A stretch of 64,000 nucleotides of DNA, taken from Siphonodentalium dalli (taxonomy: Eukaryota > Mollusca > Scaphopoda > Gadilida > Siphonodentaliidae). Every line of letters begins with the position of its first letter. The stretch's first letter is position 1. A program made the position numbers and the translations under genes. Shown here one piece after another: positions 1 through 64,000 of the stretch. The notes under the pieces were generated by a model. The model made no database searches, was not told the origin of the DNA, and saw only the letters and a program-made list of their open reading frames with translations. Location of the stretch: NCBI GenBank assembly GCA_032622095.1, contig CP136061.1, positions 186,068,369 through 186,132,368 of the forward strand. Direction: 5' to 3'.

Positions 1-325
1 GATAACCACGGGTAAATTGTCACCATACGGAATATTCAGTTCTGAGCCTCTGCCCAGAACATCATGTCACTTTCCCCCCCAAACATGCAGCAGAACGACC
101 TAGGTGTGTGATAGGTATGTTAGTGTGAGGTATGCAGCAAACTAGGGGAAGACCCCCTCTAAAATGGCTCGCTGATGAAGGAAACAAATGAAATTATCAT
201 CCTCCTAGTAAAGGACACACATCCCTTTATAATGTTGTTACTTATTGAATTTTAAGAGCCATGATAGAGAGGAACTCCCCCGACCTAAGTGATCCTGTTG
301 AAGGCATGTTTATGGAAAATAGGAC

Positions 326-745
326 AAATCCAGCATAGACCGAAGCGAGCAGAGTTGTCAGCATGGTTTCAGGCCCTTATGATTGGGCGGCTGGTGCCAT
401 GTGGTTGGGATCCCCTCATATGGGTTGGTCCCTGCCTGCAAGGAAAGGTCTGATGGCTAGTCAATGAGCTTCCTCGAAAGCTGAGCTGGACAGCGCAAAC
501 GTCTTTGCCTGTTTTATTGTCGAATGTTGATAGGACAAATCCGGCATATACCGAAGCGCGATGAGTTGGCAGCATGGTTTCAGGCCCTTATGATCGGGTG
601 TCTGGTGCCATGGGGTTGGGATCCACTCGGACTGGGTGGTCCCCTGCCTGCAAGGAAAGGTCTATAACGCTAGTCAATGAGCTTCCTAGAAAGCTGAGCT
701 GGACAGTGCAAACATCTTTGCCCGCGTTAATGTCTATTGTCTATA
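326..745 (+). repeat. Tandem duplication of about 215 bp inside large element copy 1
   Basis: Two consecutive diverged units each run from AGGACAAATCCRGCATA through GGTTGGGATCC and CTGCCTGCAAGGAAAGGTCT to GCAAACRTCTTTGCC. The same pair recurs in copy 2, so the duplication predates the spread of the element. Confidence 0.8.
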
Positions 746-2220
746 GGCGTGCAGTACCATGTGCCAGATAATCAAATTGATATTGGTAATAGGAGTATGA
801 AGAGCCATGAGATGTACTCTGTCGGCCAGGCCATTGGCAGGGTCGTTGTGGCACGTGACAAGAGAAATGCTTTCCATGTAAATGTGCTTCATTCATGTGT
901 GAAGTCTATTGACCAGTGTGTCAGTCGCGGGTCGTGTACCTTACCTATGAAATGTATATCACAGGTAAGATAGATCGAGTTCTCGATGCATTTTGAAGAC
1001 GGTGGTACGAGTGCGCAGAGCGTGCCAGGAGGGCTTGAGAGTTCATAGTTCAGTAGGAAGAAGCCTATAGATGAGATAATCCGTGGATAGGAAATCACGA
1101 TCCGCAGCTTCTGCCTTACCGATGCCAGACTGTGACGACCGAAAAGACCCACAGTCTGACGTATTGTGCGCAGACGGGTCGTCATCGAAAGCCTCAGACG
1201 CCTTGGGGTGTAAGGATAGCATGTCGCTCCCTGCCCTAGCGTCGGAACGACCTGCAATGTCCATAATGGACGACAAAACACTAGAGGGAGGCCCATTCCG
1301 GCGATGGCTCAATCGAGGTGTAAATACCTCCCATGGAATTTTAAGCTACGGCCAACTGCTTGAGCAAACGGCTGATAATTCCAATTTTGGAGTCCAGTGT
1401 CGAAATGAAGAATCCCATAGCCAAAACTGGTTTCTTCTGATAACCGGAAGGAGGTGGAGCCATCGGACCGGGGTGAGCCCCCCCCCAAATGCAGGTGGTC
1501 CCGACCAAGCTGAATGTCCTGTCCAAGCAGAACGATGGGTAGAGGCCATTGCAGCAGAAACCCCAAGACGGCTGAGAGGCAGGCAAGGCCGTGTCTTTAT
1601 ATAGAGCGTGACCAAGGGGACCGGGCTTGCTACCGAATGGGTAGGGCCACTGCCCTATGCCGAAGTCGCCGTAGGCCGCCCAGCCGGTGTCGTTACGTTC
1701 GCACGCGATTTGGCAACTTCAGCACACAGAACCGCTCGCACCAGTGTGGGACCAAATGTCCTGGGGGTCCCAAGTACCCCGGCATCGCCACCGGTCGCCT
1801 CCCCACTAATTGATTGAATGCCGAGGCATAATCGGGGGAGCGTGAACTGTTCCTGCCTGAGAAGAGATCCGACCGAGAAATACTACCTGGGAAGGATCCA
1901 GAGATGGTGCAAATAAAGGGGCTCTATATCATACTAGTAGACTATCTCATCCGATTTTCATGTTTAGTTGTTGAATTATAGAAAAATTCGTTGAAATAAT
2001 GGAGAACCAACTTGAATAATTACTATCCCCAGGGTCTTCAGAGCGCCCAAACCTGTAACAGGTAGAAAAATATCCCTGGATCCTTCTCAGAAATTTACAA
2101 GCCCACCGGTTCAGACCGGCTTGCTGAACCGGCTGGTGTATAATCGCAGCTATTGTTCATTAGACCTACCGCTATACTTAAAGTAATTAACCACCAATAA
2201 CGTGGTGTCCCCCCCGTTAA

Positions 2221-2480
2221 TATGGCGGTACTATACCGCGGTATCCTCCAATACCGCGGTACTGATACCGCTTGTTAACGCGAACAAGTATGTGTGAGTA
2301 AATACCTCCCCTAAAAGAGTTCCATGAAAATCACCGCGGTATTCAACAAAATTAATGCAGTGCCCGCTAAAAGACCACGGTATCATTATCGCCCAATACC
2401 GTAACTTCACGCCATGACCGTCTCGATACCGCTACCATTTATTACCGGTATCACCGTGGTCATGACCGGGGTATCACCCC
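2221..2480. repeat. Cluster of CCGCGG/ACCGGT palindromes, copy 1
   Basis: Repeated short palindromic words (TACCGCGGTA, ATACCGCTTG, TTACCGGTATCACCG, GACCGGGGTATCACC) lie in 260 bp, about 1 kb from the right terminus of the element. The same cluster is in copy 2. The role is unknown. Subterminal binding sites for a transposase are one possibility. Confidence 0.6.
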
Positions 2481-3500
2481 GTTTTTCTGGTCAATCACCT
2501 TGAGAATAGTGGTATATACAAGGTAGCTATTAATCGACATACATCTATGACATGGCTGAGATTTATTCGTAGCACTACGGTACTACTGTCATATGAAGTT
2601 ATTGTTATGCATGTGACATTGATAAACCAAGATCTAATCAACTGTCAGTATTCTTGTGTAGATTGTAATCAACTTCAAGGTCAAACGTGATTAACACATC
2701 TGGATCATTTGTATTGAAACATAAAACAACATAGTATTATGTGAAAGCACGTTGTTCATAACATGACGAGAGATAGAGTCAGTAGCGATGGAATTATTGC
2801 TAAATAAATTTCCACGCATTAAAACGTCAAAATAATTCCCACGAAATTAGGATACTTCCGGCGGCGAATCACGTGGCATTTTTGATATCTGACAAATTCT
2901 ATCATACCTTATAGGTGCTATAATAATTCCATAGATGTATTTCTCACAATAATCTGTGCGCCTCGTAAGGCCTTGAAATGGCGGCTAATTATGGCGAAAT
3001 GTTGATTTTCATATTCGATAAATTTTTTAAGTTCACCGCCTGTTCGAAAAACACGAACAATTATATGTTTGAAACGAAACGGTCCGTGAATTCGAAACGA
3101 TAATTATAAAAACGAATGCGTAGGCGACCAGTAATTATTGTATCGATAAATTGAATTTGTCGCTATTGTTAAACGACAAATTCGGAAAAATACTCCCTTA
3201 GACTTCCGTTCGGTTTGGTAGCAGAAAATAAACTGGCTAATTCAATCTGTACAGTGAATTATATTGGGACTGCGCATGCGTGACTGATTCCGAGGCAAGC
3301 CACTGAAGAGTGAAGACCGTGAGTGATCGTAGGCGACCAAAAAGTTAACCCCTTTTCTACTATGGTTTACAAACGCAGGACATCTATCCATATAGTTCAG
3401 TGTGAGGGCTTCCTTTAGCGGAAAAATGCAGAATGACAACTGACACACCAACGGTCACCACGGTAACTACTGATAATTAATAATCATTATGCTCTAACTT

Positions 3501-4016
3501 TTAACCCTTTGAACCATGGAATATATATTTAAACGCCCCATTCCCTGAGTGGGATGTTTCAAATGATATGTAACTACTTTACAATAGAATCGAACACATA
3601 TAATTCATTGTATATATCAATTATCTAGGATGAACTGAATTGGAAAACACTAGGATTTATCGTATAAATGAGTCCATGGACAGAGGTTGAGCTTGCTATG
3701 GCATGCCCACTAACAGATATCCAAAGGTTTCCCTATGAACAGGAACAGTATATTTATTGACGTCACATACGTAAGATGTTTCCGAGGAAATCAGCTGGTC
3801 AGTTTTTCTATTTATAATTAAAACAAGGGCTGCATATCGAATATAAACAACTCAGAGATAGACAATTAGACATGTATTCAGCAGATCGCCTTGCTATGCC
3901 ATGCTCACCAACAGTTATCACCAGGTTTCCCTATGCAATCCTGAATCTATATTAAACACGCCAACTGGGTTAATTTGTAGCCATTTGTGCAGGTTCAACC
4001 AGGTTCAAAGAGTTAA
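3501..4016. mobile_element. TTAA-flanked MITE relic (CCCTTTGAACC ends)
   Basis: The left end is TTAACCCTTTGAACC and the right end GGTTCAAAGAGTTAA, with TTAA at both borders as in piggyBac-like elements. Inside, a 50-bp word (GCTTGCTATGGCATGCCCAC and variant) occurs twice at about 3690 and 3888. No coding capacity. Confidence 0.5.
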
Positions 4017-4454
4017 CAACAGCAAAGCTTGAACGAGATAGCCCAGACAAATAATTTCCACTTAACAATGTGCGGTTAAAATATGATATTGTTAAAAGTT
4101 TATGGCCTTCCTCTATGCTTTAAAGCTAAATTTTTGAAGTGCTTTTTGAACAAATATTGTTACAAAAGAGCATTTAAAAACTGTTATCTCTTCCTTTTAA
4201 CTTTCTGTATATAGAGTCTGGGGAATCCATATTTTCAAGCACTTTTAAGTAAAATATGAGCAACACCAGATGTGTCCCAGTCTATCGGTAATAGATAACT
4301 GAAACGTGCCTTGAACAGGAATTTAATGGAAATTGTGTTAATGTTGTTGAAGGTGCTGCCAGGAAGAGATGGAACATTATCTACAGAGATCAGCTTCATG
4401 TATTTCAAGAGTCAATAGTCTAATGTTCATCTGGAGGGGTTTTCAGGAAAACAA
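4017..4454. other. Intron sequence, nothing recognised
   Basis: AT-rich intron after exon 22. I see no exon-like frame with splice borders and no clear repeat. In particular the expected AAA3 Walker A exon is not here. Confidence 0.6.
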
Positions 4455-4608
4455 GCCAACAAGAGATAATAAAAGTGCAGAATGAGTCCTATTTATTGGA
4501 GGGAAATGTTCAGATAATAAGTTCAACAAATGAATGTTGAACTTACTATCTGAACATTTCCTATGGGATAACTACTCGTCAATGATGCTTTAGTATAGAA
4601 AGGGTTAA
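4455..4608. mobile_element. MITE family A (CCCTTTCTATACT), right part
   Basis: The right portion of the TTAA-flanked family seen complete at 7438-7714. It carries the internal hairpin GAAATGTTCAGATAATAAGT and its complement, then AGTATAGAAAGGGTTAA. Confidence 0.65.
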
Positions 4609-4851
4609 GGCAGAAATCAAATGCCATTACAGAAATAATCAGGTGATTTAGCATAATAAACAATCCAGAATTATTATCATAGAAAAAGCCTAAAGAAAAA
4701 TAATTATGTTATTAAGTGGTAAAATTAATGGCACTTAATTAATGGCAATTTTGAATTATTGTAACTCATTCAAATTTGGGGTGTTAATTTCAGATATGCC
4801 TTGTTCTAGCAGTAAAATCAGTGCGGACTGTTATATTATACTTAGCCTTAC

Positions 4852-4997
4852 CTATCTTGGTGTATACACAGGTCCATGAGGTAGGTATATCTTGCTGTAT
4901 CGACTGTTGGGACCAACATTTCTCTGATGTTACCCGACTTCTGTGAGCCACCTTTTATAAGATCATTCCAGTGTTTCCAAGCCCCTCTGGCCTTTTG
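4852..4997 (-). CDS. DNAH12-like: Dynein heavy chain exon 22 (start of AAA3)
   Basis: The exon has 146 nt, residues 1448-1495 plus two bases of the next codon. It reads [20 protein letters not shown], then [33 protein letters not shown] is the classic lead-in to the AAA3 P-loop. The acceptor is TTGCTTCAG and the donor GATAG/GTAAGG. The next exon should encode the AAA3 Walker A. I could not find it in 1-4851, so that intron extends beyond the window. Confidence 0.95.
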
Positions 4998-7900
4998 CTG
5001 AAGCAAATCATGAAGAAAAAATTGGCATACAATGGATTTATTTCTTTTTATTCAATTTAACCTCAGACAAAATTGAAAAGTTAATAAAATAAAAACCATT
5101 TTGAAAATAATTAACCCTTTCATGATGGGAGCTTCCTGAAATTTTTTGAAAGCCCTGTGCCAATGCATTCTCTTATACATGCGAGTCGCCCATAGGGTGC
5201 CTCGCATATATAAGAGAATGCATTGATCAAAACAATATTTACCTTGACCTTGTTAGCCAGTGATTCTTGTAATGAAAAAGCTCTGTAACAGTACTCACCT
5301 CATAGAAATGGTCAAAGACGGTGCCATCATTTGGGAAAGGAACTTCTATTTTGCCCAATTCTTTTGGGAGAGGACTTTCTTCAATTTTCCCTCCTACAAG
5401 ATCTCGGAAGTAAGCATCAAACTTGGTCCTGCTATCATAATCGGTAATTCCACCAATGGACCACGGAATGGCAAACAAAACCGCAGACTGCAGAAGGAAT
5501 AACATTAATAATGACAGTTTGATATAGCGTCTAACAAATTACTTGCTCTAAGATTATTTTAAACATTACATCACCAAGCCTGCAAATAGTTTGTCTGTCA
5601 TTTGTGGAATGAGGTCCCTGGAGGGTGAATTAAGTGATGCAATCCCACACAGTGGGCTAGGATCACCAAATTCATTCTCTGTGGACCCCTTCTACTTAGG
5701 CCTCATCTTCTGGGAAGTATCTATATCTCAAATTAGCATTGTTTTTATTGTTACTTTTTCCCTTCTGGGAAGTTTCTATACTCTCTAACTTATGGAAGAT
5801 AAAATGCATCACTGAGGTTGACTAATGGGGGAACATCACCAACTTCAATTGGGGAACTTCAATCTGATCCTAGGTCTCCCATAGCAGTGTGGGATAGCGT
5901 CATTAAATTCACCGTCTGGGGACCTCATTCTGCAAATGACAGAAACACTAGCTTGTACATCATTATCTCAGTCATTTTTAGAAGCAAACAAATTAACCAG
6001 CGGCAGCCATAGTACAGTTTGATCAGAACATGATCTGATACTCATCAGTATGACGACTTGTACTTGTTTAACAATAACTGGTGCAAGACAATTGTGATAA
6101 TGATTGGCCTAAGGAAATGCAGCTAGTGCGCAAAGCTTGAATCATCATTGAGATACTGCTGTTGCAATACAATAGATCAAATATCACACACCGTATAGCC
6201 ATCACAGTACGATCAACCTTACTCAAAGGTCACAACTTGGCATGAGATTTGAACAGCGTACAAAAGCAAGGTCAGTCATGTCATTTTATCAGAATAAGCA
6301 ATCTTTCACTTTATAGCCTTTAATTTATCAGGATTAAGAACGAATAACGAAGCAACAGTAAATACTCAGACTTGTTATCACATTACTATCAAGGCAGCTT
6401 ATTTGAAATTACAAGGATTACATGTACCAAATTCTCGGACCATAATAAATGGCAGAAAATATTAAAGGATTACATCACACTTAGCAGTGCTAATAAAACA
6501 GCAATAATAAATACATGTGTCCAGTGACTATAGTTAAATCTGGACTACCAAACAGTTATAATGATGAATAAAGAGGAATAGCCAATTGGCCTGTGGGCCA
6601 CTAATTTTGCAGAGTCAACTTCAAGCCACACATTACACATGTATTTAACAGAAGTCACAAACATCTGATAGAGTGACAGTAATTTTCCAATCATTAGTTA
6701 AATATGGTTTGTCTCTCCCTAAATACGTTTATATAGTTTCAGGGGTATAAAATAATAAATATGAGTCAAAAACATCTATCAGGAAACATTTCTATCAATT
6801 AATATTGAATTTATATCAATATTTTCTTATATAACGTGATAATCAATTGGGAGAATTTTTCGTTACTAATAATAGAATTTTTAGATATCTAGAGTTATCC
6901 CGCATATTATGCTCCGAAGAGTTTGGGGACAGGGGTCTTCGATTGATATTTATTATTTTTATACCCAGGAAATAAAAAACATTTTGTTTTGTTACAAATG
7001 TAATATCGGCAGATTTTGCATGAGACTTACAATCACATAAGTCCTCATGTGTTTGTTTTCTGCAGCATCCTCTCTATGAACAGGTTCATTGAGCAACATT
7101 TCGACCATATACATGAGTGAACGAGTGGCATTAGCTTGCATCGACACTATATATTCCTGTAAAATAAAAACATACATTATCGCATTATCATCTGCTGGCT
7201 GGTAATTGTTTTCCATTAATTGACTTCTAATTAGATTTTGTTTTTAAATTAAATGAAATTAATTACAATTGAAATTGTCACTAACACTTCTACCTACTAC
7301 AGGAATGTCCAGAATACATCACACTGACAGCAGATCAACAAATAAAAAGCAATCCAGCCATACGTTATCAAACAAGCTACTACATAAAATCATTCACTGA
7401 TAGATGATGAGACAATATATTGCAACTATTACCTCTTTTAACCCTTTCTTTACTGAATGGAATCTCCCATCAGTTATAAATATATACATTGGAATGGTCT
7501 ATTATTCATCTGCAGGGATGTTTTGGAAATATGAGCAGACGACAAACAGGAGAACAGACTATATGTGTAGAAGATTCCTAACCATTGCCATTGGTGGGAA
7601 ATGTTCAGATAATAATTTTTCGTTGAGAGGTATATGGCCATTTGTTAATCTTATTATCTAAACATATCCTGAGAGAAATACTGGTCAATGAGTATTTAGT
7701 ATAGAAAGGGTTAAAGGCATATGAGCAGCATTTTAACAAATGTTCTAACATTATTATGGTGGGGAAAAGATCTAATAAGCCCAATTTGGGCACATTATTT
7801 TAACATCAGACTGTTCTGCTGACACAATGGTATAATCACAATATAAGTTATATATATTGTTCATGTGCAACCAGACCAGTTTGGGCTATAAATCAAATCA

Positions 7901-10900
7901 AAAGGTATTCAAAAAGTTAGGCACCTACCAATAATCATATGAGCTATTGCACAACATGGCTAAAAGCTATCAACATTACAGATTAAAGGTACTCAATCCA
8001 ATTAAGCACTCCTAAATTACTATTTCTTTGGCTTCGGTGGTAAAACATATTTGATTCGAGTCAACGAACCCACCCTTCAAAGCTCAGAGTGATCAGATAT
8101 CAATTTTTGAAGTTTGTTAAATTTTGGAGAAGTGGTCCACTTCCACGTACTTACACCTGCTTAAACAGACAAATTGCGGGTGTAAGATGAATAACTTTAA
8201 AATCAAGTGGTTACTATTAACAATAATAACCACTTGATTTTAGAGTTATCCATCTTACACCCGCAATTTGTCTGTTTGAGCACGTGGAAGTACATGGAAG
8301 TGGACCACTTCTCCAAAATTTAACGAACTTCAAAAATCGATATCTGATCATTCTGAGCTTTGAAGGGTGGGTTCCTCGACTTGAATCAAATATTTTTTAC
8401 CCCCGAAGCCAAAGAAATAGTAATTTAGACGTGATTAATCGGATTGAGCACCTTTAACTGACATTCGATTGAGAATGGCTTCAATTTTACTTCATTGTAG
8501 TAAGTAAACTTCAATTACTTCAAATCTAAAAAGTGGATTTCATATATCTCAAGTTCCTTTCTCTTTTTACAAGACTTGATGCCATAAATTATACTGATCT
8601 CAGAATGATCTTTCCAATGAATTAAAAGTAAAAAATGTTAAGTTATAAACAATATGTTTGCCTTTAAGAATCTAATAGTGTTTAACTATAAACACCATCC
8701 AAGTTGACATGTAAAAATAAGGCTCAAAGGGGTGCTAAATAAAACAATGGAAGGATACAAACCTTGCATTTCTTTCTGACAAATTCAAGACAAGGATCAA
8801 CAAGCCACTCGAACAATGTCACAATCAGGTCAGCACAATCCTTTACAAGCACTTCATGTAAAGCATGAATCCATGACGTCATGATGGGTCGCCAGCCAAG
8901 GGTTTTAGGCTCTAAGTAAACCATACCACAGCGACTTACAGTAGCAGGCTGCAGAATAAATTAAGAGTTTATTTTCTGTTACTGAAAGCTTCTTTTTTTT
9001 AAAAGTTTTTATTGAGTATAAATATCAAAATAAAATTTATACAGGTGGTTAGCCAGGACAGACATAAACAATTTGTAAGCTATGAAAATCTGTATGCTAT
9101 GAATGAAGAACATTTAAATCATTGGAGCAATGATTATAGACAGTTATTCATATTTCCCCATTGATATAAAATGGTACAACTCTGTAAGTAAACTGGACGT
9201 ATGTGAGGATACCAATTTATATTGAATTTTCAATTTCGCAACAGTTATGATATTTTAAAAAATATAATATATATTTCCTTAAAGAAAGCCTGAACACTGA
9301 ACTATATGGATAGATGTCCTGCGTTTGTAAACCATAGCAGAAAAGGGTTAACTTTTTGGTCGCCTACGGTAACTAATGGTCAGTGGCTTGCCTCGGTATC
9401 AGTCACGCATGCGCAGTCCCAATATAATTCACTGTACAGATTGAATTAGCCAGTTTATTTTCAACTCAATCAGAAGATTGGCGAGTCGCGGGGTTGGGAA
9501 TGGCACCGCCATGGGAGGGCCCTATGATAGTTCAGTGTTCAGGCTTTCTTTAAGGAAATATATATTATATTTTTAAAAATATCATATTTCCGCCAAAGGA
9601 AGCCCTCACACTGAACTATATGGATTAGAATGCAAGCCCAGGAGGAGGCACGAGCAATAAAGTTAATAGCCAAATTTTGAGTAAAGGTACTCTTCTAAAA
9701 CAGATTGTACCATATATGAACACTTTAATGAATCTGTTAGGATTATTTACGTGAAATAACTCATATAGTTAGAGTGCTATATTGCTCAAATGTGTACCGC
9801 CCCCCTTGTTTTGAAACAAACATCCCATGAGGTGCCATCCAATGCATAGTTGTGAGCGAACCGAGCAAGTATAACGTTAGAAGAAACTCTTCGTTCCTCT
9901 CTGTGTCGTCTTCTTCAGCTGTCTGTTCTAAGGTCCCACCCGTCAAGGTCCCATGATGCAGGATCATGAAGGAAGGAGACTAACTCACTCTCCGCCTTAG
10001 CGACAGAACGACCTGCAGACGGAGGCCCACTCCATCGATGGCGAGACAACCTAAGTTAACTAACTGCTATTCGCCAAAGAAAAAGCCAGAGAACCTGATG
10101 CCAAATTATTGACACAGGGATTGAGTTGAGAACCCATTAGGCCAAACAGGTTGTACAACGATAATGGAGTCAAGCCATCTGAACAGAGGGAGCCCTCTCT
10201 GAGGTACCTATGCATCACAGGATATCCGACAGAAATCCTGTGATACAAATCTTACGAGTATATAAACAGTCCTTCCCATGAGGAAAACACACCGAGAGCA
10301 TTTATTTGCTCCCGTAATGCAGAAGACGGGTGTAATATGGCACCCATACGATACCATAATTGTACATGTAAGTTTGGTTTTTGCTCAAACCAAAAGTCAT
10401 TGTGGAATAGACCTATGTCTAGTTACACTTTAATATGCCATAGTTGCACTGAGATGGTAAAGCATCTAAATAAACCTTAAAATAGTTCAATATTGAACCA
10501 ACAATTACAGTCTCCATTAGTATTTTGTGAAGAAGGACGGGTGCGAATTTTAGCACACGTGAATTGAAAATTACGAGTGCATACGGGTTAGAGAGCAATC
10601 ACTCCCGTCTCCTGGGAAGGACTGATATAAATATATAAAAATGATATAAAAATTATATATCAAGGTGATCTATAAGTCACAATGAGATCATTGCAGAAGG
10701 CCCTTTGGCTCTTTGACAACTGAAATCAGTTCAAATGATGTACAATGTAATCAGATGATAACCACGGGTAAATTGTCACCATGCGGAATATTCAGTTCTG
10801 AGCCTCTGCCCAGAACATCATGTCACTTTCCCCCCCAAACATGCAGCAGAACGACCTAGGTGTGTGATATGTTAGTGTGAGGCATGCAGCAAACTAGGGG

Positions 10901-13900
10901 AAGACCCCCTCCAAAAAGGCTCGCTGATTAAGGAAACAAATGAAAATTTTTATCCTCCTAGTAAAGGACACACATCCCTTTATAATGTTGTTACTTATTG
11001 AATTTTAAGAGCCATGATGGAGAGGAGCTCCCCCGACCTAAGTGGTCCTGTTGAAGGCAGGTTTAAGGAAAATAGGACAAATCCAGCATAGACCGAAGCG
11101 AGCAGAGTTGTCAGCATGATCTCAGGCCCTTATGATTGGGCGGCTGGTGCCATGTGGTTGGGATCCCCTCATATGGGTTGGTCCCTGCCTGCAAGGAAAG
11201 GTTTGATGGCTAGTCAAAGAGCTTCCTCGAAAGCTGAGCTGGACAGCGCAAACGTCTTTGCCTGTTTTTATTGTCGAATGTTGATAGGACAATTCCGGCA
11301 TATACCGAAGCGCGCAGAGTTGGCAGCATGGTTTCAGGCCCGTATGATCGGGTGCCATGGGGTTGGGATCCACTCGGACTGGGTGGTCCCCTGCCTGCAA
11401 AGAAAGGTCTATAACGCTTGTCAATGAGCTTCCTAGAAAGCTGAGATGGACAGTGCAAACGTCTTTGCCCGCGTTATTGTCTATTGTCTATAGGCGTGCA
11501 GTGCCCTGTTAATTTTATTACCATGTGCCAGATAATCAAATTGATATTGGTAATAGTAGTATGAAGAGCCATGAGATGTACTCTGTCGGCCAGGCCATTG
11601 GCAGGGTCGTTGTGGCACGTGACAAGAGAAATGCTTTCCATGTAAATGTGCTTCATTCATGTGTGAAGTCTATTGACCAGTGTGTCAGTCGCGGGTCGTG
11701 TCACTTACCTATGAAATGTATATCACAGGTAAGATAGATCGAGTTCTCGATGCATTTTGAAGACGGTGGTACGATTGCGCAGGGCGTGCCAGGAGGGCTT
11801 GAGAGTTCATAGTTCAGTAGGAAGAAGCCTATAGATGAGATAATCCGTGGATAGGAAATCACGATCCGCAGCTTCTGCCTTACCGATGCCAGACTGTGAC
11901 GACCGAAAAGACCCACAGTCTGACGTATTGTGCGCAGACGGGTCATCATCGAAAGCCTCAGACGCCTTGGGGTGTAAGGATAGCATGTCGCTCTCTGCCC
12001 TAGCGTCGGAACGACCTGCAATAATGGACGACAAAACACTAGAGGGAGGCCCATTCCGGCGATGGCTCAATCGAGGAGTAAATACCTCCCATGGAATTTT
12101 AAGGCTGATAAACTGAGTTCCAATTTTGGAGTCCAGTGTCGAAATGAAGAATCCCATAGCCAAAACTGGTTCCTTCTGATAACCGGAAGGAGGTGGAGCC
12201 ATCGGACCGGGGTGAGCCCCCCCCAAAAGCAGGTGGTCCCGACCAAGCTGAATGTCCTGTCCAAGCAGAACGATGGGTAGAGGCCATTGCAGCAGAAACC
12301 CCAAGACGGCTGAGAGGCAGGCAAGGCCGTGTCTTTATATAGATCGTGACCAAGGGGACCGGGCATGCTACCTCATGGGTAGGGCCACTGCCCTATGCCG
12401 AAGTCGCCGTAGGCCGCCCAGCCGGTGTCGTTACGTTCGCACGCGATTTTGGCAACTTCAGCACACAGAACCGCTTGCGCCGGTGTGGGACCAAATGTCC
12501 TGGGGGTCCCAAGTACCCCTGCATCGCCACCGGTCACTTCCCCACTAATTGATTTAATGCCGCGGCATAATCGGGGGAGCGTGAACTGTTCCTGCCCGAG
12601 AAGAGATCCGACCGAGAAATACTACCTGGGAAGGATCCAGAGATGGTGCAAATAAAGGCTCTATATCATACTAGTAGACTATCTCATCCGATTTTCATGT
12701 TTAGTTGTTGAATTATTCTTCTCTTAGAAAAATTTGTTGAAATAATGGAGAACCACTTTAATAATTACTATCCCCAGGGTCTCCAGAGTTTGAGCGCCCA
12801 AACCTGTAGCAGGTAGAAAAACATCCCTGGATCCTTCTCAGAAATTTACAAGCCCACCGGTTCAGACCGGCTTGCTGAACCGGCTGGTGTATAATCGCAG
12901 CTATTGTTCATTAGACCTACCGCCATACTTAATTAACCACCAATAACGTGGTGTCACCCAGTTAATATGGCGATACTATACCGCGGTATCCTCCAACACC
13001 GCGGCACCGATACCGCTTGTTAACGCGAACAAGCATGCGCGAGTAAATACCTCCCCTAAAAGAGTTCCATGAAAATCACCGCGGTATTCCACAAAATCAA
13101 TGCGGTGCCCGCTAAAAGACCACTGTATCATCACCCAATACCGTAACTTCACGCCATGACCGTCTCGATACCGCTACCGTTTATTACCGGTATCACCGCG
13201 GTCATGACCGGGGTATCACCCCGTTTCTCTGGTCAATCACTTTGAGAATAGCGGTATATACAAGGTAGCTATTAATCGACATACCTCTATGACATGGCTG
13301 AGATTTATTCGTAGCACTACGGTACTACTGTCATATGAAGTTATTGTTATGCATGTGACATTGATAAACCAAGAACTAATCAACTGTCAGTATTCTTGGG
13401 TAGATTGTAATCAACTTCAAGGTCAAACGTGATTAACACATCTGGATCATTTGTATTGAAACATAGTATTATGTGAAAGCACGTTGTTCATAACATGACG
13501 AGAGATAGCGTCAGTAGCGATGGAATGATTGTTAAATAAATTTCCACGCATTAAAACGTCAAAATAATTCCCACGAAATTATGATATTTCCGGCGGAGAA
13601 TCACGTGGCATTTTTGATATCTGACAAATTCAATCATACCTTATAGGTGCTATAATAATTCCATAGATGTATTTCTCACAATAATCTGTGCGCCTCGTAA
13701 GGCCTTGAAATGGTATCTGGTTTTGACATTGATAAACCAAGATGTTAATGTTATCAACTTTAAGTTCGAATGTGACCAACACATCTGGATCAGTGGTATA
13801 GAACCATAAAACAACAAAGTATTATGAGAAAGAATGTTGTTCATAACATTATGATAGATAGCGTCAGTAGCGATGGTAATTGTTGCTAAATAAATGTCCA

Positions 13901-16900
13901 CGCGTAAATAAATTCCCACGAAATTAGGAGACTTCCGTTAGCGAATCACGTGGCATTTTTTATATCTGACAAATTATATCATACCTTATAGGTTCTATAA
14001 TAATTACATAGATGAATTGTTCACAGTAGTCTATGCGCCTCGTAAGGCCTTGAAATGGCGGCTGATTATGGCGAAATGTCGATTTTCATATTCGAAATTT
14101 TGAAGTCAGCCGCCTATTCGAAAAACACGAACAATTATATGTTTGAAACGAAACGGTCCGTGAATTCGAAACGATAATTATAAAAACGAACGCGTAGGCG
14201 ACCAGTAATTATTGTATCGATAAATTGAATTTGTCGCTATTGTTAAACGACAAATTCGGAAAAATACTCCCTTATGATCCGGTCGGTTGGTAGCAGAAAA
14301 ATAAACTGGCTAATTCAATCTGTACAGTGAATTATATTGGGACTGCGCATGCGTGACTGATACCGAGGCAAGCCACTGACCATTAGTTACCGTAGGCGAC
14401 CAAAAAGTTAACCCTTTTCTGCTATGGTTTACAAACGCAGGACATCTATCCATATAGTTCAGTGTGAGGGCTTCCTTTGGCGGAAATATCATCTGTACAA
14501 TGTTAATTGTTTTAGGTTTTTTTTTTCTTTGCTACAAATTGCCAATTATTCGATAAAATGTATCTTAATTCATTTATAAAGATTGATTTATAGATAGAGA
14601 GAATAAGAAGTAATACTTACAGAGGCTTGTGACAAATCCATTGTTTCAAAAATCAAACTCATAACGTTAGACATCTGAATGATTTCACCACTCATAAGAC
14701 AGAGCTTCTTATTATCATCAAGAACAGTGTTCATATTCTCAATCCAGAGTGCATCAATTGGTCCATCAAACACAACCCATTTACGATCAGGCGTGTCATT
14801 CGAAGCAAATTCTCGGAATGTATTTGCTGTAATACCATCAGTCCACTGGAAGAAACAAGTTAACCATGATTACTGAAAGGATTTCCCAATTTAAATTATA
14901 GAAGTATATATATTGGAATGGCCCATTCGTTATTTGCAGGGATGTTCAGATACTATAAGCATATGACAGAAGAAAAAAACATGCTTAGAATTCATTTGAA
15001 AGGATGTTGCGCTAATAAATTAAAATAACAGCATTTGTTCTCAAATAGTATGGTTACTATAAAAAAACAAGAAATGTCACTCTGAAGTGACTATTCCGAG
15101 TGAATATGCCACAGAAATGAAGAAATTTGTCAGCAAATTTATACACTGACCTCCAATAATTTGTAATGTTGTGTTCCATGAAGTCTTTTTGAATATAATA
15201 CCCCGATACTTTCAATGAAAAACTTATCAGATTTAGTATCGAGAGAACGACCTTGACCTGTGAATTTGACATTCAATGATTGGAAAACAATTTGTGAGCG
15301 ACACATCGTATCCTCATTAGGAACAATTATGGCAAGTTTCAACACAATCCAATAAAGTATCGCGATGTTATGGAGCGATACGAAGGGTGCAAGAAAATTA
15401 AACTGTTGCACTGATGCAAAACATCACCCATAGGTTAAAGATGCATAATCCGATTTGAGTCAAGAAACCCACCTATCAAAGCTCAGAGTTATTAGATATT
15501 AATTTTTGAAATCTATTATTTTTCACAATCGGGAATTATTAGTGGCATAGTAAACAGTTGATGAGCTGACAGTCTCAAACCAAATTGCAGATGATGATGG
15601 ATAACTCTATAAATAGAGGCTTTCTGTTGATAATAAGGCCAAATTACATCTAACAACATGTTGATAAATAACACGTTTCGGGAAATTTTATACTATAGTT
15701 GACAGCGGTTAGCATTATTTTTGGGCAACTAATTGATTCTGATAACTGAAGCGTCATTTCTAAAAATGCTGTTGTTGGAATCTGATTATATGGGGACCAT
15801 CAAATCGGATTGAGTACCTTTAACCACCGCACCTTGATTCGTTGAAATCATGGGGGGGGGGCATAAAAATAATCAGAAAATATACAGAATCTGAAAAAAA
15901 CAAAAAATATCTAAGTACACTGTTAATACCAGATTATAAATATAATATTTTAGTTCTGAAAGTAGCCCGATCACAAATATAATACAAACATTTCAAGACT
16001 TATTATTTATTTAAATAAAACAGAAATACTAATAATATTACAGCATCCCTGGATCATTATTATGCAGAAAAAGACAACAGATAGGAAGCAGATTAACAGG
16101 CGTACACTCTCTGTAACAGATGTATACTATTTTCTTGAGATACTTACCTCATGTGAAACAGGATCAAACTGCCCATACAACTGACCCATGGTGATCGACT
16201 TGGGATTAATGACGCGGAGCATGACCCTCTCAAAATCATCGTGTCCCTGTTCATGGAGAAGTGACATTCCCTCGCTGAGCACCTCTATTACTTTTGTCTT
16301 GCAGCCGAAAGGCTCTCCAACCAACATGAAACTGAAACAAATCAGGATTGCCATGGTTATACACAAAACTAGGACATATTTTAAAATTACTTCCAATACA
16401 GCAATAGTAATGATAATATTAATTTCGACCGAAAGCAATTAATTATCCAATTATGAGCATGACTGAAATTTATATATTAATCTGATACAGCATACATGTG
16501 CTGAATGACTTGTGGTGATTTAAATCCATATTTATTCGCAATTTGTTTAGGGGGGGGGGTGAAATTAGCAATCATAATATATATTTCACAAATAGGCAAA
16601 GTTTCAGTGGCTTAGAACGTGTCTTTGAAATGGTAGAAATTTATCACCTGCATAGTTTTAGTGGGTCCCGTTTAAATTCATATTCAAGATTTGCAACCAT
16701 ATACAGATCATAACGAATAATAAATATTCTCAAGCAGAAATTAGGGATTCTTTAGTGCTGTAATTGAATAAATATACATCATTGAATGCCAAAAAAATGG
16801 GTTTGATAATCCCGTTATGCTATAACCATTTATTAGCGCAATCAGGGGTAATTACCAATTATATAAGAATCCTAACTGATTGGTTAGGGGATTAAGCAAC

Positions 16901-19900
16901 AATGGGCAATAATGGATATCATTAATATGTCTTCAAAAGATGTACAAATGATAATATCAACTTATCAGTTCTAAACATCCTCGGAAAGTCAGGGTGTAAT
17001 AAAAGAAGCGGTAATAAGTTATTTTTATTATTAAAATTAATTTTATTTAACTGGCAACTATCATAAAATAAAAATATGTGTCCTCACCCATGCCTGACTA
17101 TCATCATTTCATATGTTTGTATGATTTTCTCTTTGAAAAACTCAACGAACTGCAAATTTTTCTTTTTACATATTGTTTCCATAGCTTCTAGGAAGACTTT
17201 GTAATCAGCTTCAGGAAGCTTCAATCCTGGGAACAAATCTGAGATGATACCGTTAAACAGAGGAATGTCATGAGCCAAAAACTTCGGAAGATTGACGTCT
17301 ATAATAGACCTCAACATCTGAAATAGACAGGATATAATATAGCATAATATAAAATATAAAATAGTGGGAACATTAAAGTAATCCCTGAACTGAATTGAAG
17401 GACGCTGATACTAACACTCTGCGTCAAACAAGTAACAGATCAGTACAATCTACCATATCATTTAACCCTTTCTTTACTAAATACTCATTGACATGTACAG
17501 TAATGCTCTAAGTAATCGACTTCTTAACCACAGCAGAATTATGGGTAACTTTTCAGGATTTAGTCGGAAATATGGCTTATTGACATTCATCGGAAAGCTC
17601 TCGGGGAGAGCTTTCCAATGAATGGCAACAAGCCATATTTCCGACTAAATCCTGAAAAGTTACCCATAAGTCTGCTGTGGTTAAGAAGTCGATTACTTAG
17701 AGCATTACTGTAGTTCCCTTAGGAATTGTTCACATAATAATTCAAGAAACTTAACTGAAAGCTTCCTTCAAATGGATAGGAATCCTCCTGCACTCTTATA
17801 ATCTGTTCATCAACATCCTTGCAATAAATAATAGACCATTCCAATGTATACTTTTATAACTGAATGGGAGAATCTATTTAGTAAGAAAGAGTTAAATGAA
17901 TGCTCTAATAAATAAAGGGAGTCTACTTGTCCCAGAGGTGCTCAAGAATGGTGCATCTTAATCCTTCCATGACTGGAGCTTCCTGAAATTTTGCGAAAAC
18001 CCTGTGCCAATACATTCTCCCATAGGGAGCCTTGCATATATAAGAGAATACATTGGCCTAACAATATTTACCTCAACACTGTTTCAAATGTCGAGATACA
18101 GTGATTCCGATGCACCAATTTTTGTATCCAGTTTTGAAAAATGGCCGACTGCCAGTGTGCTGAAGTAGGTCAGTACTCAGTACGGATGTATAGCACACAG
18201 CAAGACATTTTACATTGTTACTCTCAAGTGCCTAATAATCATGATGGCCTAATAATAGTGATGGGTTGGGGATTTAGGCTGAAATTAATAATATTTTGGC
18301 AATTTCACTCTATGTCTCAATGCCAAATAATAGTGATCATTGGAAATTTTCTCCAAAGTTAATAATCATGCTGACACTATTATTAGGCACCTGAGAGTAA
18401 ATCTCTATCAATATAGGTTCCATATTAGATTTCAGGGACCATAAATCGTAGTCATTGAAGGAATGATCTTTATTTCCTACAGGTGATTCCACTGTATAAA
18501 TATGGTACTAAATCACAAATATGAATTGATTTGTAATCCAAGTACTTCATTCTTTATGTAATATCCTTTTTAAATACATTAGCATTTTTAAACTTAATAC
18601 CAAATGAATAAAAAGAATAAATTGATTACTAGTATAAGTTTAAACTCACAAGAATATTTTCGTCTTCAACTGGATACTTGAGTTTGAGGTTTCCAGCAGC
18701 AGATAGTACAGCCTTCACAGCTCTCATGCCGTAATCATAATGAAACTGTGATGACAACTGTTCAGAACACAGACGATACACCGTCACAATTTTCACAGAC
18801 AAGTTGCGAGCCTGGATGAAGCCGCATGAGTAGAGTGAGATTTCTGCAATCATGGCATAATCAGGCACCATCATAGCGACTGTTCTAAACAGCACTTTCA
18901 GATTATCTGGTAGCTCTGATCGGCCGGCGTAACCAGGGTTCATAGTGATACACACATAGCAGTTAGGATTCAAGTTCAATTCTGTACCCTCAAATAAGAA
19001 AGTATCAACTTTTCCTTGCACAGCTCTGATAATGCACTGTATCTGAAAAGATATAGAACAGAAATGACTAATTATGACTCATGCAAAAAAAAATCCTGTG
19101 AAACTAGTTACACTGATACCTGGGGTAGTGTTTGAATCCAAGTAATGTATAATAATATACTGTGAATTATCTCTTTGCCAGTGTCCTATAGCAAATACAA
19201 TTTTAACAGAAAACTATAAAAAAAAAATTAATAGTGGATAATTAGATCATGTTTAGAAATCCTGAAAATAATCTATGTGTTTGAAATTAACATCTTCATG
19301 CAGTGTTCGCGCTGTCGGTAGCCAAATTAGCCAATGGCTAATCTTTTTTGAATTTGGCTAATAAAAATTTCATTTGGCTAAACTTTTGGCTAAACTTTTT
19401 TTTACCCCAAATGGAGACTGAAAGCATGATTTTTTAGCAAGTGGGTTTTCGTTGTGAACGATCTAGTCCGAAAACATCGTAAGTGGAAATATATCGCCGA
19501 CTGTACAAAGGGAAACCCGATCGCGGACAGTACAAAGGAAAACCCGTCACTCTGCACGAAACAGCAAAAGGTCATTGTTTTACATTTAATCCGCTAATCC
19601 CCCATTGTCTGTCTGGTCACTGACAGGGCAGGGTTTATGAGCACCGATTGTAAGACAATAGCTTAATCAGCCAAATGTGAATCCCGACAGATATTTTGTG
19701 GCTATTTGTCGTCAATACCGATGCATTCAAAATAATATGCATGCTTTTACGACAGATTGTAATTTGATAATGTGTAACAATATTACGTTATTAGTTTCCA
19801 GATGTCACTTAGATATTTTTGCAAGGATAATTAATATTTAATGATTTAAAAAAAGATATTGATATAAAACAAAAAAATAATGACATTAAAAAGGACAATC

Positions 19901-22900
19901 CCGGGTTACCCCTCCCCCCCTCCCAAATCGTTCTTTTACATAAAGATTAATAAATGTTTAATAAATGATATATATATATATATTTTTAGTTCAAAATCAG
20001 TTAAATTATTGTGTATGTTACCTGTGTCTGTTAGATTTGACGTTTTAGTCATTAATTGTAAACCGACCAGAAAACGATGATTTAATTTGGCCATAGTTTT
20101 TTTTAATTTGACCAAAAAACATTTGGCTAAAGTTTTTTTCATTTGGCTAATGTAATTTTCATTTGGCTAAACTTTTGGCTAAAGTTTTTTTCGCTCCAGC
20201 GCGAACACTGTCTTCATGACATCATTATGTTGTGTGCTAAGCCATTGCCCTTATGACCATTTTGCACTGGAAATGTAACTATTGCATTGGAAATGTTATG
20301 ATGTGACATTTATCTACATACATTTACTCAGTACGGACATATAGCAGTGCCAAGTTAAACAAATTTTAATGAGGGCTAATTCAGGTGATGATGGAGATAC
20401 CAGAGAAACCAAACTGTTTTGTAATTAGTCTATTTTAGATAGATGTCTGCATATGAAATTTGAAGAAAAGATATATTGTATTTGACATTTTATTACTGCC
20501 TTTCGACTTTTTTCCCCCATTATGATCTACTAACCTGCTGAGCTACCACAGACAACACCTCCAGGTCAATTCTATTGAACTCATCAAAGCAAGCCCAAGC
20601 ACCAGCTGAAGCCAATCCTTTGAAGAACTGAAAATTTAAAATAAATTATTATTATCTCTATTCAGAGACAACTGACGTACCTCAGGCAAATCTGGTCCCC
20701 ATTGATATAATATGTATTAGGGTATCAAGGTTAAATATTGATAAGAGGCTATTGGCATTTGAAGCTCTGCAAGTGTAAAATGATGGCAACTATGTTTTCA
20801 GAATTATTACACTGGGTTGCTACTGAATTGAGCATACTTCTATTTTGTCTCTCTCTCAAGCTCAGATAAAGAAAGCTGCGTTCATTCTGTTTTCATTTTT
20901 ACATTAATAGGCTGCAAGAGCACCATGATTATAAGGCGTACAATTATTGGAAAGACCCTTGGTCCAGGTTAATGCTGAAGACCGATAAATTTCAAAATAG
21001 TCAGGTAAGAAATTATAATCATGAAAATCAACCAACATTGAAACACAAAAAGTTAAGAAAAATCTAACCTTTCCCATAGCAATATAATCCAAGCCATCAG
21101 AGCAGTTGAATACAACACACTGAACAGCTAATGCTTTGGCCAAGTCTTTAGTTGTCTCTGTCTTTCCGGTACCAGCAGGTCCTTCAGGAGCTCCATTCAG
21201 ATTCAAATGGAATGCACCCACGAGAGTTCTGTAACACCTGTCTGTGAGTGGTGTGATGACGAGGCGGCCGGAGTTACCAAGGTACTCACATGCATACCTC
21301 ACTGTGGCATTTGTTAGTTTTACTCTACATTGGTTGTCCTCCCAGTAATATCTCAGTTGTGCCAACCAATTAAAGTCATTTTCAGAAGAAACGCCTGTAA
21401 ATGAGAAGTTAATTGAATTAGTTAAATTACCAAATATCTTCCGATAACATGACAACTGATTTTTAACCCTTTCTATACTGAATGGATACTCCAATTCAGT
21501 AATAAAAGTATACATCGGAATGATATATTATTGATTTAGTGGGGTGTTCAGGTAATAAAAACAGACATAAATATAAATACATGAGCAGAATGAATTCATC
21601 TCCCATAGGGAGCCTCACATATATAAGAGAATACACTGGTCTAACAGTATTTATCTTGACCTTGTAAGCCAGTGCATTCTCTTATAAATGTGAGGTTCCC
21701 TATGGGAGTCTCACATATATAAGAGAATGTACTGGCACATGATCTTTAATGCTGCACCAGCATATGTCCGATCATGAAAGGGTTATTAACCATACCTCCA
21801 CCCATTCTGATAGCACATTCCTGCAAATGAATACCTGTAATATAATATCCAATGTACTCTCAAATGTCTAATAATAGTGATTGCTGAATAATAGTGATTG
21901 GCTGGACGTTTTACTCAAATTAATAATAGTGATGGCATTTTGACTCACTGCCAAATAATAGTGATCATGAGGATTTTTCTTTGAAAACTAATAATCATGT
22001 CCTCACTATTATTAGGCAGGTGAGAGTATACTTTTAGAATCTATTCAGCAATAAACAATTTAACCCTTTCAGTGCCAAGTCCGATTTTTGTATCAACCCA
22101 TATTTCCTTGATCATTTTTCAAATTTATTGATTATAATAATGTGATACATTGATGGAAAGAGCTCTTAGATGGGTTCATTATATTTGAGATAATTGCTAC
22201 TGTTCCCCTAAATCGTCCAATATTATTAGAATAAATAAAAATAGATATCCTGATGCAACAGGTCAGTCACTACTACATCTCACCTTTATTAGCCATCTCC
22301 AAGACAGAATCTCTTGCATGTACATCAATTGTGACCAATGCACCGAGAGTTATTCTCTCCTGTTTGGATAGCTTTCCTCTGACTAATTCTACAATGTCCG
22401 TCAGCTGTAATTGCAGCTTGTCATAATAGTCTCGGAGTCCCTGCGGACCTCCCCGGATAGCTTCATGGACCTCGCTAGTCCAGTAAATCTGTGACACACA
22501 TAACACAACCTGTCCCGGCCATTCTCTCACCCAGTCTGTTCTTGCTTCTATCACGTATGCCTGTATTTGGGTGAAAAGAATGAAAATGAAAGTGTTAATG
22601 ACAGTGTAGCTCAACTTTGATAGTGGATAATTTCATGCATTCCTAAACTCAATGGAGCAATTAGGAATGCGGAAAGTTGAAATGTACAAGTAATACTAGA
22701 TATGAACATGAAGAGATATATATAAAGTTAAATCCAAGATGGCCATTGGGGCCATTTTTTCCAATGAAATTCAAAAACATCTGATAGCTCCCATCTGGTA
22801 GATCAATATCAAGAATCAACATCAATATGAAGTTTGGTGATGATCAGATGAGGGAAGTGGACTGTAAATTGTGCTAAAGGATTTACTAAAGCAAAGAGTA

Positions 22901-25900
22901 AAATCCAAAATGGCTGCCGGTGGAATGTTTATTAAAAAAATTTGAAAAAATGAGATTACTCCCATCTTGTGGTCATCCCGAAAATCCATGTGAAGTTTAG
23001 TGATGATCGGACAAGTAGGGTGTCATCTGTAGGGTGTACCAAAGGATTTAGTCATACAAAGAGTAAATTCCAAAATGGCCACTGGCGGTCATGTTTTCAA
23101 CGAAATTCAGAAAATGTTGATGGCTCCCATCTAGAGGTCACCCCAATGATCCAAATGAAGTTTGGTGATGATCAGATGTGGGATGTGGTCTATTCAGTGT
23201 AGAAGGGATTAAACCATAGAAACTGGTAATGATTGCATGTCTGTTTCTTCAGCCTAGCATGATTTTAACCAATTCATCTTCGGCGATGGATAGTATTGTG
23301 TTGGTCTTTTTGTGGTACAAAGAATATTTGTAGTACAATGTAAAATTACGACTACCTTCTACAATGTAGAATTGTACAACACGTCACACGAAAACACGTC
23401 ACAATGTCCATGGGAACACAGAATTAGTTTTGTAAGCAGCTTTGGGCAGGGTCGTATTACAAGAAAATATTATACAGTTGTCATTGGTGCTTAAGGGGGA
23501 TTTGTCATCCCTTGACCTAAATATTCATATGGACATGAGTCTAAAGTTATCATCTAAAAACAGATAGAAAGGCCAATTATGTTACAGACATTTAACAACC
23601 TCAAACATATCTGCATACCTCATATGCTTTCTCTATGACATCACGGAGAGACATTAACATAATTTGTTGCACCTGCAGCAGCCATTTCTCCACGGCTCCA
23701 CGAGCTTCTGATGTTGATATCGGTTGACTGAGTTTCACCTTTTCACCTTCGCTAGAGAACATGGCATGAATATCAAGCTTGTTGTCGAACTCCAGTTTTG
23801 CAATACCTTCAAAGCATTTCTTCAAGTGAGGCTGCACACGAGTTGGATCCTTAGTTTCTGATAGGATCTCCAACATCTCGTCATTGGACAAGAAGAAAAA
23901 TCTGAAAACGGAAAGAATATATGAATCAAGAAAGCAAGCAGATTAACAGACATAAAGCAAGAGAATTAAATAATTTTTTTACTTGTCAATCAAATAGGAA
24001 AAACACAGTAATCTTCAGAAAGATAAAGGATCAAGAAGTAATGAAGGGTTAACAATACAACTAAACTATCATTTCCATGTTCAATTGAATAGTTAACCCT
24101 TTCTATACTAAATACTCATTGATGAATAGTTCCCTTAGAAATTATTCAGATAGGTCATTTGTTAAACTTATTATCTGAACATTTCCCACCAAAGAATATG
24201 AATATTTCTGCACTTGTATTATCTTTTCGTCGTATTGTCATTAGCTAATTTTTCATGAACATCCCTCCAAATGAATATTTAGACCATTCCAATGTATACT
24301 TTTATAACTGATGGGAGAATTCATTCAGTATAGAAAGGTTTAAATAATTTAAGCTGTCAATTACAAAAATAGTACAATAATTGCTAACCTGTCCAAATTT
24401 GAGTGTGGCTGTATAGATATTGCATACCACAAACATTCAATGTATCAAAACAAAACAATTTTATTCACAGCTCTTCTGAGTGACATTCATTGTTTTACAT
24501 TTATTTTGACATTAGTTAATTTGGCAATTGCAAGCATGTCATCTTTAACAATGTAATAAATACACTCTGTGTGTCAAAAATGGATCATCTAGAGTGATCC
24601 AATGAAAAACTGATCACACAGACTGGAGATAGTGCATTTAGTGAGAATACAACAGGTGAGTAATTAAAGACACTTGGTATACCTTGGAAAGAATATCCTC
24701 TTCTTCTCCAGATATGCATTGAGACCTTTGAGAATCCTGTCCAGCAAACCGTTGCTTTCCAGTAGTTTGTCCAGCAAGCCAGGGAAGTTTGTTGCATTCA
24801 TAACCTACAACAAGTGAATTTCAAAATGATGTGAATTTTATAGATAGTCTATTGCTTTTAACTCCTTAACCCTTTCAGTGCCAAGTACGATTTTTGTATC
24901 AACCCATATTTCCTTGATCATTTTTCAAATTTATTGATTATAATAATGTGATACATTGATGGAAAGAGCTCTTAGAGCTCTTCAAGGAAATATGGGTTGA
25001 TACAAAAATCGGACTTGGCACTGAAAGGGTTAATAAACCAGTGCAACAACAAGCGTGGAATATGACCCCAACGCCCAGCTTAAGAGAGTGGGCAATACTA
25101 AATATTTAGTTATTTTCTAAATCCAAAAAGGTCTGTCACTCTGAGGAAATCAATAGATAAAACCCAATACAAGGTCTATAACTCTGGTAAAAATGAATGG
25201 ACGAAACCCGTAGTATGTGGGTATCCTTTGCCACATACTGGGCTATCAACATTCCAAAGCACAACTGAATCTGAAGATACATGCCCGAGTTACATGCTGA
25301 AATGTTTGTACAGAGACAAAATTCACAATTTGCAAGTCAGAAAGGGCCGAGGTAGAAATGAATGGACGAAACATATAGTATATGGGTATCCTTCGGAAAG
25401 ACAAACAGAGCCTTCAACTATATATATACACTCAAACCACCATCGGGGGTCGGGGGCATAATAAATGGTTGCTGAAGGTTATTTATGTGATTCCAATTGA
25501 TTCACATGTAGGGATGTCAGTTATAACTTCATAAAACAGCCTTAAATATATATTAGAAACATAACAGTTCAATTGCTGGCCATCTTATCACAAGGTTCGT
25601 TATTGACTATAGAATGACATCTCAAAAGTCATATACAGTAATGCCCTAAATAATCGACTCCTTAACCACAGCAGAATTATGGGTAATTTTTCAGGATTTA
25701 GTTGGAAATATGGCTTGTTGCCATTCATAAAAAAGCTCTCAGTGAGAGCTTTCCGATGAATGGCAACAAGCCATATTTCCGACAAAATCCTGAAAAATTA
25801 CCCATAATTCCGCTGTGATTAAGGAGTTGATTATTTAGGGCATTACCGGTACTGTATATATTTCTCTAATAACATTGAACTCAATACAATTCAACTTACT

Positions 25901-28900
25901 CTTGGGTGCCAAATAAACATACATGTACATTTATTAATTTTATGAAAAAAATCCACCCTGCACAATGCTTATTCGGGTCTGTAATTTTTTTTGAAAATTG
26001 ATGGCTCGATAATGGAAGTCCATAATGGCTGTCGGTGCAAATAAAATACCAGAATATCAGTTCTCAAAGTAAACATCTTAGTATTCTTACAAGAACATGT
26101 GGAATTGTTGTTATTAAGTTGTTGCACTTGAATTTTGGCAATTGAATAATTATTGCCTTTTTTGTGAGAATTGATAACATGCTTCCACCCTGTGCTTCTA
26201 TTCTGCCCTGCACTATTATTAATTTTGTCGGAAGTTTCCACACTGTAATTATATTCCACCCAGCACTTCTATTTGGCACACGAGAGAGGGAGAAAATTAT
26301 CAAAACAGAAGTGAAATAAGGTACATTAGCCACCACTTATAAATACTAAATTACATGTTCCTTCAGTTTTATGACGTAGACAAGCCTTTATTTTTCAGAA
26401 ATACAGCAAAATCCAGGGATGCAAATACATTGAAATAATCCTGGCTTGCCTATGGACAATATTAACCAATTACATTGACAACGTTCATGAAAATGACGTC
26501 AAAGAGATCAGATATTGTTTTCACTTTTCTAAAACATATTCTATAAAACAGGTATGCCACTTAACAAAGCGAATATTGACATATTGTGCATGCTACAGTC
26601 AATGGGAAGTATAAAAACAATACAAGTTTGTGGACTATTTGATGTTATCACACTTGTTTGTCATGCTGTGAGGCACCACTGGAACTAACGAATCATAACA
26701 ATAAGGTTAACCAGTTCACACACTTGTTGTTATCTACAGTAATGCCCTAATTAATCGACTCCATAACCACAGCAGAATTATGGGTAATTATTCAGGATTT
26801 AGTCGGAAATATGGCTTGTTGCCATTCATGAATGGCAACAAGCCATATTTCCAACTAAATCCTGAAAAATTACCCATAATTCTGCTGTGGTTATGGAGTC
26901 GATTAATTAGGGCATTACTGTATAAATTGCTAATGGACAAGATATATACCTTTGGGTCTCTAACAGTGTGCTTCATCACATCTTTCCAATTTCTGTCAAC
27001 CATTTGGAAGAGCCGTCCTTCCTCTGGCATCTGCTGCATGATATCCTCCGAGGAAAATATCGGCTCCAGATACAACCACTGGGCCTGTACCTTGAGCCAC
27101 TCATCCAGGGTCTCCTGGATGCGTAGAAGTTTCTCTTCCCATTCCTTTAATTTTGATTATCTTTGTTTAATTTATAATCATTTATTGATATATCGTTGAC
27201 TGAGTGCTATAGTGTTCAAAGTCATATATTGGTATCGTTCGACTCGGAGCAGGATTTCCAGTCCGAAAATCACCAGATATCATGTCTAACCTATACAAAA
27301 TTTGAATGGGAGGCTATGGAAATCTGTTCCATCTCAAAAACTCACTTTTAATATGTCAGTGCTATATTGTTCTATCTCCACTCTGGACCAATGAATTGAT
27401 TTATTAGTACCAAATGGTCAAATAAATTTCAGTGCTATAATATTGTATCTCCAACCTCCAATAATAAGCAATGGACACCAAAATTGGCGGAGTGCCAGTA
27501 AAGTGACTGGTTGGAAAGAGTGCTTTCATACACCTGGATGTGAAAATCTTATTTCTGGGGGAATTCTTAGGTGACAATAACACAGAAAATAGCGTGATGT
27601 GGGATTTTTGTACTTGTATATAAAGTTGAAAAACTCAAATATCATTATAGAATTGACGGGAAAACCTCAAATCTTCCAAAAAATGTTCTATCTCCAAGCA
27701 CATTTCAATGAATAGCAAGCAGAATACATGACATTTAAGGCAAGAAAATTCAAACCGATTAGTATTTCGATACCAAGTATCAAATAAAAACAATAAAGGA
27801 CAACAATAAGGAACATTTATATCAAAACAGGGAGACGGTGGTCAAATTTTCAAATCAAGTTTCCCACAAAAAAATAAAATGAGACAAAGAACACTATAGC
27901 ACTCGGCCGATGTTATTCTTATTGCGTTTTTCCTTAATTTCCAAAACAATCAGAAACAATTGAAATTTTAGGCAAAAAATGATATGTTATTGGTAAGTTT
28001 ATAAAAATGATATGTTATTGGTAAGTAGTGATGTACCGATTATCGGTATCGGCTATCAGATCGGGCCGATATATGTGGTATCGGCAAGATATCGGTATCG
28101 GCAAATTTTAATCTCCTGACCGATATCGTCAACCGATACATGTCGCGTCCTTTGTGAACGTTGTTACACCAATTCCGACTTTAATATTAAATAAATGACG
28201 TGAATTTCCAGAACAAATAGTGACTATTTTACCCACAGGTCAGCCCTCCATCACATACGGTGATATACCATGATGACAACATCGACAGGAGACTGCTGGT
28301 ACACTCATGACCCAAATAAACATTTCAAAAGGTACAGTAGTTCCGTACGATTAATAATTAAAGTTAAAACAAACTGTATATAATTAAAATTACTTGCGAG
28401 TGCCGAGTACTGCAAGTAGCACATGTTGAAAGCGATTAACTGACACCCCTGGCACTAGCGTGAGAATGGAATCTTCCTATGACTGAATCAGACTAATGTA
28501 CCGGTATCATTTAGTGATGTATTCATGGGGCTGTGGAATTAATTCCATGCCACGTGCGACAGTAAGTTGTCACATTGTTATTATCTCCTCAAGGTGGGTA
28601 CCGGGCGGCAAGATCAAACGATTATTTGCATGCATTTGATGTCTTCGAGTAGGAATCACTAATACGGTATGCCACGTGTTGACAGATGACATAGTAAACT
28701 AAAAATCAGTGTTTATAAATAGACGAGTCACACTTGACCAGTTTGCATTAAAGTCGCTGCAGTTGTGACTCAATATTCCTCAATATATAGAAACATCACA
28801 TGTTAACAACATTTAAGTGTGTGTGTTTAAAGTGCTTTTAATTCAAATTGATTGACGTTCTGGTAGTTCTCGTCTAGTCCAATAAAGTATTTGATTTGAT

Positions 28901-31900
28901 TTGGTATACGATGACTGAAGAACCATCCGAACCAATCAGAGTGCTCTATGGGCTGGATTTGTATCTGCTGTCATGGGCAGAGAAAATGTCAACAATTGCA
29001 GGTGTTATTAAACTTGCATTTAACAACATCGCAGGTGTTATTAAATGCAAGTTCAACTTCTGAAAAAGATTGAGTTTGGCAAATTGAAATTGAGTCATTG
29101 ACTCAAATGGATTATGGACTGATTCCGTAAGGCACAGTATCGGAATCAAACAAATATTGAGGAAATCTTTTGAATGCAACGAAATATTAAATTGTTTTCC
29201 CAAGATTTTTGGGGAACGTAAATTAAAGTTTTTGCGACCAGGTTATCGGTTCTTTGCCAACAATACTTTGCAATTTAAAAGACAAATTAATATGGAGTTT
29301 TGTTCACGTACAAGACTTATCGGTATCTGTATCGGATCGGCCGATAATTCTACTGAAAATATCGGCTATCGGCTTTTACCGATAACCCCCGTATCGTTAC
29401 ATCACTATTGGTAAGTTTATAAAAATGATATGTTATTGGTAAGTTTATAAAAATGATATGTTATTGGTAAGTTTATAAAAATTATATGTTGTTGGTAAGT
29501 TTATAAAAATTATATGTTATTGGTAAGTTTATAAAAATTATATGTTATTGGTAAGTTTATAAAAATTATATGTTATTGGTAAGTTTATAAAAATTATATG
29601 TTATTGGTAAGTTTATAAAAATTATATGTTATTGGTAAGTTTATAAACATCTGGATCATATTTCAGGTCAGATTTCTTTCATTGTTAAATAACAAAATCA
29701 ATGAAGTAATATTTAAATGGGAGATTGGCAATTGGGGGTCAAAATATGTAAGCAAATTAGTATTTGCAATTTATGACTAAAAAAATGTAAAGTATACCAA
29801 AATGTAATGAGATAACGACAAGAGTTACTCAGAAAAGAAATTTTACATTTTGTTTAACCATTTTGCTTTAAAATATAATTTTAGGTCCAATGAGCATAAA
29901 TCACAACTGATGAGTGAGATATATACCTTAATTTCTTTCTCAAACGGCTTAATGAAGGGAGAGCCTCGCATTGTCTGTGTTTTAACAATTTGATCATCAA
30001 GCATTGTCTGTATGTCGTCGAGAGAAGCCAGGATGGAGACACCAGAATCTCTGTATGCTGTGAGAACGAACGATATCGGGTCCCAATCCTCCATCATTTT
30101 CTTCATTCCCTTCTCCAGTGAGTGTTCCTGACAAAGAAGACATACATGTATACATGAATTTTATTTCAAACCTTACCTATAGACTGTTTTTCTTTATTTA
30201 ATGGATTATCCCATTCATACAATGGAATGGTCTATTATTCCTTTAATAATAGCAGAGGACTGACAATACAAGTGCAGAAGGAGTTATATTCATTGGAGGG
30301 AAATGTCCAGACAATAAGTTCAACAAAGGGCCAATGGCCGTTTGTTGAACTTATTATCTGAACATTTCTAAGGGATAACTACTCATCAATGAGTATTTAG
30401 TAAAGAAAAGGTAAATATATCTGCCTATCCCATTATCTAAAATTTTTCTCTTTCAATCTATTTCCCCACACAAAGAATGTGGGACAGCAAAAGTTACTAG
30501 ATACAATGTTCCAGAAAAGTTACTAGAATCAATGTTCCAGAAAAGATACTAGAATCAATGTTCCAGAAAAGTTAATAGATACAATGTTCCAGAAAAGTTA
30601 ATAGATACAATGTTCCAGAAAAGTTACTAGAATCAATGTTCCAGAAAAGTTAATAGATACAATGTTCCAGAAAAGTTACTAGAATCAATGTTCCAGAAAA
30701 GTTACTAGATACAATGTTCCAGAAAAGTTACTAGATACAATGTTCCAGAAAAGTTACTAGAATCAATGTTCCAGAAAAGTTACTAGAATCAATGTTCCAG
30801 AAAAGTTAATAGATACAATGTTCCAGAAAAGTTACTAGATACAATGTTCCAGAAAAGATACTAGATACAATGTTCCAGAAAAGTTAATAGATACAATGTT
30901 CCAGAAAAGTTACTAGAATCAATGTTCCAGAAAAGTTACTAGAATCAATGTTCCAGAAAAGTTAATAGATACAATGTTCCAGAAAAGTTACTAGATACAA
31001 TGTTCCAGAAAAGATACTAGATACAATGTTCCAGAAAAGATACTAGATACAATGTTCCAGAAAAGTTACTAGATACAATGTTCCAGAAAAGATACTAGAT
31101 ACAATGTTCCAGAAAAGTTAATAGATACAATGTTCCAGAAAAGTTACTAGATACAATGTTCCAGAAAAGTTACTAGATACAATGTTCCAGAAAAGATACT
31201 AGATACAATGTTCCAGAAAAGATACTAGATACAATGTTCCAGAAAAGTTACTAGATACAATGTTCCAGAAAAGATACTAGATACAATGTTCCAGAAAAGT
31301 TACTAGATACAATGTTCCAGAAAAGATACTAGATACAATGTTCCAGAAAAGTTACTAGATACAATGTTCCAGAAAAGATACTAGATACAATGTTCCAGAA
31401 AAGTTACTAGATACAATGTTCCAGAAAAGATACTAGATACAATGTTCCAGAAAAGTTACTAGATACAATGTTCCAGAAAAGATACTAGATACAATGTTCC
31501 AGAAAAGTTACTAGATACAATGTTCCAGAAAAGTTACTAGATACAATGTTCCAGAAAAGATACTAGATACAATGTTCCAGAAAAGTTACTAGATACAATG
31601 TTCCAGAAAAGATACTAGATACAATGTTCCAGAAAAGTTACTAGATACAATGTTCCAGAAAAGATACTAGATACAATGTTCCAGAAAAGATACTAGATAC
31701 AATGTTCCAGAAAAGTTACTAGATACAATGTTCCAGAAAAGTTACTAGATACAATGTTCCAGAAAAGTTACTAGATACAATGTTCCAGAAAAGTTACTAG
31801 ATACAATGTTCCAGAAAAGATACTAGATACAATGTTCCAGAAAAGATACTAGATACAATGTTCCAGAAAAGTTACTAGATACAATGTTCCAGAAAAGATA

Positions 31901-34900
31901 CTAGATACAATGTTCCAGAAAAGTTACTAGATACAATGTTCCAGAAAAGATACTAGATACAAAGTTCCAGAAAAGATACTAGATACAATGTTCCAGAAAA
32001 GTTACTAGATACAATGTTCCAGAAAAGTTACTAGATACAATGTTCCAGAAAAGATACTAGATACAATGTTCCAGAAAAGATACTAGATACAATGTTCCAG
32101 AAAAGTTACTAGATACAATGTTCCAGAAAAGATACTAGATACAATGTTCCAGAAAAGTTAATAGATACAATGTTCCAGAAAAGTTACTAGATACAATGTT
32201 CCAGAAAAGTTACTAGATACAATGTTCCAGAAAAGATACTAGATACAATGTTCCAGAAAAGTTAATAGATACAATGTTCCAGAAAAGTTACTAGATACAA
32301 TGTTCCAGAAAAGATACTAGATACAATGTTCCAGAAAAGTTAATAGATACAATGTTCCAGAAAAGTTACTGGATACAATGTTCCAGAAAAGTTACTAGAA
32401 TCAATGTTCCAGAAAAGTTACTAGAATCAATGTTCCAGAAAAGTTAATAGATACAATGTTCCAGAAAAGTTAATAGATACAATGTTCCAGAAAAGTTACT
32501 AGATACAATGTTCCAGAAAAGTTACTAGATACAATGTTCCAGAAAAGTTACTAGATACAATGTTCCAGAAAAGATACTAGATACAAAGTTCCAGAAAAGT
32601 TACTGGATACAATGTTCCAGAAAAGTTACTAGAATCAATGTTCCAGAAAAGTTAATAGATACAATGTTCCAGAAAAGTTACTAGATACAATGTTCCAGAA
32701 AAGTTAATAGATACAATGTTCCAGAAAAGTTACTAGATACAATGTTCCAGAAAAGTTACTAGAATCAATGTTCCAGAAAAGTTACTAGATACAATGTTCC
32801 AGAAAAGTTACTAGATACAATGTTCCAGAAAAGTTAATAGATACAATGTTCCAGAAAAGTTACTAGATACAATGTTCCAGAAAAGTTACTAGATACAATG
32901 TTCCAGAAAAGTTACTGGATACAATGTTCCAGAAAAGTTACTGGATACAATGTTCCAGAAAAGTTACTAGAATCAATGTTCCAGAAAAGTTACTAGATAC
33001 AATGTTCCAGAAAAGTTACTGGATACAATGTTCCAGAAAAGTTACTGGATACAATGTTCCAGAAAAGTTACTGGATACAATGTTCCAGAAAAGTTACTAG
33101 AATCAATGTTCCAGAAAAGTTAATAGATACAAAGTTCCAGAAAAGTTACTAGATACAATGTTCCAGAAAAGTTACTAGATACAATGTTCCAGAAAAGTTA
33201 CTAGATACAATGTTCCAGAAAAGTTACTAGATACAATGTTCCAGAAAAGTTACTAGATACAATGTTCCAGAAAAGTTACTAGATACAATGTTCCAGAAAA
33301 GTTACTGGATACAATGTTCCAGAAAAGTTACTGGATACAATGTTCCAGAAAAGTTACTGGATACAATGTTCCAGAAAAGTTACTAGAATCAATGTTCCAG
33401 AAAAGTTAATAGATACAAAGTTCCAGAAAAGATACTAGATACAATGTTCCAGAAAAGTTACTAGATACAATGTTCCAGAAAAGTTACTAGATACAATGTT
33501 CCAGAAAAGATACTAGATACAAAGTTCCAGAAAAGTTACTGGATACAATGTTCCAGAAAAGTTACTAGAATCAATGTTCCAGAAAAGTTACTAGAATCAA
33601 TGTTCCAGAAAAGTTAATAGATACAATGTTCCAGAAAAGTTACTAGATACAATGTTCCAGAAAAGATACTAGATACAAAGTTCCAGAAAAGTTACTGGAT
33701 ACAATGTTCCAGAAAAGTTACTAGAATCAATGTTCCAGAAAAGTTACTAGAATCAATGTTCCAGAAAAGTTAATAGATACAATATTCCAGAAAAGTTACT
33801 AGAATCAATGTTCCAGAAAAGTTACTAGAATCAATGTTCCAGAAAAGTTAATAGATACAATGTTCCAGAAAAGTTACTAGATACAATGTTCCAGAAAAGT
33901 TACTAGAATCAATGTTCCAGAAAAGTTAATAGATACAATGTTCCAGAAAAGTTAATAGATACAATGTTCCAGAAAAGTTAATAGATACAATGTTCCAGAA
34001 AAGTTAATAGATACAATGTTCCAGAAAAGTTAATAGATACAATGTTCCAGAAAAGTTAATAGATACAATGTTCCAGAAAAGTTAATAGATACAATGTTCC
34101 AGAAAAGTTAATAGATACAATGTTCCAGAAAAGTTACTAGAATCAATGTTCCAGAAAAGTTAATAGATACAATGTTCCAGAAAAGTTAATAGATACAATG
34201 TTCCAGAAAAGTTACTAGATACAATGGTCCAGAAAAGATACTAGATACAATGTTACAGAAAAGTTAATAGATACAATGTTCCAGAAAAGTGAATAGATAC
34301 AATGTTCCAGAAAAGTTAATAGATACAATGTTCCAGAAAAGTTAATAGATACAATGTTCCAGAAAAGTTAATAGATACAATGTTCCAGAAAAGATACTAG
34401 ATACAATGTTCCAGAAAAGTTACTAGATACAATGTTCCAGAAAAGTTACTAGAATCAATGTTCCAGAAAAGTTACTAGATACAATGTTCCAGAAAAGTTG
34501 ATAGATACAATGTTCCAGAAAAGTTAATAGATACAATGTTCCAGAAAAGATACTAGATACAATGTTCCAGAAAAGATACTAGATACAAAGTTCCAGAAAA
34601 GTTACTAGAATCAATGTTCCAGAAAAGTTACTAGAATCAATGTTCCAGAAAAGTTAATAGATACAATATTCCAGAAAAGTTACTAGAATCAATGTTCCAG
34701 AAAAGTTACTAGAATCAATGTTCCAGAAAAGTTAATAGATACAATGTTCCAGAAAAGTTACTAGATACAATGTTCCAGAAAAGTTACTAGAATCAATGTT
34801 CCAGAAAAGTTAATAGATACAATGTTCCAGAAAAGTTAATAGATACAATGGTCCAGAAAAGATACTAGATACAATGTTACAGAAAAGTTAATAGATACAA

Positions 34901-37900
34901 TGTTCCAGAAAAGTGAATAGATACAATGTTCCAGAAAAGTTAATAGATACAATGTTCCAGAAAAGTTAATAGATACAATGTTCCAGAAAAGTTAATAGAT
35001 ACAATGTTCCAGAAAAGATACTAGATACAATGTTCCAGAAAAGATACTAGATACAAAGTTCCAGAAAAGTTACTGGATACAATGTTCCAGAAAAGTTACT
35101 AGAATCAATGTTCCAGAAAAGTTAATAGATACAATGTTCCAGAAAAGATACTAGATACAAAGTTCCAGAAAAGATACTAGATACAAAGTTCCAGAAAAGT
35201 TAATAGATACAATGTTCCAGAAAAGTTAATAGATACAATGTTCCAGAAAAGTTACTAGAATCAATGTTCCAGAAAAGTTAATAGATACAATGTTCCAGAA
35301 AAGTTAATAGATACAATGTTCCAGAAAAGATACTAGATACAAAGTTCCAGAAAAGTTACTGGATACAATGTTCCAGAAAAGTTACTAGATACAATGTTCC
35401 AGAAAAGTTACTAGAATCAATGTTCCAGAAAAGTTACTAGATACAATGTTCCAGAAAAGTTAATAGATACAATGTTCCAGAAAAGTTAATAGATACAATG
35501 TTCCAGAAAAGTTACTAGAATCAATGTTCCAGAAATGTTACTAGAATCAATGTTCCAGAAAAGTTACTAGATACAATGTTCCAGAAAAGTTACTAGATAC
35601 AATGTTCCAGAAAAGTTAATAGATACAATGTTCCAGAAAAGTTACTAGATACAATGTTCCAGAAAAGTTAATAGATACAATGTTCCAAAAAAGATACTAG
35701 ATACAATGTTCCAGAAAAGTTACTAGATACAATGTTCCAGAAAAGTTACTAGATACAATGTTCCAGAAAAGTTACTAGAATCAATGTTCCAGAAAACTTA
35801 CTAGATACAATGTTCCAGAAAAGTTAATAGATACAATGTTCCAGAAAAGTTGATAGATACAATGTTCCAGAAAAGTTAATAGATACAATGTTCCAGAAAA
35901 GTTAATAGATACAATGTTCCAGAAAAGATACTAGATACAATGTTCCAGAAAAGTTACTAGATACAATGTTCCAGAAAAGTTACTAGAATCAATGTTCCAG
36001 AAAAGTTAATAGATACAATGTTCCAGAAAAGTTGATAGATACAATGTTCCAGAAAAGTTAATAGATACAATGTTCCAGAAAAGTTAATAGATACAATGTT
36101 CCAGAAAAGATACTAGATACAATGTTCCAGAAAAGATACTAGATACAAAGTTCCAGAAAAGTTACTGGATACAATGTTCCAGAAAAGTTACTAGAATCAA
36201 TGTTCCAGAAAAGTTAATAGATACCATGTTCCAGAAAAGATACTAGATACAAAGTTCCAGAAAAGATACTAGATACAAAGTTCCAGAAAAGTTAATAGAT
36301 ACAATGTTCCAGAAAAGTTAATAGATACAATGTTCCAGAAAAGTTACTAGAATCAATGTTCCAGAAAAGTTAATAGATACAATGTTCCAGAAAAGTTAAT
36401 AGATACAATGTTCCAGAAAAGATACTAGATACAAAGTTCCAGAAAAGTTACTGGATACAATGTTCCAGAAAAGTTTTAAATATATACAATGTTCCAGAAA
36501 AGTTACTAGAATCAATGTTCCAGAAAAGTTACTAGATACAATGTTCCAGAAAAGTTTTAAATAGATACAATGTTCCAGAAAAGTTACTAGATACAATGTT
36601 CCAGAAAAGTTACTAGAATCAATGTTCCAGAAAAGTTACTAGAATCAATGTTCCAGAAAAGTTACTAGATACAATGTTCCAGAAAAGTTACTAGATACAA
36701 TGTTCCAGAAAAGTTACTAGAATCAATGTTCCAGAAAAGTTAATAGATACAATGTTCCAGAAAAGTTACTAGAATCAATGTTCCAGAAAAGTTAATAGAT
36801 ACAATGTTCCAGAAAAGTTACTAGATACAATGTTCCAGAAAAGTTACTAGATACAATGTTCCAGAACAGTTACTAGAATCAATGTTCCAGAAAAGTTAAT
36901 AGATACAATGTTCCAGAAAAGTTAATAGATACAATGTTCCAGAAAAGTTAATAGATACAATGTTCCAGAAAAGTTACTAGAATCAATGTTCCAGAAAAGT
37001 TAATAGATACAATGTTCCAGAAAAGTTACTAGAATCAATGTTCCAGAAAAGTTAATAGATACAATGTTCCAGAAAAGTTACTAGATACAATGTTCCAGAA
37101 AAGTTACTAGATACAATGTTCCAGAACAGTTACTAGAATCAATGTTCCAGAAAAGTTAATAGATACAATGTTCCAGAAAAGTTAATAGATACAATGTTCC
37201 AGAAAAGTTAATAGATACAATGTTCCAGAAAAGTTACTAGAATCAATGTTCCAGAAAAGTTAATAGATACAATGTTCCAGAAAAGTTACTAGAATCAATG
37301 TTCCAGAAAAGTTAATAGATACAATGTTCCAGAAAAGTTACTAGATACAATGTTCCAGAAAAGTTACTAGATACAATGTTCCAGAAAAGATACTAGATAC
37401 AATGTTCCAGAAAAGTTACTAGATACAATGTTCCAGAAAAGATACTAGATACAATGTTCCAGAAAAGATACTAGATACAATGTTCCAGAAAAGTTACTAG
37501 ATACAATGTTCCAGAAAAGTTACTAGATACAATGTTCCAGAAAAGTTACTAGATACAATGTTCCAGAAAAGTTACTAGATACAATGTTCCAGAAAAGATA
37601 CTAGATACAATGTTCCAGAAAAGATACTAGATACAATGTTCCAGAAAAGTTACTAGATACAATGTTCCAGAAAAGATACTAGATACAATGTTCCAGAAAA
37701 GTTACTAGATACAATGTTCCAGAAAAGATACTAGATACAAAGTTCCAGAAAAGATACTAGATACAATGTTCCAGAAAAGTTACTAGATACAATGTTCCAG
37801 AAAAGTTACTAGATACAATGTTCCAGAAAAGATACTAGATACAATGTTCCAGAAAAGATACTAGATACAATGTTCCAGAAAAGTTACTAGATACAATGTT

Positions 37901-40900
37901 CCAGAAAAGATACTAGATACAATGTTCCAGAAAAGTTAATAGATACAATGTTCCAGAAAAGTTACTAGATACAATGTTCCAGAAAAGTTACTAGATACAA
38001 TGTTCCAGAAAAGATACTAGATACAATGTTCCAGAAAAGTTAATAGATACAATGTTCCAGAAAAGTTACTAGATACAATGTTCCAGAAAAGATACTAGAT
38101 ACAATGTTCCAGAAAAGTTAATAGATACAATGTTCCAGAAAAGTTACTGGATACAATGTTCCAGAAAAGTTACTAGAATCAATGTTCCAGAAAAGTTACT
38201 AGAATCAATGTTCCAGAAAAGTTAATAGATACAATGTTCCAGAAAAGTTAATAGATACAATGTTCCAGAAAAGTTACTAGATACAATGTTCCAGAAAAGT
38301 TACTAGATACAATGTTCCAGAAAAGTTACTAGATACAATGTTCCAGAAAAGATACTAGATACAAAGTTCCAGAAAAGTTACTGGATACAATGTTCCAGAA
38401 AAGTTACTAGAATCAATGTTCCAGAAAAGTTAATAGATACAATGTTCCAGAAAAGTTACTAGATACAATGTTCCAGAAAAGTTAATAGATACAATGTTCC
38501 AGAAAAGTTACTAGATACAATGTTCCAGAAAAGTTACTAGAATCAATGTTCCAGAAAAGTTACTAGATACAATGTTCCAGAAAAGTTACTAGATACAATG
38601 TTCCAGAAAAGTTAATAGATACAATGTTCCAGAAAAGTTACTAGATACAATGTTCCAGAAAAGTTACTAGATACAATGTTCCAGAAAAGTTACTGGATAC
38701 AATGTTCCAGAAAAGTTACTGGATACAATGTTCCAGAAAAGTTACTAGAATCAATGTTCCAGAAAAGTTACTAGATACAATGTTCCAGAAAAGTTACTGG
38801 ATACAATGTTCCAGAAAAGTTACTGGATACAATGTTCCAGAAAAGTTACTGGATACAATGTTCCAGAAAAGTTACTAGAATCAATGTTCCAGAAAAGTTA
38901 ATAGATACAAAGTTCCAGAAAAGTTACTAGATACAATGTTCCAGAAAAGTTACTAGATACAATGTTCCAGAAAAGTTACTAGATACAATGTTCCAGAAAA
39001 GTTACTAGATACAATGTTCCAGAAAAGTTACTAGATACAATGTTCCAGAAAAGTTACTAGATACAATGTTCCAGAAAAGTTACTGGATACAATGTTCCAG
39101 AAAAGTTACTGGATACAATGTTCCAGAAAAGTTACTGGATACAATGTTCCAGAAAAGTTACTAGAATCAATGTTCCAGAAAAGTTAATAGATACAAAGTT
39201 CCAGAAAAGATACTAGATACAATGTTCCAGAAAAGTTACTAGATACAATGTTCCAGAAAAGTTACTAGATACAATGTTCCAGAAAAGATACTAGATACAA
39301 AGTTCCAGAAAAGTTACTGGATACAATGTTCCAGAAAAGTTACTAGAATCAATGTTCCAGAAAAGTTACTAGAATCAATGTTCCAGAAAAGTTAATAGAT
39401 ACAATGTTCCAGAAAAGTTACTAGATACAATGTTCCAGAAAAGATACTAGATACAAAGTTCCAGAAAAGTTACTGGATACAATGTTCCAGAAAAGTTACT
39501 AGAATCAATGTTCCAGAAAAGTTACTAGAATCAATGTTCCAGAAAAGTTAATAGATACAATATTCCAGAAAAGTTACTAGAATCAATGTTCCAGAAAAGT
39601 TACTAGAATCAATGTTCCAGAAAAGTTAATAGATACAATGTTCCAGAAAAGTTACTAGATACAATGTTCCAGAAAAGTTACTAGAATCAATGTTCCAGAA
39701 AAGTTAATAGATACAATGTTCCAGAAAAGTTAATAGATACAATGTTCCAGAAAAGTTAATAGATACAATGTTCCAGAAAAGTTAATAGATACAATGTTCC
39801 AGAAAAGTTAATAGATACAATGTTCCAGAAAAGTTAATAGATACAATGTTCCAGAAAAGTTAATAGATACAATGTTCCAGAAAAGTTAATAGATACAATG
39901 TTCCAGAAAAGTTACTAGAATCAATGTTCCAGAAAAGTTAATAGATACAATGTTCCAGAAAAGTTAATAGATACAATGTTCCAGAAAAGTTACTAGATAC
40001 AATGGTCCAGAAAAGATACTAGATACAATGTTACAGAAAAGTTAATAGATACAATGTTCCAGAAAAGTGAATAGATACAATGTTCCAGAAAAGTTAATAG
40101 ATACAATGTTCCAGAAAAGTTAATAGATACAATGTTCCAGAAAAGTTAATAGATACAATGTTCCAGAAAAGATACTAGATACAATGTTCCAGAAAAGTTA
40201 CTAGATACAATGTTCCAGAAAAGTTACTAGAATCAATGTTCCAGAAAAGTTACTAGATACAATGTTCCAGAAAAGTTGATAGATACAATGTTCCAGAAAA
40301 GTTAATAGATACAATGTTCCAGAAAAGATACTAGATACAATGTTCCAGAAAAGATACTAGATACAAAGTTCCAGAAAAGTTACTAGAATCAATGTTCCAG
40401 AAAAGTTACTAGAATCAATGTTCCAGAAAAGTTAATAGATACAATATTCCAGAAAAGTTACTAGAATCAATGTTCCAGAAAAGTTACTAGAATCAATGTT
40501 CCAGAAAAGTTAATAGATACAATGTTCCAGAAAAGTTACTAGATACAATGTTCCAGAAAAGTTACTAGAATCAATGTTCCAGAAAAGTTAATAGATACAA
40601 TGTTCCAGAAAAGTTAATAGATACAATGGTCCAGAAAAGATACTAGATACAATGTTACAGAAAAGTTAATAGATACAATGTTCCAGAAAAGTGAATAGAT
40701 ACAATGTTCCAGAAAAGTTAATAGATACAATGTTCCAGAAAAGTTAATAGATACAATGTTCCAGAAAAGTTAATAGATACAATGTTCCAGAAAAGATACT
40801 AGATACAATGTTCCAGAAAAGATACTAGATACAAAGTTCCAGAAAAGTTACTGGATACAATGTTCCAGAAAAGTTACTAGAATCAATGTTCCAGAAAAGT

Positions 40901-43900
40901 TAATAGATACAATGTTCCAGAAAAGATACTAGATACAAAGTTCCAGAAAAGATACTAGATACAAAGTTCCAGAAAAGTTAATAGATACAATGTTCCAGAA
41001 AAGTTAATAGATACAATGTTCCAGAAAAGTTACTAGAATCAATGTTCCAGAAAAGTTAATAGATACAATGTTCCAGAAAAGTTAATAGATACAATGTTCC
41101 AGAAAAGATACTAGATACAAAGTTCCAGAAAAGTTACTGGATACAATGTTCCAGAAAAGTTACTAGATACAATGTTCCAGAAAAGTTACTAGAATCAATG
41201 TTCCAGAAAAGTTACTAGATACAATGTTCCAGAAAAGTTAATAGATACAATGTTCCAGAAAAGTTAATAGATACAATGTTCCAGAAAAGTTACTAGAATC
41301 AATGTTCCAGAAATGTTACTAGAATCAATGTTCCAGAAAAGTTACTAGATACAATGTTCCAGAAAAGTTACTAGATACAATGTTCCAGAAAAGTTAATAG
41401 ATACAATGTTCCAGAAAAGTTACTAGATACAATGTTCCAGAAAAGTTAATAGATACAATGTTCCAAAAAAGATACTAGATACAATGTTCCAGAAAAGTTA
41501 CTAGATACAATGTTCCAGAAAAGTTACTAGATACAATGTTCCAGAAAAGTTACTAGAATCAATGTTCCAGAAAACTTACTAGATACAATGTTCCAGAAAA
41601 GTTAATAGATACAATGTTCCAGAAAAGTTGATAGATACAATGTTCCAGAAAAGTTAATAGATACAATGTTCCAGAAAAGTTAATAGATACAATGTTCCAG
41701 AAAAGATACTAGATACAATGTTCCAGAAAAGTTACTAGATACAATGTTCCAGAAAAGTTACTAGAATCAATGTTCCAGAAAAGTTAATAGATACAATGTT
41801 CCAGAAAAGTTGATAGATACAATGTTCCAGAAAAGTTAATAGATACAATGTTCCAGAAAAGTTAATAGATACAATGTTCCAGAAAAGATACTAGATACAA
41901 TGTTCCAGAAAAGATACTAGATACAAAGTTCCAGAAAAGTTACTGGATACAATGTTCCAGAAAAGTTACTAGAATCAATGTTCCAGAAAAGTTAATAGAT
42001 ACCATGTTCCAGAAAAGATACTAGATACAAAGTTCCAGAAAAGATACTAGATACAAAGTTCCAGAAAAGTTAATAGATACAATGTTCCAGAAAAGTTAAT
42101 AGATACAATGTTCCAGAAAAGTTACTAGAATCAATGTTCCAGAAAAGTTAATAGATACAATGTTCCAGAAAAGTTAATAGATACAATGTTCCAGAAAAGA
42201 TACTAGATACAAAGTTCCAGAAAAGTTACTGGATACAATGTTCCAGAAAAGTTTTAAATATATACAATGTTCCAGAAAAGTTACTAGAATCAATGTTCCA
42301 GAAAAGTTACTAGATACAATGTTCCAGAAAAGTTTTAAATAGATACAATGTTCCAGAAAAGTTACTAGATACAATGTTCCAGAAAAGTTACTAGAATCAA
42401 TGTTCCAGAAAAGTTACTAGAATCAATGTTCCAGAAAAGTTACTAGATACAATGTTCCAGAAAAGTTACTAGATACAATGTTCCAGAAAAGTTACTAGAA
42501 TCAATGTTCCAGAAAAGTTAATAGATACAATGTTCCAGAAAAGTTACTAGAATCAATGTTCCAGAAAAGTTAATAGATACAATGTTCCAGAAAAGTTACT
42601 AGATACAATGTTCCAGAAAAGTTACTAGATACAATGTTCCAGAACAGTTACTAGAATCAATGTTCCAGAAAAGTTAATAGATACAATGTTCCAGAAAAGT
42701 TAATAGATACAATGTTCCAGAAAAGTTAATAGATACAATGTTCCAGAAAAGTTACTAGAATCAATGTTCCAGAAAAGTTAATAGATACAATGTTCCAGAA
42801 AAGTTACTAGAATCAATGTTCCAGAAAAGTTAATAGATACAATGTTCCAGAAAAGTTACTAGATACAATGTTCCAGAAAAGTTACTAGATACAATGTTCC
42901 AGAACAGTTACTAGAATCAATGTTCCAGAAAAGTTAATAGATACAATGTTCCAGAAAAGTTAATAGATACAATGTTCCAGAAAAGTTAATAGATACAATG
43001 TTCCAGAAAAGTTACTAGAATCAATGTTCCAGAAAAGTTAATAGATACAATGTTCCAGAAAAGTTACTAGAATCAATGTTCCAGAAAAGTTAATAGATAC
43101 AATGTTCCAGAAAAGTTACTAGATACAATGTTCCAGAAAAGTTACTAGATACAATGTTCCAGAAAAGTTACTAGAATCAATGTTCCAGAAAAGTTACTAG
43201 ATACAATGTTCCAGAAAAGTTACTAGATACAATGTTCCAGAAAAGTTAATAGATACAATGTTCCAGAAAAGTTAATAGATACAATGTTCCAGAAAAGTTA
43301 ATAGATACAATGTTCCAGAAAAGTTACTAGAATCAATGTTCCAGAAAAGTTAATAGATACAATGTTCCAGAAAAGTTACTAGAATCAATGTTCCAGAAAA
43401 GTTAATAGATACAATGTTCCAGAAAAGTTACTAGATACAATGTTCCAGAAAAGTTAATAGATACAATGTTCCAGAAAAGTTACTAGATACAATGTTCCAG
43501 AAAAGTTACTAGAATCAATGTTCCAGAAAAGTTACTAGAATCAATGTTCCAGAAAAGTTGATAGATACAATGTTCCAGAAAAGTTAATAGATACAATGTT
43601 CCAGAAAAGTTAATAGATACAATGTTCCAGAAAAGTTAATAGATACAATGTTCCAGAAAAGTTACTAGAATCAATGTTCCAGAAAAGTTAATAGATACAA
43701 TGTTCCAGAAAAGTTAATAGATACAATGTTCCAGAAAAGTTAATAGATACAATGTTCCAGAAAAGTTACTAGAATCAATGTTCCAGAAAAGTTAATAGAT
43801 ACAATGTTCCAGAAAAGTTACTAGAATCAATGTTCCAGAAAAGTTAATAGATACAATGTTCCAGAAAAGTTACTAGATACAATGTTCCAGAAAAGTTACT

Positions 43901-46900
43901 AGATACAATGTTCCAGAACAGTTACTAGAATCAATGTTCCAGAAAAGTTAATAGATACAATGTTCCAGAAAAGTTAATAGATACAATGTTCCAGAAAAGT
44001 TAATAGATACAATGTTCCAGAAAAGTTACTAGAATCAATGTTCCAGAAAAGTTAATAGATACAATGTTCCAGAAAAGTTACTAGAATCAATGTTCCAGAA
44101 AAGTTAATAGATACAATGTTCCAGAAAAGTTACTAGATACAATGTTCCAGAAAAGTTACTAGATACAATGTTCCAGAAAAGTTACTAGAATCAATGTTCC
44201 AGAAAAGTTACTAGATACAATGTTCCAGAAAAGTTAATAGATACAATGTTCCAGAAAAGTTACTAGATACAATGTTCCAGAAAAGTTACTAGATACAATG
44301 TTCCAGAACAGTTACTAGAATCAATGTTCCAGAAAAGTTAATAGATACAATGTTCCAGAAAAGTTACTAGATACAATGTTCCAGAAAAGTTACTAGATAC
44401 AATGTTCCAGAACAGTTACTAGAATCAATGTTCCAGAAAAGTTACTAGATACAATGTTCCAGAACAGTTACTAGAATCAATGTTCCAGAAAAGTTACTAG
44501 ATACAATGTTCCAGAAAAGTTACTAGATACAATGTTCCAGAAAAGTTACTAGATACAATGTTCCAGAAAAGTTACTAGATACAATGTTCCAGAACAGTTA
44601 CTAGAATCAATGTTCCAGAAAAGTTACTAGATACAATGTTCCAGAAAAGTTACTAGATACAATGTTCCAGAAAAGTTACTAGATACAATGTTCCAGAAAA
44701 GTTACTAGATACAATGTTCCAGAAAAGTTACTAGATACAATGTTCCAGAACAGTTACTAGAATCAATGTTCCAGAAAAGTTACTAGATACAATGTTCCAG
44801 AAAAGTTACTAGATACAATGTTCCAGAAAAGTTACTAGATACAATGTTCCAGAAAAGTTACTAGATACAATGTTCCAGAAAAGTTACTAGATACAATGTT
44901 CCAGAAAAGTTACTAGATACAATGTTCCAGAACAGTTACTAGAATCAATGTTCCAGAAAAGTTACTAGATACAATGTTCCAGAAAAGTTACTAGATACAA
45001 TGTTCCAGAACAGTTACTAGAATCAATGTTCCAGAAAAGTTACTAGATACAATGTTCCAGAAAAGTTACTAGATACAATGTTCCAGAAAAGTTACTAGAT
45101 ACAATGTTCCAGAAAAGTTACTAGATACAATGTTCCAGAACAGTTACTAGAATCAATGTTCCAGAAAAGTTACTAGATACAATGTTCCAGAAAAGTTACT
45201 AGATACAATGTTCCAGAACAGTTACTAGAATCAATGTTCCAGAAAAGTTACTAGATACAATGTTCCAGAAAAGTTACTAGATACAATGTTCCAGAAAAGT
45301 TACTAGATACAATGTTCCAGAAAAGTTACTAGATACAATGTTCCAGAACAGTTACTAGAATCAATGTTCCAGAAAAGTTAATAGATACAATGTTCCAGAA
45401 AAGTTAATAGATACAATGTTCCAGAAAAGTTAATAGATACAATGTTCCAGAAAAGTTACTAGAATCAATGTTCCAGAAAAGTTAATAGATACAATGTTCC
45501 AGAAAAGTTACTAGAATCAATGTTCCAGAAAAGTTAATAGATACAATGTTCCAGAAAAGTTACTAGATACAATGTTCCAGAAAAGTTAATAGATACAATG
45601 TTCCAGAAAAGTTACTAGATACAATGTTCCAGAAAAGTTACTAGAATCAATGTTCCAGAAAAGTTACTAGAATCAATGTTCCAGAAAAGTTGATAGATAC
45701 AATGTTCCAGAAAAGTTAATAGATACAATGTTCCAGAAAAGTTAATAGATACAATGTTCCAGAAAAGTTAATAGATACAATGTTCCAGAAAAGTTACTAG
45801 AATCAATGTTCCAGAAAAGTTAATAGATACAATGTTCCAGAAAAGTTACTAGAATCAATGTTCCAGAAAAGTTAATAGATACAATGTTCCAGAAAAGTTA
45901 CTAGAATCAATGTTCCAGAAAAGTTAATAGATACAATGTTCCAGAAAAGTTACTAGATACAATGTTCCAGAAAAGTTACTAGATACAATGTTCCAGAAAA
46001 GTTACTAGAATCAATGTTCCAGAAAAGTTACTAGAATCAATGTTCCAGAAAAGTTGATAGATACAATGTTCCAGAAAAGTTAATAGATACAATGTTCCAG
46101 AAAAGTTAATAGATACAATGTTCCAGAAAAGTTAATAGATACAATGTTCCAGAAAAGTTAATAGATACAATGTTCCAGAAAAGTTAATAGATACAATGTT
46201 CCAGAAAAGTTAATAGATACAATGTTCCAGAAAAGTTAATAGATACAATGTTCCAGAAAAGTTACTAGATACAATGTTCCAGAAAAGTTACTAGAATCAA
46301 TGTTCCAGAAAAGTTAATAGATACAATGTTCCAGAAAAGTTACTAGATACAATGTTCCAGAAAAGATACTAGATACAATGTTACAGAAAAGTTACTAGAT
46401 ACAATGTTCCAGAAAAGTTACTGGATACAATGTTCCAGAAAAGTTACTAGAATCAATGTTCCAGAAAAGTTACTAGAATCAATGTTCCAGAAAAGTTACT
46501 AGATACAATGTTCCAGAAAAGTTACTAGATACAATGTTACAGAAAAGTTACTGGATACAATGTTCCAGAAAAGTTACTAGAATCAATGTTCCAGAAAAGT
46601 TACTAGAATCAATGTTCCAGAAAAGTTACTAGATACAATGTTGCAGAAAAGTTACTAGATACAATGTTCCAGAAAAGATACTAGATACAATGTTGCAGAA
46701 AAGTTACTAGAATCAATGTTCCAGAAAAGTTAATAGATACAATGTTCCAGAAAAGTTAATAGATACAATGTTGCAGAAAAGTTAATAGATACAATGTTGC
46801 AGAAAAGTTACTAGATACAATGTTCCAGAAAAGATACTAGATACAATGTTCCAGAAAAGATACTAGATACAATGTTACAGAAAAGTTAATAGATACAATG

Positions 46901-49900
46901 TTCCAGAAAAGTTAATAGATACAATGTTCCAGAAAAGTTAATAGATACAATGTTCCAGAAAAGATACTAGATACAATGTTACAGAAAAGTTAATAGATAC
47001 AATGTTCCAGAAAAGTTAATAGATACAATGTTCCAGAAAAGTTAATAGATACAATGTTCCAGAAAAGATACTAGATACAATGTTACAGAAAAGTTAATAG
47101 ATACAATGTTCCAGAAAAGTTAATAGATACAATGTTCCAGAAAAGTGAATAGATACAATGTTCCAGAAAAGTTAATAGATACAATGTTCAAGAAAAGTTA
47201 ATAGATACAATGTTCCAGAAAAGATACTAGATACAATGTTCCAGAAAAGTTACTAGATACAATGTTCCAGAAAAGTTACTAGATACAATGTTCCAGAAAA
47301 GTTGATAGATACAATGTTCCAGAAAAGTTAATAGATACAATGTTCCAGAAAAGATACTAGATACAATGTTCCAGAAAAGATACTAGATACAATGTTCCAG
47401 AAAAGATACTAGATACAAAGTTCCAGAAAAGTTACTGGATACAATGTTCCAGAAAAGTTACTAGAATCAATGTTCCAGAAAAGTTAATAGATACAATGTT
47501 CCAGAAAAGATACTAGATACAAAGTTCCAGAAAAGATACTAGATACAAAGTTCCAGAAAAGTTAATAGATACAATGTTCCAGAAAAGTTAATAGATACAA
47601 TGTTCCAGAAAAGTTACTAGAATCAATGTTCCAGAAAAGTTAATAGATACAATGTTCCAGAAAAGTTAATAGATACAATGTTCCAGAAAAGATACTAGAT
47701 ACAAAGTTCCAGAAAAGTTACTGGATACAATGTTCCAGAAAAGTTACTAGATACAATGTTCCAGAAAAGTTACTAGAATCAATGTTCCAGAAAAGTTACT
47801 AGATACAATGTTCCAGAAAAGTTAATAGATACAATGTTCCAGAAAAGTTAATAGATACAATGTTCCAGAAAAGTTACTAGAATCAATGTTCCAGAAATGT
47901 TACTAGAATCAATGTTCCAGAAAAGTTACTAGATACAATGTTCCAGAAAAGTTACTAGATACAATGTTCCAGAAAAGTTAATAGATACAATGTTCCAGAA
48001 AAGTTACTAGAATCAATGTTCCAGAAAAGTTAATAGATACAATGTTCCAGAAAAGTTAATAGATACAATGTTCCAGAAAAGATACTAGATACAATGTTCC
48101 AGAAAAGTTACTAGATACAATGTTCCAGAAAAGTTACTAGAATCAATGTTCCAGAAAAGTTAATAGATACAATGTTCCAGAAAAGTTAATAGATACAATG
48201 TTCCAGAAAAGTTAATAGATACAATGTTCCAGAAAAGTTAATAGATACAATGTTCCAGAAAAGTTAATAGATACAATGTTCCAGAAAAGTTAATAGATAC
48301 AATGTTCCAGAAAAGTTACTAGAATCAATGTTCCAGAAAAGTTAATAGATACAATGTTCCAGAAAAGTTAATAGATACAATGTTCCAGAAAAGTTAATAG
48401 ATACAATGTTCCAGAAAAGTTAATAGATACAATGTTCCAGAAAAGTTACTAGATACAATGTTCCAGAAAAGTTACTAGATACAATGTTCCAGAAAAGTTA
48501 CTAGATACAATGTTCCAGAAAAGTTACTAGATACAATGTTCCAGAAAAGATACTAGATACAATGTTCCAGAAAAGTTACTAGAATCAATGTTCCAGAAAA
48601 GTTAATAGATACAATGTTCCAGAAAAGTTACTAGATACAATGTTCCAGAAAAGATACTAGATACAATGTTACAGAAAAGTTACTGGATACAATATTCCAG
48701 AAAAGTTACTAGAAACAATGTTCCAGAAAAGTTACTAGAATCAATGTTCCAGAAAAGTTAATAGATACAATGTTCCAGAAAAGTTACTAGATACAATGTT
48801 CCAGAAAAGTTACTAGAATCAATGTTCCAGAAAAGTTAATAGATACAATGTTCCAGAAAAGTTAATAGATACAATGTTCCAGAAAAGATACTAGATACAA
48901 TGTTCCAGAAAAGTTAATAGATACAATGTTCCAGAAAAGTTAATAGATACAATGTTCCAGAAAAGTTACTAGATACAATGTTCCAGAAAAGTTACTAGAT
49001 ACAATGTTCCAGAAAAGATACTAGATACAATGTTACAGAAAAGTTACTGGATACAATATTCCAGAAAAGTTACTAGAAACAATGTTCCAGAAAAGTTACT
49101 AGAATCAATGTTCCAGAAAAGTTAATAGATACAATGTTCCAGAAAAGTTACTAGATACAATGTTCCAGAAAAGTTACTAGAATCAATGTTCCAGAAAAGT
49201 TAATAGATACAATGTTCCAGAAAAGTTAATAGATACAATGTTCCAGAAAAGATACTAGATACAATGTTCCAGAAAAGTTAATAGATACAATGTTCCAGAA
49301 AAGTTAATAGATACAATGTTCCAGAAAAGTTACTAGATACAATGTTCCAGAAAAGTTAATAGATACAATGTTCCAGAAAAGTTAATAGATACAATGTTCC
49401 AGAAAAGTTACTAGAATCAATGTTCCAGAAAAGTTAATAGATACAATGTTCCAGAAAAGTTACTAGATACAATGTTCCAGAAAAGTTAATAGATACAATG
49501 TTCCAGAAAAGTTACTAGATACAATGTTCCAGAAAAGTTACTAGAATCAATGTTCCAGAAAAGTTAATAGATACAATGTTCCAGAAAAGTTACTAGAATC
49601 AATGTTCCAGAAAAGTTAATAGATACAATGTTCCAGAAAAGTTACTAGATACAATGTTCCAGAAAAGTTAATAGATACAATGTTCCAGAAAAGTTACTAG
49701 ATACAATGTTCCAGAAAAGTTACTAGAATCAATGTTCCAGAAAAGTTAATAGATACAATGTTCCAGAAAAGTTACTAGATACAATGTTCCAGAAAAGATA
49801 CTAGAATCAATGTTCCAGAAAAGTTAATAGATACAATGTTCCAGAAAAGTTACTAGATACAATGTTCCAGAAAAGTTACTAGAATCAATGTTCCAGAAAA

Positions 49901-52900
49901 GTTAATAGATACAATGTTCCAGAAAAGTTACTAGAATCAATGTTCCAGAAAAGTTAATAGATACAATGTTCCAGAAAAGTTACTAGAATCAATGTTCCAG
50001 AAAAGTTACTAGATACAATGTTCCAGAAAAGTTACTAGAATCAATGTTCCAGAAAAGTTAATAGATACAATGTTCCAGAAAAGTTACTAGATACAATGTT
50101 CCAGAAAAGTTAATAGATACAATGTTCCAGAAAAGTTACTAGATACAATGTTCCAGAAAAGTTACTAGAATCAATGTTCCAGAAAAGTTAATAGATACAA
50201 TGTTCCAGAAAAGTTACTAGATACAATGTTCCAGAAAAGTTAATAGATACAATGTTCCAGAAAAGTTACTAGATACAATGTTCCAGAAAAGTTACTAGAA
50301 TCAATGTTCCAGAAAAGTTAATAGATACAATGTTCCAGAAAAGTTACTAGAATCAATGTTCCAGAAAAGTTAATAGATACAATGTTCCAGAAAAGTTACT
50401 AGAATCAATGTTCCAGAAAAGTTACTAGATACAATGTTCCAGAAAAGTTACTAGAATCAATGTTCCAGAAAAGTTAATAGATACAATGTTCCAGAAAAGT
50501 TACTAGATACAATGTTCCAGAAAAGTTAATAGATACAATGTTCCAGAAAAGATACTAGATACAATGTTCCAGAAAAGTTACTAGAATCAATGTTCCAGAA
50601 AAGTTAATAGATACAATGTTCCAGAAAAGTTACTAGAATCAATGTTCCAGAAAAGTTAATAGATACAATGTTCCAGAAAAGTTACTAGATACAATGTTCC
50701 AGAAAAGTTACTAGATACAATGTTCCAGAAAAGTTACTAGAATCAATGTTCCAGAAAAGTTAATAGATACAATGTTCCAGAAAAGTTACTAGAATCAATG
50801 TTCCAGAAAAGTTAATAGATACAATGTTCCAGAAAAGTTACTAGAATCAATGTTCCAGAAAAGTTACTAGATACAATGTTCCAGAAAAGTTACTAGAATC
50901 AATGTTCCAGAAAAGTTAATAGATACAATGTTCCAGAAAAGTTACTAGATACAATGTTCCAGAAAAGTTAATAGATACAATGTTCCAGAAAAGATACTAG
51001 ATACAATGTTCCAGAAAAGTTACTAGAATCAATGTTCCAGAAAAGTTAATAGATACAATGTTCCAGAAAAGTTACTAGAATCAATGTTCCAGAAAAGTTA
51101 ATAGATACAATGTTCCAGAAAAGTTACTAGATACAATGTTCCAGAAAAGTTAATAGATACAATGTTCCAGAAAAGTTACTAGATACAATGTTCCAGAAAA
51201 GTTACTAGAATCAATGTTCCAGAAAAGTTAATAGATACAATGTTCCAGAAAAGTTACTAGATACAATGTTCCAGAAAAGATACTAGATACAATGTTACAG
51301 AAAAGTTACTGGATACAATATTCCAGAAAAGTTACTAGAATCAATGTTCCAGAAAAGTTAATAGATACAATGTTCCAGAAAAGTTACTAGATACAATGTT
51401 CCAGAAAAGTTACTAGAATCAATGTTCCAGAAAAGTTAATAGATACAATGTTCCAGAAAAGTTAATAGATACAATGTTCCAGAAAAGATACTAGATACAA
51501 TGTTACAGAAAAGTTACTGGATACAATATTCCAGAAAAGTTACTAGAATCAATGTTCCAGAAAAGTTACTAGAATCAATGTTCCAGAAAAGTTACTAGAA
51601 TCAATGTTCCAGAAAAGTTACTAGATACAATGTTCCAGAAAAGTTACTAGATACAATGTTCCAGAAAAGTTACTGGATACAATATTCCAGAAAAGTTACT
51701 AGAATCAATGTTCCAGAAAAGTTAATAGATACAATGTTCCAGAAAAGTTACTAGATACAATGTTCCAGAAAAGTTACTAGAATCAATGTTCCAGAAAAGT
51801 TAATAGATACAATGTTCCAGAAAAGTTAATAGATACAATGTTCCAGAAAAGATACTAGATACAATGTTACAGAAAAGTTACTGGATACAATATTCCAGAA
51901 AAGTTACTAGAATCAATGTTCCAGAAAAGTTACTAGAATCAATGTTCCAGAAAAGTTACTAGAATCAATGTTCCAGAAAAGTTACTAGATACAATGTTCC
52001 AGAAAAGTTACTAGATACAATGTTCCAGAAAAGTTACTAGATACAATGTTCCAGAAAAGTTACTAGATACAATGTTCCAGAAAAGGAGCCTATTAACCAG
52101 CTCAATAGAGATGATTTTGCTATTTCACTTATTGGAATAAAACCGGCAAAAAGGATGCCACTCTAATCTAGCTTAAAGCCATGTTATGTACTTGTTTGGG
52201 TGCGTAAAACTGATAAGTTAGTATACAGGCACTACGCCAACTGGAGGAATGTAACGTTCTACTAACATCGCCGAAATTCTGAAGCTAAACGACCCTACCA
52301 CTCCATAGAAAACATCGTCTGAACTACGCTCAATTGAAAATATTTACTACTCGATTCGGGATGCATCTATCTGCGATAAACTAACGAAAATGATTTCCCC
52401 ATCGAGAGTCACTGCAATTAATTAATATATAAGAATGACGGTGTGCATTGTCAATTTGGATATAAATTTGTAAAAATTACTACTTTGAACAAGATTATTC
52501 TCTATTTCTATTCGATCACCCTGCTGGAGTGTTTCACATCACTTTAAAGGAAACCTTGAGATAGATCTAGGAGTTAGTGCATATAAGATGGAAGAAACCA
52601 ACTGATGAGCTATAAATTATAGAACTGAAAATACCTTCGTTGCTGCTGCACTGATCCCTTCAAAGTCCGACATGAAGTTTTCAAGGTTCAGTTTAAGAAC
52701 CTTCCTCAGTGTACTACCAGAATCAGGAGTCAAATCAAAACCAGCAATCTCCGACATTTGGGACCAATGACGAGGACGCATTCCTCTGTTACACATGATA
52801 GAAATGACTGGAATATTCTCCTTGAAGTCTCGCATTTGATCCATGACTGTTGTCGTGACGCTGAGAGCTTGAGGTGGATGGTATTCTTCGTCCTTCTCAT

Positions 52901-55900
52901 CATCACTGAGGGGGTTACCATCCTCATCAACTTTCCTTTTCTTTTTCTTATCTCTTTCACGTTCCTCTTGTTCCATCATCATCTTTTTCACCTTCTGTTT
53001 AAAAACCTTCTCAATTTTGTGCATGTCTCGAATATAATCTTCCACTTCCTCTTGAACGACTTCTGAATCCAGTTCAAGGAATGCACCATCCATAGCCCTA
53101 GTCAACATAGAATTGTGACATATAACCAGTGATATAACTGTCAAATATCAGATTTAAAATTGCATTGGTAAAGGTGGCATTGGATTTGCAAATTGCAATA
53201 TATTGTTATATTTAACATATTGTAACACTACAATTTTACTATGAGAAAATAAAAAAAGAAAGACATTTTCGTGAGATGAATTGCTGCTACACATGCAAGT
53301 ATCCATAATTAAATATATTTTACTGAATTGGGCAAATTAGGCAAGTAAATCTTTACATATATTGACAAATTAAAAATATTAAAATTAATGGACAAACTCA
53401 CTTTTTCTCAGCTCTCTGCCACTTCAGAACAACATTGAAGAGTCGGGCAAATGGATCGACTGCTACAGAAATATCATCAACATCTGGGTATGTAGAAACA
53501 GGATACTTAAAAAGCACCTCCTCCTGCAATATAAAAGAGAAAATTAATATCAAGGACCATGATATTTAGTGATAATTAAGAACTTAGTTTTGTTTCTATT
53601 AAGGTTATTTAGTTATAACCAAAAAGTTTGAAGTGTTATAGTAAATTTGTCTTCAAACTTTTCGGATATAACTCATAACCGTAATTGTAACAAAGAATTA
53701 GTTCTTATAATTTAATCTGGCAATCGCAGGAGAACTCTCATAAGTAGAAGCTAGAAGTAAAATAAAGTTGAAAGCCAACGCACTGTCACTCAGACAACTA
53801 ATTATTGATTGCTCAAGTGGCCTCATCAATTGATCGTTTTGATTGGCTAATGGCAAGTGATCATGCAATTGCATTGCAGGTGTTCGTGTTTCTGATATAT
53901 TTAAGCTGTTTTTAGTTTCATTTCTTTGCAAATATTAGCAAAAGTATTGTTGATTTCTCTTGGTAATTGTGCACCAAAGCAGTATGGTTATTGGCAGGGC
54001 AGTACTACCCGAAGGACAGAACTGATGTTAATGCAAAGAAAAAAGAAAATTTCCATTTTTGAAATTTTAAATACAAGTATTGAATTGTGACCATTTGAAC
54101 CCCATTGGTCCAATGGAAGATGGAAGCTATCATCTGTTCCATAAATAAGGTACCTTGTTTATGAAGGAAATATGTTCCTGAGCATCGGATATTCGCTTGA
54201 GAAGTGCCTTGATGTCCTGATTGTACTGTTGCATCATGTCTAACTCTCCGTAATCATTGAATTCGTCAACACGGTGCCGCATCTTCTCCAGTTCTATCAT
54301 CACCTTCTCTCTCTTGTCGAGTAGTGCCTTTTCTGCCTTCTGCTTCGAGCTCTCTACCAGCTGGATGTAATAGGTGAAATAACCATTGTAAGTAAAGTAC
54401 AGACTGCTTCTAAGATATATAATTAATAGGAAAGTGATTTGGAAAATACAAAACTCCCATATATCAGAGACATTTTATGCAATAATTGGATTCCAAGAGT
54501 ACATTCTTTGTTACACTCCGCCATTCCTATAATCCGTGAATTAAAAAAACAGACATACAAGTTACAAGGTTCATCCAGGCACATACAGGGCTTGATTTGT
54601 CATGTGTGAGGGTGCTTTTATTTTGGTTTTCCGGTTTCATGGTTGAAGCGAAAGTAATTTACGTTGTGTGTCGTCAACGGAATGCGCATGGAACGCATGT
54701 TCCATAGCATGTTCCATACGGGTGTGTAAATATAGAACAACAGGAACACTGTAATTCTAGGAACAAGCATGTAATTAAATTTACTAAAGCACGTTATATC
54801 TTGAAAAGAACCATAGATGTGTCATCTGATCTTCACAGTTCACACATGACATACATGGACAAATTATTCTTATTACATTTAATATGAGAGGCAATACTAA
54901 ATCAATGATTTACATTATCTCATGGCATAAGTTATAATTGGTAGTTCTAAGCACTTGGTGGACATGTATATTATCACATAATTTTCTTTATAATTAAGAA
55001 AGTTAAATCCTAGTGCCTAGAAGGGTGACTGAATAATTCAGATATATTTCCTTTCATTCCTGATAAAAATTTAGGAGTTCTAACAGACATGTTATTTTGT
55101 ATTCATCCATGAAGTTGCAGTTACAAATGCCATATTTTACAAGTTTGCATATCTGAACTTCTGTACTATTTCCATACAGCTAACACGGAACCTACCTCAT
55201 CATTTCTATCAAATATTGGATTGATTCTCTTCGGCCATGTCAGAGCTTCACAGTTCAGTTCAATCTCTTCAGGTGTAAACATGAAGACATCAATAAGGTA
55301 TGCAAGTCTATCTTTGGATTGCTGAAAACATAAGAAATAAAGAATAGTTGATAAACTCCGCATTTTAATTGTAAAATTGAGGATAAGCATGCTATCTGGT
55401 GTGATTTTGGGACGTTTTACCAGGGACGCGAGCCGCTGGAAAGTGCAAAATCAGATATTTTTCATCAAAAACACAAACTGATAAACATCCCAAAACCACA
55501 CTAGACAGCATGTTTAATCCCCATTCTAATTCACATTGTCCAAAAAATATTTCTATTATAGCCATAAGAATCTGCCAAAGAGTTGCGGAACATGACATGA
55601 CTGAAAATATTTGTAACCAAGTCTCCTGGAAAATGTATTCCAGTCCACGAAAATATAGTTCCATAGTTTGAATAGAAACAAATGGAGCCATCCAAAGAGA
55701 TCCATGAAATCCATTCTTTATGATGACAAATTGACATTGGTTATATATAAATTACATTAAGAAAGCAAGACAACCTAATGAGCTATGCATCTTATTGATT
55801 GAGCAACTGGGGTCCCTATATGATACTGCAAAGTTTACCAATCAACATAAAAACATGAAGAGAAATGGCGTTTGGATCATTATTCCTGCTCATACCAGCT

Positions 55901-58900
55901 TTAAATGAATATGTTATAGCATAACACCTGACAATATCTGGCCCACGGTCCAGTTTGACTTAAATAGTTAAACATCGGTATGTAATAGTATCTGGATTGG
56001 GTCATTGGGATATCAAGATTTTGATACAGAGTCCCAGCTCCAGTAATTTTCTCTCAATCTTGTTTCTCAACTGTTTCTATACTAAATACTCATTTACGAG
56101 TAGTTAATTATCCCATAAGGAAAAGTTCAGATAATAAGTTCAACACAGGTCATTTGATGAACTTATTATCTGAATATTTCCCACCAATGAGTATGATTTT
56201 TTTCTGCACTTTCTATTGCTTCTATTTCCTGAACATCCCTCCAGATGAATAATAGACCTTTCCCATGCATACTTTTACAACTGAGTGGGAGAATCCATTT
56301 AGTACAGAAAGGGTAAATTAAATGACAATGAGTATAACAAAGCAGCATTTGAAATAAACTCACTGTAATACTCTCATTAAGCTTTATCATTCCAGTCGTC
56401 CTGGCGTTGTTCACAAATCCCATCATTTCCATCAGGTCCTCACTGTTCTCTGGTAATCTCAGTGCTCTCGTCTCTATCTTCTGGAACTCCTGACAAATTC
56501 TACAGAAAGACCATATTAATAAAAACACAGTATTATTATAAGGGGAGACTAGTTTGAAAATCTGAGATGGGTGAAAATTAGTACAGTACACAACATTATG
56601 AGAAGTATATTTCAACTACATTCAATACTAAATAATGTCTGGGTCCGTTAGGGACTGGTTGTGTGGGGAAAAATCATTTTTATTACATGTACATCCCTAT
56701 ATCTTGAATTATTTTGTATATAAATGTCTGACAATATATATATAACTGATAATGAGGAGTGAATGTGGTGAAATATCTGCTATATTTGATATTTTATTCG
56801 TACAATAAATATGTCAAAATTAACATGGTATGTGTATAATAAATATTGTATCGTACAGGAGCATCATGACCATGTTTGGGCGTCTTGCTGCTGTCCCCAG
56901 TACAGAATAACAGTTTAACCCTTTCAGTGCCAAGTCAGAAAGTGCTCTAAGAGCACTTTCCATCAATGTATCACATTATTATAATCAATAAATTTGAAAA
57001 ATTATCAAGGAAATATGGGTTGATACAAAAATCGGACTTGGCACTGAAAGGGTTAAATACATAGAGAGTAATCACTAGATTGAACTGGTGCGCTCAAGTG
57101 TTTTACACAATAGTCAGAGTCTCGAATGAATTATTTTACATCACCAGTTCAATAAAGTGATTATTCTGTTTATTATATTCCACTATAAACATTTGATTTA
57201 CCAGATATACAAATAATACTGGCATTATACACACGACACATATATGTCTATAGCGTGTATGAATTCATAACGCGCTAGTTTAAGTGACATAATTCACTGG
57301 TGAAATTATTTTCATAATCACTTGATAAATCAAGGGAAATCACACATAGGAATGTAATAAAAATAATTGACGGCTGAATGGATAAATCTGCTCAAATGCA
57401 GTTTACATTCTGTTTCATACTCGAGCAAAAGGCGGAAGTTATTACCCATAATTACAATTTAGGGCAATGTATCATGTATGTTTTATCTCCCTATCATGGA
57501 TACATACAATGTATCATGTGTGTTTTATCTCCCTATCATGGATACATACAATGTATCATGTGTGTTTTATCTCCCTATCATGGATACATACAATGTATCA
57601 TGTGTGTTTTATCTCCCTATCATGGATACATACAATGTATCATGTGTCTTTTATCTCTCTATCATGCATGGATACATACATGTGTGTTTTATCTCCCTAT
57701 CATGGATACATACAATGTATCATGTGTGTTTTATCTCCCTATCATGGATACATACAATGTATCATGTGTGTTTTATCTCCCTATCATGGATACATACAAT
57801 GTATCATGTGTGTTTTATCTCCCTATCATGGATACATACAATGTATCATGTGTGTTTTATCTCCCTATCATGGATACATACAATGTATCATGTGTGTTTT
57901 ATCTCCCTATCATGGATACATACAATGTATCATGTGTGTTTTATCTCCCTATCATGGATACATACAATGTATCATGTGTGTTTTATCTCCCTATCATGGA
58001 TACATACAATGTATCATGTGTGTTTTATCTCCCTATCATGGATACATACAATGTATCATGTGTGTTTTATCTCCCTATCATGGATACATACAATGTATCA
58101 TGTGTCTTTTATCTCCCTATCATGGATACATACAATGTATCATGTGTCTTTTATCTCCCTATCATGGATACATACAATGTATCATGTGTGTTTTATCTCC
58201 CTATCATGGATACATACAATGTATCATGTGTGTTTTATCTCCCTATCATGGATACATACAATGTATCATGTGTGTTTTATCTCCCTATCATGGATACATA
58301 CAATGTATCATGTGTGTTTTATCTCCCTATCATGGATACATACAATGTATCATGTGTGTTTTATCTCCCTATCATGGATACATACAATGTATCATGTGTC
58401 TTTTATCTCCCTATCATGGATACATACAATGTATCATGTGTCTTTTATCTCCCTATCATGGATACATACAATGTATCATGTGTGTTTTATCTCCCTATCA
58501 TGGATACATACAATGTATCATGTGTGTTTTATCTCCCTATCATGGATACATACAATGTATCATGTGTGTTTTATCTCCCTATCATGGATACATACAATGT
58601 ATCATGTGTCTTTTATCTCCCTATCATGGATACATACAATGTATCATGTGTCTTTTATCTCCCTATCATGGATACATACAATGTATCATGTGTGTTTTAT
58701 CACCCTATCATGGATACATACAATGTATCATGTGTGTTTTATCTCCCTATCATGGATACATACAATGTATCATGTGTGTTTTATCTCCCTATCATGGATA
58801 CATACAATGTATCATGTGTGTTTTATCTCCCTATCATGGATACATACAATGTATCATGTGTCTTTTATCTCCCTATCATGGATACATACATGTGTGTTTT

Positions 58901-61900
58901 ATCTCCCTATCATGGATACATACAATGTATCATGTGTGTTTTATCTCCCTATCATGGATACATACAATGTATCATGTGTGTTTTATCTCCCTATCATGGA
59001 TACATACAATGTATCATGTGTGTTTTATCTCCCTATCATGGATACATACAATGTATCATGTGTATTTTATCTCCCTATCATGGATACATACAATGTATCA
59101 TGTGTCTTTTATCTCCCTATCATGGATACATACAATGTATCATGTGTCTTTTATCTCCCTATCATGGATACATACAATGTATCATGTGTGTTTTATCTCC
59201 CTATCATGGATACATACAATGTATCATGTGTGTTTTATCTCCCTATCATGGATACATACAATGTATCATGTGTGTTTTATCTCCCTATCATGGATACATA
59301 CAATGTATCATGTGTGTTTTATCTCCCTATCATGGATACATACAATGTATCATGTGTGTTTTATCACCCTATCATGGATACATACAATTCATACAAATAA
59401 AAATCAAGGTGACTAAGAAAAGTGAAACAGTAATACAGTAATGCCCAAAATAATTGAATCCTTAACCACAGCAAAATTATGGGTAATTTTTCAGGATTTA
59501 GTCAGAAATATGGCTTGCTGCCATTCATCGGAAAGCTCAATGGAAACAAGCCATATTTCCGACTAAAAATTACCCATAATTCTGCTGTGGTTAACCCTTT
59601 TCCCAACAGCACATGTAGTTAAACCACGTCATATAGCCAACGTCAACAGGTATGAAGGTAATTACGTTAGCCAACAGGAATTTGACGTTATAACATCATT
59701 GGGTGTTTCCCCACACTGGCCACAGGTAAATGTGCCATGTGTATCATCCGATATGCAACAACAAGCATGCTTTCACTTAAGACTTAAGTTAAGTGTCATC
59801 TGTGAATACGATAATGGAAACATAAACCAATAGACGAACTAAATATGTGCATATAAACCGTTTATCTTCATTTTATCACAAATGTGAGTCAAAAATGACA
59901 TTTTATGCAAATTTACGGTATGCCTATGCGAGTGTGTCCTTTAAGTTTGTTTACCCACGGATTCGTGTCCTGATTGAAAAAATAATAATTCATGATTTTT
60001 GAAAACAAAAAAGCGTATTATAAATAAAATAATTAAACCAAATGTCTTTATATATGATGTACATTAATCATATAAACCATGATTTGACAAAGTCGTAAAA
60101 AGACTTCCGATAAAAGCGCAAATTATTAGCAATTACGTCACGTTGCTTTGTGAAAGTTTGTAAATTTTCGTGCAAAAACCACATGTTCAAAGGTCACTTT
60201 TTGTTGATTCTAAGAATGTTTTCATTGACAACCAATGACATCAATGATTAGAAGTTTGAACTGATTTCATTGGCTCAAGTTTAGGGGTGGAGTTTCCCCA
60301 TTGATGCTAATTAGATGACAGAAAACCAGAGCGAATTGTTCGAAATGGCTGTGGGCTAACTTAGTAAGACGTCGCCAGCAGGTGCTCGAATGTGTCGCTT
60401 GGGATATTCTTTGTTTTATCGACATTGCGTTGATATAAGTACATTATTACTTTATAGTCGGTAATTATATATGCATACACGCAAAGAAGCTTCCCAAGAT
60501 GAATTTGAGATATCTGCATGTCAACTGTAAACTCGCCTTTATTTAGAAGCACCCGCATTGGGCTGACTTGATGTCAAACCAGGAGATATTTTTTTTTATT
60601 GATTTCTTTCTCGATCGATCAGGGTCCATGGTCTTTTGCGCGGTATATTTGAAATCTTGAACAGATGGATATATAAAAGTAATATCTCATCAATTTATTA
60701 TACTAAATTTGTAGATAATATATATAAAAAAGTTTTAATTATGTGTTTAGAATCCCGCCGATAGCACAACAACGGCCGCGTCCGTAGTTACATTACAACC
60801 GGAAATAATATTCCGATGCTCCGACATAACATGATTTCGCAGAGTAAATTTGTGCAATAAATGCAGAAAGATCCACTTTGAGTCATCAATTTGGAATTGC
60901 AATGTTCGAGTTCTAAAATTAAACAACAATTGTGACACTTAATGAATATGTTTCACAACATTTGGTTTGTTGAGAAGTTCACCTACATTAAATATTGATC
61001 AAATTTCATCTTCGTCGAAAATTCGCTACCAGTGAACCACGTGTTTCTGTTTCGTTTGTTTTCATTTTGTCAGCCAATACGAGACTGAGAACATACTCTA
61101 TGTCAACATTTAATATTTAGGAAGGCAAGTTGGAAATACGTGCCTTCGTTATGTTGTTAGTCCATTAAAAAAAAATATTATTATAAAAATCTTTTTTCAC
61201 GTTCACGGATGAAGTGACAATCATAATGGAACTCGACAGGAAAAACATCCCAATGGCCAGTTCCGCAACTGTCACGCTGAGATTTTGCTTAGCTGTGGCC
61301 GATTTAATTACGGCTGGGGAAAATGTTCATATTGCACTATTTGGAAATATAAAATCACCACTTAAGAAATAATACATAATCCAATATAAATATCAAGTTC
61401 AAGTTGTCATATTTTACATAGATTACCCTCGCGGCCACGCATAACGCAATCAACAAGGAAGCGTCTCTGACAACAACTTTCGTTTTCGTCGAAACCACGT
61501 GTTTCTATTTCGTTTGTTTTCATTTTGTCGGCCAAAACAGCATTCTAAGTAAACATTTTGCAAATCTAAAGCCTAGCAAAGGAAGAAAGGATTTAATATG
61601 TGCCCTTCATGATCTTAACCATCAGCAGAACAAAACACAATCAATGTAAATCGTCATTATTACTCTTTATTCGAGTCTCAAATCCGAGTGTTGAAAATGC
61701 AAAAATTAAAGACGTCAAAAGACGATACGGACGCTACAACAAAAGACGTCAAAAGACGATACGGACGCTACAACAAAAGACGTCAAAAGACGATACGTTG
61801 GAATAAGGGTTAAGGAGTCAATTATTTAGGGAATTATTGTATATTGTCCCTGAAATGGGACATCTAATTTGTCATCACTAGTTATAATACCAAACACATG

Positions 61901-64000
61901 ACCACAAAGTGTACACAATCCAATGGTTGAGCTCAATTTTCCATTGAGCAGGAGAATCTCTCACTATATATTATTATAACCCTTTATATTTTAATTAGAA
62001 ATCCACAACTCCAAATTCTACAAGCTGGCTGTGATAATATTATTTTTCTGAAAATATAATTAAATTTAAACAAACTACCAAGAAGCCCTAACTTGAAGCA
62101 TGCAAATTACTATAAAAAATAAGTTATGCAAGCTTACATCTTGTTTTCATTTCTGTGGTCGTTTGCAACTCTTCTGAGCAGTTCATTGGCTAAATCTCTG
62201 CATGCGTCAGCCAATCCCCTCTTCAGATCTTCACAGTCGAGCCGAATCATGCTGAAATGCTCGATACTTGGAAGTCCCATTATCTCCCTGGCTAGATTTC
62301 TATATTTCTCTATTTTCTGCAATAAATATGAGCAAAAGGATTATTTCAACCCTGTCATTACTGAATGGATTCTCCCATTCAGTTCTAAAAGTATACAATA
62401 GAACGAAGGGAAGAATCAGCTATAAGCCCTTCTTGTTTCTCCCCAGTGGTTGGAATTAGTTTGGGTGGAATACTTCCACTAAATATGGTGTTGATGAGAG
62501 ACATGTGGCCAAATCAAAGTGATAGAGTGTGTATTGGTACGGCAAGGAATCAATTATAAATTCCAGGGAATATCCCTATCACAGAGAAACTCTGAAACTG
62601 GTCTAATGGTTTAAATTTTGGTAAATCTCCATCAGTACCTCATTTCCTGTGTGGGCGAGTTGTGGATAGAGTCTGCATTTTATACACTAGGTGGATCAGA
62701 AATCTATTAGCCCTTTACCCCATATGTTGGCATTTGTCAGCATCCAGGTCTGCCAATGCGTTGCTGGCATTAAAATCCAACGAGAAACAGAGTCATGATT
62801 CTCATTTTGATTCTCGTAAAAAGTCTCGATTCCCTGTAGAAACGCAATATTTTTATTCTTGCATAATTTGATGGATTTTAAGGACTGAGTTGGCATCTGG
62901 CATTGGTAAGAAAGGTATATTTACTCTCTGTTTGCCACCACATTTGAGCACTTTTAACAAATCAATAACCAACAGTTTTGGTATCTATAGAAAGCTGAGA
63001 TCATAATATATAGCTATCTTTCTAATATTTGTTACTTTTGACTAATCTTATGAAGATTTTCACTAAATGTTTTAATAATTATAATTCAAGAGATCAATTG
63101 ACTTAATTTACTTTTCAGTTCTATTAGAAAAGCATACAAAATAGCTTATTGTCATAATTTTCTACATCGCTATAATGTATGACATGGAGATACACTTCCA
63201 AATGTGAAATATATACAGAAACCTCTGCACTTCAAAATGGATTTCTAATATTTTAATCAATGTGGAACACACAATCACATTTACAAATATATCCTTGTTT
63301 TATTCCCAAACTCCTTTAACAGTAGATCATAGATATGGATGCATGTTGTATTCTGTTTATTAGCGTTGTCCTATTGCAGATGAATTGCATACAGGGGCGC
63401 CGGAAGCATCCAAGGGCAGGGGGGCAGAGCCTACAAAAAGGGCACTTTTCCGCAAAAAGGGCATTTTCTCCGCAAACTCGGGAAAATAACCATAAATTCA
63501 TTGTGGCAAAAATCCCTATTTTAATGGTATTTGTCGGTTTTTATGGCCGTTTTGTGATAAAATTGACAAAAAATTAATATTCCGTGTGAAATTTGTGGTA
63601 TTTGGACCAAAAAAGTCACATTTTGCTATAAAAACACGAGATTAAACACACAAAAAGAATTTTCTGTCTCCTGAAAAAGGGCAAGTCCTGCCCCCGCTCG
63701 CCCCTTTGGTCAAGGGCAGGGGGGGGGGGGGGTCAGCTGCCCCCTCTTCCGGCGCCCCTGATTGCATACTGTATACACCCGTCAGTAAGCCCAGGGGACT
63801 CGTGCACGTTTTTGCTCAAAAGTGTCTACATATGATATAAAAACAATACACATATTCCACTTTTCTGAAAAGAAGAAAATATATTCAAACTCATGTGCCT
63901 GAGGTAAAATATGGACTTACAACAGTGTATTCACTGAATGTGTGTTCTTCCTCCATATAATATTGAATCTCCTTTAATGCTTCACCATTCACTATGTAGT
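4852..64000 (-). CDS. DNAH12-like: Axonemal dynein heavy chain, inner-arm single-headed type (DNAH12-like), partial gene of 22 exons
   Basis: This is a ciliary motor subunit: an ATP-driven minus-end microtubule motor of the inner dynein arm. Twenty-two exons join in phase (4,489 nt, about 1,496 residues numbered from the first full codon at the window edge) with GT..AG borders throughout. Residues 1-240 are tail, about 240-790 the linker (DHC_N2), 868-875 the AAA1 Walker A GPAGTGKT, 916-923 the Walker B WACFDEFN, and 967-984 the AAA1 sensor segment with [14 protein letters not shown]. Residues 1149-1156 are the AAA2 P-loop GEPFGCKT, 1228-1236 its Walker B, 1281-1290 [10 protein letters not shown], and 1475-1489 the approach to AAA3 ([15 protein letters not shown]). 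The start codon, the N-terminus and everything from the AAA3 P-loop onward lie outside the window. The linker wording ([25 protein letters not shown]) and a charged loop favour DNAH12 over DNAH7 from memory of the family. DNAH3 or DNAH7 remain possible. No frame break or internal stop was seen. Confidence 0.95.
5111..5258. mobile_element. MITE family D (CCCTTTCATGATGG), partial
   Basis: Begins TTAACCCTTTCATGATGGGA and contains the inverted pair ATTCTCTTATACATGCGAG / CTCGCATATATAAGAGAAT around 5168-5222. Two further copies are at 17958 and 21601. It lies 40 bp from the donor of exon 21. Confidence 0.65.
5299..5487 (-). CDS. DNAH12-like: Dynein heavy chain exon 21 (AAA2-AAA3 connector)
   Basis: The exon has 63 full codons, residues 1385-1447: [20 protein letters not shown], then [20 protein letters not shown]. 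The W(S/T)xGG and (V/I)xxPFP landmarks are typical of the stretch before AAA3. The acceptor is CTTCTGCAG and the donor GAG/GTGAGT. Confidence 0.94.
5488..7030. other. Intron between exons 20 and 21, nothing recognised
   Basis: 1.5 kb of AT-rich intron. The small open frames at 5591-5788 and 5818-6012 show no recognisable protein and no splice context. Confidence 0.6.
7031..7156 (-). CDS. DNAH12-like: Dynein heavy chain exon 20 (AAA2-AAA3 connector)
   Basis: The exon has 42 full codons, residues 1343-1384: [20 protein letters not shown], then [20 protein letters not shown]. Less conserved, as expected for this connector. Joined to exon 21 it gives [18 protein letters not shown], which keeps the family spacing before WSIGG, so no exon appears to be missing. 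The acceptor is ATTTTACAG and the donor ATT/GTAAGT. Confidence 0.92.
7438..7714. mobile_element. MITE family A, full-length copy
   Basis: Starts TTAACCCTTTCTTTACTGAA and ends ATTTAGTATAGAAAGGGTTAA. TTAA at both borders and CCCTTT ends match the piggyBac-type target and terminus pattern. Length 277 bp with an internal hairpin and no coding. Confidence 0.75.
7983..8457. mobile_element. Fold-back element: 475-bp near-perfect palindrome
   Basis: Two arms of about 230 bp are inverted copies of each other, from TTAAAGGTACTCAATCC to GGATTGAGCACCTTTAA, meeting near 8215. Arm words such as CACCCGCAATTTGTCTGTTT recur inverted. An older relative is at 15435-15823. The transcribed intron could form a very long hairpin. 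Confidence 0.8.
8763..8948 (-). CDS. DNAH12-like: Dynein heavy chain exon 19 (AAA2 end)
   Basis: The exon has 62 full codons, residues 1281-1342: [19 protein letters not shown], then helical [27 protein letters not shown] is the AAA2 sensor signature. The acceptor is TTCTGCAG and the donor AAG/GTTTGT. It is separated from exon 18 by 5.7 kb that is mostly transposon. Confidence 0.97.
9246..9586. mobile_element. Short TIR element abutting the large element
   Basis: The ends 9246-9305 and 9527-9586 are nearly perfect 60-bp inverted repeats (TATGATATTT...CTGAACACTGAACTAT). The interior 9306-9470 is the reverse complement of the right terminus of the large element (about 14296-14450), followed by about 55 bp of unique GC-richer sequence. 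It appears to be a small derivative related to the same family. Its right edge touches the left edge of copy 2. Confidence 0.75.
11074..11478 (+). repeat. Tandem duplication of about 210 bp inside large element copy 2
   Basis: This is the counterpart of the pair at 326-745, with a short deletion in the second unit. The small open frames on both strands here are not conserved between units or copies. Confidence 0.8.
12961..13220. repeat. Cluster of CCGCGG/ACCGGT palindromes, copy 2
   Basis: Counterpart of 2221-2480. The CCGCGG cores persist (TATACCGCGGTATCC, CACCGCGGCACC, TCACCGCGGTATT, TCACCGCGGTCATG), although neighbouring bases differ between the copies. Confidence 0.6.
13356..14057 (+). 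repeat. Copy-2-specific diverged tandem duplication (about 350-bp unit)
   Basis: The segment from TGACATTGATAAACCAAG to GGCCTTGAAATGG occurs twice in a row here (13356 and 13724) but once in copy 1 (about 2612-2980). The units differ by many substitutions and small gaps, so the duplication is older than the window's two insertions, or copy 1 lost a unit. Confidence 0.75.
14490..14620. other. Short spacer between large element and exon 18
   Basis: 131 bp containing a T-rich run, between the right terminus of copy 2 and the donor of exon 18. Nothing else seen. Confidence 0.6.
14621..14845 (-). CDS. DNAH12-like: Dynein heavy chain exon 18 (AAA2, Walker B)
   Basis: The exon has 75 full codons, residues 1206-1280: [14 protein letters not shown], then [37 protein letters not shown] and [11 protein letters not shown]. 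Strongly conserved AAA2 core. The acceptor is TTCTTCCAG and the donor TCT/GTAAGT. The right end of the large TIR element lies only 131 bp beyond the donor. Confidence 0.98.
14898..15000. mobile_element. MITE family A fragment
   Basis: Interior words of family A (TATTGGAATGGCCCATTC, TTTGCAGGGATGTTCAGA) without the termini. Weak but consistent with the other copies. Confidence 0.4.
15435..15823. mobile_element. Old fold-back element relic
   Basis: Starts TTAAAGATGCATAATCCGAT and ends ATCGGATTGAGTACCTTTAA. It shares AGAAACCCACC...TCAAAGCTCAGAGTTA with the palindrome at 7983-8457, but the arms no longer pair well. Confidence 0.55.
16148..16331 (-). CDS. DNAH12-like: Dynein heavy chain exon 17 (AAA2, P-loop)
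   Basis: The exon has 184 nt, completing Gly1144 and coding residues 1145-1205. It starts [20 protein letters not shown] and ends with [20 protein letters not shown]. The AAA2 P-loop has Cys in place of the second Gly of GxxxxGK[ST]. This position is variable in AAA2 of this group as I recall it. AAA2 binds nucleotide structurally. The acceptor is TTGTTTCAG and the donor GAG/GTAAGT. Confidence 0.97.
16332..17087. other. Intron between exons 16 and 17, no gene seen
   Basis: 756 bp of AT-rich intron with a run of ten G at 16549-16558. No repeat family or exon-like frame identified. Confidence 0.6.
17088..17317 (-). CDS. DNAH12-like: Dynein heavy chain exon 16 (AAA1 to AAA2)
   Basis: The exon has 230 nt, residues 1068-1143 plus two bases of Gly1144. 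It reads [39 protein letters not shown] and [15 protein letters not shown], the standard connection into the AAA2 P-loop. The acceptor is TATTTCAG and the donor CATGG/GTGAGG. Confidence 0.97.
17462..17895. mobile_element. MITE family A copy interrupted by a family B MITE
   Basis: The outer ends are TTAACCCTTTCTTTACTAAA and TTTAGTAAGAAAGAGTTAA. The element is split at a TA by the insertion at 17498-17710. Joining its two halves across one TA restores the wording of the uninterrupted copy at 24093. Confidence 0.75.
17498..17710. mobile_element. MITE family B (CAGTAATGC...GCATTACTG) inside family A
   Basis: A 213-bp almost complete palindrome with ends CAGTAATGCTCTAAGTAATC and inverse, flanked by TA (17496-17497 and 17711-17712). 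TA duplication and CAG ends fit Tc1/mariner-type MITEs. Further copies at 25636, 26737 and 59436. Confidence 0.8.
17958..18100. mobile_element. MITE family D, partial copy
   Basis: Reads TTAATCCTTCCATGACTGGA, then GCTTCCTGAAATTTTGCGAA and CATATATAAGAGAATACATT, matching 5111-5258 with small deletions. Confidence 0.6.
18219..18399. mobile_element. MITE family E (TACTCTCA ends)
   Basis: 181 bp with inverted ends TACTCTCAAGTGCCTAATAA and TTATTAGGCACCTGAGAGTA. The TA at each edge may be the target duplication. The interior repeats the word AATAATAGTGAT. A second copy is at 21855-22028. Confidence 0.7.
18650..19042 (-). CDS. DNAH12-like: Dynein heavy chain exon 15 (AAA1 C-terminal part)
   Basis: The exon has 131 full codons, residues 937-1067. 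It includes [39 protein letters not shown] (sensor region), [18 protein letters not shown] and [20 protein letters not shown]. These are near-invariant AAA1 sequences. The acceptor is TTTTCAG and the donor CTT/GTGAGT. Confidence 0.98.
19301..20210. mobile_element. hAT-like non-autonomous element with exact 8-bp target duplication
   Basis: The ends are CAGTGTTCGCGCTG and CAGCGCGAACACTG. The flanking octamer TCTTCATG occurs at 19293-19300 and 20211-20218. Eight-bp duplications and CAGTG ends are typical of hAT. The subterminal regions carry many TTTGGCTAA words in both orientations, as expected for transposase binding sites. No transposase frame, 910 bp. It sits between exons 14 and 15. Confidence 0.88.
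20535..20627 (-). CDS. DNAH12-like: Dynein heavy chain exon 14 (AAA1, Walker B)
   Basis: A short exon of 31 full codons, residues 906-936, below the usual ORF length cut-off. It reads [19 protein letters not shown] and so on, and contains the Walker B acidic pair D920-E921. The acceptor is AATTTTCAG and the donor CAG/GTTAGT. Its phase joins exons 13 and 15 exactly. Confidence 0.97.
20628..21068. other. Intron between exons 13 and 14, nothing recognised
   Basis: 441 bp of AT-rich sequence. The open frame over exon 13 runs into it but has no conserved sequence beyond the splice donor. Confidence 0.65.
21069..21394 (-). CDS. DNAH12-like: Dynein heavy chain exon 13 (AAA1, Walker A)
   Basis: The exon has 326 nt, completing Gly797 and coding residues 798-905. 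It contains [25 protein letters not shown], and the catalytic P-loop GPAGTGKT (868-875, bases 21159-21182) followed by [14 protein letters not shown]1 is the main ATP-hydrolysis site and this P-loop is intact. The acceptor is CATTTACAG and the donor AAG/GTTAGA. Confidence 0.98.
21463..21785. mobile_element. Chimeric TTAA-type MITE (family A left end, family D right end)
   Basis: The left part, 21463 to about 21600, is family A (TTAACCCTTTCTATACTGAA). The right part, 21601-21785, is family D with its inverted pair TCTCTTATAAATGTGAGG / CCTCACATATATAAGAGA, ending ATCATGAAAGGGTTA. The two halves meet without an obvious border duplication. Confidence 0.65.
21855..22028. mobile_element. MITE family E, second copy
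   Basis: Ends TACTCTCAAATGTCTAATAA and TTATTAGGCAGGTGAGAGTA. Three AATAATAGTGAT words lie inside. Same layout as 18219-18399. Confidence 0.7.
22060..22170. mobile_element. MITE family C (CCCTTTCAGTGCC), half copy
   Basis: Starts TTAACCCTTTCAGTGCCAAG and stops at GAAAGAGCTCTTAGA, the centre of the palindrome seen at 24866-25033. The other arm is missing. Confidence 0.65.
22284..22560 (-). CDS. DNAH12-like: Dynein heavy chain exon 12 (linker to AAA1)
   Basis: The exon has 277 nt, residues 705-796 plus one base of Gly797. It holds [40 protein letters not shown] and [12 protein letters not shown], the conserved bridge into AAA1. The acceptor is AAATACAG and the donor AAAG/GTGAGA. The open frame runs a few codons further upstream into intron, but the acceptor fixes the border. 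Confidence 0.97.
22731..23200 (+). repeat. Diverged tandem repeat, about 155-bp unit, three copies
   Basis: Three units each contain AAATCCAAAATGGCCRNYGG, then a GCTCCCATCT word, then GAAGTTTGGTGATGATCAGA. The small frame at 22969-23202 follows the repeat and shows no known protein. It lies in the intron between exons 11 and 12. Confidence 0.65.
23201..23618. other. Intron remainder before exon 11, nothing recognised
   Basis: AT-rich. A short open frame at 23312-23494 has no recognisable content. Confidence 0.55.
23619..23901 (-). CDS. DNAH12-like: Dynein heavy chain exon 11 (linker)
   Basis: The exon has 283 nt, completing Arg610 and coding residues 611-704. It opens with [19 protein letters not shown], then [31 protein letters not shown] and [12 protein letters not shown]. 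These are signature stretches of the C-terminal linker in axonemal dyneins. The acceptor is CGTTTTCAG and the donor GAG/GTATGC. Confidence 0.97.
24093..24343. mobile_element. MITE family A, full-length copy
   Basis: Starts TTAACCCTTTCTATACTAAA and ends CATTCAGTATAGAAAGGTTTAA. It is uninterrupted, so it gives the reference for the split copy at 17462-17895. Confidence 0.72.
24683..24804 (-). CDS. DNAH12-like: Dynein heavy chain exon 10 (linker)
   Basis: The exon has 122 nt, residues 570-609 plus two bases of Arg610. It contains [20 protein letters not shown] and KKRIFFPR, the conserved NxYLExKR(x)FFPRFFFLS junction. The acceptor is TTGTAG and the donor CCAAG/GTATAC. Confidence 0.96.
24866..25033. 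mobile_element. MITE family C, palindromic copy
   Basis: TTAACCCTTTCAGTGCCAAG at the left is mirrored by CTTGGCACTGAAAGGGTTAA at the right, with TTAA at both borders. The right arm is shortened. It lies 62 bp upstream of exon 10. Confidence 0.75.
25183..25399 (+). repeat. Direct repeat pair, about 45 bp
   Basis: GAATGGACGAAAC...GTA(G/T)ATGGGTATCCTT occurs at about 25190 and 25357. Possibly the remains of a longer duplicated element. No gene identified in the 77-codon frame that spans it. Confidence 0.4.
25636..25854. mobile_element. MITE family B copy
   Basis: Palindrome starting CAGTAATGCCCTAAATAATC, with the arm GAATGGCAACAAGCCATATT, and flanked by TA. The right end reads GCATTACCGGTACTG, with a small insertion in the terminal repeat. 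Confidence 0.75.
25855..26736. other. Intron sequence, nothing recognised
   Basis: AT-rich, with weak internal repetition (TTCCACCCTGYGCTTCTATT and ATTCCACCCAGCACTTCTAT near 26185 and 26255). The two overlapping minus frames at 25969-26336 are not recognisable. Confidence 0.5.
26737..26920. mobile_element. MITE family B copy, short loop
   Basis: 184-bp near-perfect palindrome from CAGTAATGCCCTAATTAATC to GATTAATTAGGGCATTACTG, flanked by TA. It lies 29 bp from the donor of exon 9. Frames on both strands across it are by-products. Confidence 0.8.
26950..27144 (-). CDS. DNAH12-like: Dynein heavy chain exon 9 (linker)
   Basis: The exon has 65 full codons, residues 505-569: [20 protein letters not shown], then [20 protein letters not shown]. 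This is the conserved linker core. The acceptor is AAATTAAAG and the donor AAG/GTATAT. A CAGTAATGC MITE lies only 29 bp beyond the donor (26737-26920). Open frames on the opposite strand here are shadows. Confidence 0.97.
27145..27976. other. Intron between exons 8 and 9, proximal part, nothing recognised
   Basis: AT-rich. Two diverged words on the theme of CAGTGCTATATTGTTCTATC occur around 27357 and 27430. No exon-like frame. Confidence 0.5.
27977..28025 (+). repeat. 28-bp minisatellite, left part
   Basis: Nearly two units of GTTTATAAAAATGATATGTT + ATTGGTAA, interrupted by the hAT-like element at 28026. The array continues at 29408. Confidence 0.8.
28026..29407. mobile_element. hAT-like non-autonomous element inserted in a minisatellite
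   Basis: The ends are TAGTGATGTACCGATTATCG and inverse (…CGTTACATCACTA), followed by many ATCGGTATCGGC words near both ends. The octamer TTGGTAAG flanks it on both sides (28018-28025, 29408-29415), in phase with an 8-bp duplication of the repeat unit. 1,382 bp, no transposase frame seen. The interior contains a TATAAATAG and an AATAAAG, which may be chance. Confidence 0.82.
29408..29648 (+). repeat. 28-bp minisatellite, right part
   Basis: About 8.6 units of GTTTATAAAAATKATATGTT + ATTGGTAA. The first units after the insertion carry ATGAT, the later ones ATTAT. Confidence 0.9.
29927..30127 (-). CDS. DNAH12-like: Dynein heavy chain exon 8 (linker)
   Basis: The exon has 67 full codons, residues 438-504: [18 protein letters not shown]..., then [20 protein letters not shown]. 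The [10 protein letters not shown] motif is one of the most conserved parts of the axonemal dynein linker. The acceptor is TTTGTCAG and the donor AAG/GTATAT. The phase joins exon 7 across 22.5 kb (AATK/EHSLEK). Confidence 0.97.
30193..30411. mobile_element. MITE family A, degraded copy
   Basis: The interior is well kept: AATGGAATGGTCTATTATTC, and the hairpin AATAAGTTCAACAAAGGGCC / GGCCGTTTGTTGAACTTATT. The right end is ATTTAGTAAAGAAAAGGTAAA. The left terminus has decayed. Confidence 0.6.
31580..37360 (+). repeat. Higher-order repeat of 5,778 bp, first copy
   Basis: The order of unit variants from about 31580 to 37360 is repeated from about 37358 to 43140 with constant offset 5,778. Checked markers: AAAGTTCC at 31961 and 37739, CCAGAACAGT at 36861 and 42639, the two 29-bp GTTTTAAATA units near 36470-36560 and 42250-42340. 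5,778 is 220 units of 26 bp plus two of 29 bp. Borders are approximate to one unit. Confidence 0.85.
37358..43140 (+). repeat. Higher-order repeat of 5,778 bp, second copy
   Basis: Directly follows the first copy. I saw no difference in the marker units compared. After about 43160 the variant order departs from that after 37380, which marks the end of the duplication. Confidence 0.85.
52086..52634. other. Intron sequence between satellite and exon 7, nothing recognised
   Basis: 549 bp of unique, moderately AT-rich sequence. No repeat or exon-like frame. Confidence 0.6.
52635..53097 (-). CDS. DNAH12-like: Dynein heavy chain exon 7 (linker, with charged loop)
   Basis: The largest exon of the window: 463 nt, completing Lys283 and coding residues 284-437. 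It starts at [10 protein letters not shown], the family landmark (W)MDGxFLELN, and ends at EGISAAATK. Residues 319-356 (about 52878-52991) form a low-complexity charged loop with the run KKKKRKV (333-339) followed by an acidic stretch. The conserved [20 protein letters not shown] follows. The acceptor is GACTAG and the donor AAG/GTATTT. The next intron is 22.5 kb and holds the giant satellite. Confidence 0.96.
53098..53401. other. Intron between exons 6 and 7, nothing recognised
   Basis: 304 bp, AT-rich, with normal splice borders. Confidence 0.6.
53402..53523 (-). CDS. DNAH12-like: Dynein heavy chain exon 6 (linker, DHC_N2)
   Basis: The exon has 122 nt, residues 243-282 plus two bases of codon 283. 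It reads [20 protein letters not shown] and then [18 protein letters not shown]. The acceptor is ATATTGCAG and the donor AAAAA/GTGAGT. The P-x-RLF-x-VVLKWQ segment is typical of the N-terminal linker. Confidence 0.93.
53603..53680. repeat. Short inverted repeat (hairpin)
   Basis: GGTTATTTAGTTATAACC + AAAAAGTTTGAAG at the left pairs with CTTCAAACTTTTCGGATATA + ACTCATAACC at the right. Possibly a very short MITE. Confidence 0.5.
54154..54360 (-). CDS. DNAH12-like: Dynein heavy chain exon 5 (tail to linker helices)
   Basis: The exon has 69 full codons, residues 174-242, highly charged and helical ([19 protein letters not shown], then [20 protein letters not shown]). It is too short for the ORF listing and was found by splice borders and phase. 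The acceptor is TTACATCCAG and the donor AAG/GTACCT. It begins the DHC_N2 region. Confidence 0.93.
54361..55195. other. Intron between exons 4 and 5, nothing recognised
   Basis: 835 bp of AT-rich sequence. GCATGTTCCATA occurs twice near 54700. No gene or repeat family identified. Confidence 0.55.
55196..55321 (-). CDS. DNAH12-like: Dynein heavy chain exon 4 (tail)
   Basis: The exon has 42 full codons, residues 132-173, phase 0 on both sides. It contains [16 protein letters not shown] and the conserved [14 protein letters not shown]. The acceptor is TTTTCAG and the donor GAG/GTAGGT. The WP...IFD motif is a known landmark just before the linker in this dynein group. Confidence 0.95.
55385..55515. 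mobile_element. Small hairpin element
   Basis: AAGCATGCTATCTGGTGTGA + TTTTGGGACGTTT pairs with AACATCCCAAAACCACACTA + GACAGCATGTTT. 131 bp, probably a MITE of another family. The minus frame 55392-55691 that crosses it is not recognisable. Confidence 0.55.
56069..56316. mobile_element. MITE family A copy
   Basis: CTGTTTCTATACTAAATACT at the left, CATTTAGTACAGAAAGGGTA at the right, with the usual internal hairpin. The termini are slightly decayed. It ends 48 bp from the donor of exon 3. Confidence 0.65.
56364..56499 (-). CDS. DNAH12-like: Dynein heavy chain exon 3 (tail)
   Basis: The exon has 136 nt. Its first base completes Ile86, then residues 87-131 follow ([20 protein letters not shown]..., ending in KLNESIT). 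The acceptor is TTTCTGTAG and the donor ACA/GTGAGT. It follows a 5.6-kb intron that carries the 42-bp minisatellite. Confidence 0.95.
56925..57056. mobile_element. MITE family C copy, left arm shortened
   Basis: TTAACCCTTTCAGTGCCAAG at the left and CTTGGCACTGAAAGGGTTAA at the right, TTAA at both borders. It is the mirror of the copy at 24866, which has the right arm shortened. Confidence 0.75.
57057..57466. other. Intron sequence, nothing recognised
   Basis: 410 bp of AT-rich sequence before the 42-bp array. The first about 30 codons of the long plus-strand frame lie here and look like ordinary intron. Confidence 0.55.
57467..59388 (+). repeat. 42-bp minisatellite, about 46 copies
   Basis: The unit is CAATGTATCATGTGTGTTTT + ATCTCCCTATCATGGATACATA. 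The unit has no stop in any plus frame and 42 is a multiple of 3, so three overlapping frames of 640-687 codons stay open. They are not genes: all three show the same 14-residue period and none has splice or codon support. Variants: TGTCTTTT units mostly in pairs, one TGTATTTT, two CACCC, and two short units at about 57670 and 58890 that shift the frame. Confidence 0.97.
59436..59594. mobile_element. MITE family B copy, right end missing
   Basis: Starts CAGTAATGCCCAAAATAATT after TA. The arms pair through AACAAGCCATATTTCCGACT, and the copy stops at CTGCTGTGGTTAA, about 30 bp short of the expected end. Confidence 0.65.
59595..61707. other. Intron between exons 2 and 3, central part, no gene seen
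   Basis: 2.1 kb, less AT-rich than its surroundings. An imperfect direct repeat of about 130 bp occurs at 61020-61150 and 61490-61610, both with CCACGTGTTTCT and TTTCGTTTGTTTTCATTTTG. No known element or exon recognised. The 60361-60558 and 60747-60938 minus frames are unsupported. Confidence 0.5.
61708..61798 (+). repeat. 34-bp tandem repeat, about 2.7 copies
   Basis: The unit is AAAAGACGTCAAAAGACGAT + ACGGACGCTACAAC. Each unit contains GACGTC, the palindromic core of a CRE site. Units are identical apart from the truncated last one. Confidence 0.85.
61808..61847. mobile_element. MITE family B right-end fragment
   Basis: GGTTAAGGAGTCAATTATTT + AGGGAATTATTGTA matches the right terminus of family B. 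It resembles the roughly 30-bp terminus missing from the copy at 59436-59594, which also breaks off at GGTTAA. Confidence 0.55.
62138..62316 (-). CDS. DNAH12-like: Dynein heavy chain exon 2 (tail)
   Basis: The exon has 179 nt, residues 27-85 plus two bases of codon 86. The acceptor is TTATTGCAG and the donor AT/GTAAGC. The tail helix reads [17 protein letters not shown], then [18 protein letters not shown]. The CEDLKRGL wording is characteristic of the tail of DNAH3/7/12-type chains. Phase 0 in, phase 2 out, matching the neighbours. Confidence 0.95.
62347..62405. mobile_element. MITE family A left-end fragment
   Basis: CAACCCTGTCATTACTGAAT + GGATTCTCCCATTCAGTTCT is the left terminus of family A. 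The rest is absent. It lies 31 bp upstream of exon 2's acceptor. Confidence 0.55.
62406..63391. other. Intron between exons 1 and 2, no gene seen
   Basis: AT-rich. A weak inverted pair (CCAATGC...AAAATCCA at about 62752 against TGGATTTTAAG...GCATTGG ending near 62907) suggests an old hairpin element. The short frames crossing it are not recognisable. Confidence 0.45.
63392..63760. mobile_element. hAT-like MITE with exact 8-bp target duplication
   Basis: Ends CAGGGGCGCCGGAAG and CTTCCGGCGCCCCTG. The octamer ATTGCATA stands at 63384-63391 and again at 63761-63768. 369 bp, with AAAGGGCA words and a run of 16 G (about 63718-63732). CAG ends with an 8-bp duplication fit hAT. The 80-codon and 61-codon frames across it are by-products. 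Confidence 0.88.
63921..64000 (-). CDS. DNAH12-like: Dynein heavy chain exon 1 of window (tail), cut by window edge
   Basis: Reading on the minus strand from 63999, 26 codons are open ([11 protein letters not shown]...HTFSEYTV) and end in phase 0 at a donor GTAAGT. The other two frames hit stops at once. It is tail sequence N-terminal to the linker. The acceptor lies beyond the window, so the exon is longer than seen. A hAT-type MITE ends 160 bp downstream in the intron. Confidence 0.85.

Follow-up and report, generated by a model that had tools for sequence, protein, structure and literature searches.

A probable giant minisatellite, in effect confined to one locus, within an intron of a DNAH12 gene

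How does a 21.6-kb run of one 26-bp unit come to lie inside a gene for a ciliary motor, and does it do anything there? A preliminary description of this locus in Siphonodentalium dalli had placed a satellite array between two in-phase coding exons of a dynein gene and had suggested, as a possible parallel, the giant satellite-bearing introns of Y-linked dynein genes in Drosophila. We analyzed the window, a 64-kb stretch of DNA free of N (C1:186068369-186132368), within its 2.23-Gb genome assembly in 9 contigs of 190-301 Mb. We consider it highly probable that the array is a single-locus giant minisatellite, or variable number tandem repeat (VNTR), which was born and expanded within the DNAH12 intron where it is now found. 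The features discussed below are listed in Table 1.

Table 1. Coordinates of the array, its host gene and its neighborhood in the window.
Feature	Window position	Strand	Basis and remarks
26-bp tandem array, 830 units and a 5-bp partial unit (AAAAG)	30489..52085	.	TRF and segmentation
Perfect tandem duplication in the array, 222 units	31561..43167	.	offset 5,778 bp, exact run 5,829 bp
Host intron, 22,507 bp, GT-AG, phase 0	30128..52634	-	splice sites read from sequence; 96% array
DNAH12 exon upstream of the array, DHC_N2	52635..53097	-	protein match, Pfam
DNAH12 exon downstream of the array, DHC_N2	29927..30127	-	protein match, Pfam
Upstream exon region	62.1-62.3 kb	-	DNAH12 residues 446-504; single protein search
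Upstream exon region	56.2-56.6 kb	-	DNAH12 residues 505-552, weak (E 6.3e-5; DNAH7 5.4e-5, equal fit)
Upstream exon region	54.1-54.5 kb	-	DNAH12 residues 584-665; single protein search
Downstream exon region	26.8-27.2 kb	-	DNAH12 residues 910-994; single protein search
Second array, 42 bp x 46, other intron of the DNAH12 gene	57465..59388	.	TRF
Left flank: dispersed MITE-like element with internal inverted repeat	30189..30417	.	74-88% identical to 39 other places (40 of 3,638 candidates scored)
Right flank: dispersed element of ~375 bp	52173..52547	.	93-96% identical to 39 other places (40 of 6,850 candidates scored)

The host gene lies on the minus strand, and its exons on both sides of the array are collinear with DNAH12, an axonemal dynein. 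When the two exons flanking the array were joined, they aligned with DNAH12 residues 704-912 (PDB 9fqr, 8j07) without a gap at the junction, with an E-value of 3.5e-68 for DNAH12 (9fqr) followed by 5.2e-52 for DNAH7. These two exons had been called exon 7 and exon 8, which are labels only: the match of the first exon detected in the window starts as far along as residue 446. The donor of the intron reads AAG/GTATTT and the acceptor TTTGTCAG/GAACAC (slash, splice site). With the GT-AG ends, phase 0 and the gap-free DNAH12 junction, the placing of the array within a single intron of a ciliary dynein gene is borne out, and splicing across this intron is predicted from the sequence. That the array marks a misjoin of unrelated loci, the outcome against which the preliminary description had set its reading, appears unlikely because the exons on both sides are collinear with DNAH12. 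A Pfam search of ten frames assigned six to dynein families and gave no match for the other four. Further along the same strand, at C1:185964961-185987260, Dynein_C matches reach the end of the profile; their place and strand suggest that they belong to the same gene, which would then span ~166 kb or more. In two paralogues, the intron boundary appeared to lie a few residues further on. This was read by eye from open frames with the splice sites not fixed, and does not date the intron.

The array is one uninterrupted head-to-tail run (TRF: 830.2 copies, 93% matches, score 36877) of a unit with the consensus AAAAGTTACTAGATACAATGTTCCAG. Segmentation gave 826 full units of 26 bp and 4 of 29 bp before the terminal stub, 21,597 bp altogether or 95.96% of the host intron. 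The preliminary description of about 830 units in a continuous array, forming a single 21.6-kb feature, therefore stands, as does its end coordinate; its start moves by one base from 30488 to 30489. The four frames of 77-79 aa found in the array, among frames of at least 60 aa, each repeat the unit and were judged non-coding, and no family reached the gathering threshold in an Rfam scan of the whole window. The sense strand of the array has neither AATAAA nor ATTAAA. It carries 549 AG and 442 branch-point-like motifs, which might affect splicing. Folding of a 10-unit sense RNA was slightly better than that of its shuffles, a weak signal (z -2.13; 5 of 200 shuffles equally good).

With up to 3 mismatches, the 26-mer had 828 matches in the whole genome, 828 forward and 0 reverse, of which 826 were in the array and the other 2 outside the window. 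A 46-mer from the array had 385 matches genome-wide, all 385 in the window. Satellite DNA occupies many loci or forms major arrays and lies in heterochromatin, and this unit occupies in effect one locus; the genome-wide search for the 26-mer that the preliminary description had proposed thus speaks against its word satellite in the sense of a family. A giant intronic minisatellite or VNTR, on the other hand, has tandem units of ~7-100 bp at one locus within an intron, with a copy number that varies between individuals. The 26-bp unit, with 2 of its 828 matches outside the window, and the intronic position, as read from the sequence, agree with this, and the array is in effect a single-locus giant minisatellite.

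The order of the unit variants records how the array grew. Among the 826 units of 26 bp, 17 of the 26 positions vary. There are 29 unit types, with the 5-bp stub included; 746 of the 830 units belong to six of them, which are told apart by positions 6, 9, 11 and 19 together with a double change at 14-15. Adjacent blocks that match perfectly comprise 2, 4, 5, 6, 7, 8, 10, 14, 17 and 222 units, and an LZ parse of the unit order required 169 blocks as compared with 323-340 in 20 unit shuffles. No run of identical units exceeds 8, so that single-unit slippage is not visible now. When the second copy of the 222-unit block was removed, 11 types occurred once among the remaining 608 units (~15.8 kb), and therefore the typical unit would have been copied recently on the mutation scale. 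Given the variation at 17 positions and the copying in blocks, the largest being the 222-unit duplication without a mismatch, the array appears to be young or to have a fast turnover.

Other tandem arrays are present nearby. The unit of the 42-bp array had 43 matches in the genome with up to 3 mismatches, all of them within that array, whose intron lies between the exons matching DNAH12 residues 446-504 and 505-552. Another array (28 bp x 8.6, 98% matches) lies at 29406-29647, in the first intron downstream of the one that holds the giant array. Elsewhere in the window, 500-2700 and 11100-13450 have a higher GC content (up to ~0.5) and frames that look alike by eye; they are perhaps two copies of one mobile element. 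For a genome background, we sampled 26 stretches (at 30 and 90 Mb on nine contigs and at 150 Mb on eight), 224 kb in total without N. Tandem repeats of period at least 7 made up 11.5% of the sampled bases, and arrays of at least 500 bp made up 5.5%. Arrays of this length were present in 10 of the 26 stretches, many of them being 2-9 copies of a long unit. The largest short-unit array in the sample was 2,391 bp and ran to within 3 bp of the sample edge. A 55-bp unit from a sampled array was matched 26 times where it had been sampled and twice on the opposite strand ~10 Mb away on the same contig. Because arrays of at least 500 bp with a unit below 60 bp were found in 4 of the 26 stretches, the kind of array is ordinary in this genome while its size stands out, although samples of 8-10 kb cannot gauge how rare 20 kb is.

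Part of this size might be due to assembly, that is, the exact 5,778-bp duplication, or more, might be an artefact. We regard such inflation, which is compatible with a minisatellite, as unlikely. The duplication does extend over 5,829 bp without a mismatch, as against 654 bp for the second-longest exact run of the array and an identity of ~0.95 or less at the same offset outside it. The exact run, however, exceeds the offset by only 51 bp, which would be far below a typical long-read overlap, and a pair of alleles left unpurged should differ at some sites; even if one copy were removed, 608 units would be left. Least probable of all, with hardly any weight in our judgment, is that the array is part of a dispersed satellite family or was brought in by a mobile element. 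Dispersed elements do flank it on both sides, but most of their scored matches end ~60-70 bp before the array and 80-87 bp after it, for which reason we rejected these elements as its origin, and the unit itself is almost absent elsewhere.

Could the array instead be a functional device? As in the Y-loop genes of Drosophila, it might delay transcription of DNAH12 or need special RNA-binding proteins in sperm precursors. The host is an axonemal dynein heavy-chain gene, and in the accessible part of one report kl-3 and kl-5, whose introns are rich in satellite, require two RNA-binding proteins to be expressed (PMC6508621). Megabase-scale satellite, Y linkage and a testis-specific expression program mark the gigantic introns of that class, however, and here there are 21.6 kb of array, or ~13% of the gene if the downstream Dynein_C matches are included. 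The few variants and the fast turnover of the units also argue against a functional device. In favor of such a device, the gap holding the array (22,492 bp) ranks first among 61 profile-adjacent DHC_N2 gaps in 21 clusters, where the next largest is 7,927 bp and the median 1,097 bp. Among 41 profile-adjacent Dynein_C gaps, one on the strand and stretch of the DNAH12 gene measures 14,349 bp and the largest, on C8, 86,092 bp. Such gaps between profile matches shrink if a small exon was missed; if none was missed on C8, intron size alone is not extreme here. No array of at least 500 bp was found in the 7.9-kb dynein gap or in 10 kb of a 10.9-kb gap, the latter not being profile-adjacent (62 positions apart) and probably hiding an exon. 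The 86-kb gap, read in two 8-kb pieces, was mostly not array there and contained one 1.7-kb array of a 30-bp unit. Because two long gaps are without such arrays and the 86-kb gap has one, large arrays do occur in dynein introns but do not characterize them. On these grounds, the parallel with Y-linked dynein genes drawn in the preliminary description was not sustained: we found no support for a Y-loop-like role and hold a functional device to be very improbable. It is just as doubtful that the array is a fast-evolving, length-polymorphic element that tunes dynein output in sperm or cilia, with alleles differing in DNAH12 expression, as a small analogue of a Y-loop born of a private minisatellite.

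The dynein matches gave two further observations. DHC_N2 sets with identical scores lie on opposite strands at C3:24987083-24989876 and C3:57827067-57829861, with a similar set at C6:62039052-62043673, and may represent a recent duplication or an assembly duplicate. On one strand at C5:102.19-102.62 Mb, there are several dynein heavy-chain genes or fragments.

For the minisatellite grown in place, which we prefer, the following history can be proposed. In one model, a minisatellite is born when slippage occurs between two short direct repeats. At its end the array repeats its own first 5 bases, as the 42-bp array does its first 4, both of which fit such a birth. In the DNAH12 intron, slippage would have duplicated one 26-bp stretch that had AAAAG as a short direct repeat at its two ends (AAAAG...AAAAG). 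Blocks of 2 to 17 units, and once of 222, would then have been duplicated in tandem many times, so that the array grew and a handful of unit variants spread; the blocks themselves are observed, and slippage, unequal exchange or repair synthesis are candidate mechanisms. Its excision along with the intron, and a sense strand free of AATAAA and ATTAAA, would explain why the array has been tolerated. Against this account stands the size of the array, ~9 times that of the largest sampled one, although the samples were unable to measure larger ones. The two matches outside the window, the shortness of the runs of identical units, the AG and branch-point-like motifs and the slightly better folding of the sense RNA also count against it.

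Most likely, the only consequence of the array is a longer gene. Individuals probably differ in array length; the present one comes from one assembly. We rate it as a new, large example of an already known kind of repeat, and the array alone shows no new function. As a gap-free, very large minisatellite that is essentially private and sits in the gene of a ciliary motor, with a duplication history that can still be read, it is useful for learning about the growth of such arrays and the intron load that a gene can bear. Among the papers listed on tandem repeats in DNAH12 introns, where the topic was infertility, and on large intronic VNTRs, molluscan intronic arrays, satellites in introns or euchromatin and minisatellite birth, we found no description of this dynein-intron array.

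Among known systems, we compared it with three, each through the accessible parts of the reports. The Y-linked genes kl-3 and kl-5 share tandem repeats in dynein heavy-chain introns (PMC6508621, PMC11207136). Their introns, however, hold megabases of simple satellite (PMC6508621) under a dedicated expression program, in contrast to one 21.6-kb single-locus array in DNAH12. In the oyster genome, satellite-like tandem arrays dispersed by Helentron elements likewise occur genome-wide, beyond heterochromatin (PMC7492417), but they are carried to many places by mobile elements whereas the 26-bp array is at one locus.

The closest known system is TRACT, a 30-bp VNTR of 3-30+ kb in an intron of human CACNA1C (PMC13131567). 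The two share a unit of ~30 bp, hundreds of units or more in one intron, common variants one base apart and growth from tracts of units. The gene and the unit are different, the longest reported run of identical units in TRACT is 26 as compared with 8 here, and the perfect 222-unit block duplication visible in the dynein intron is a further difference from what is described of TRACT (PMC13131567). Long alleles of TRACT are reported to go with lower expression in fibroblasts and testis (PMC13131567), and because of this an effect of the array on DNAH12 expression is possible. TRACT varies in length between people, yet in the accessible part of the report nothing points to its being unstable today in the germline or in somatic tissue (PMC13131567), which tempers the expectation that the dynein-intron array may still be changing. 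In what is accessible of its description, TRACT provides a direct precedent for both the unit size and the length of such an array in one intron.
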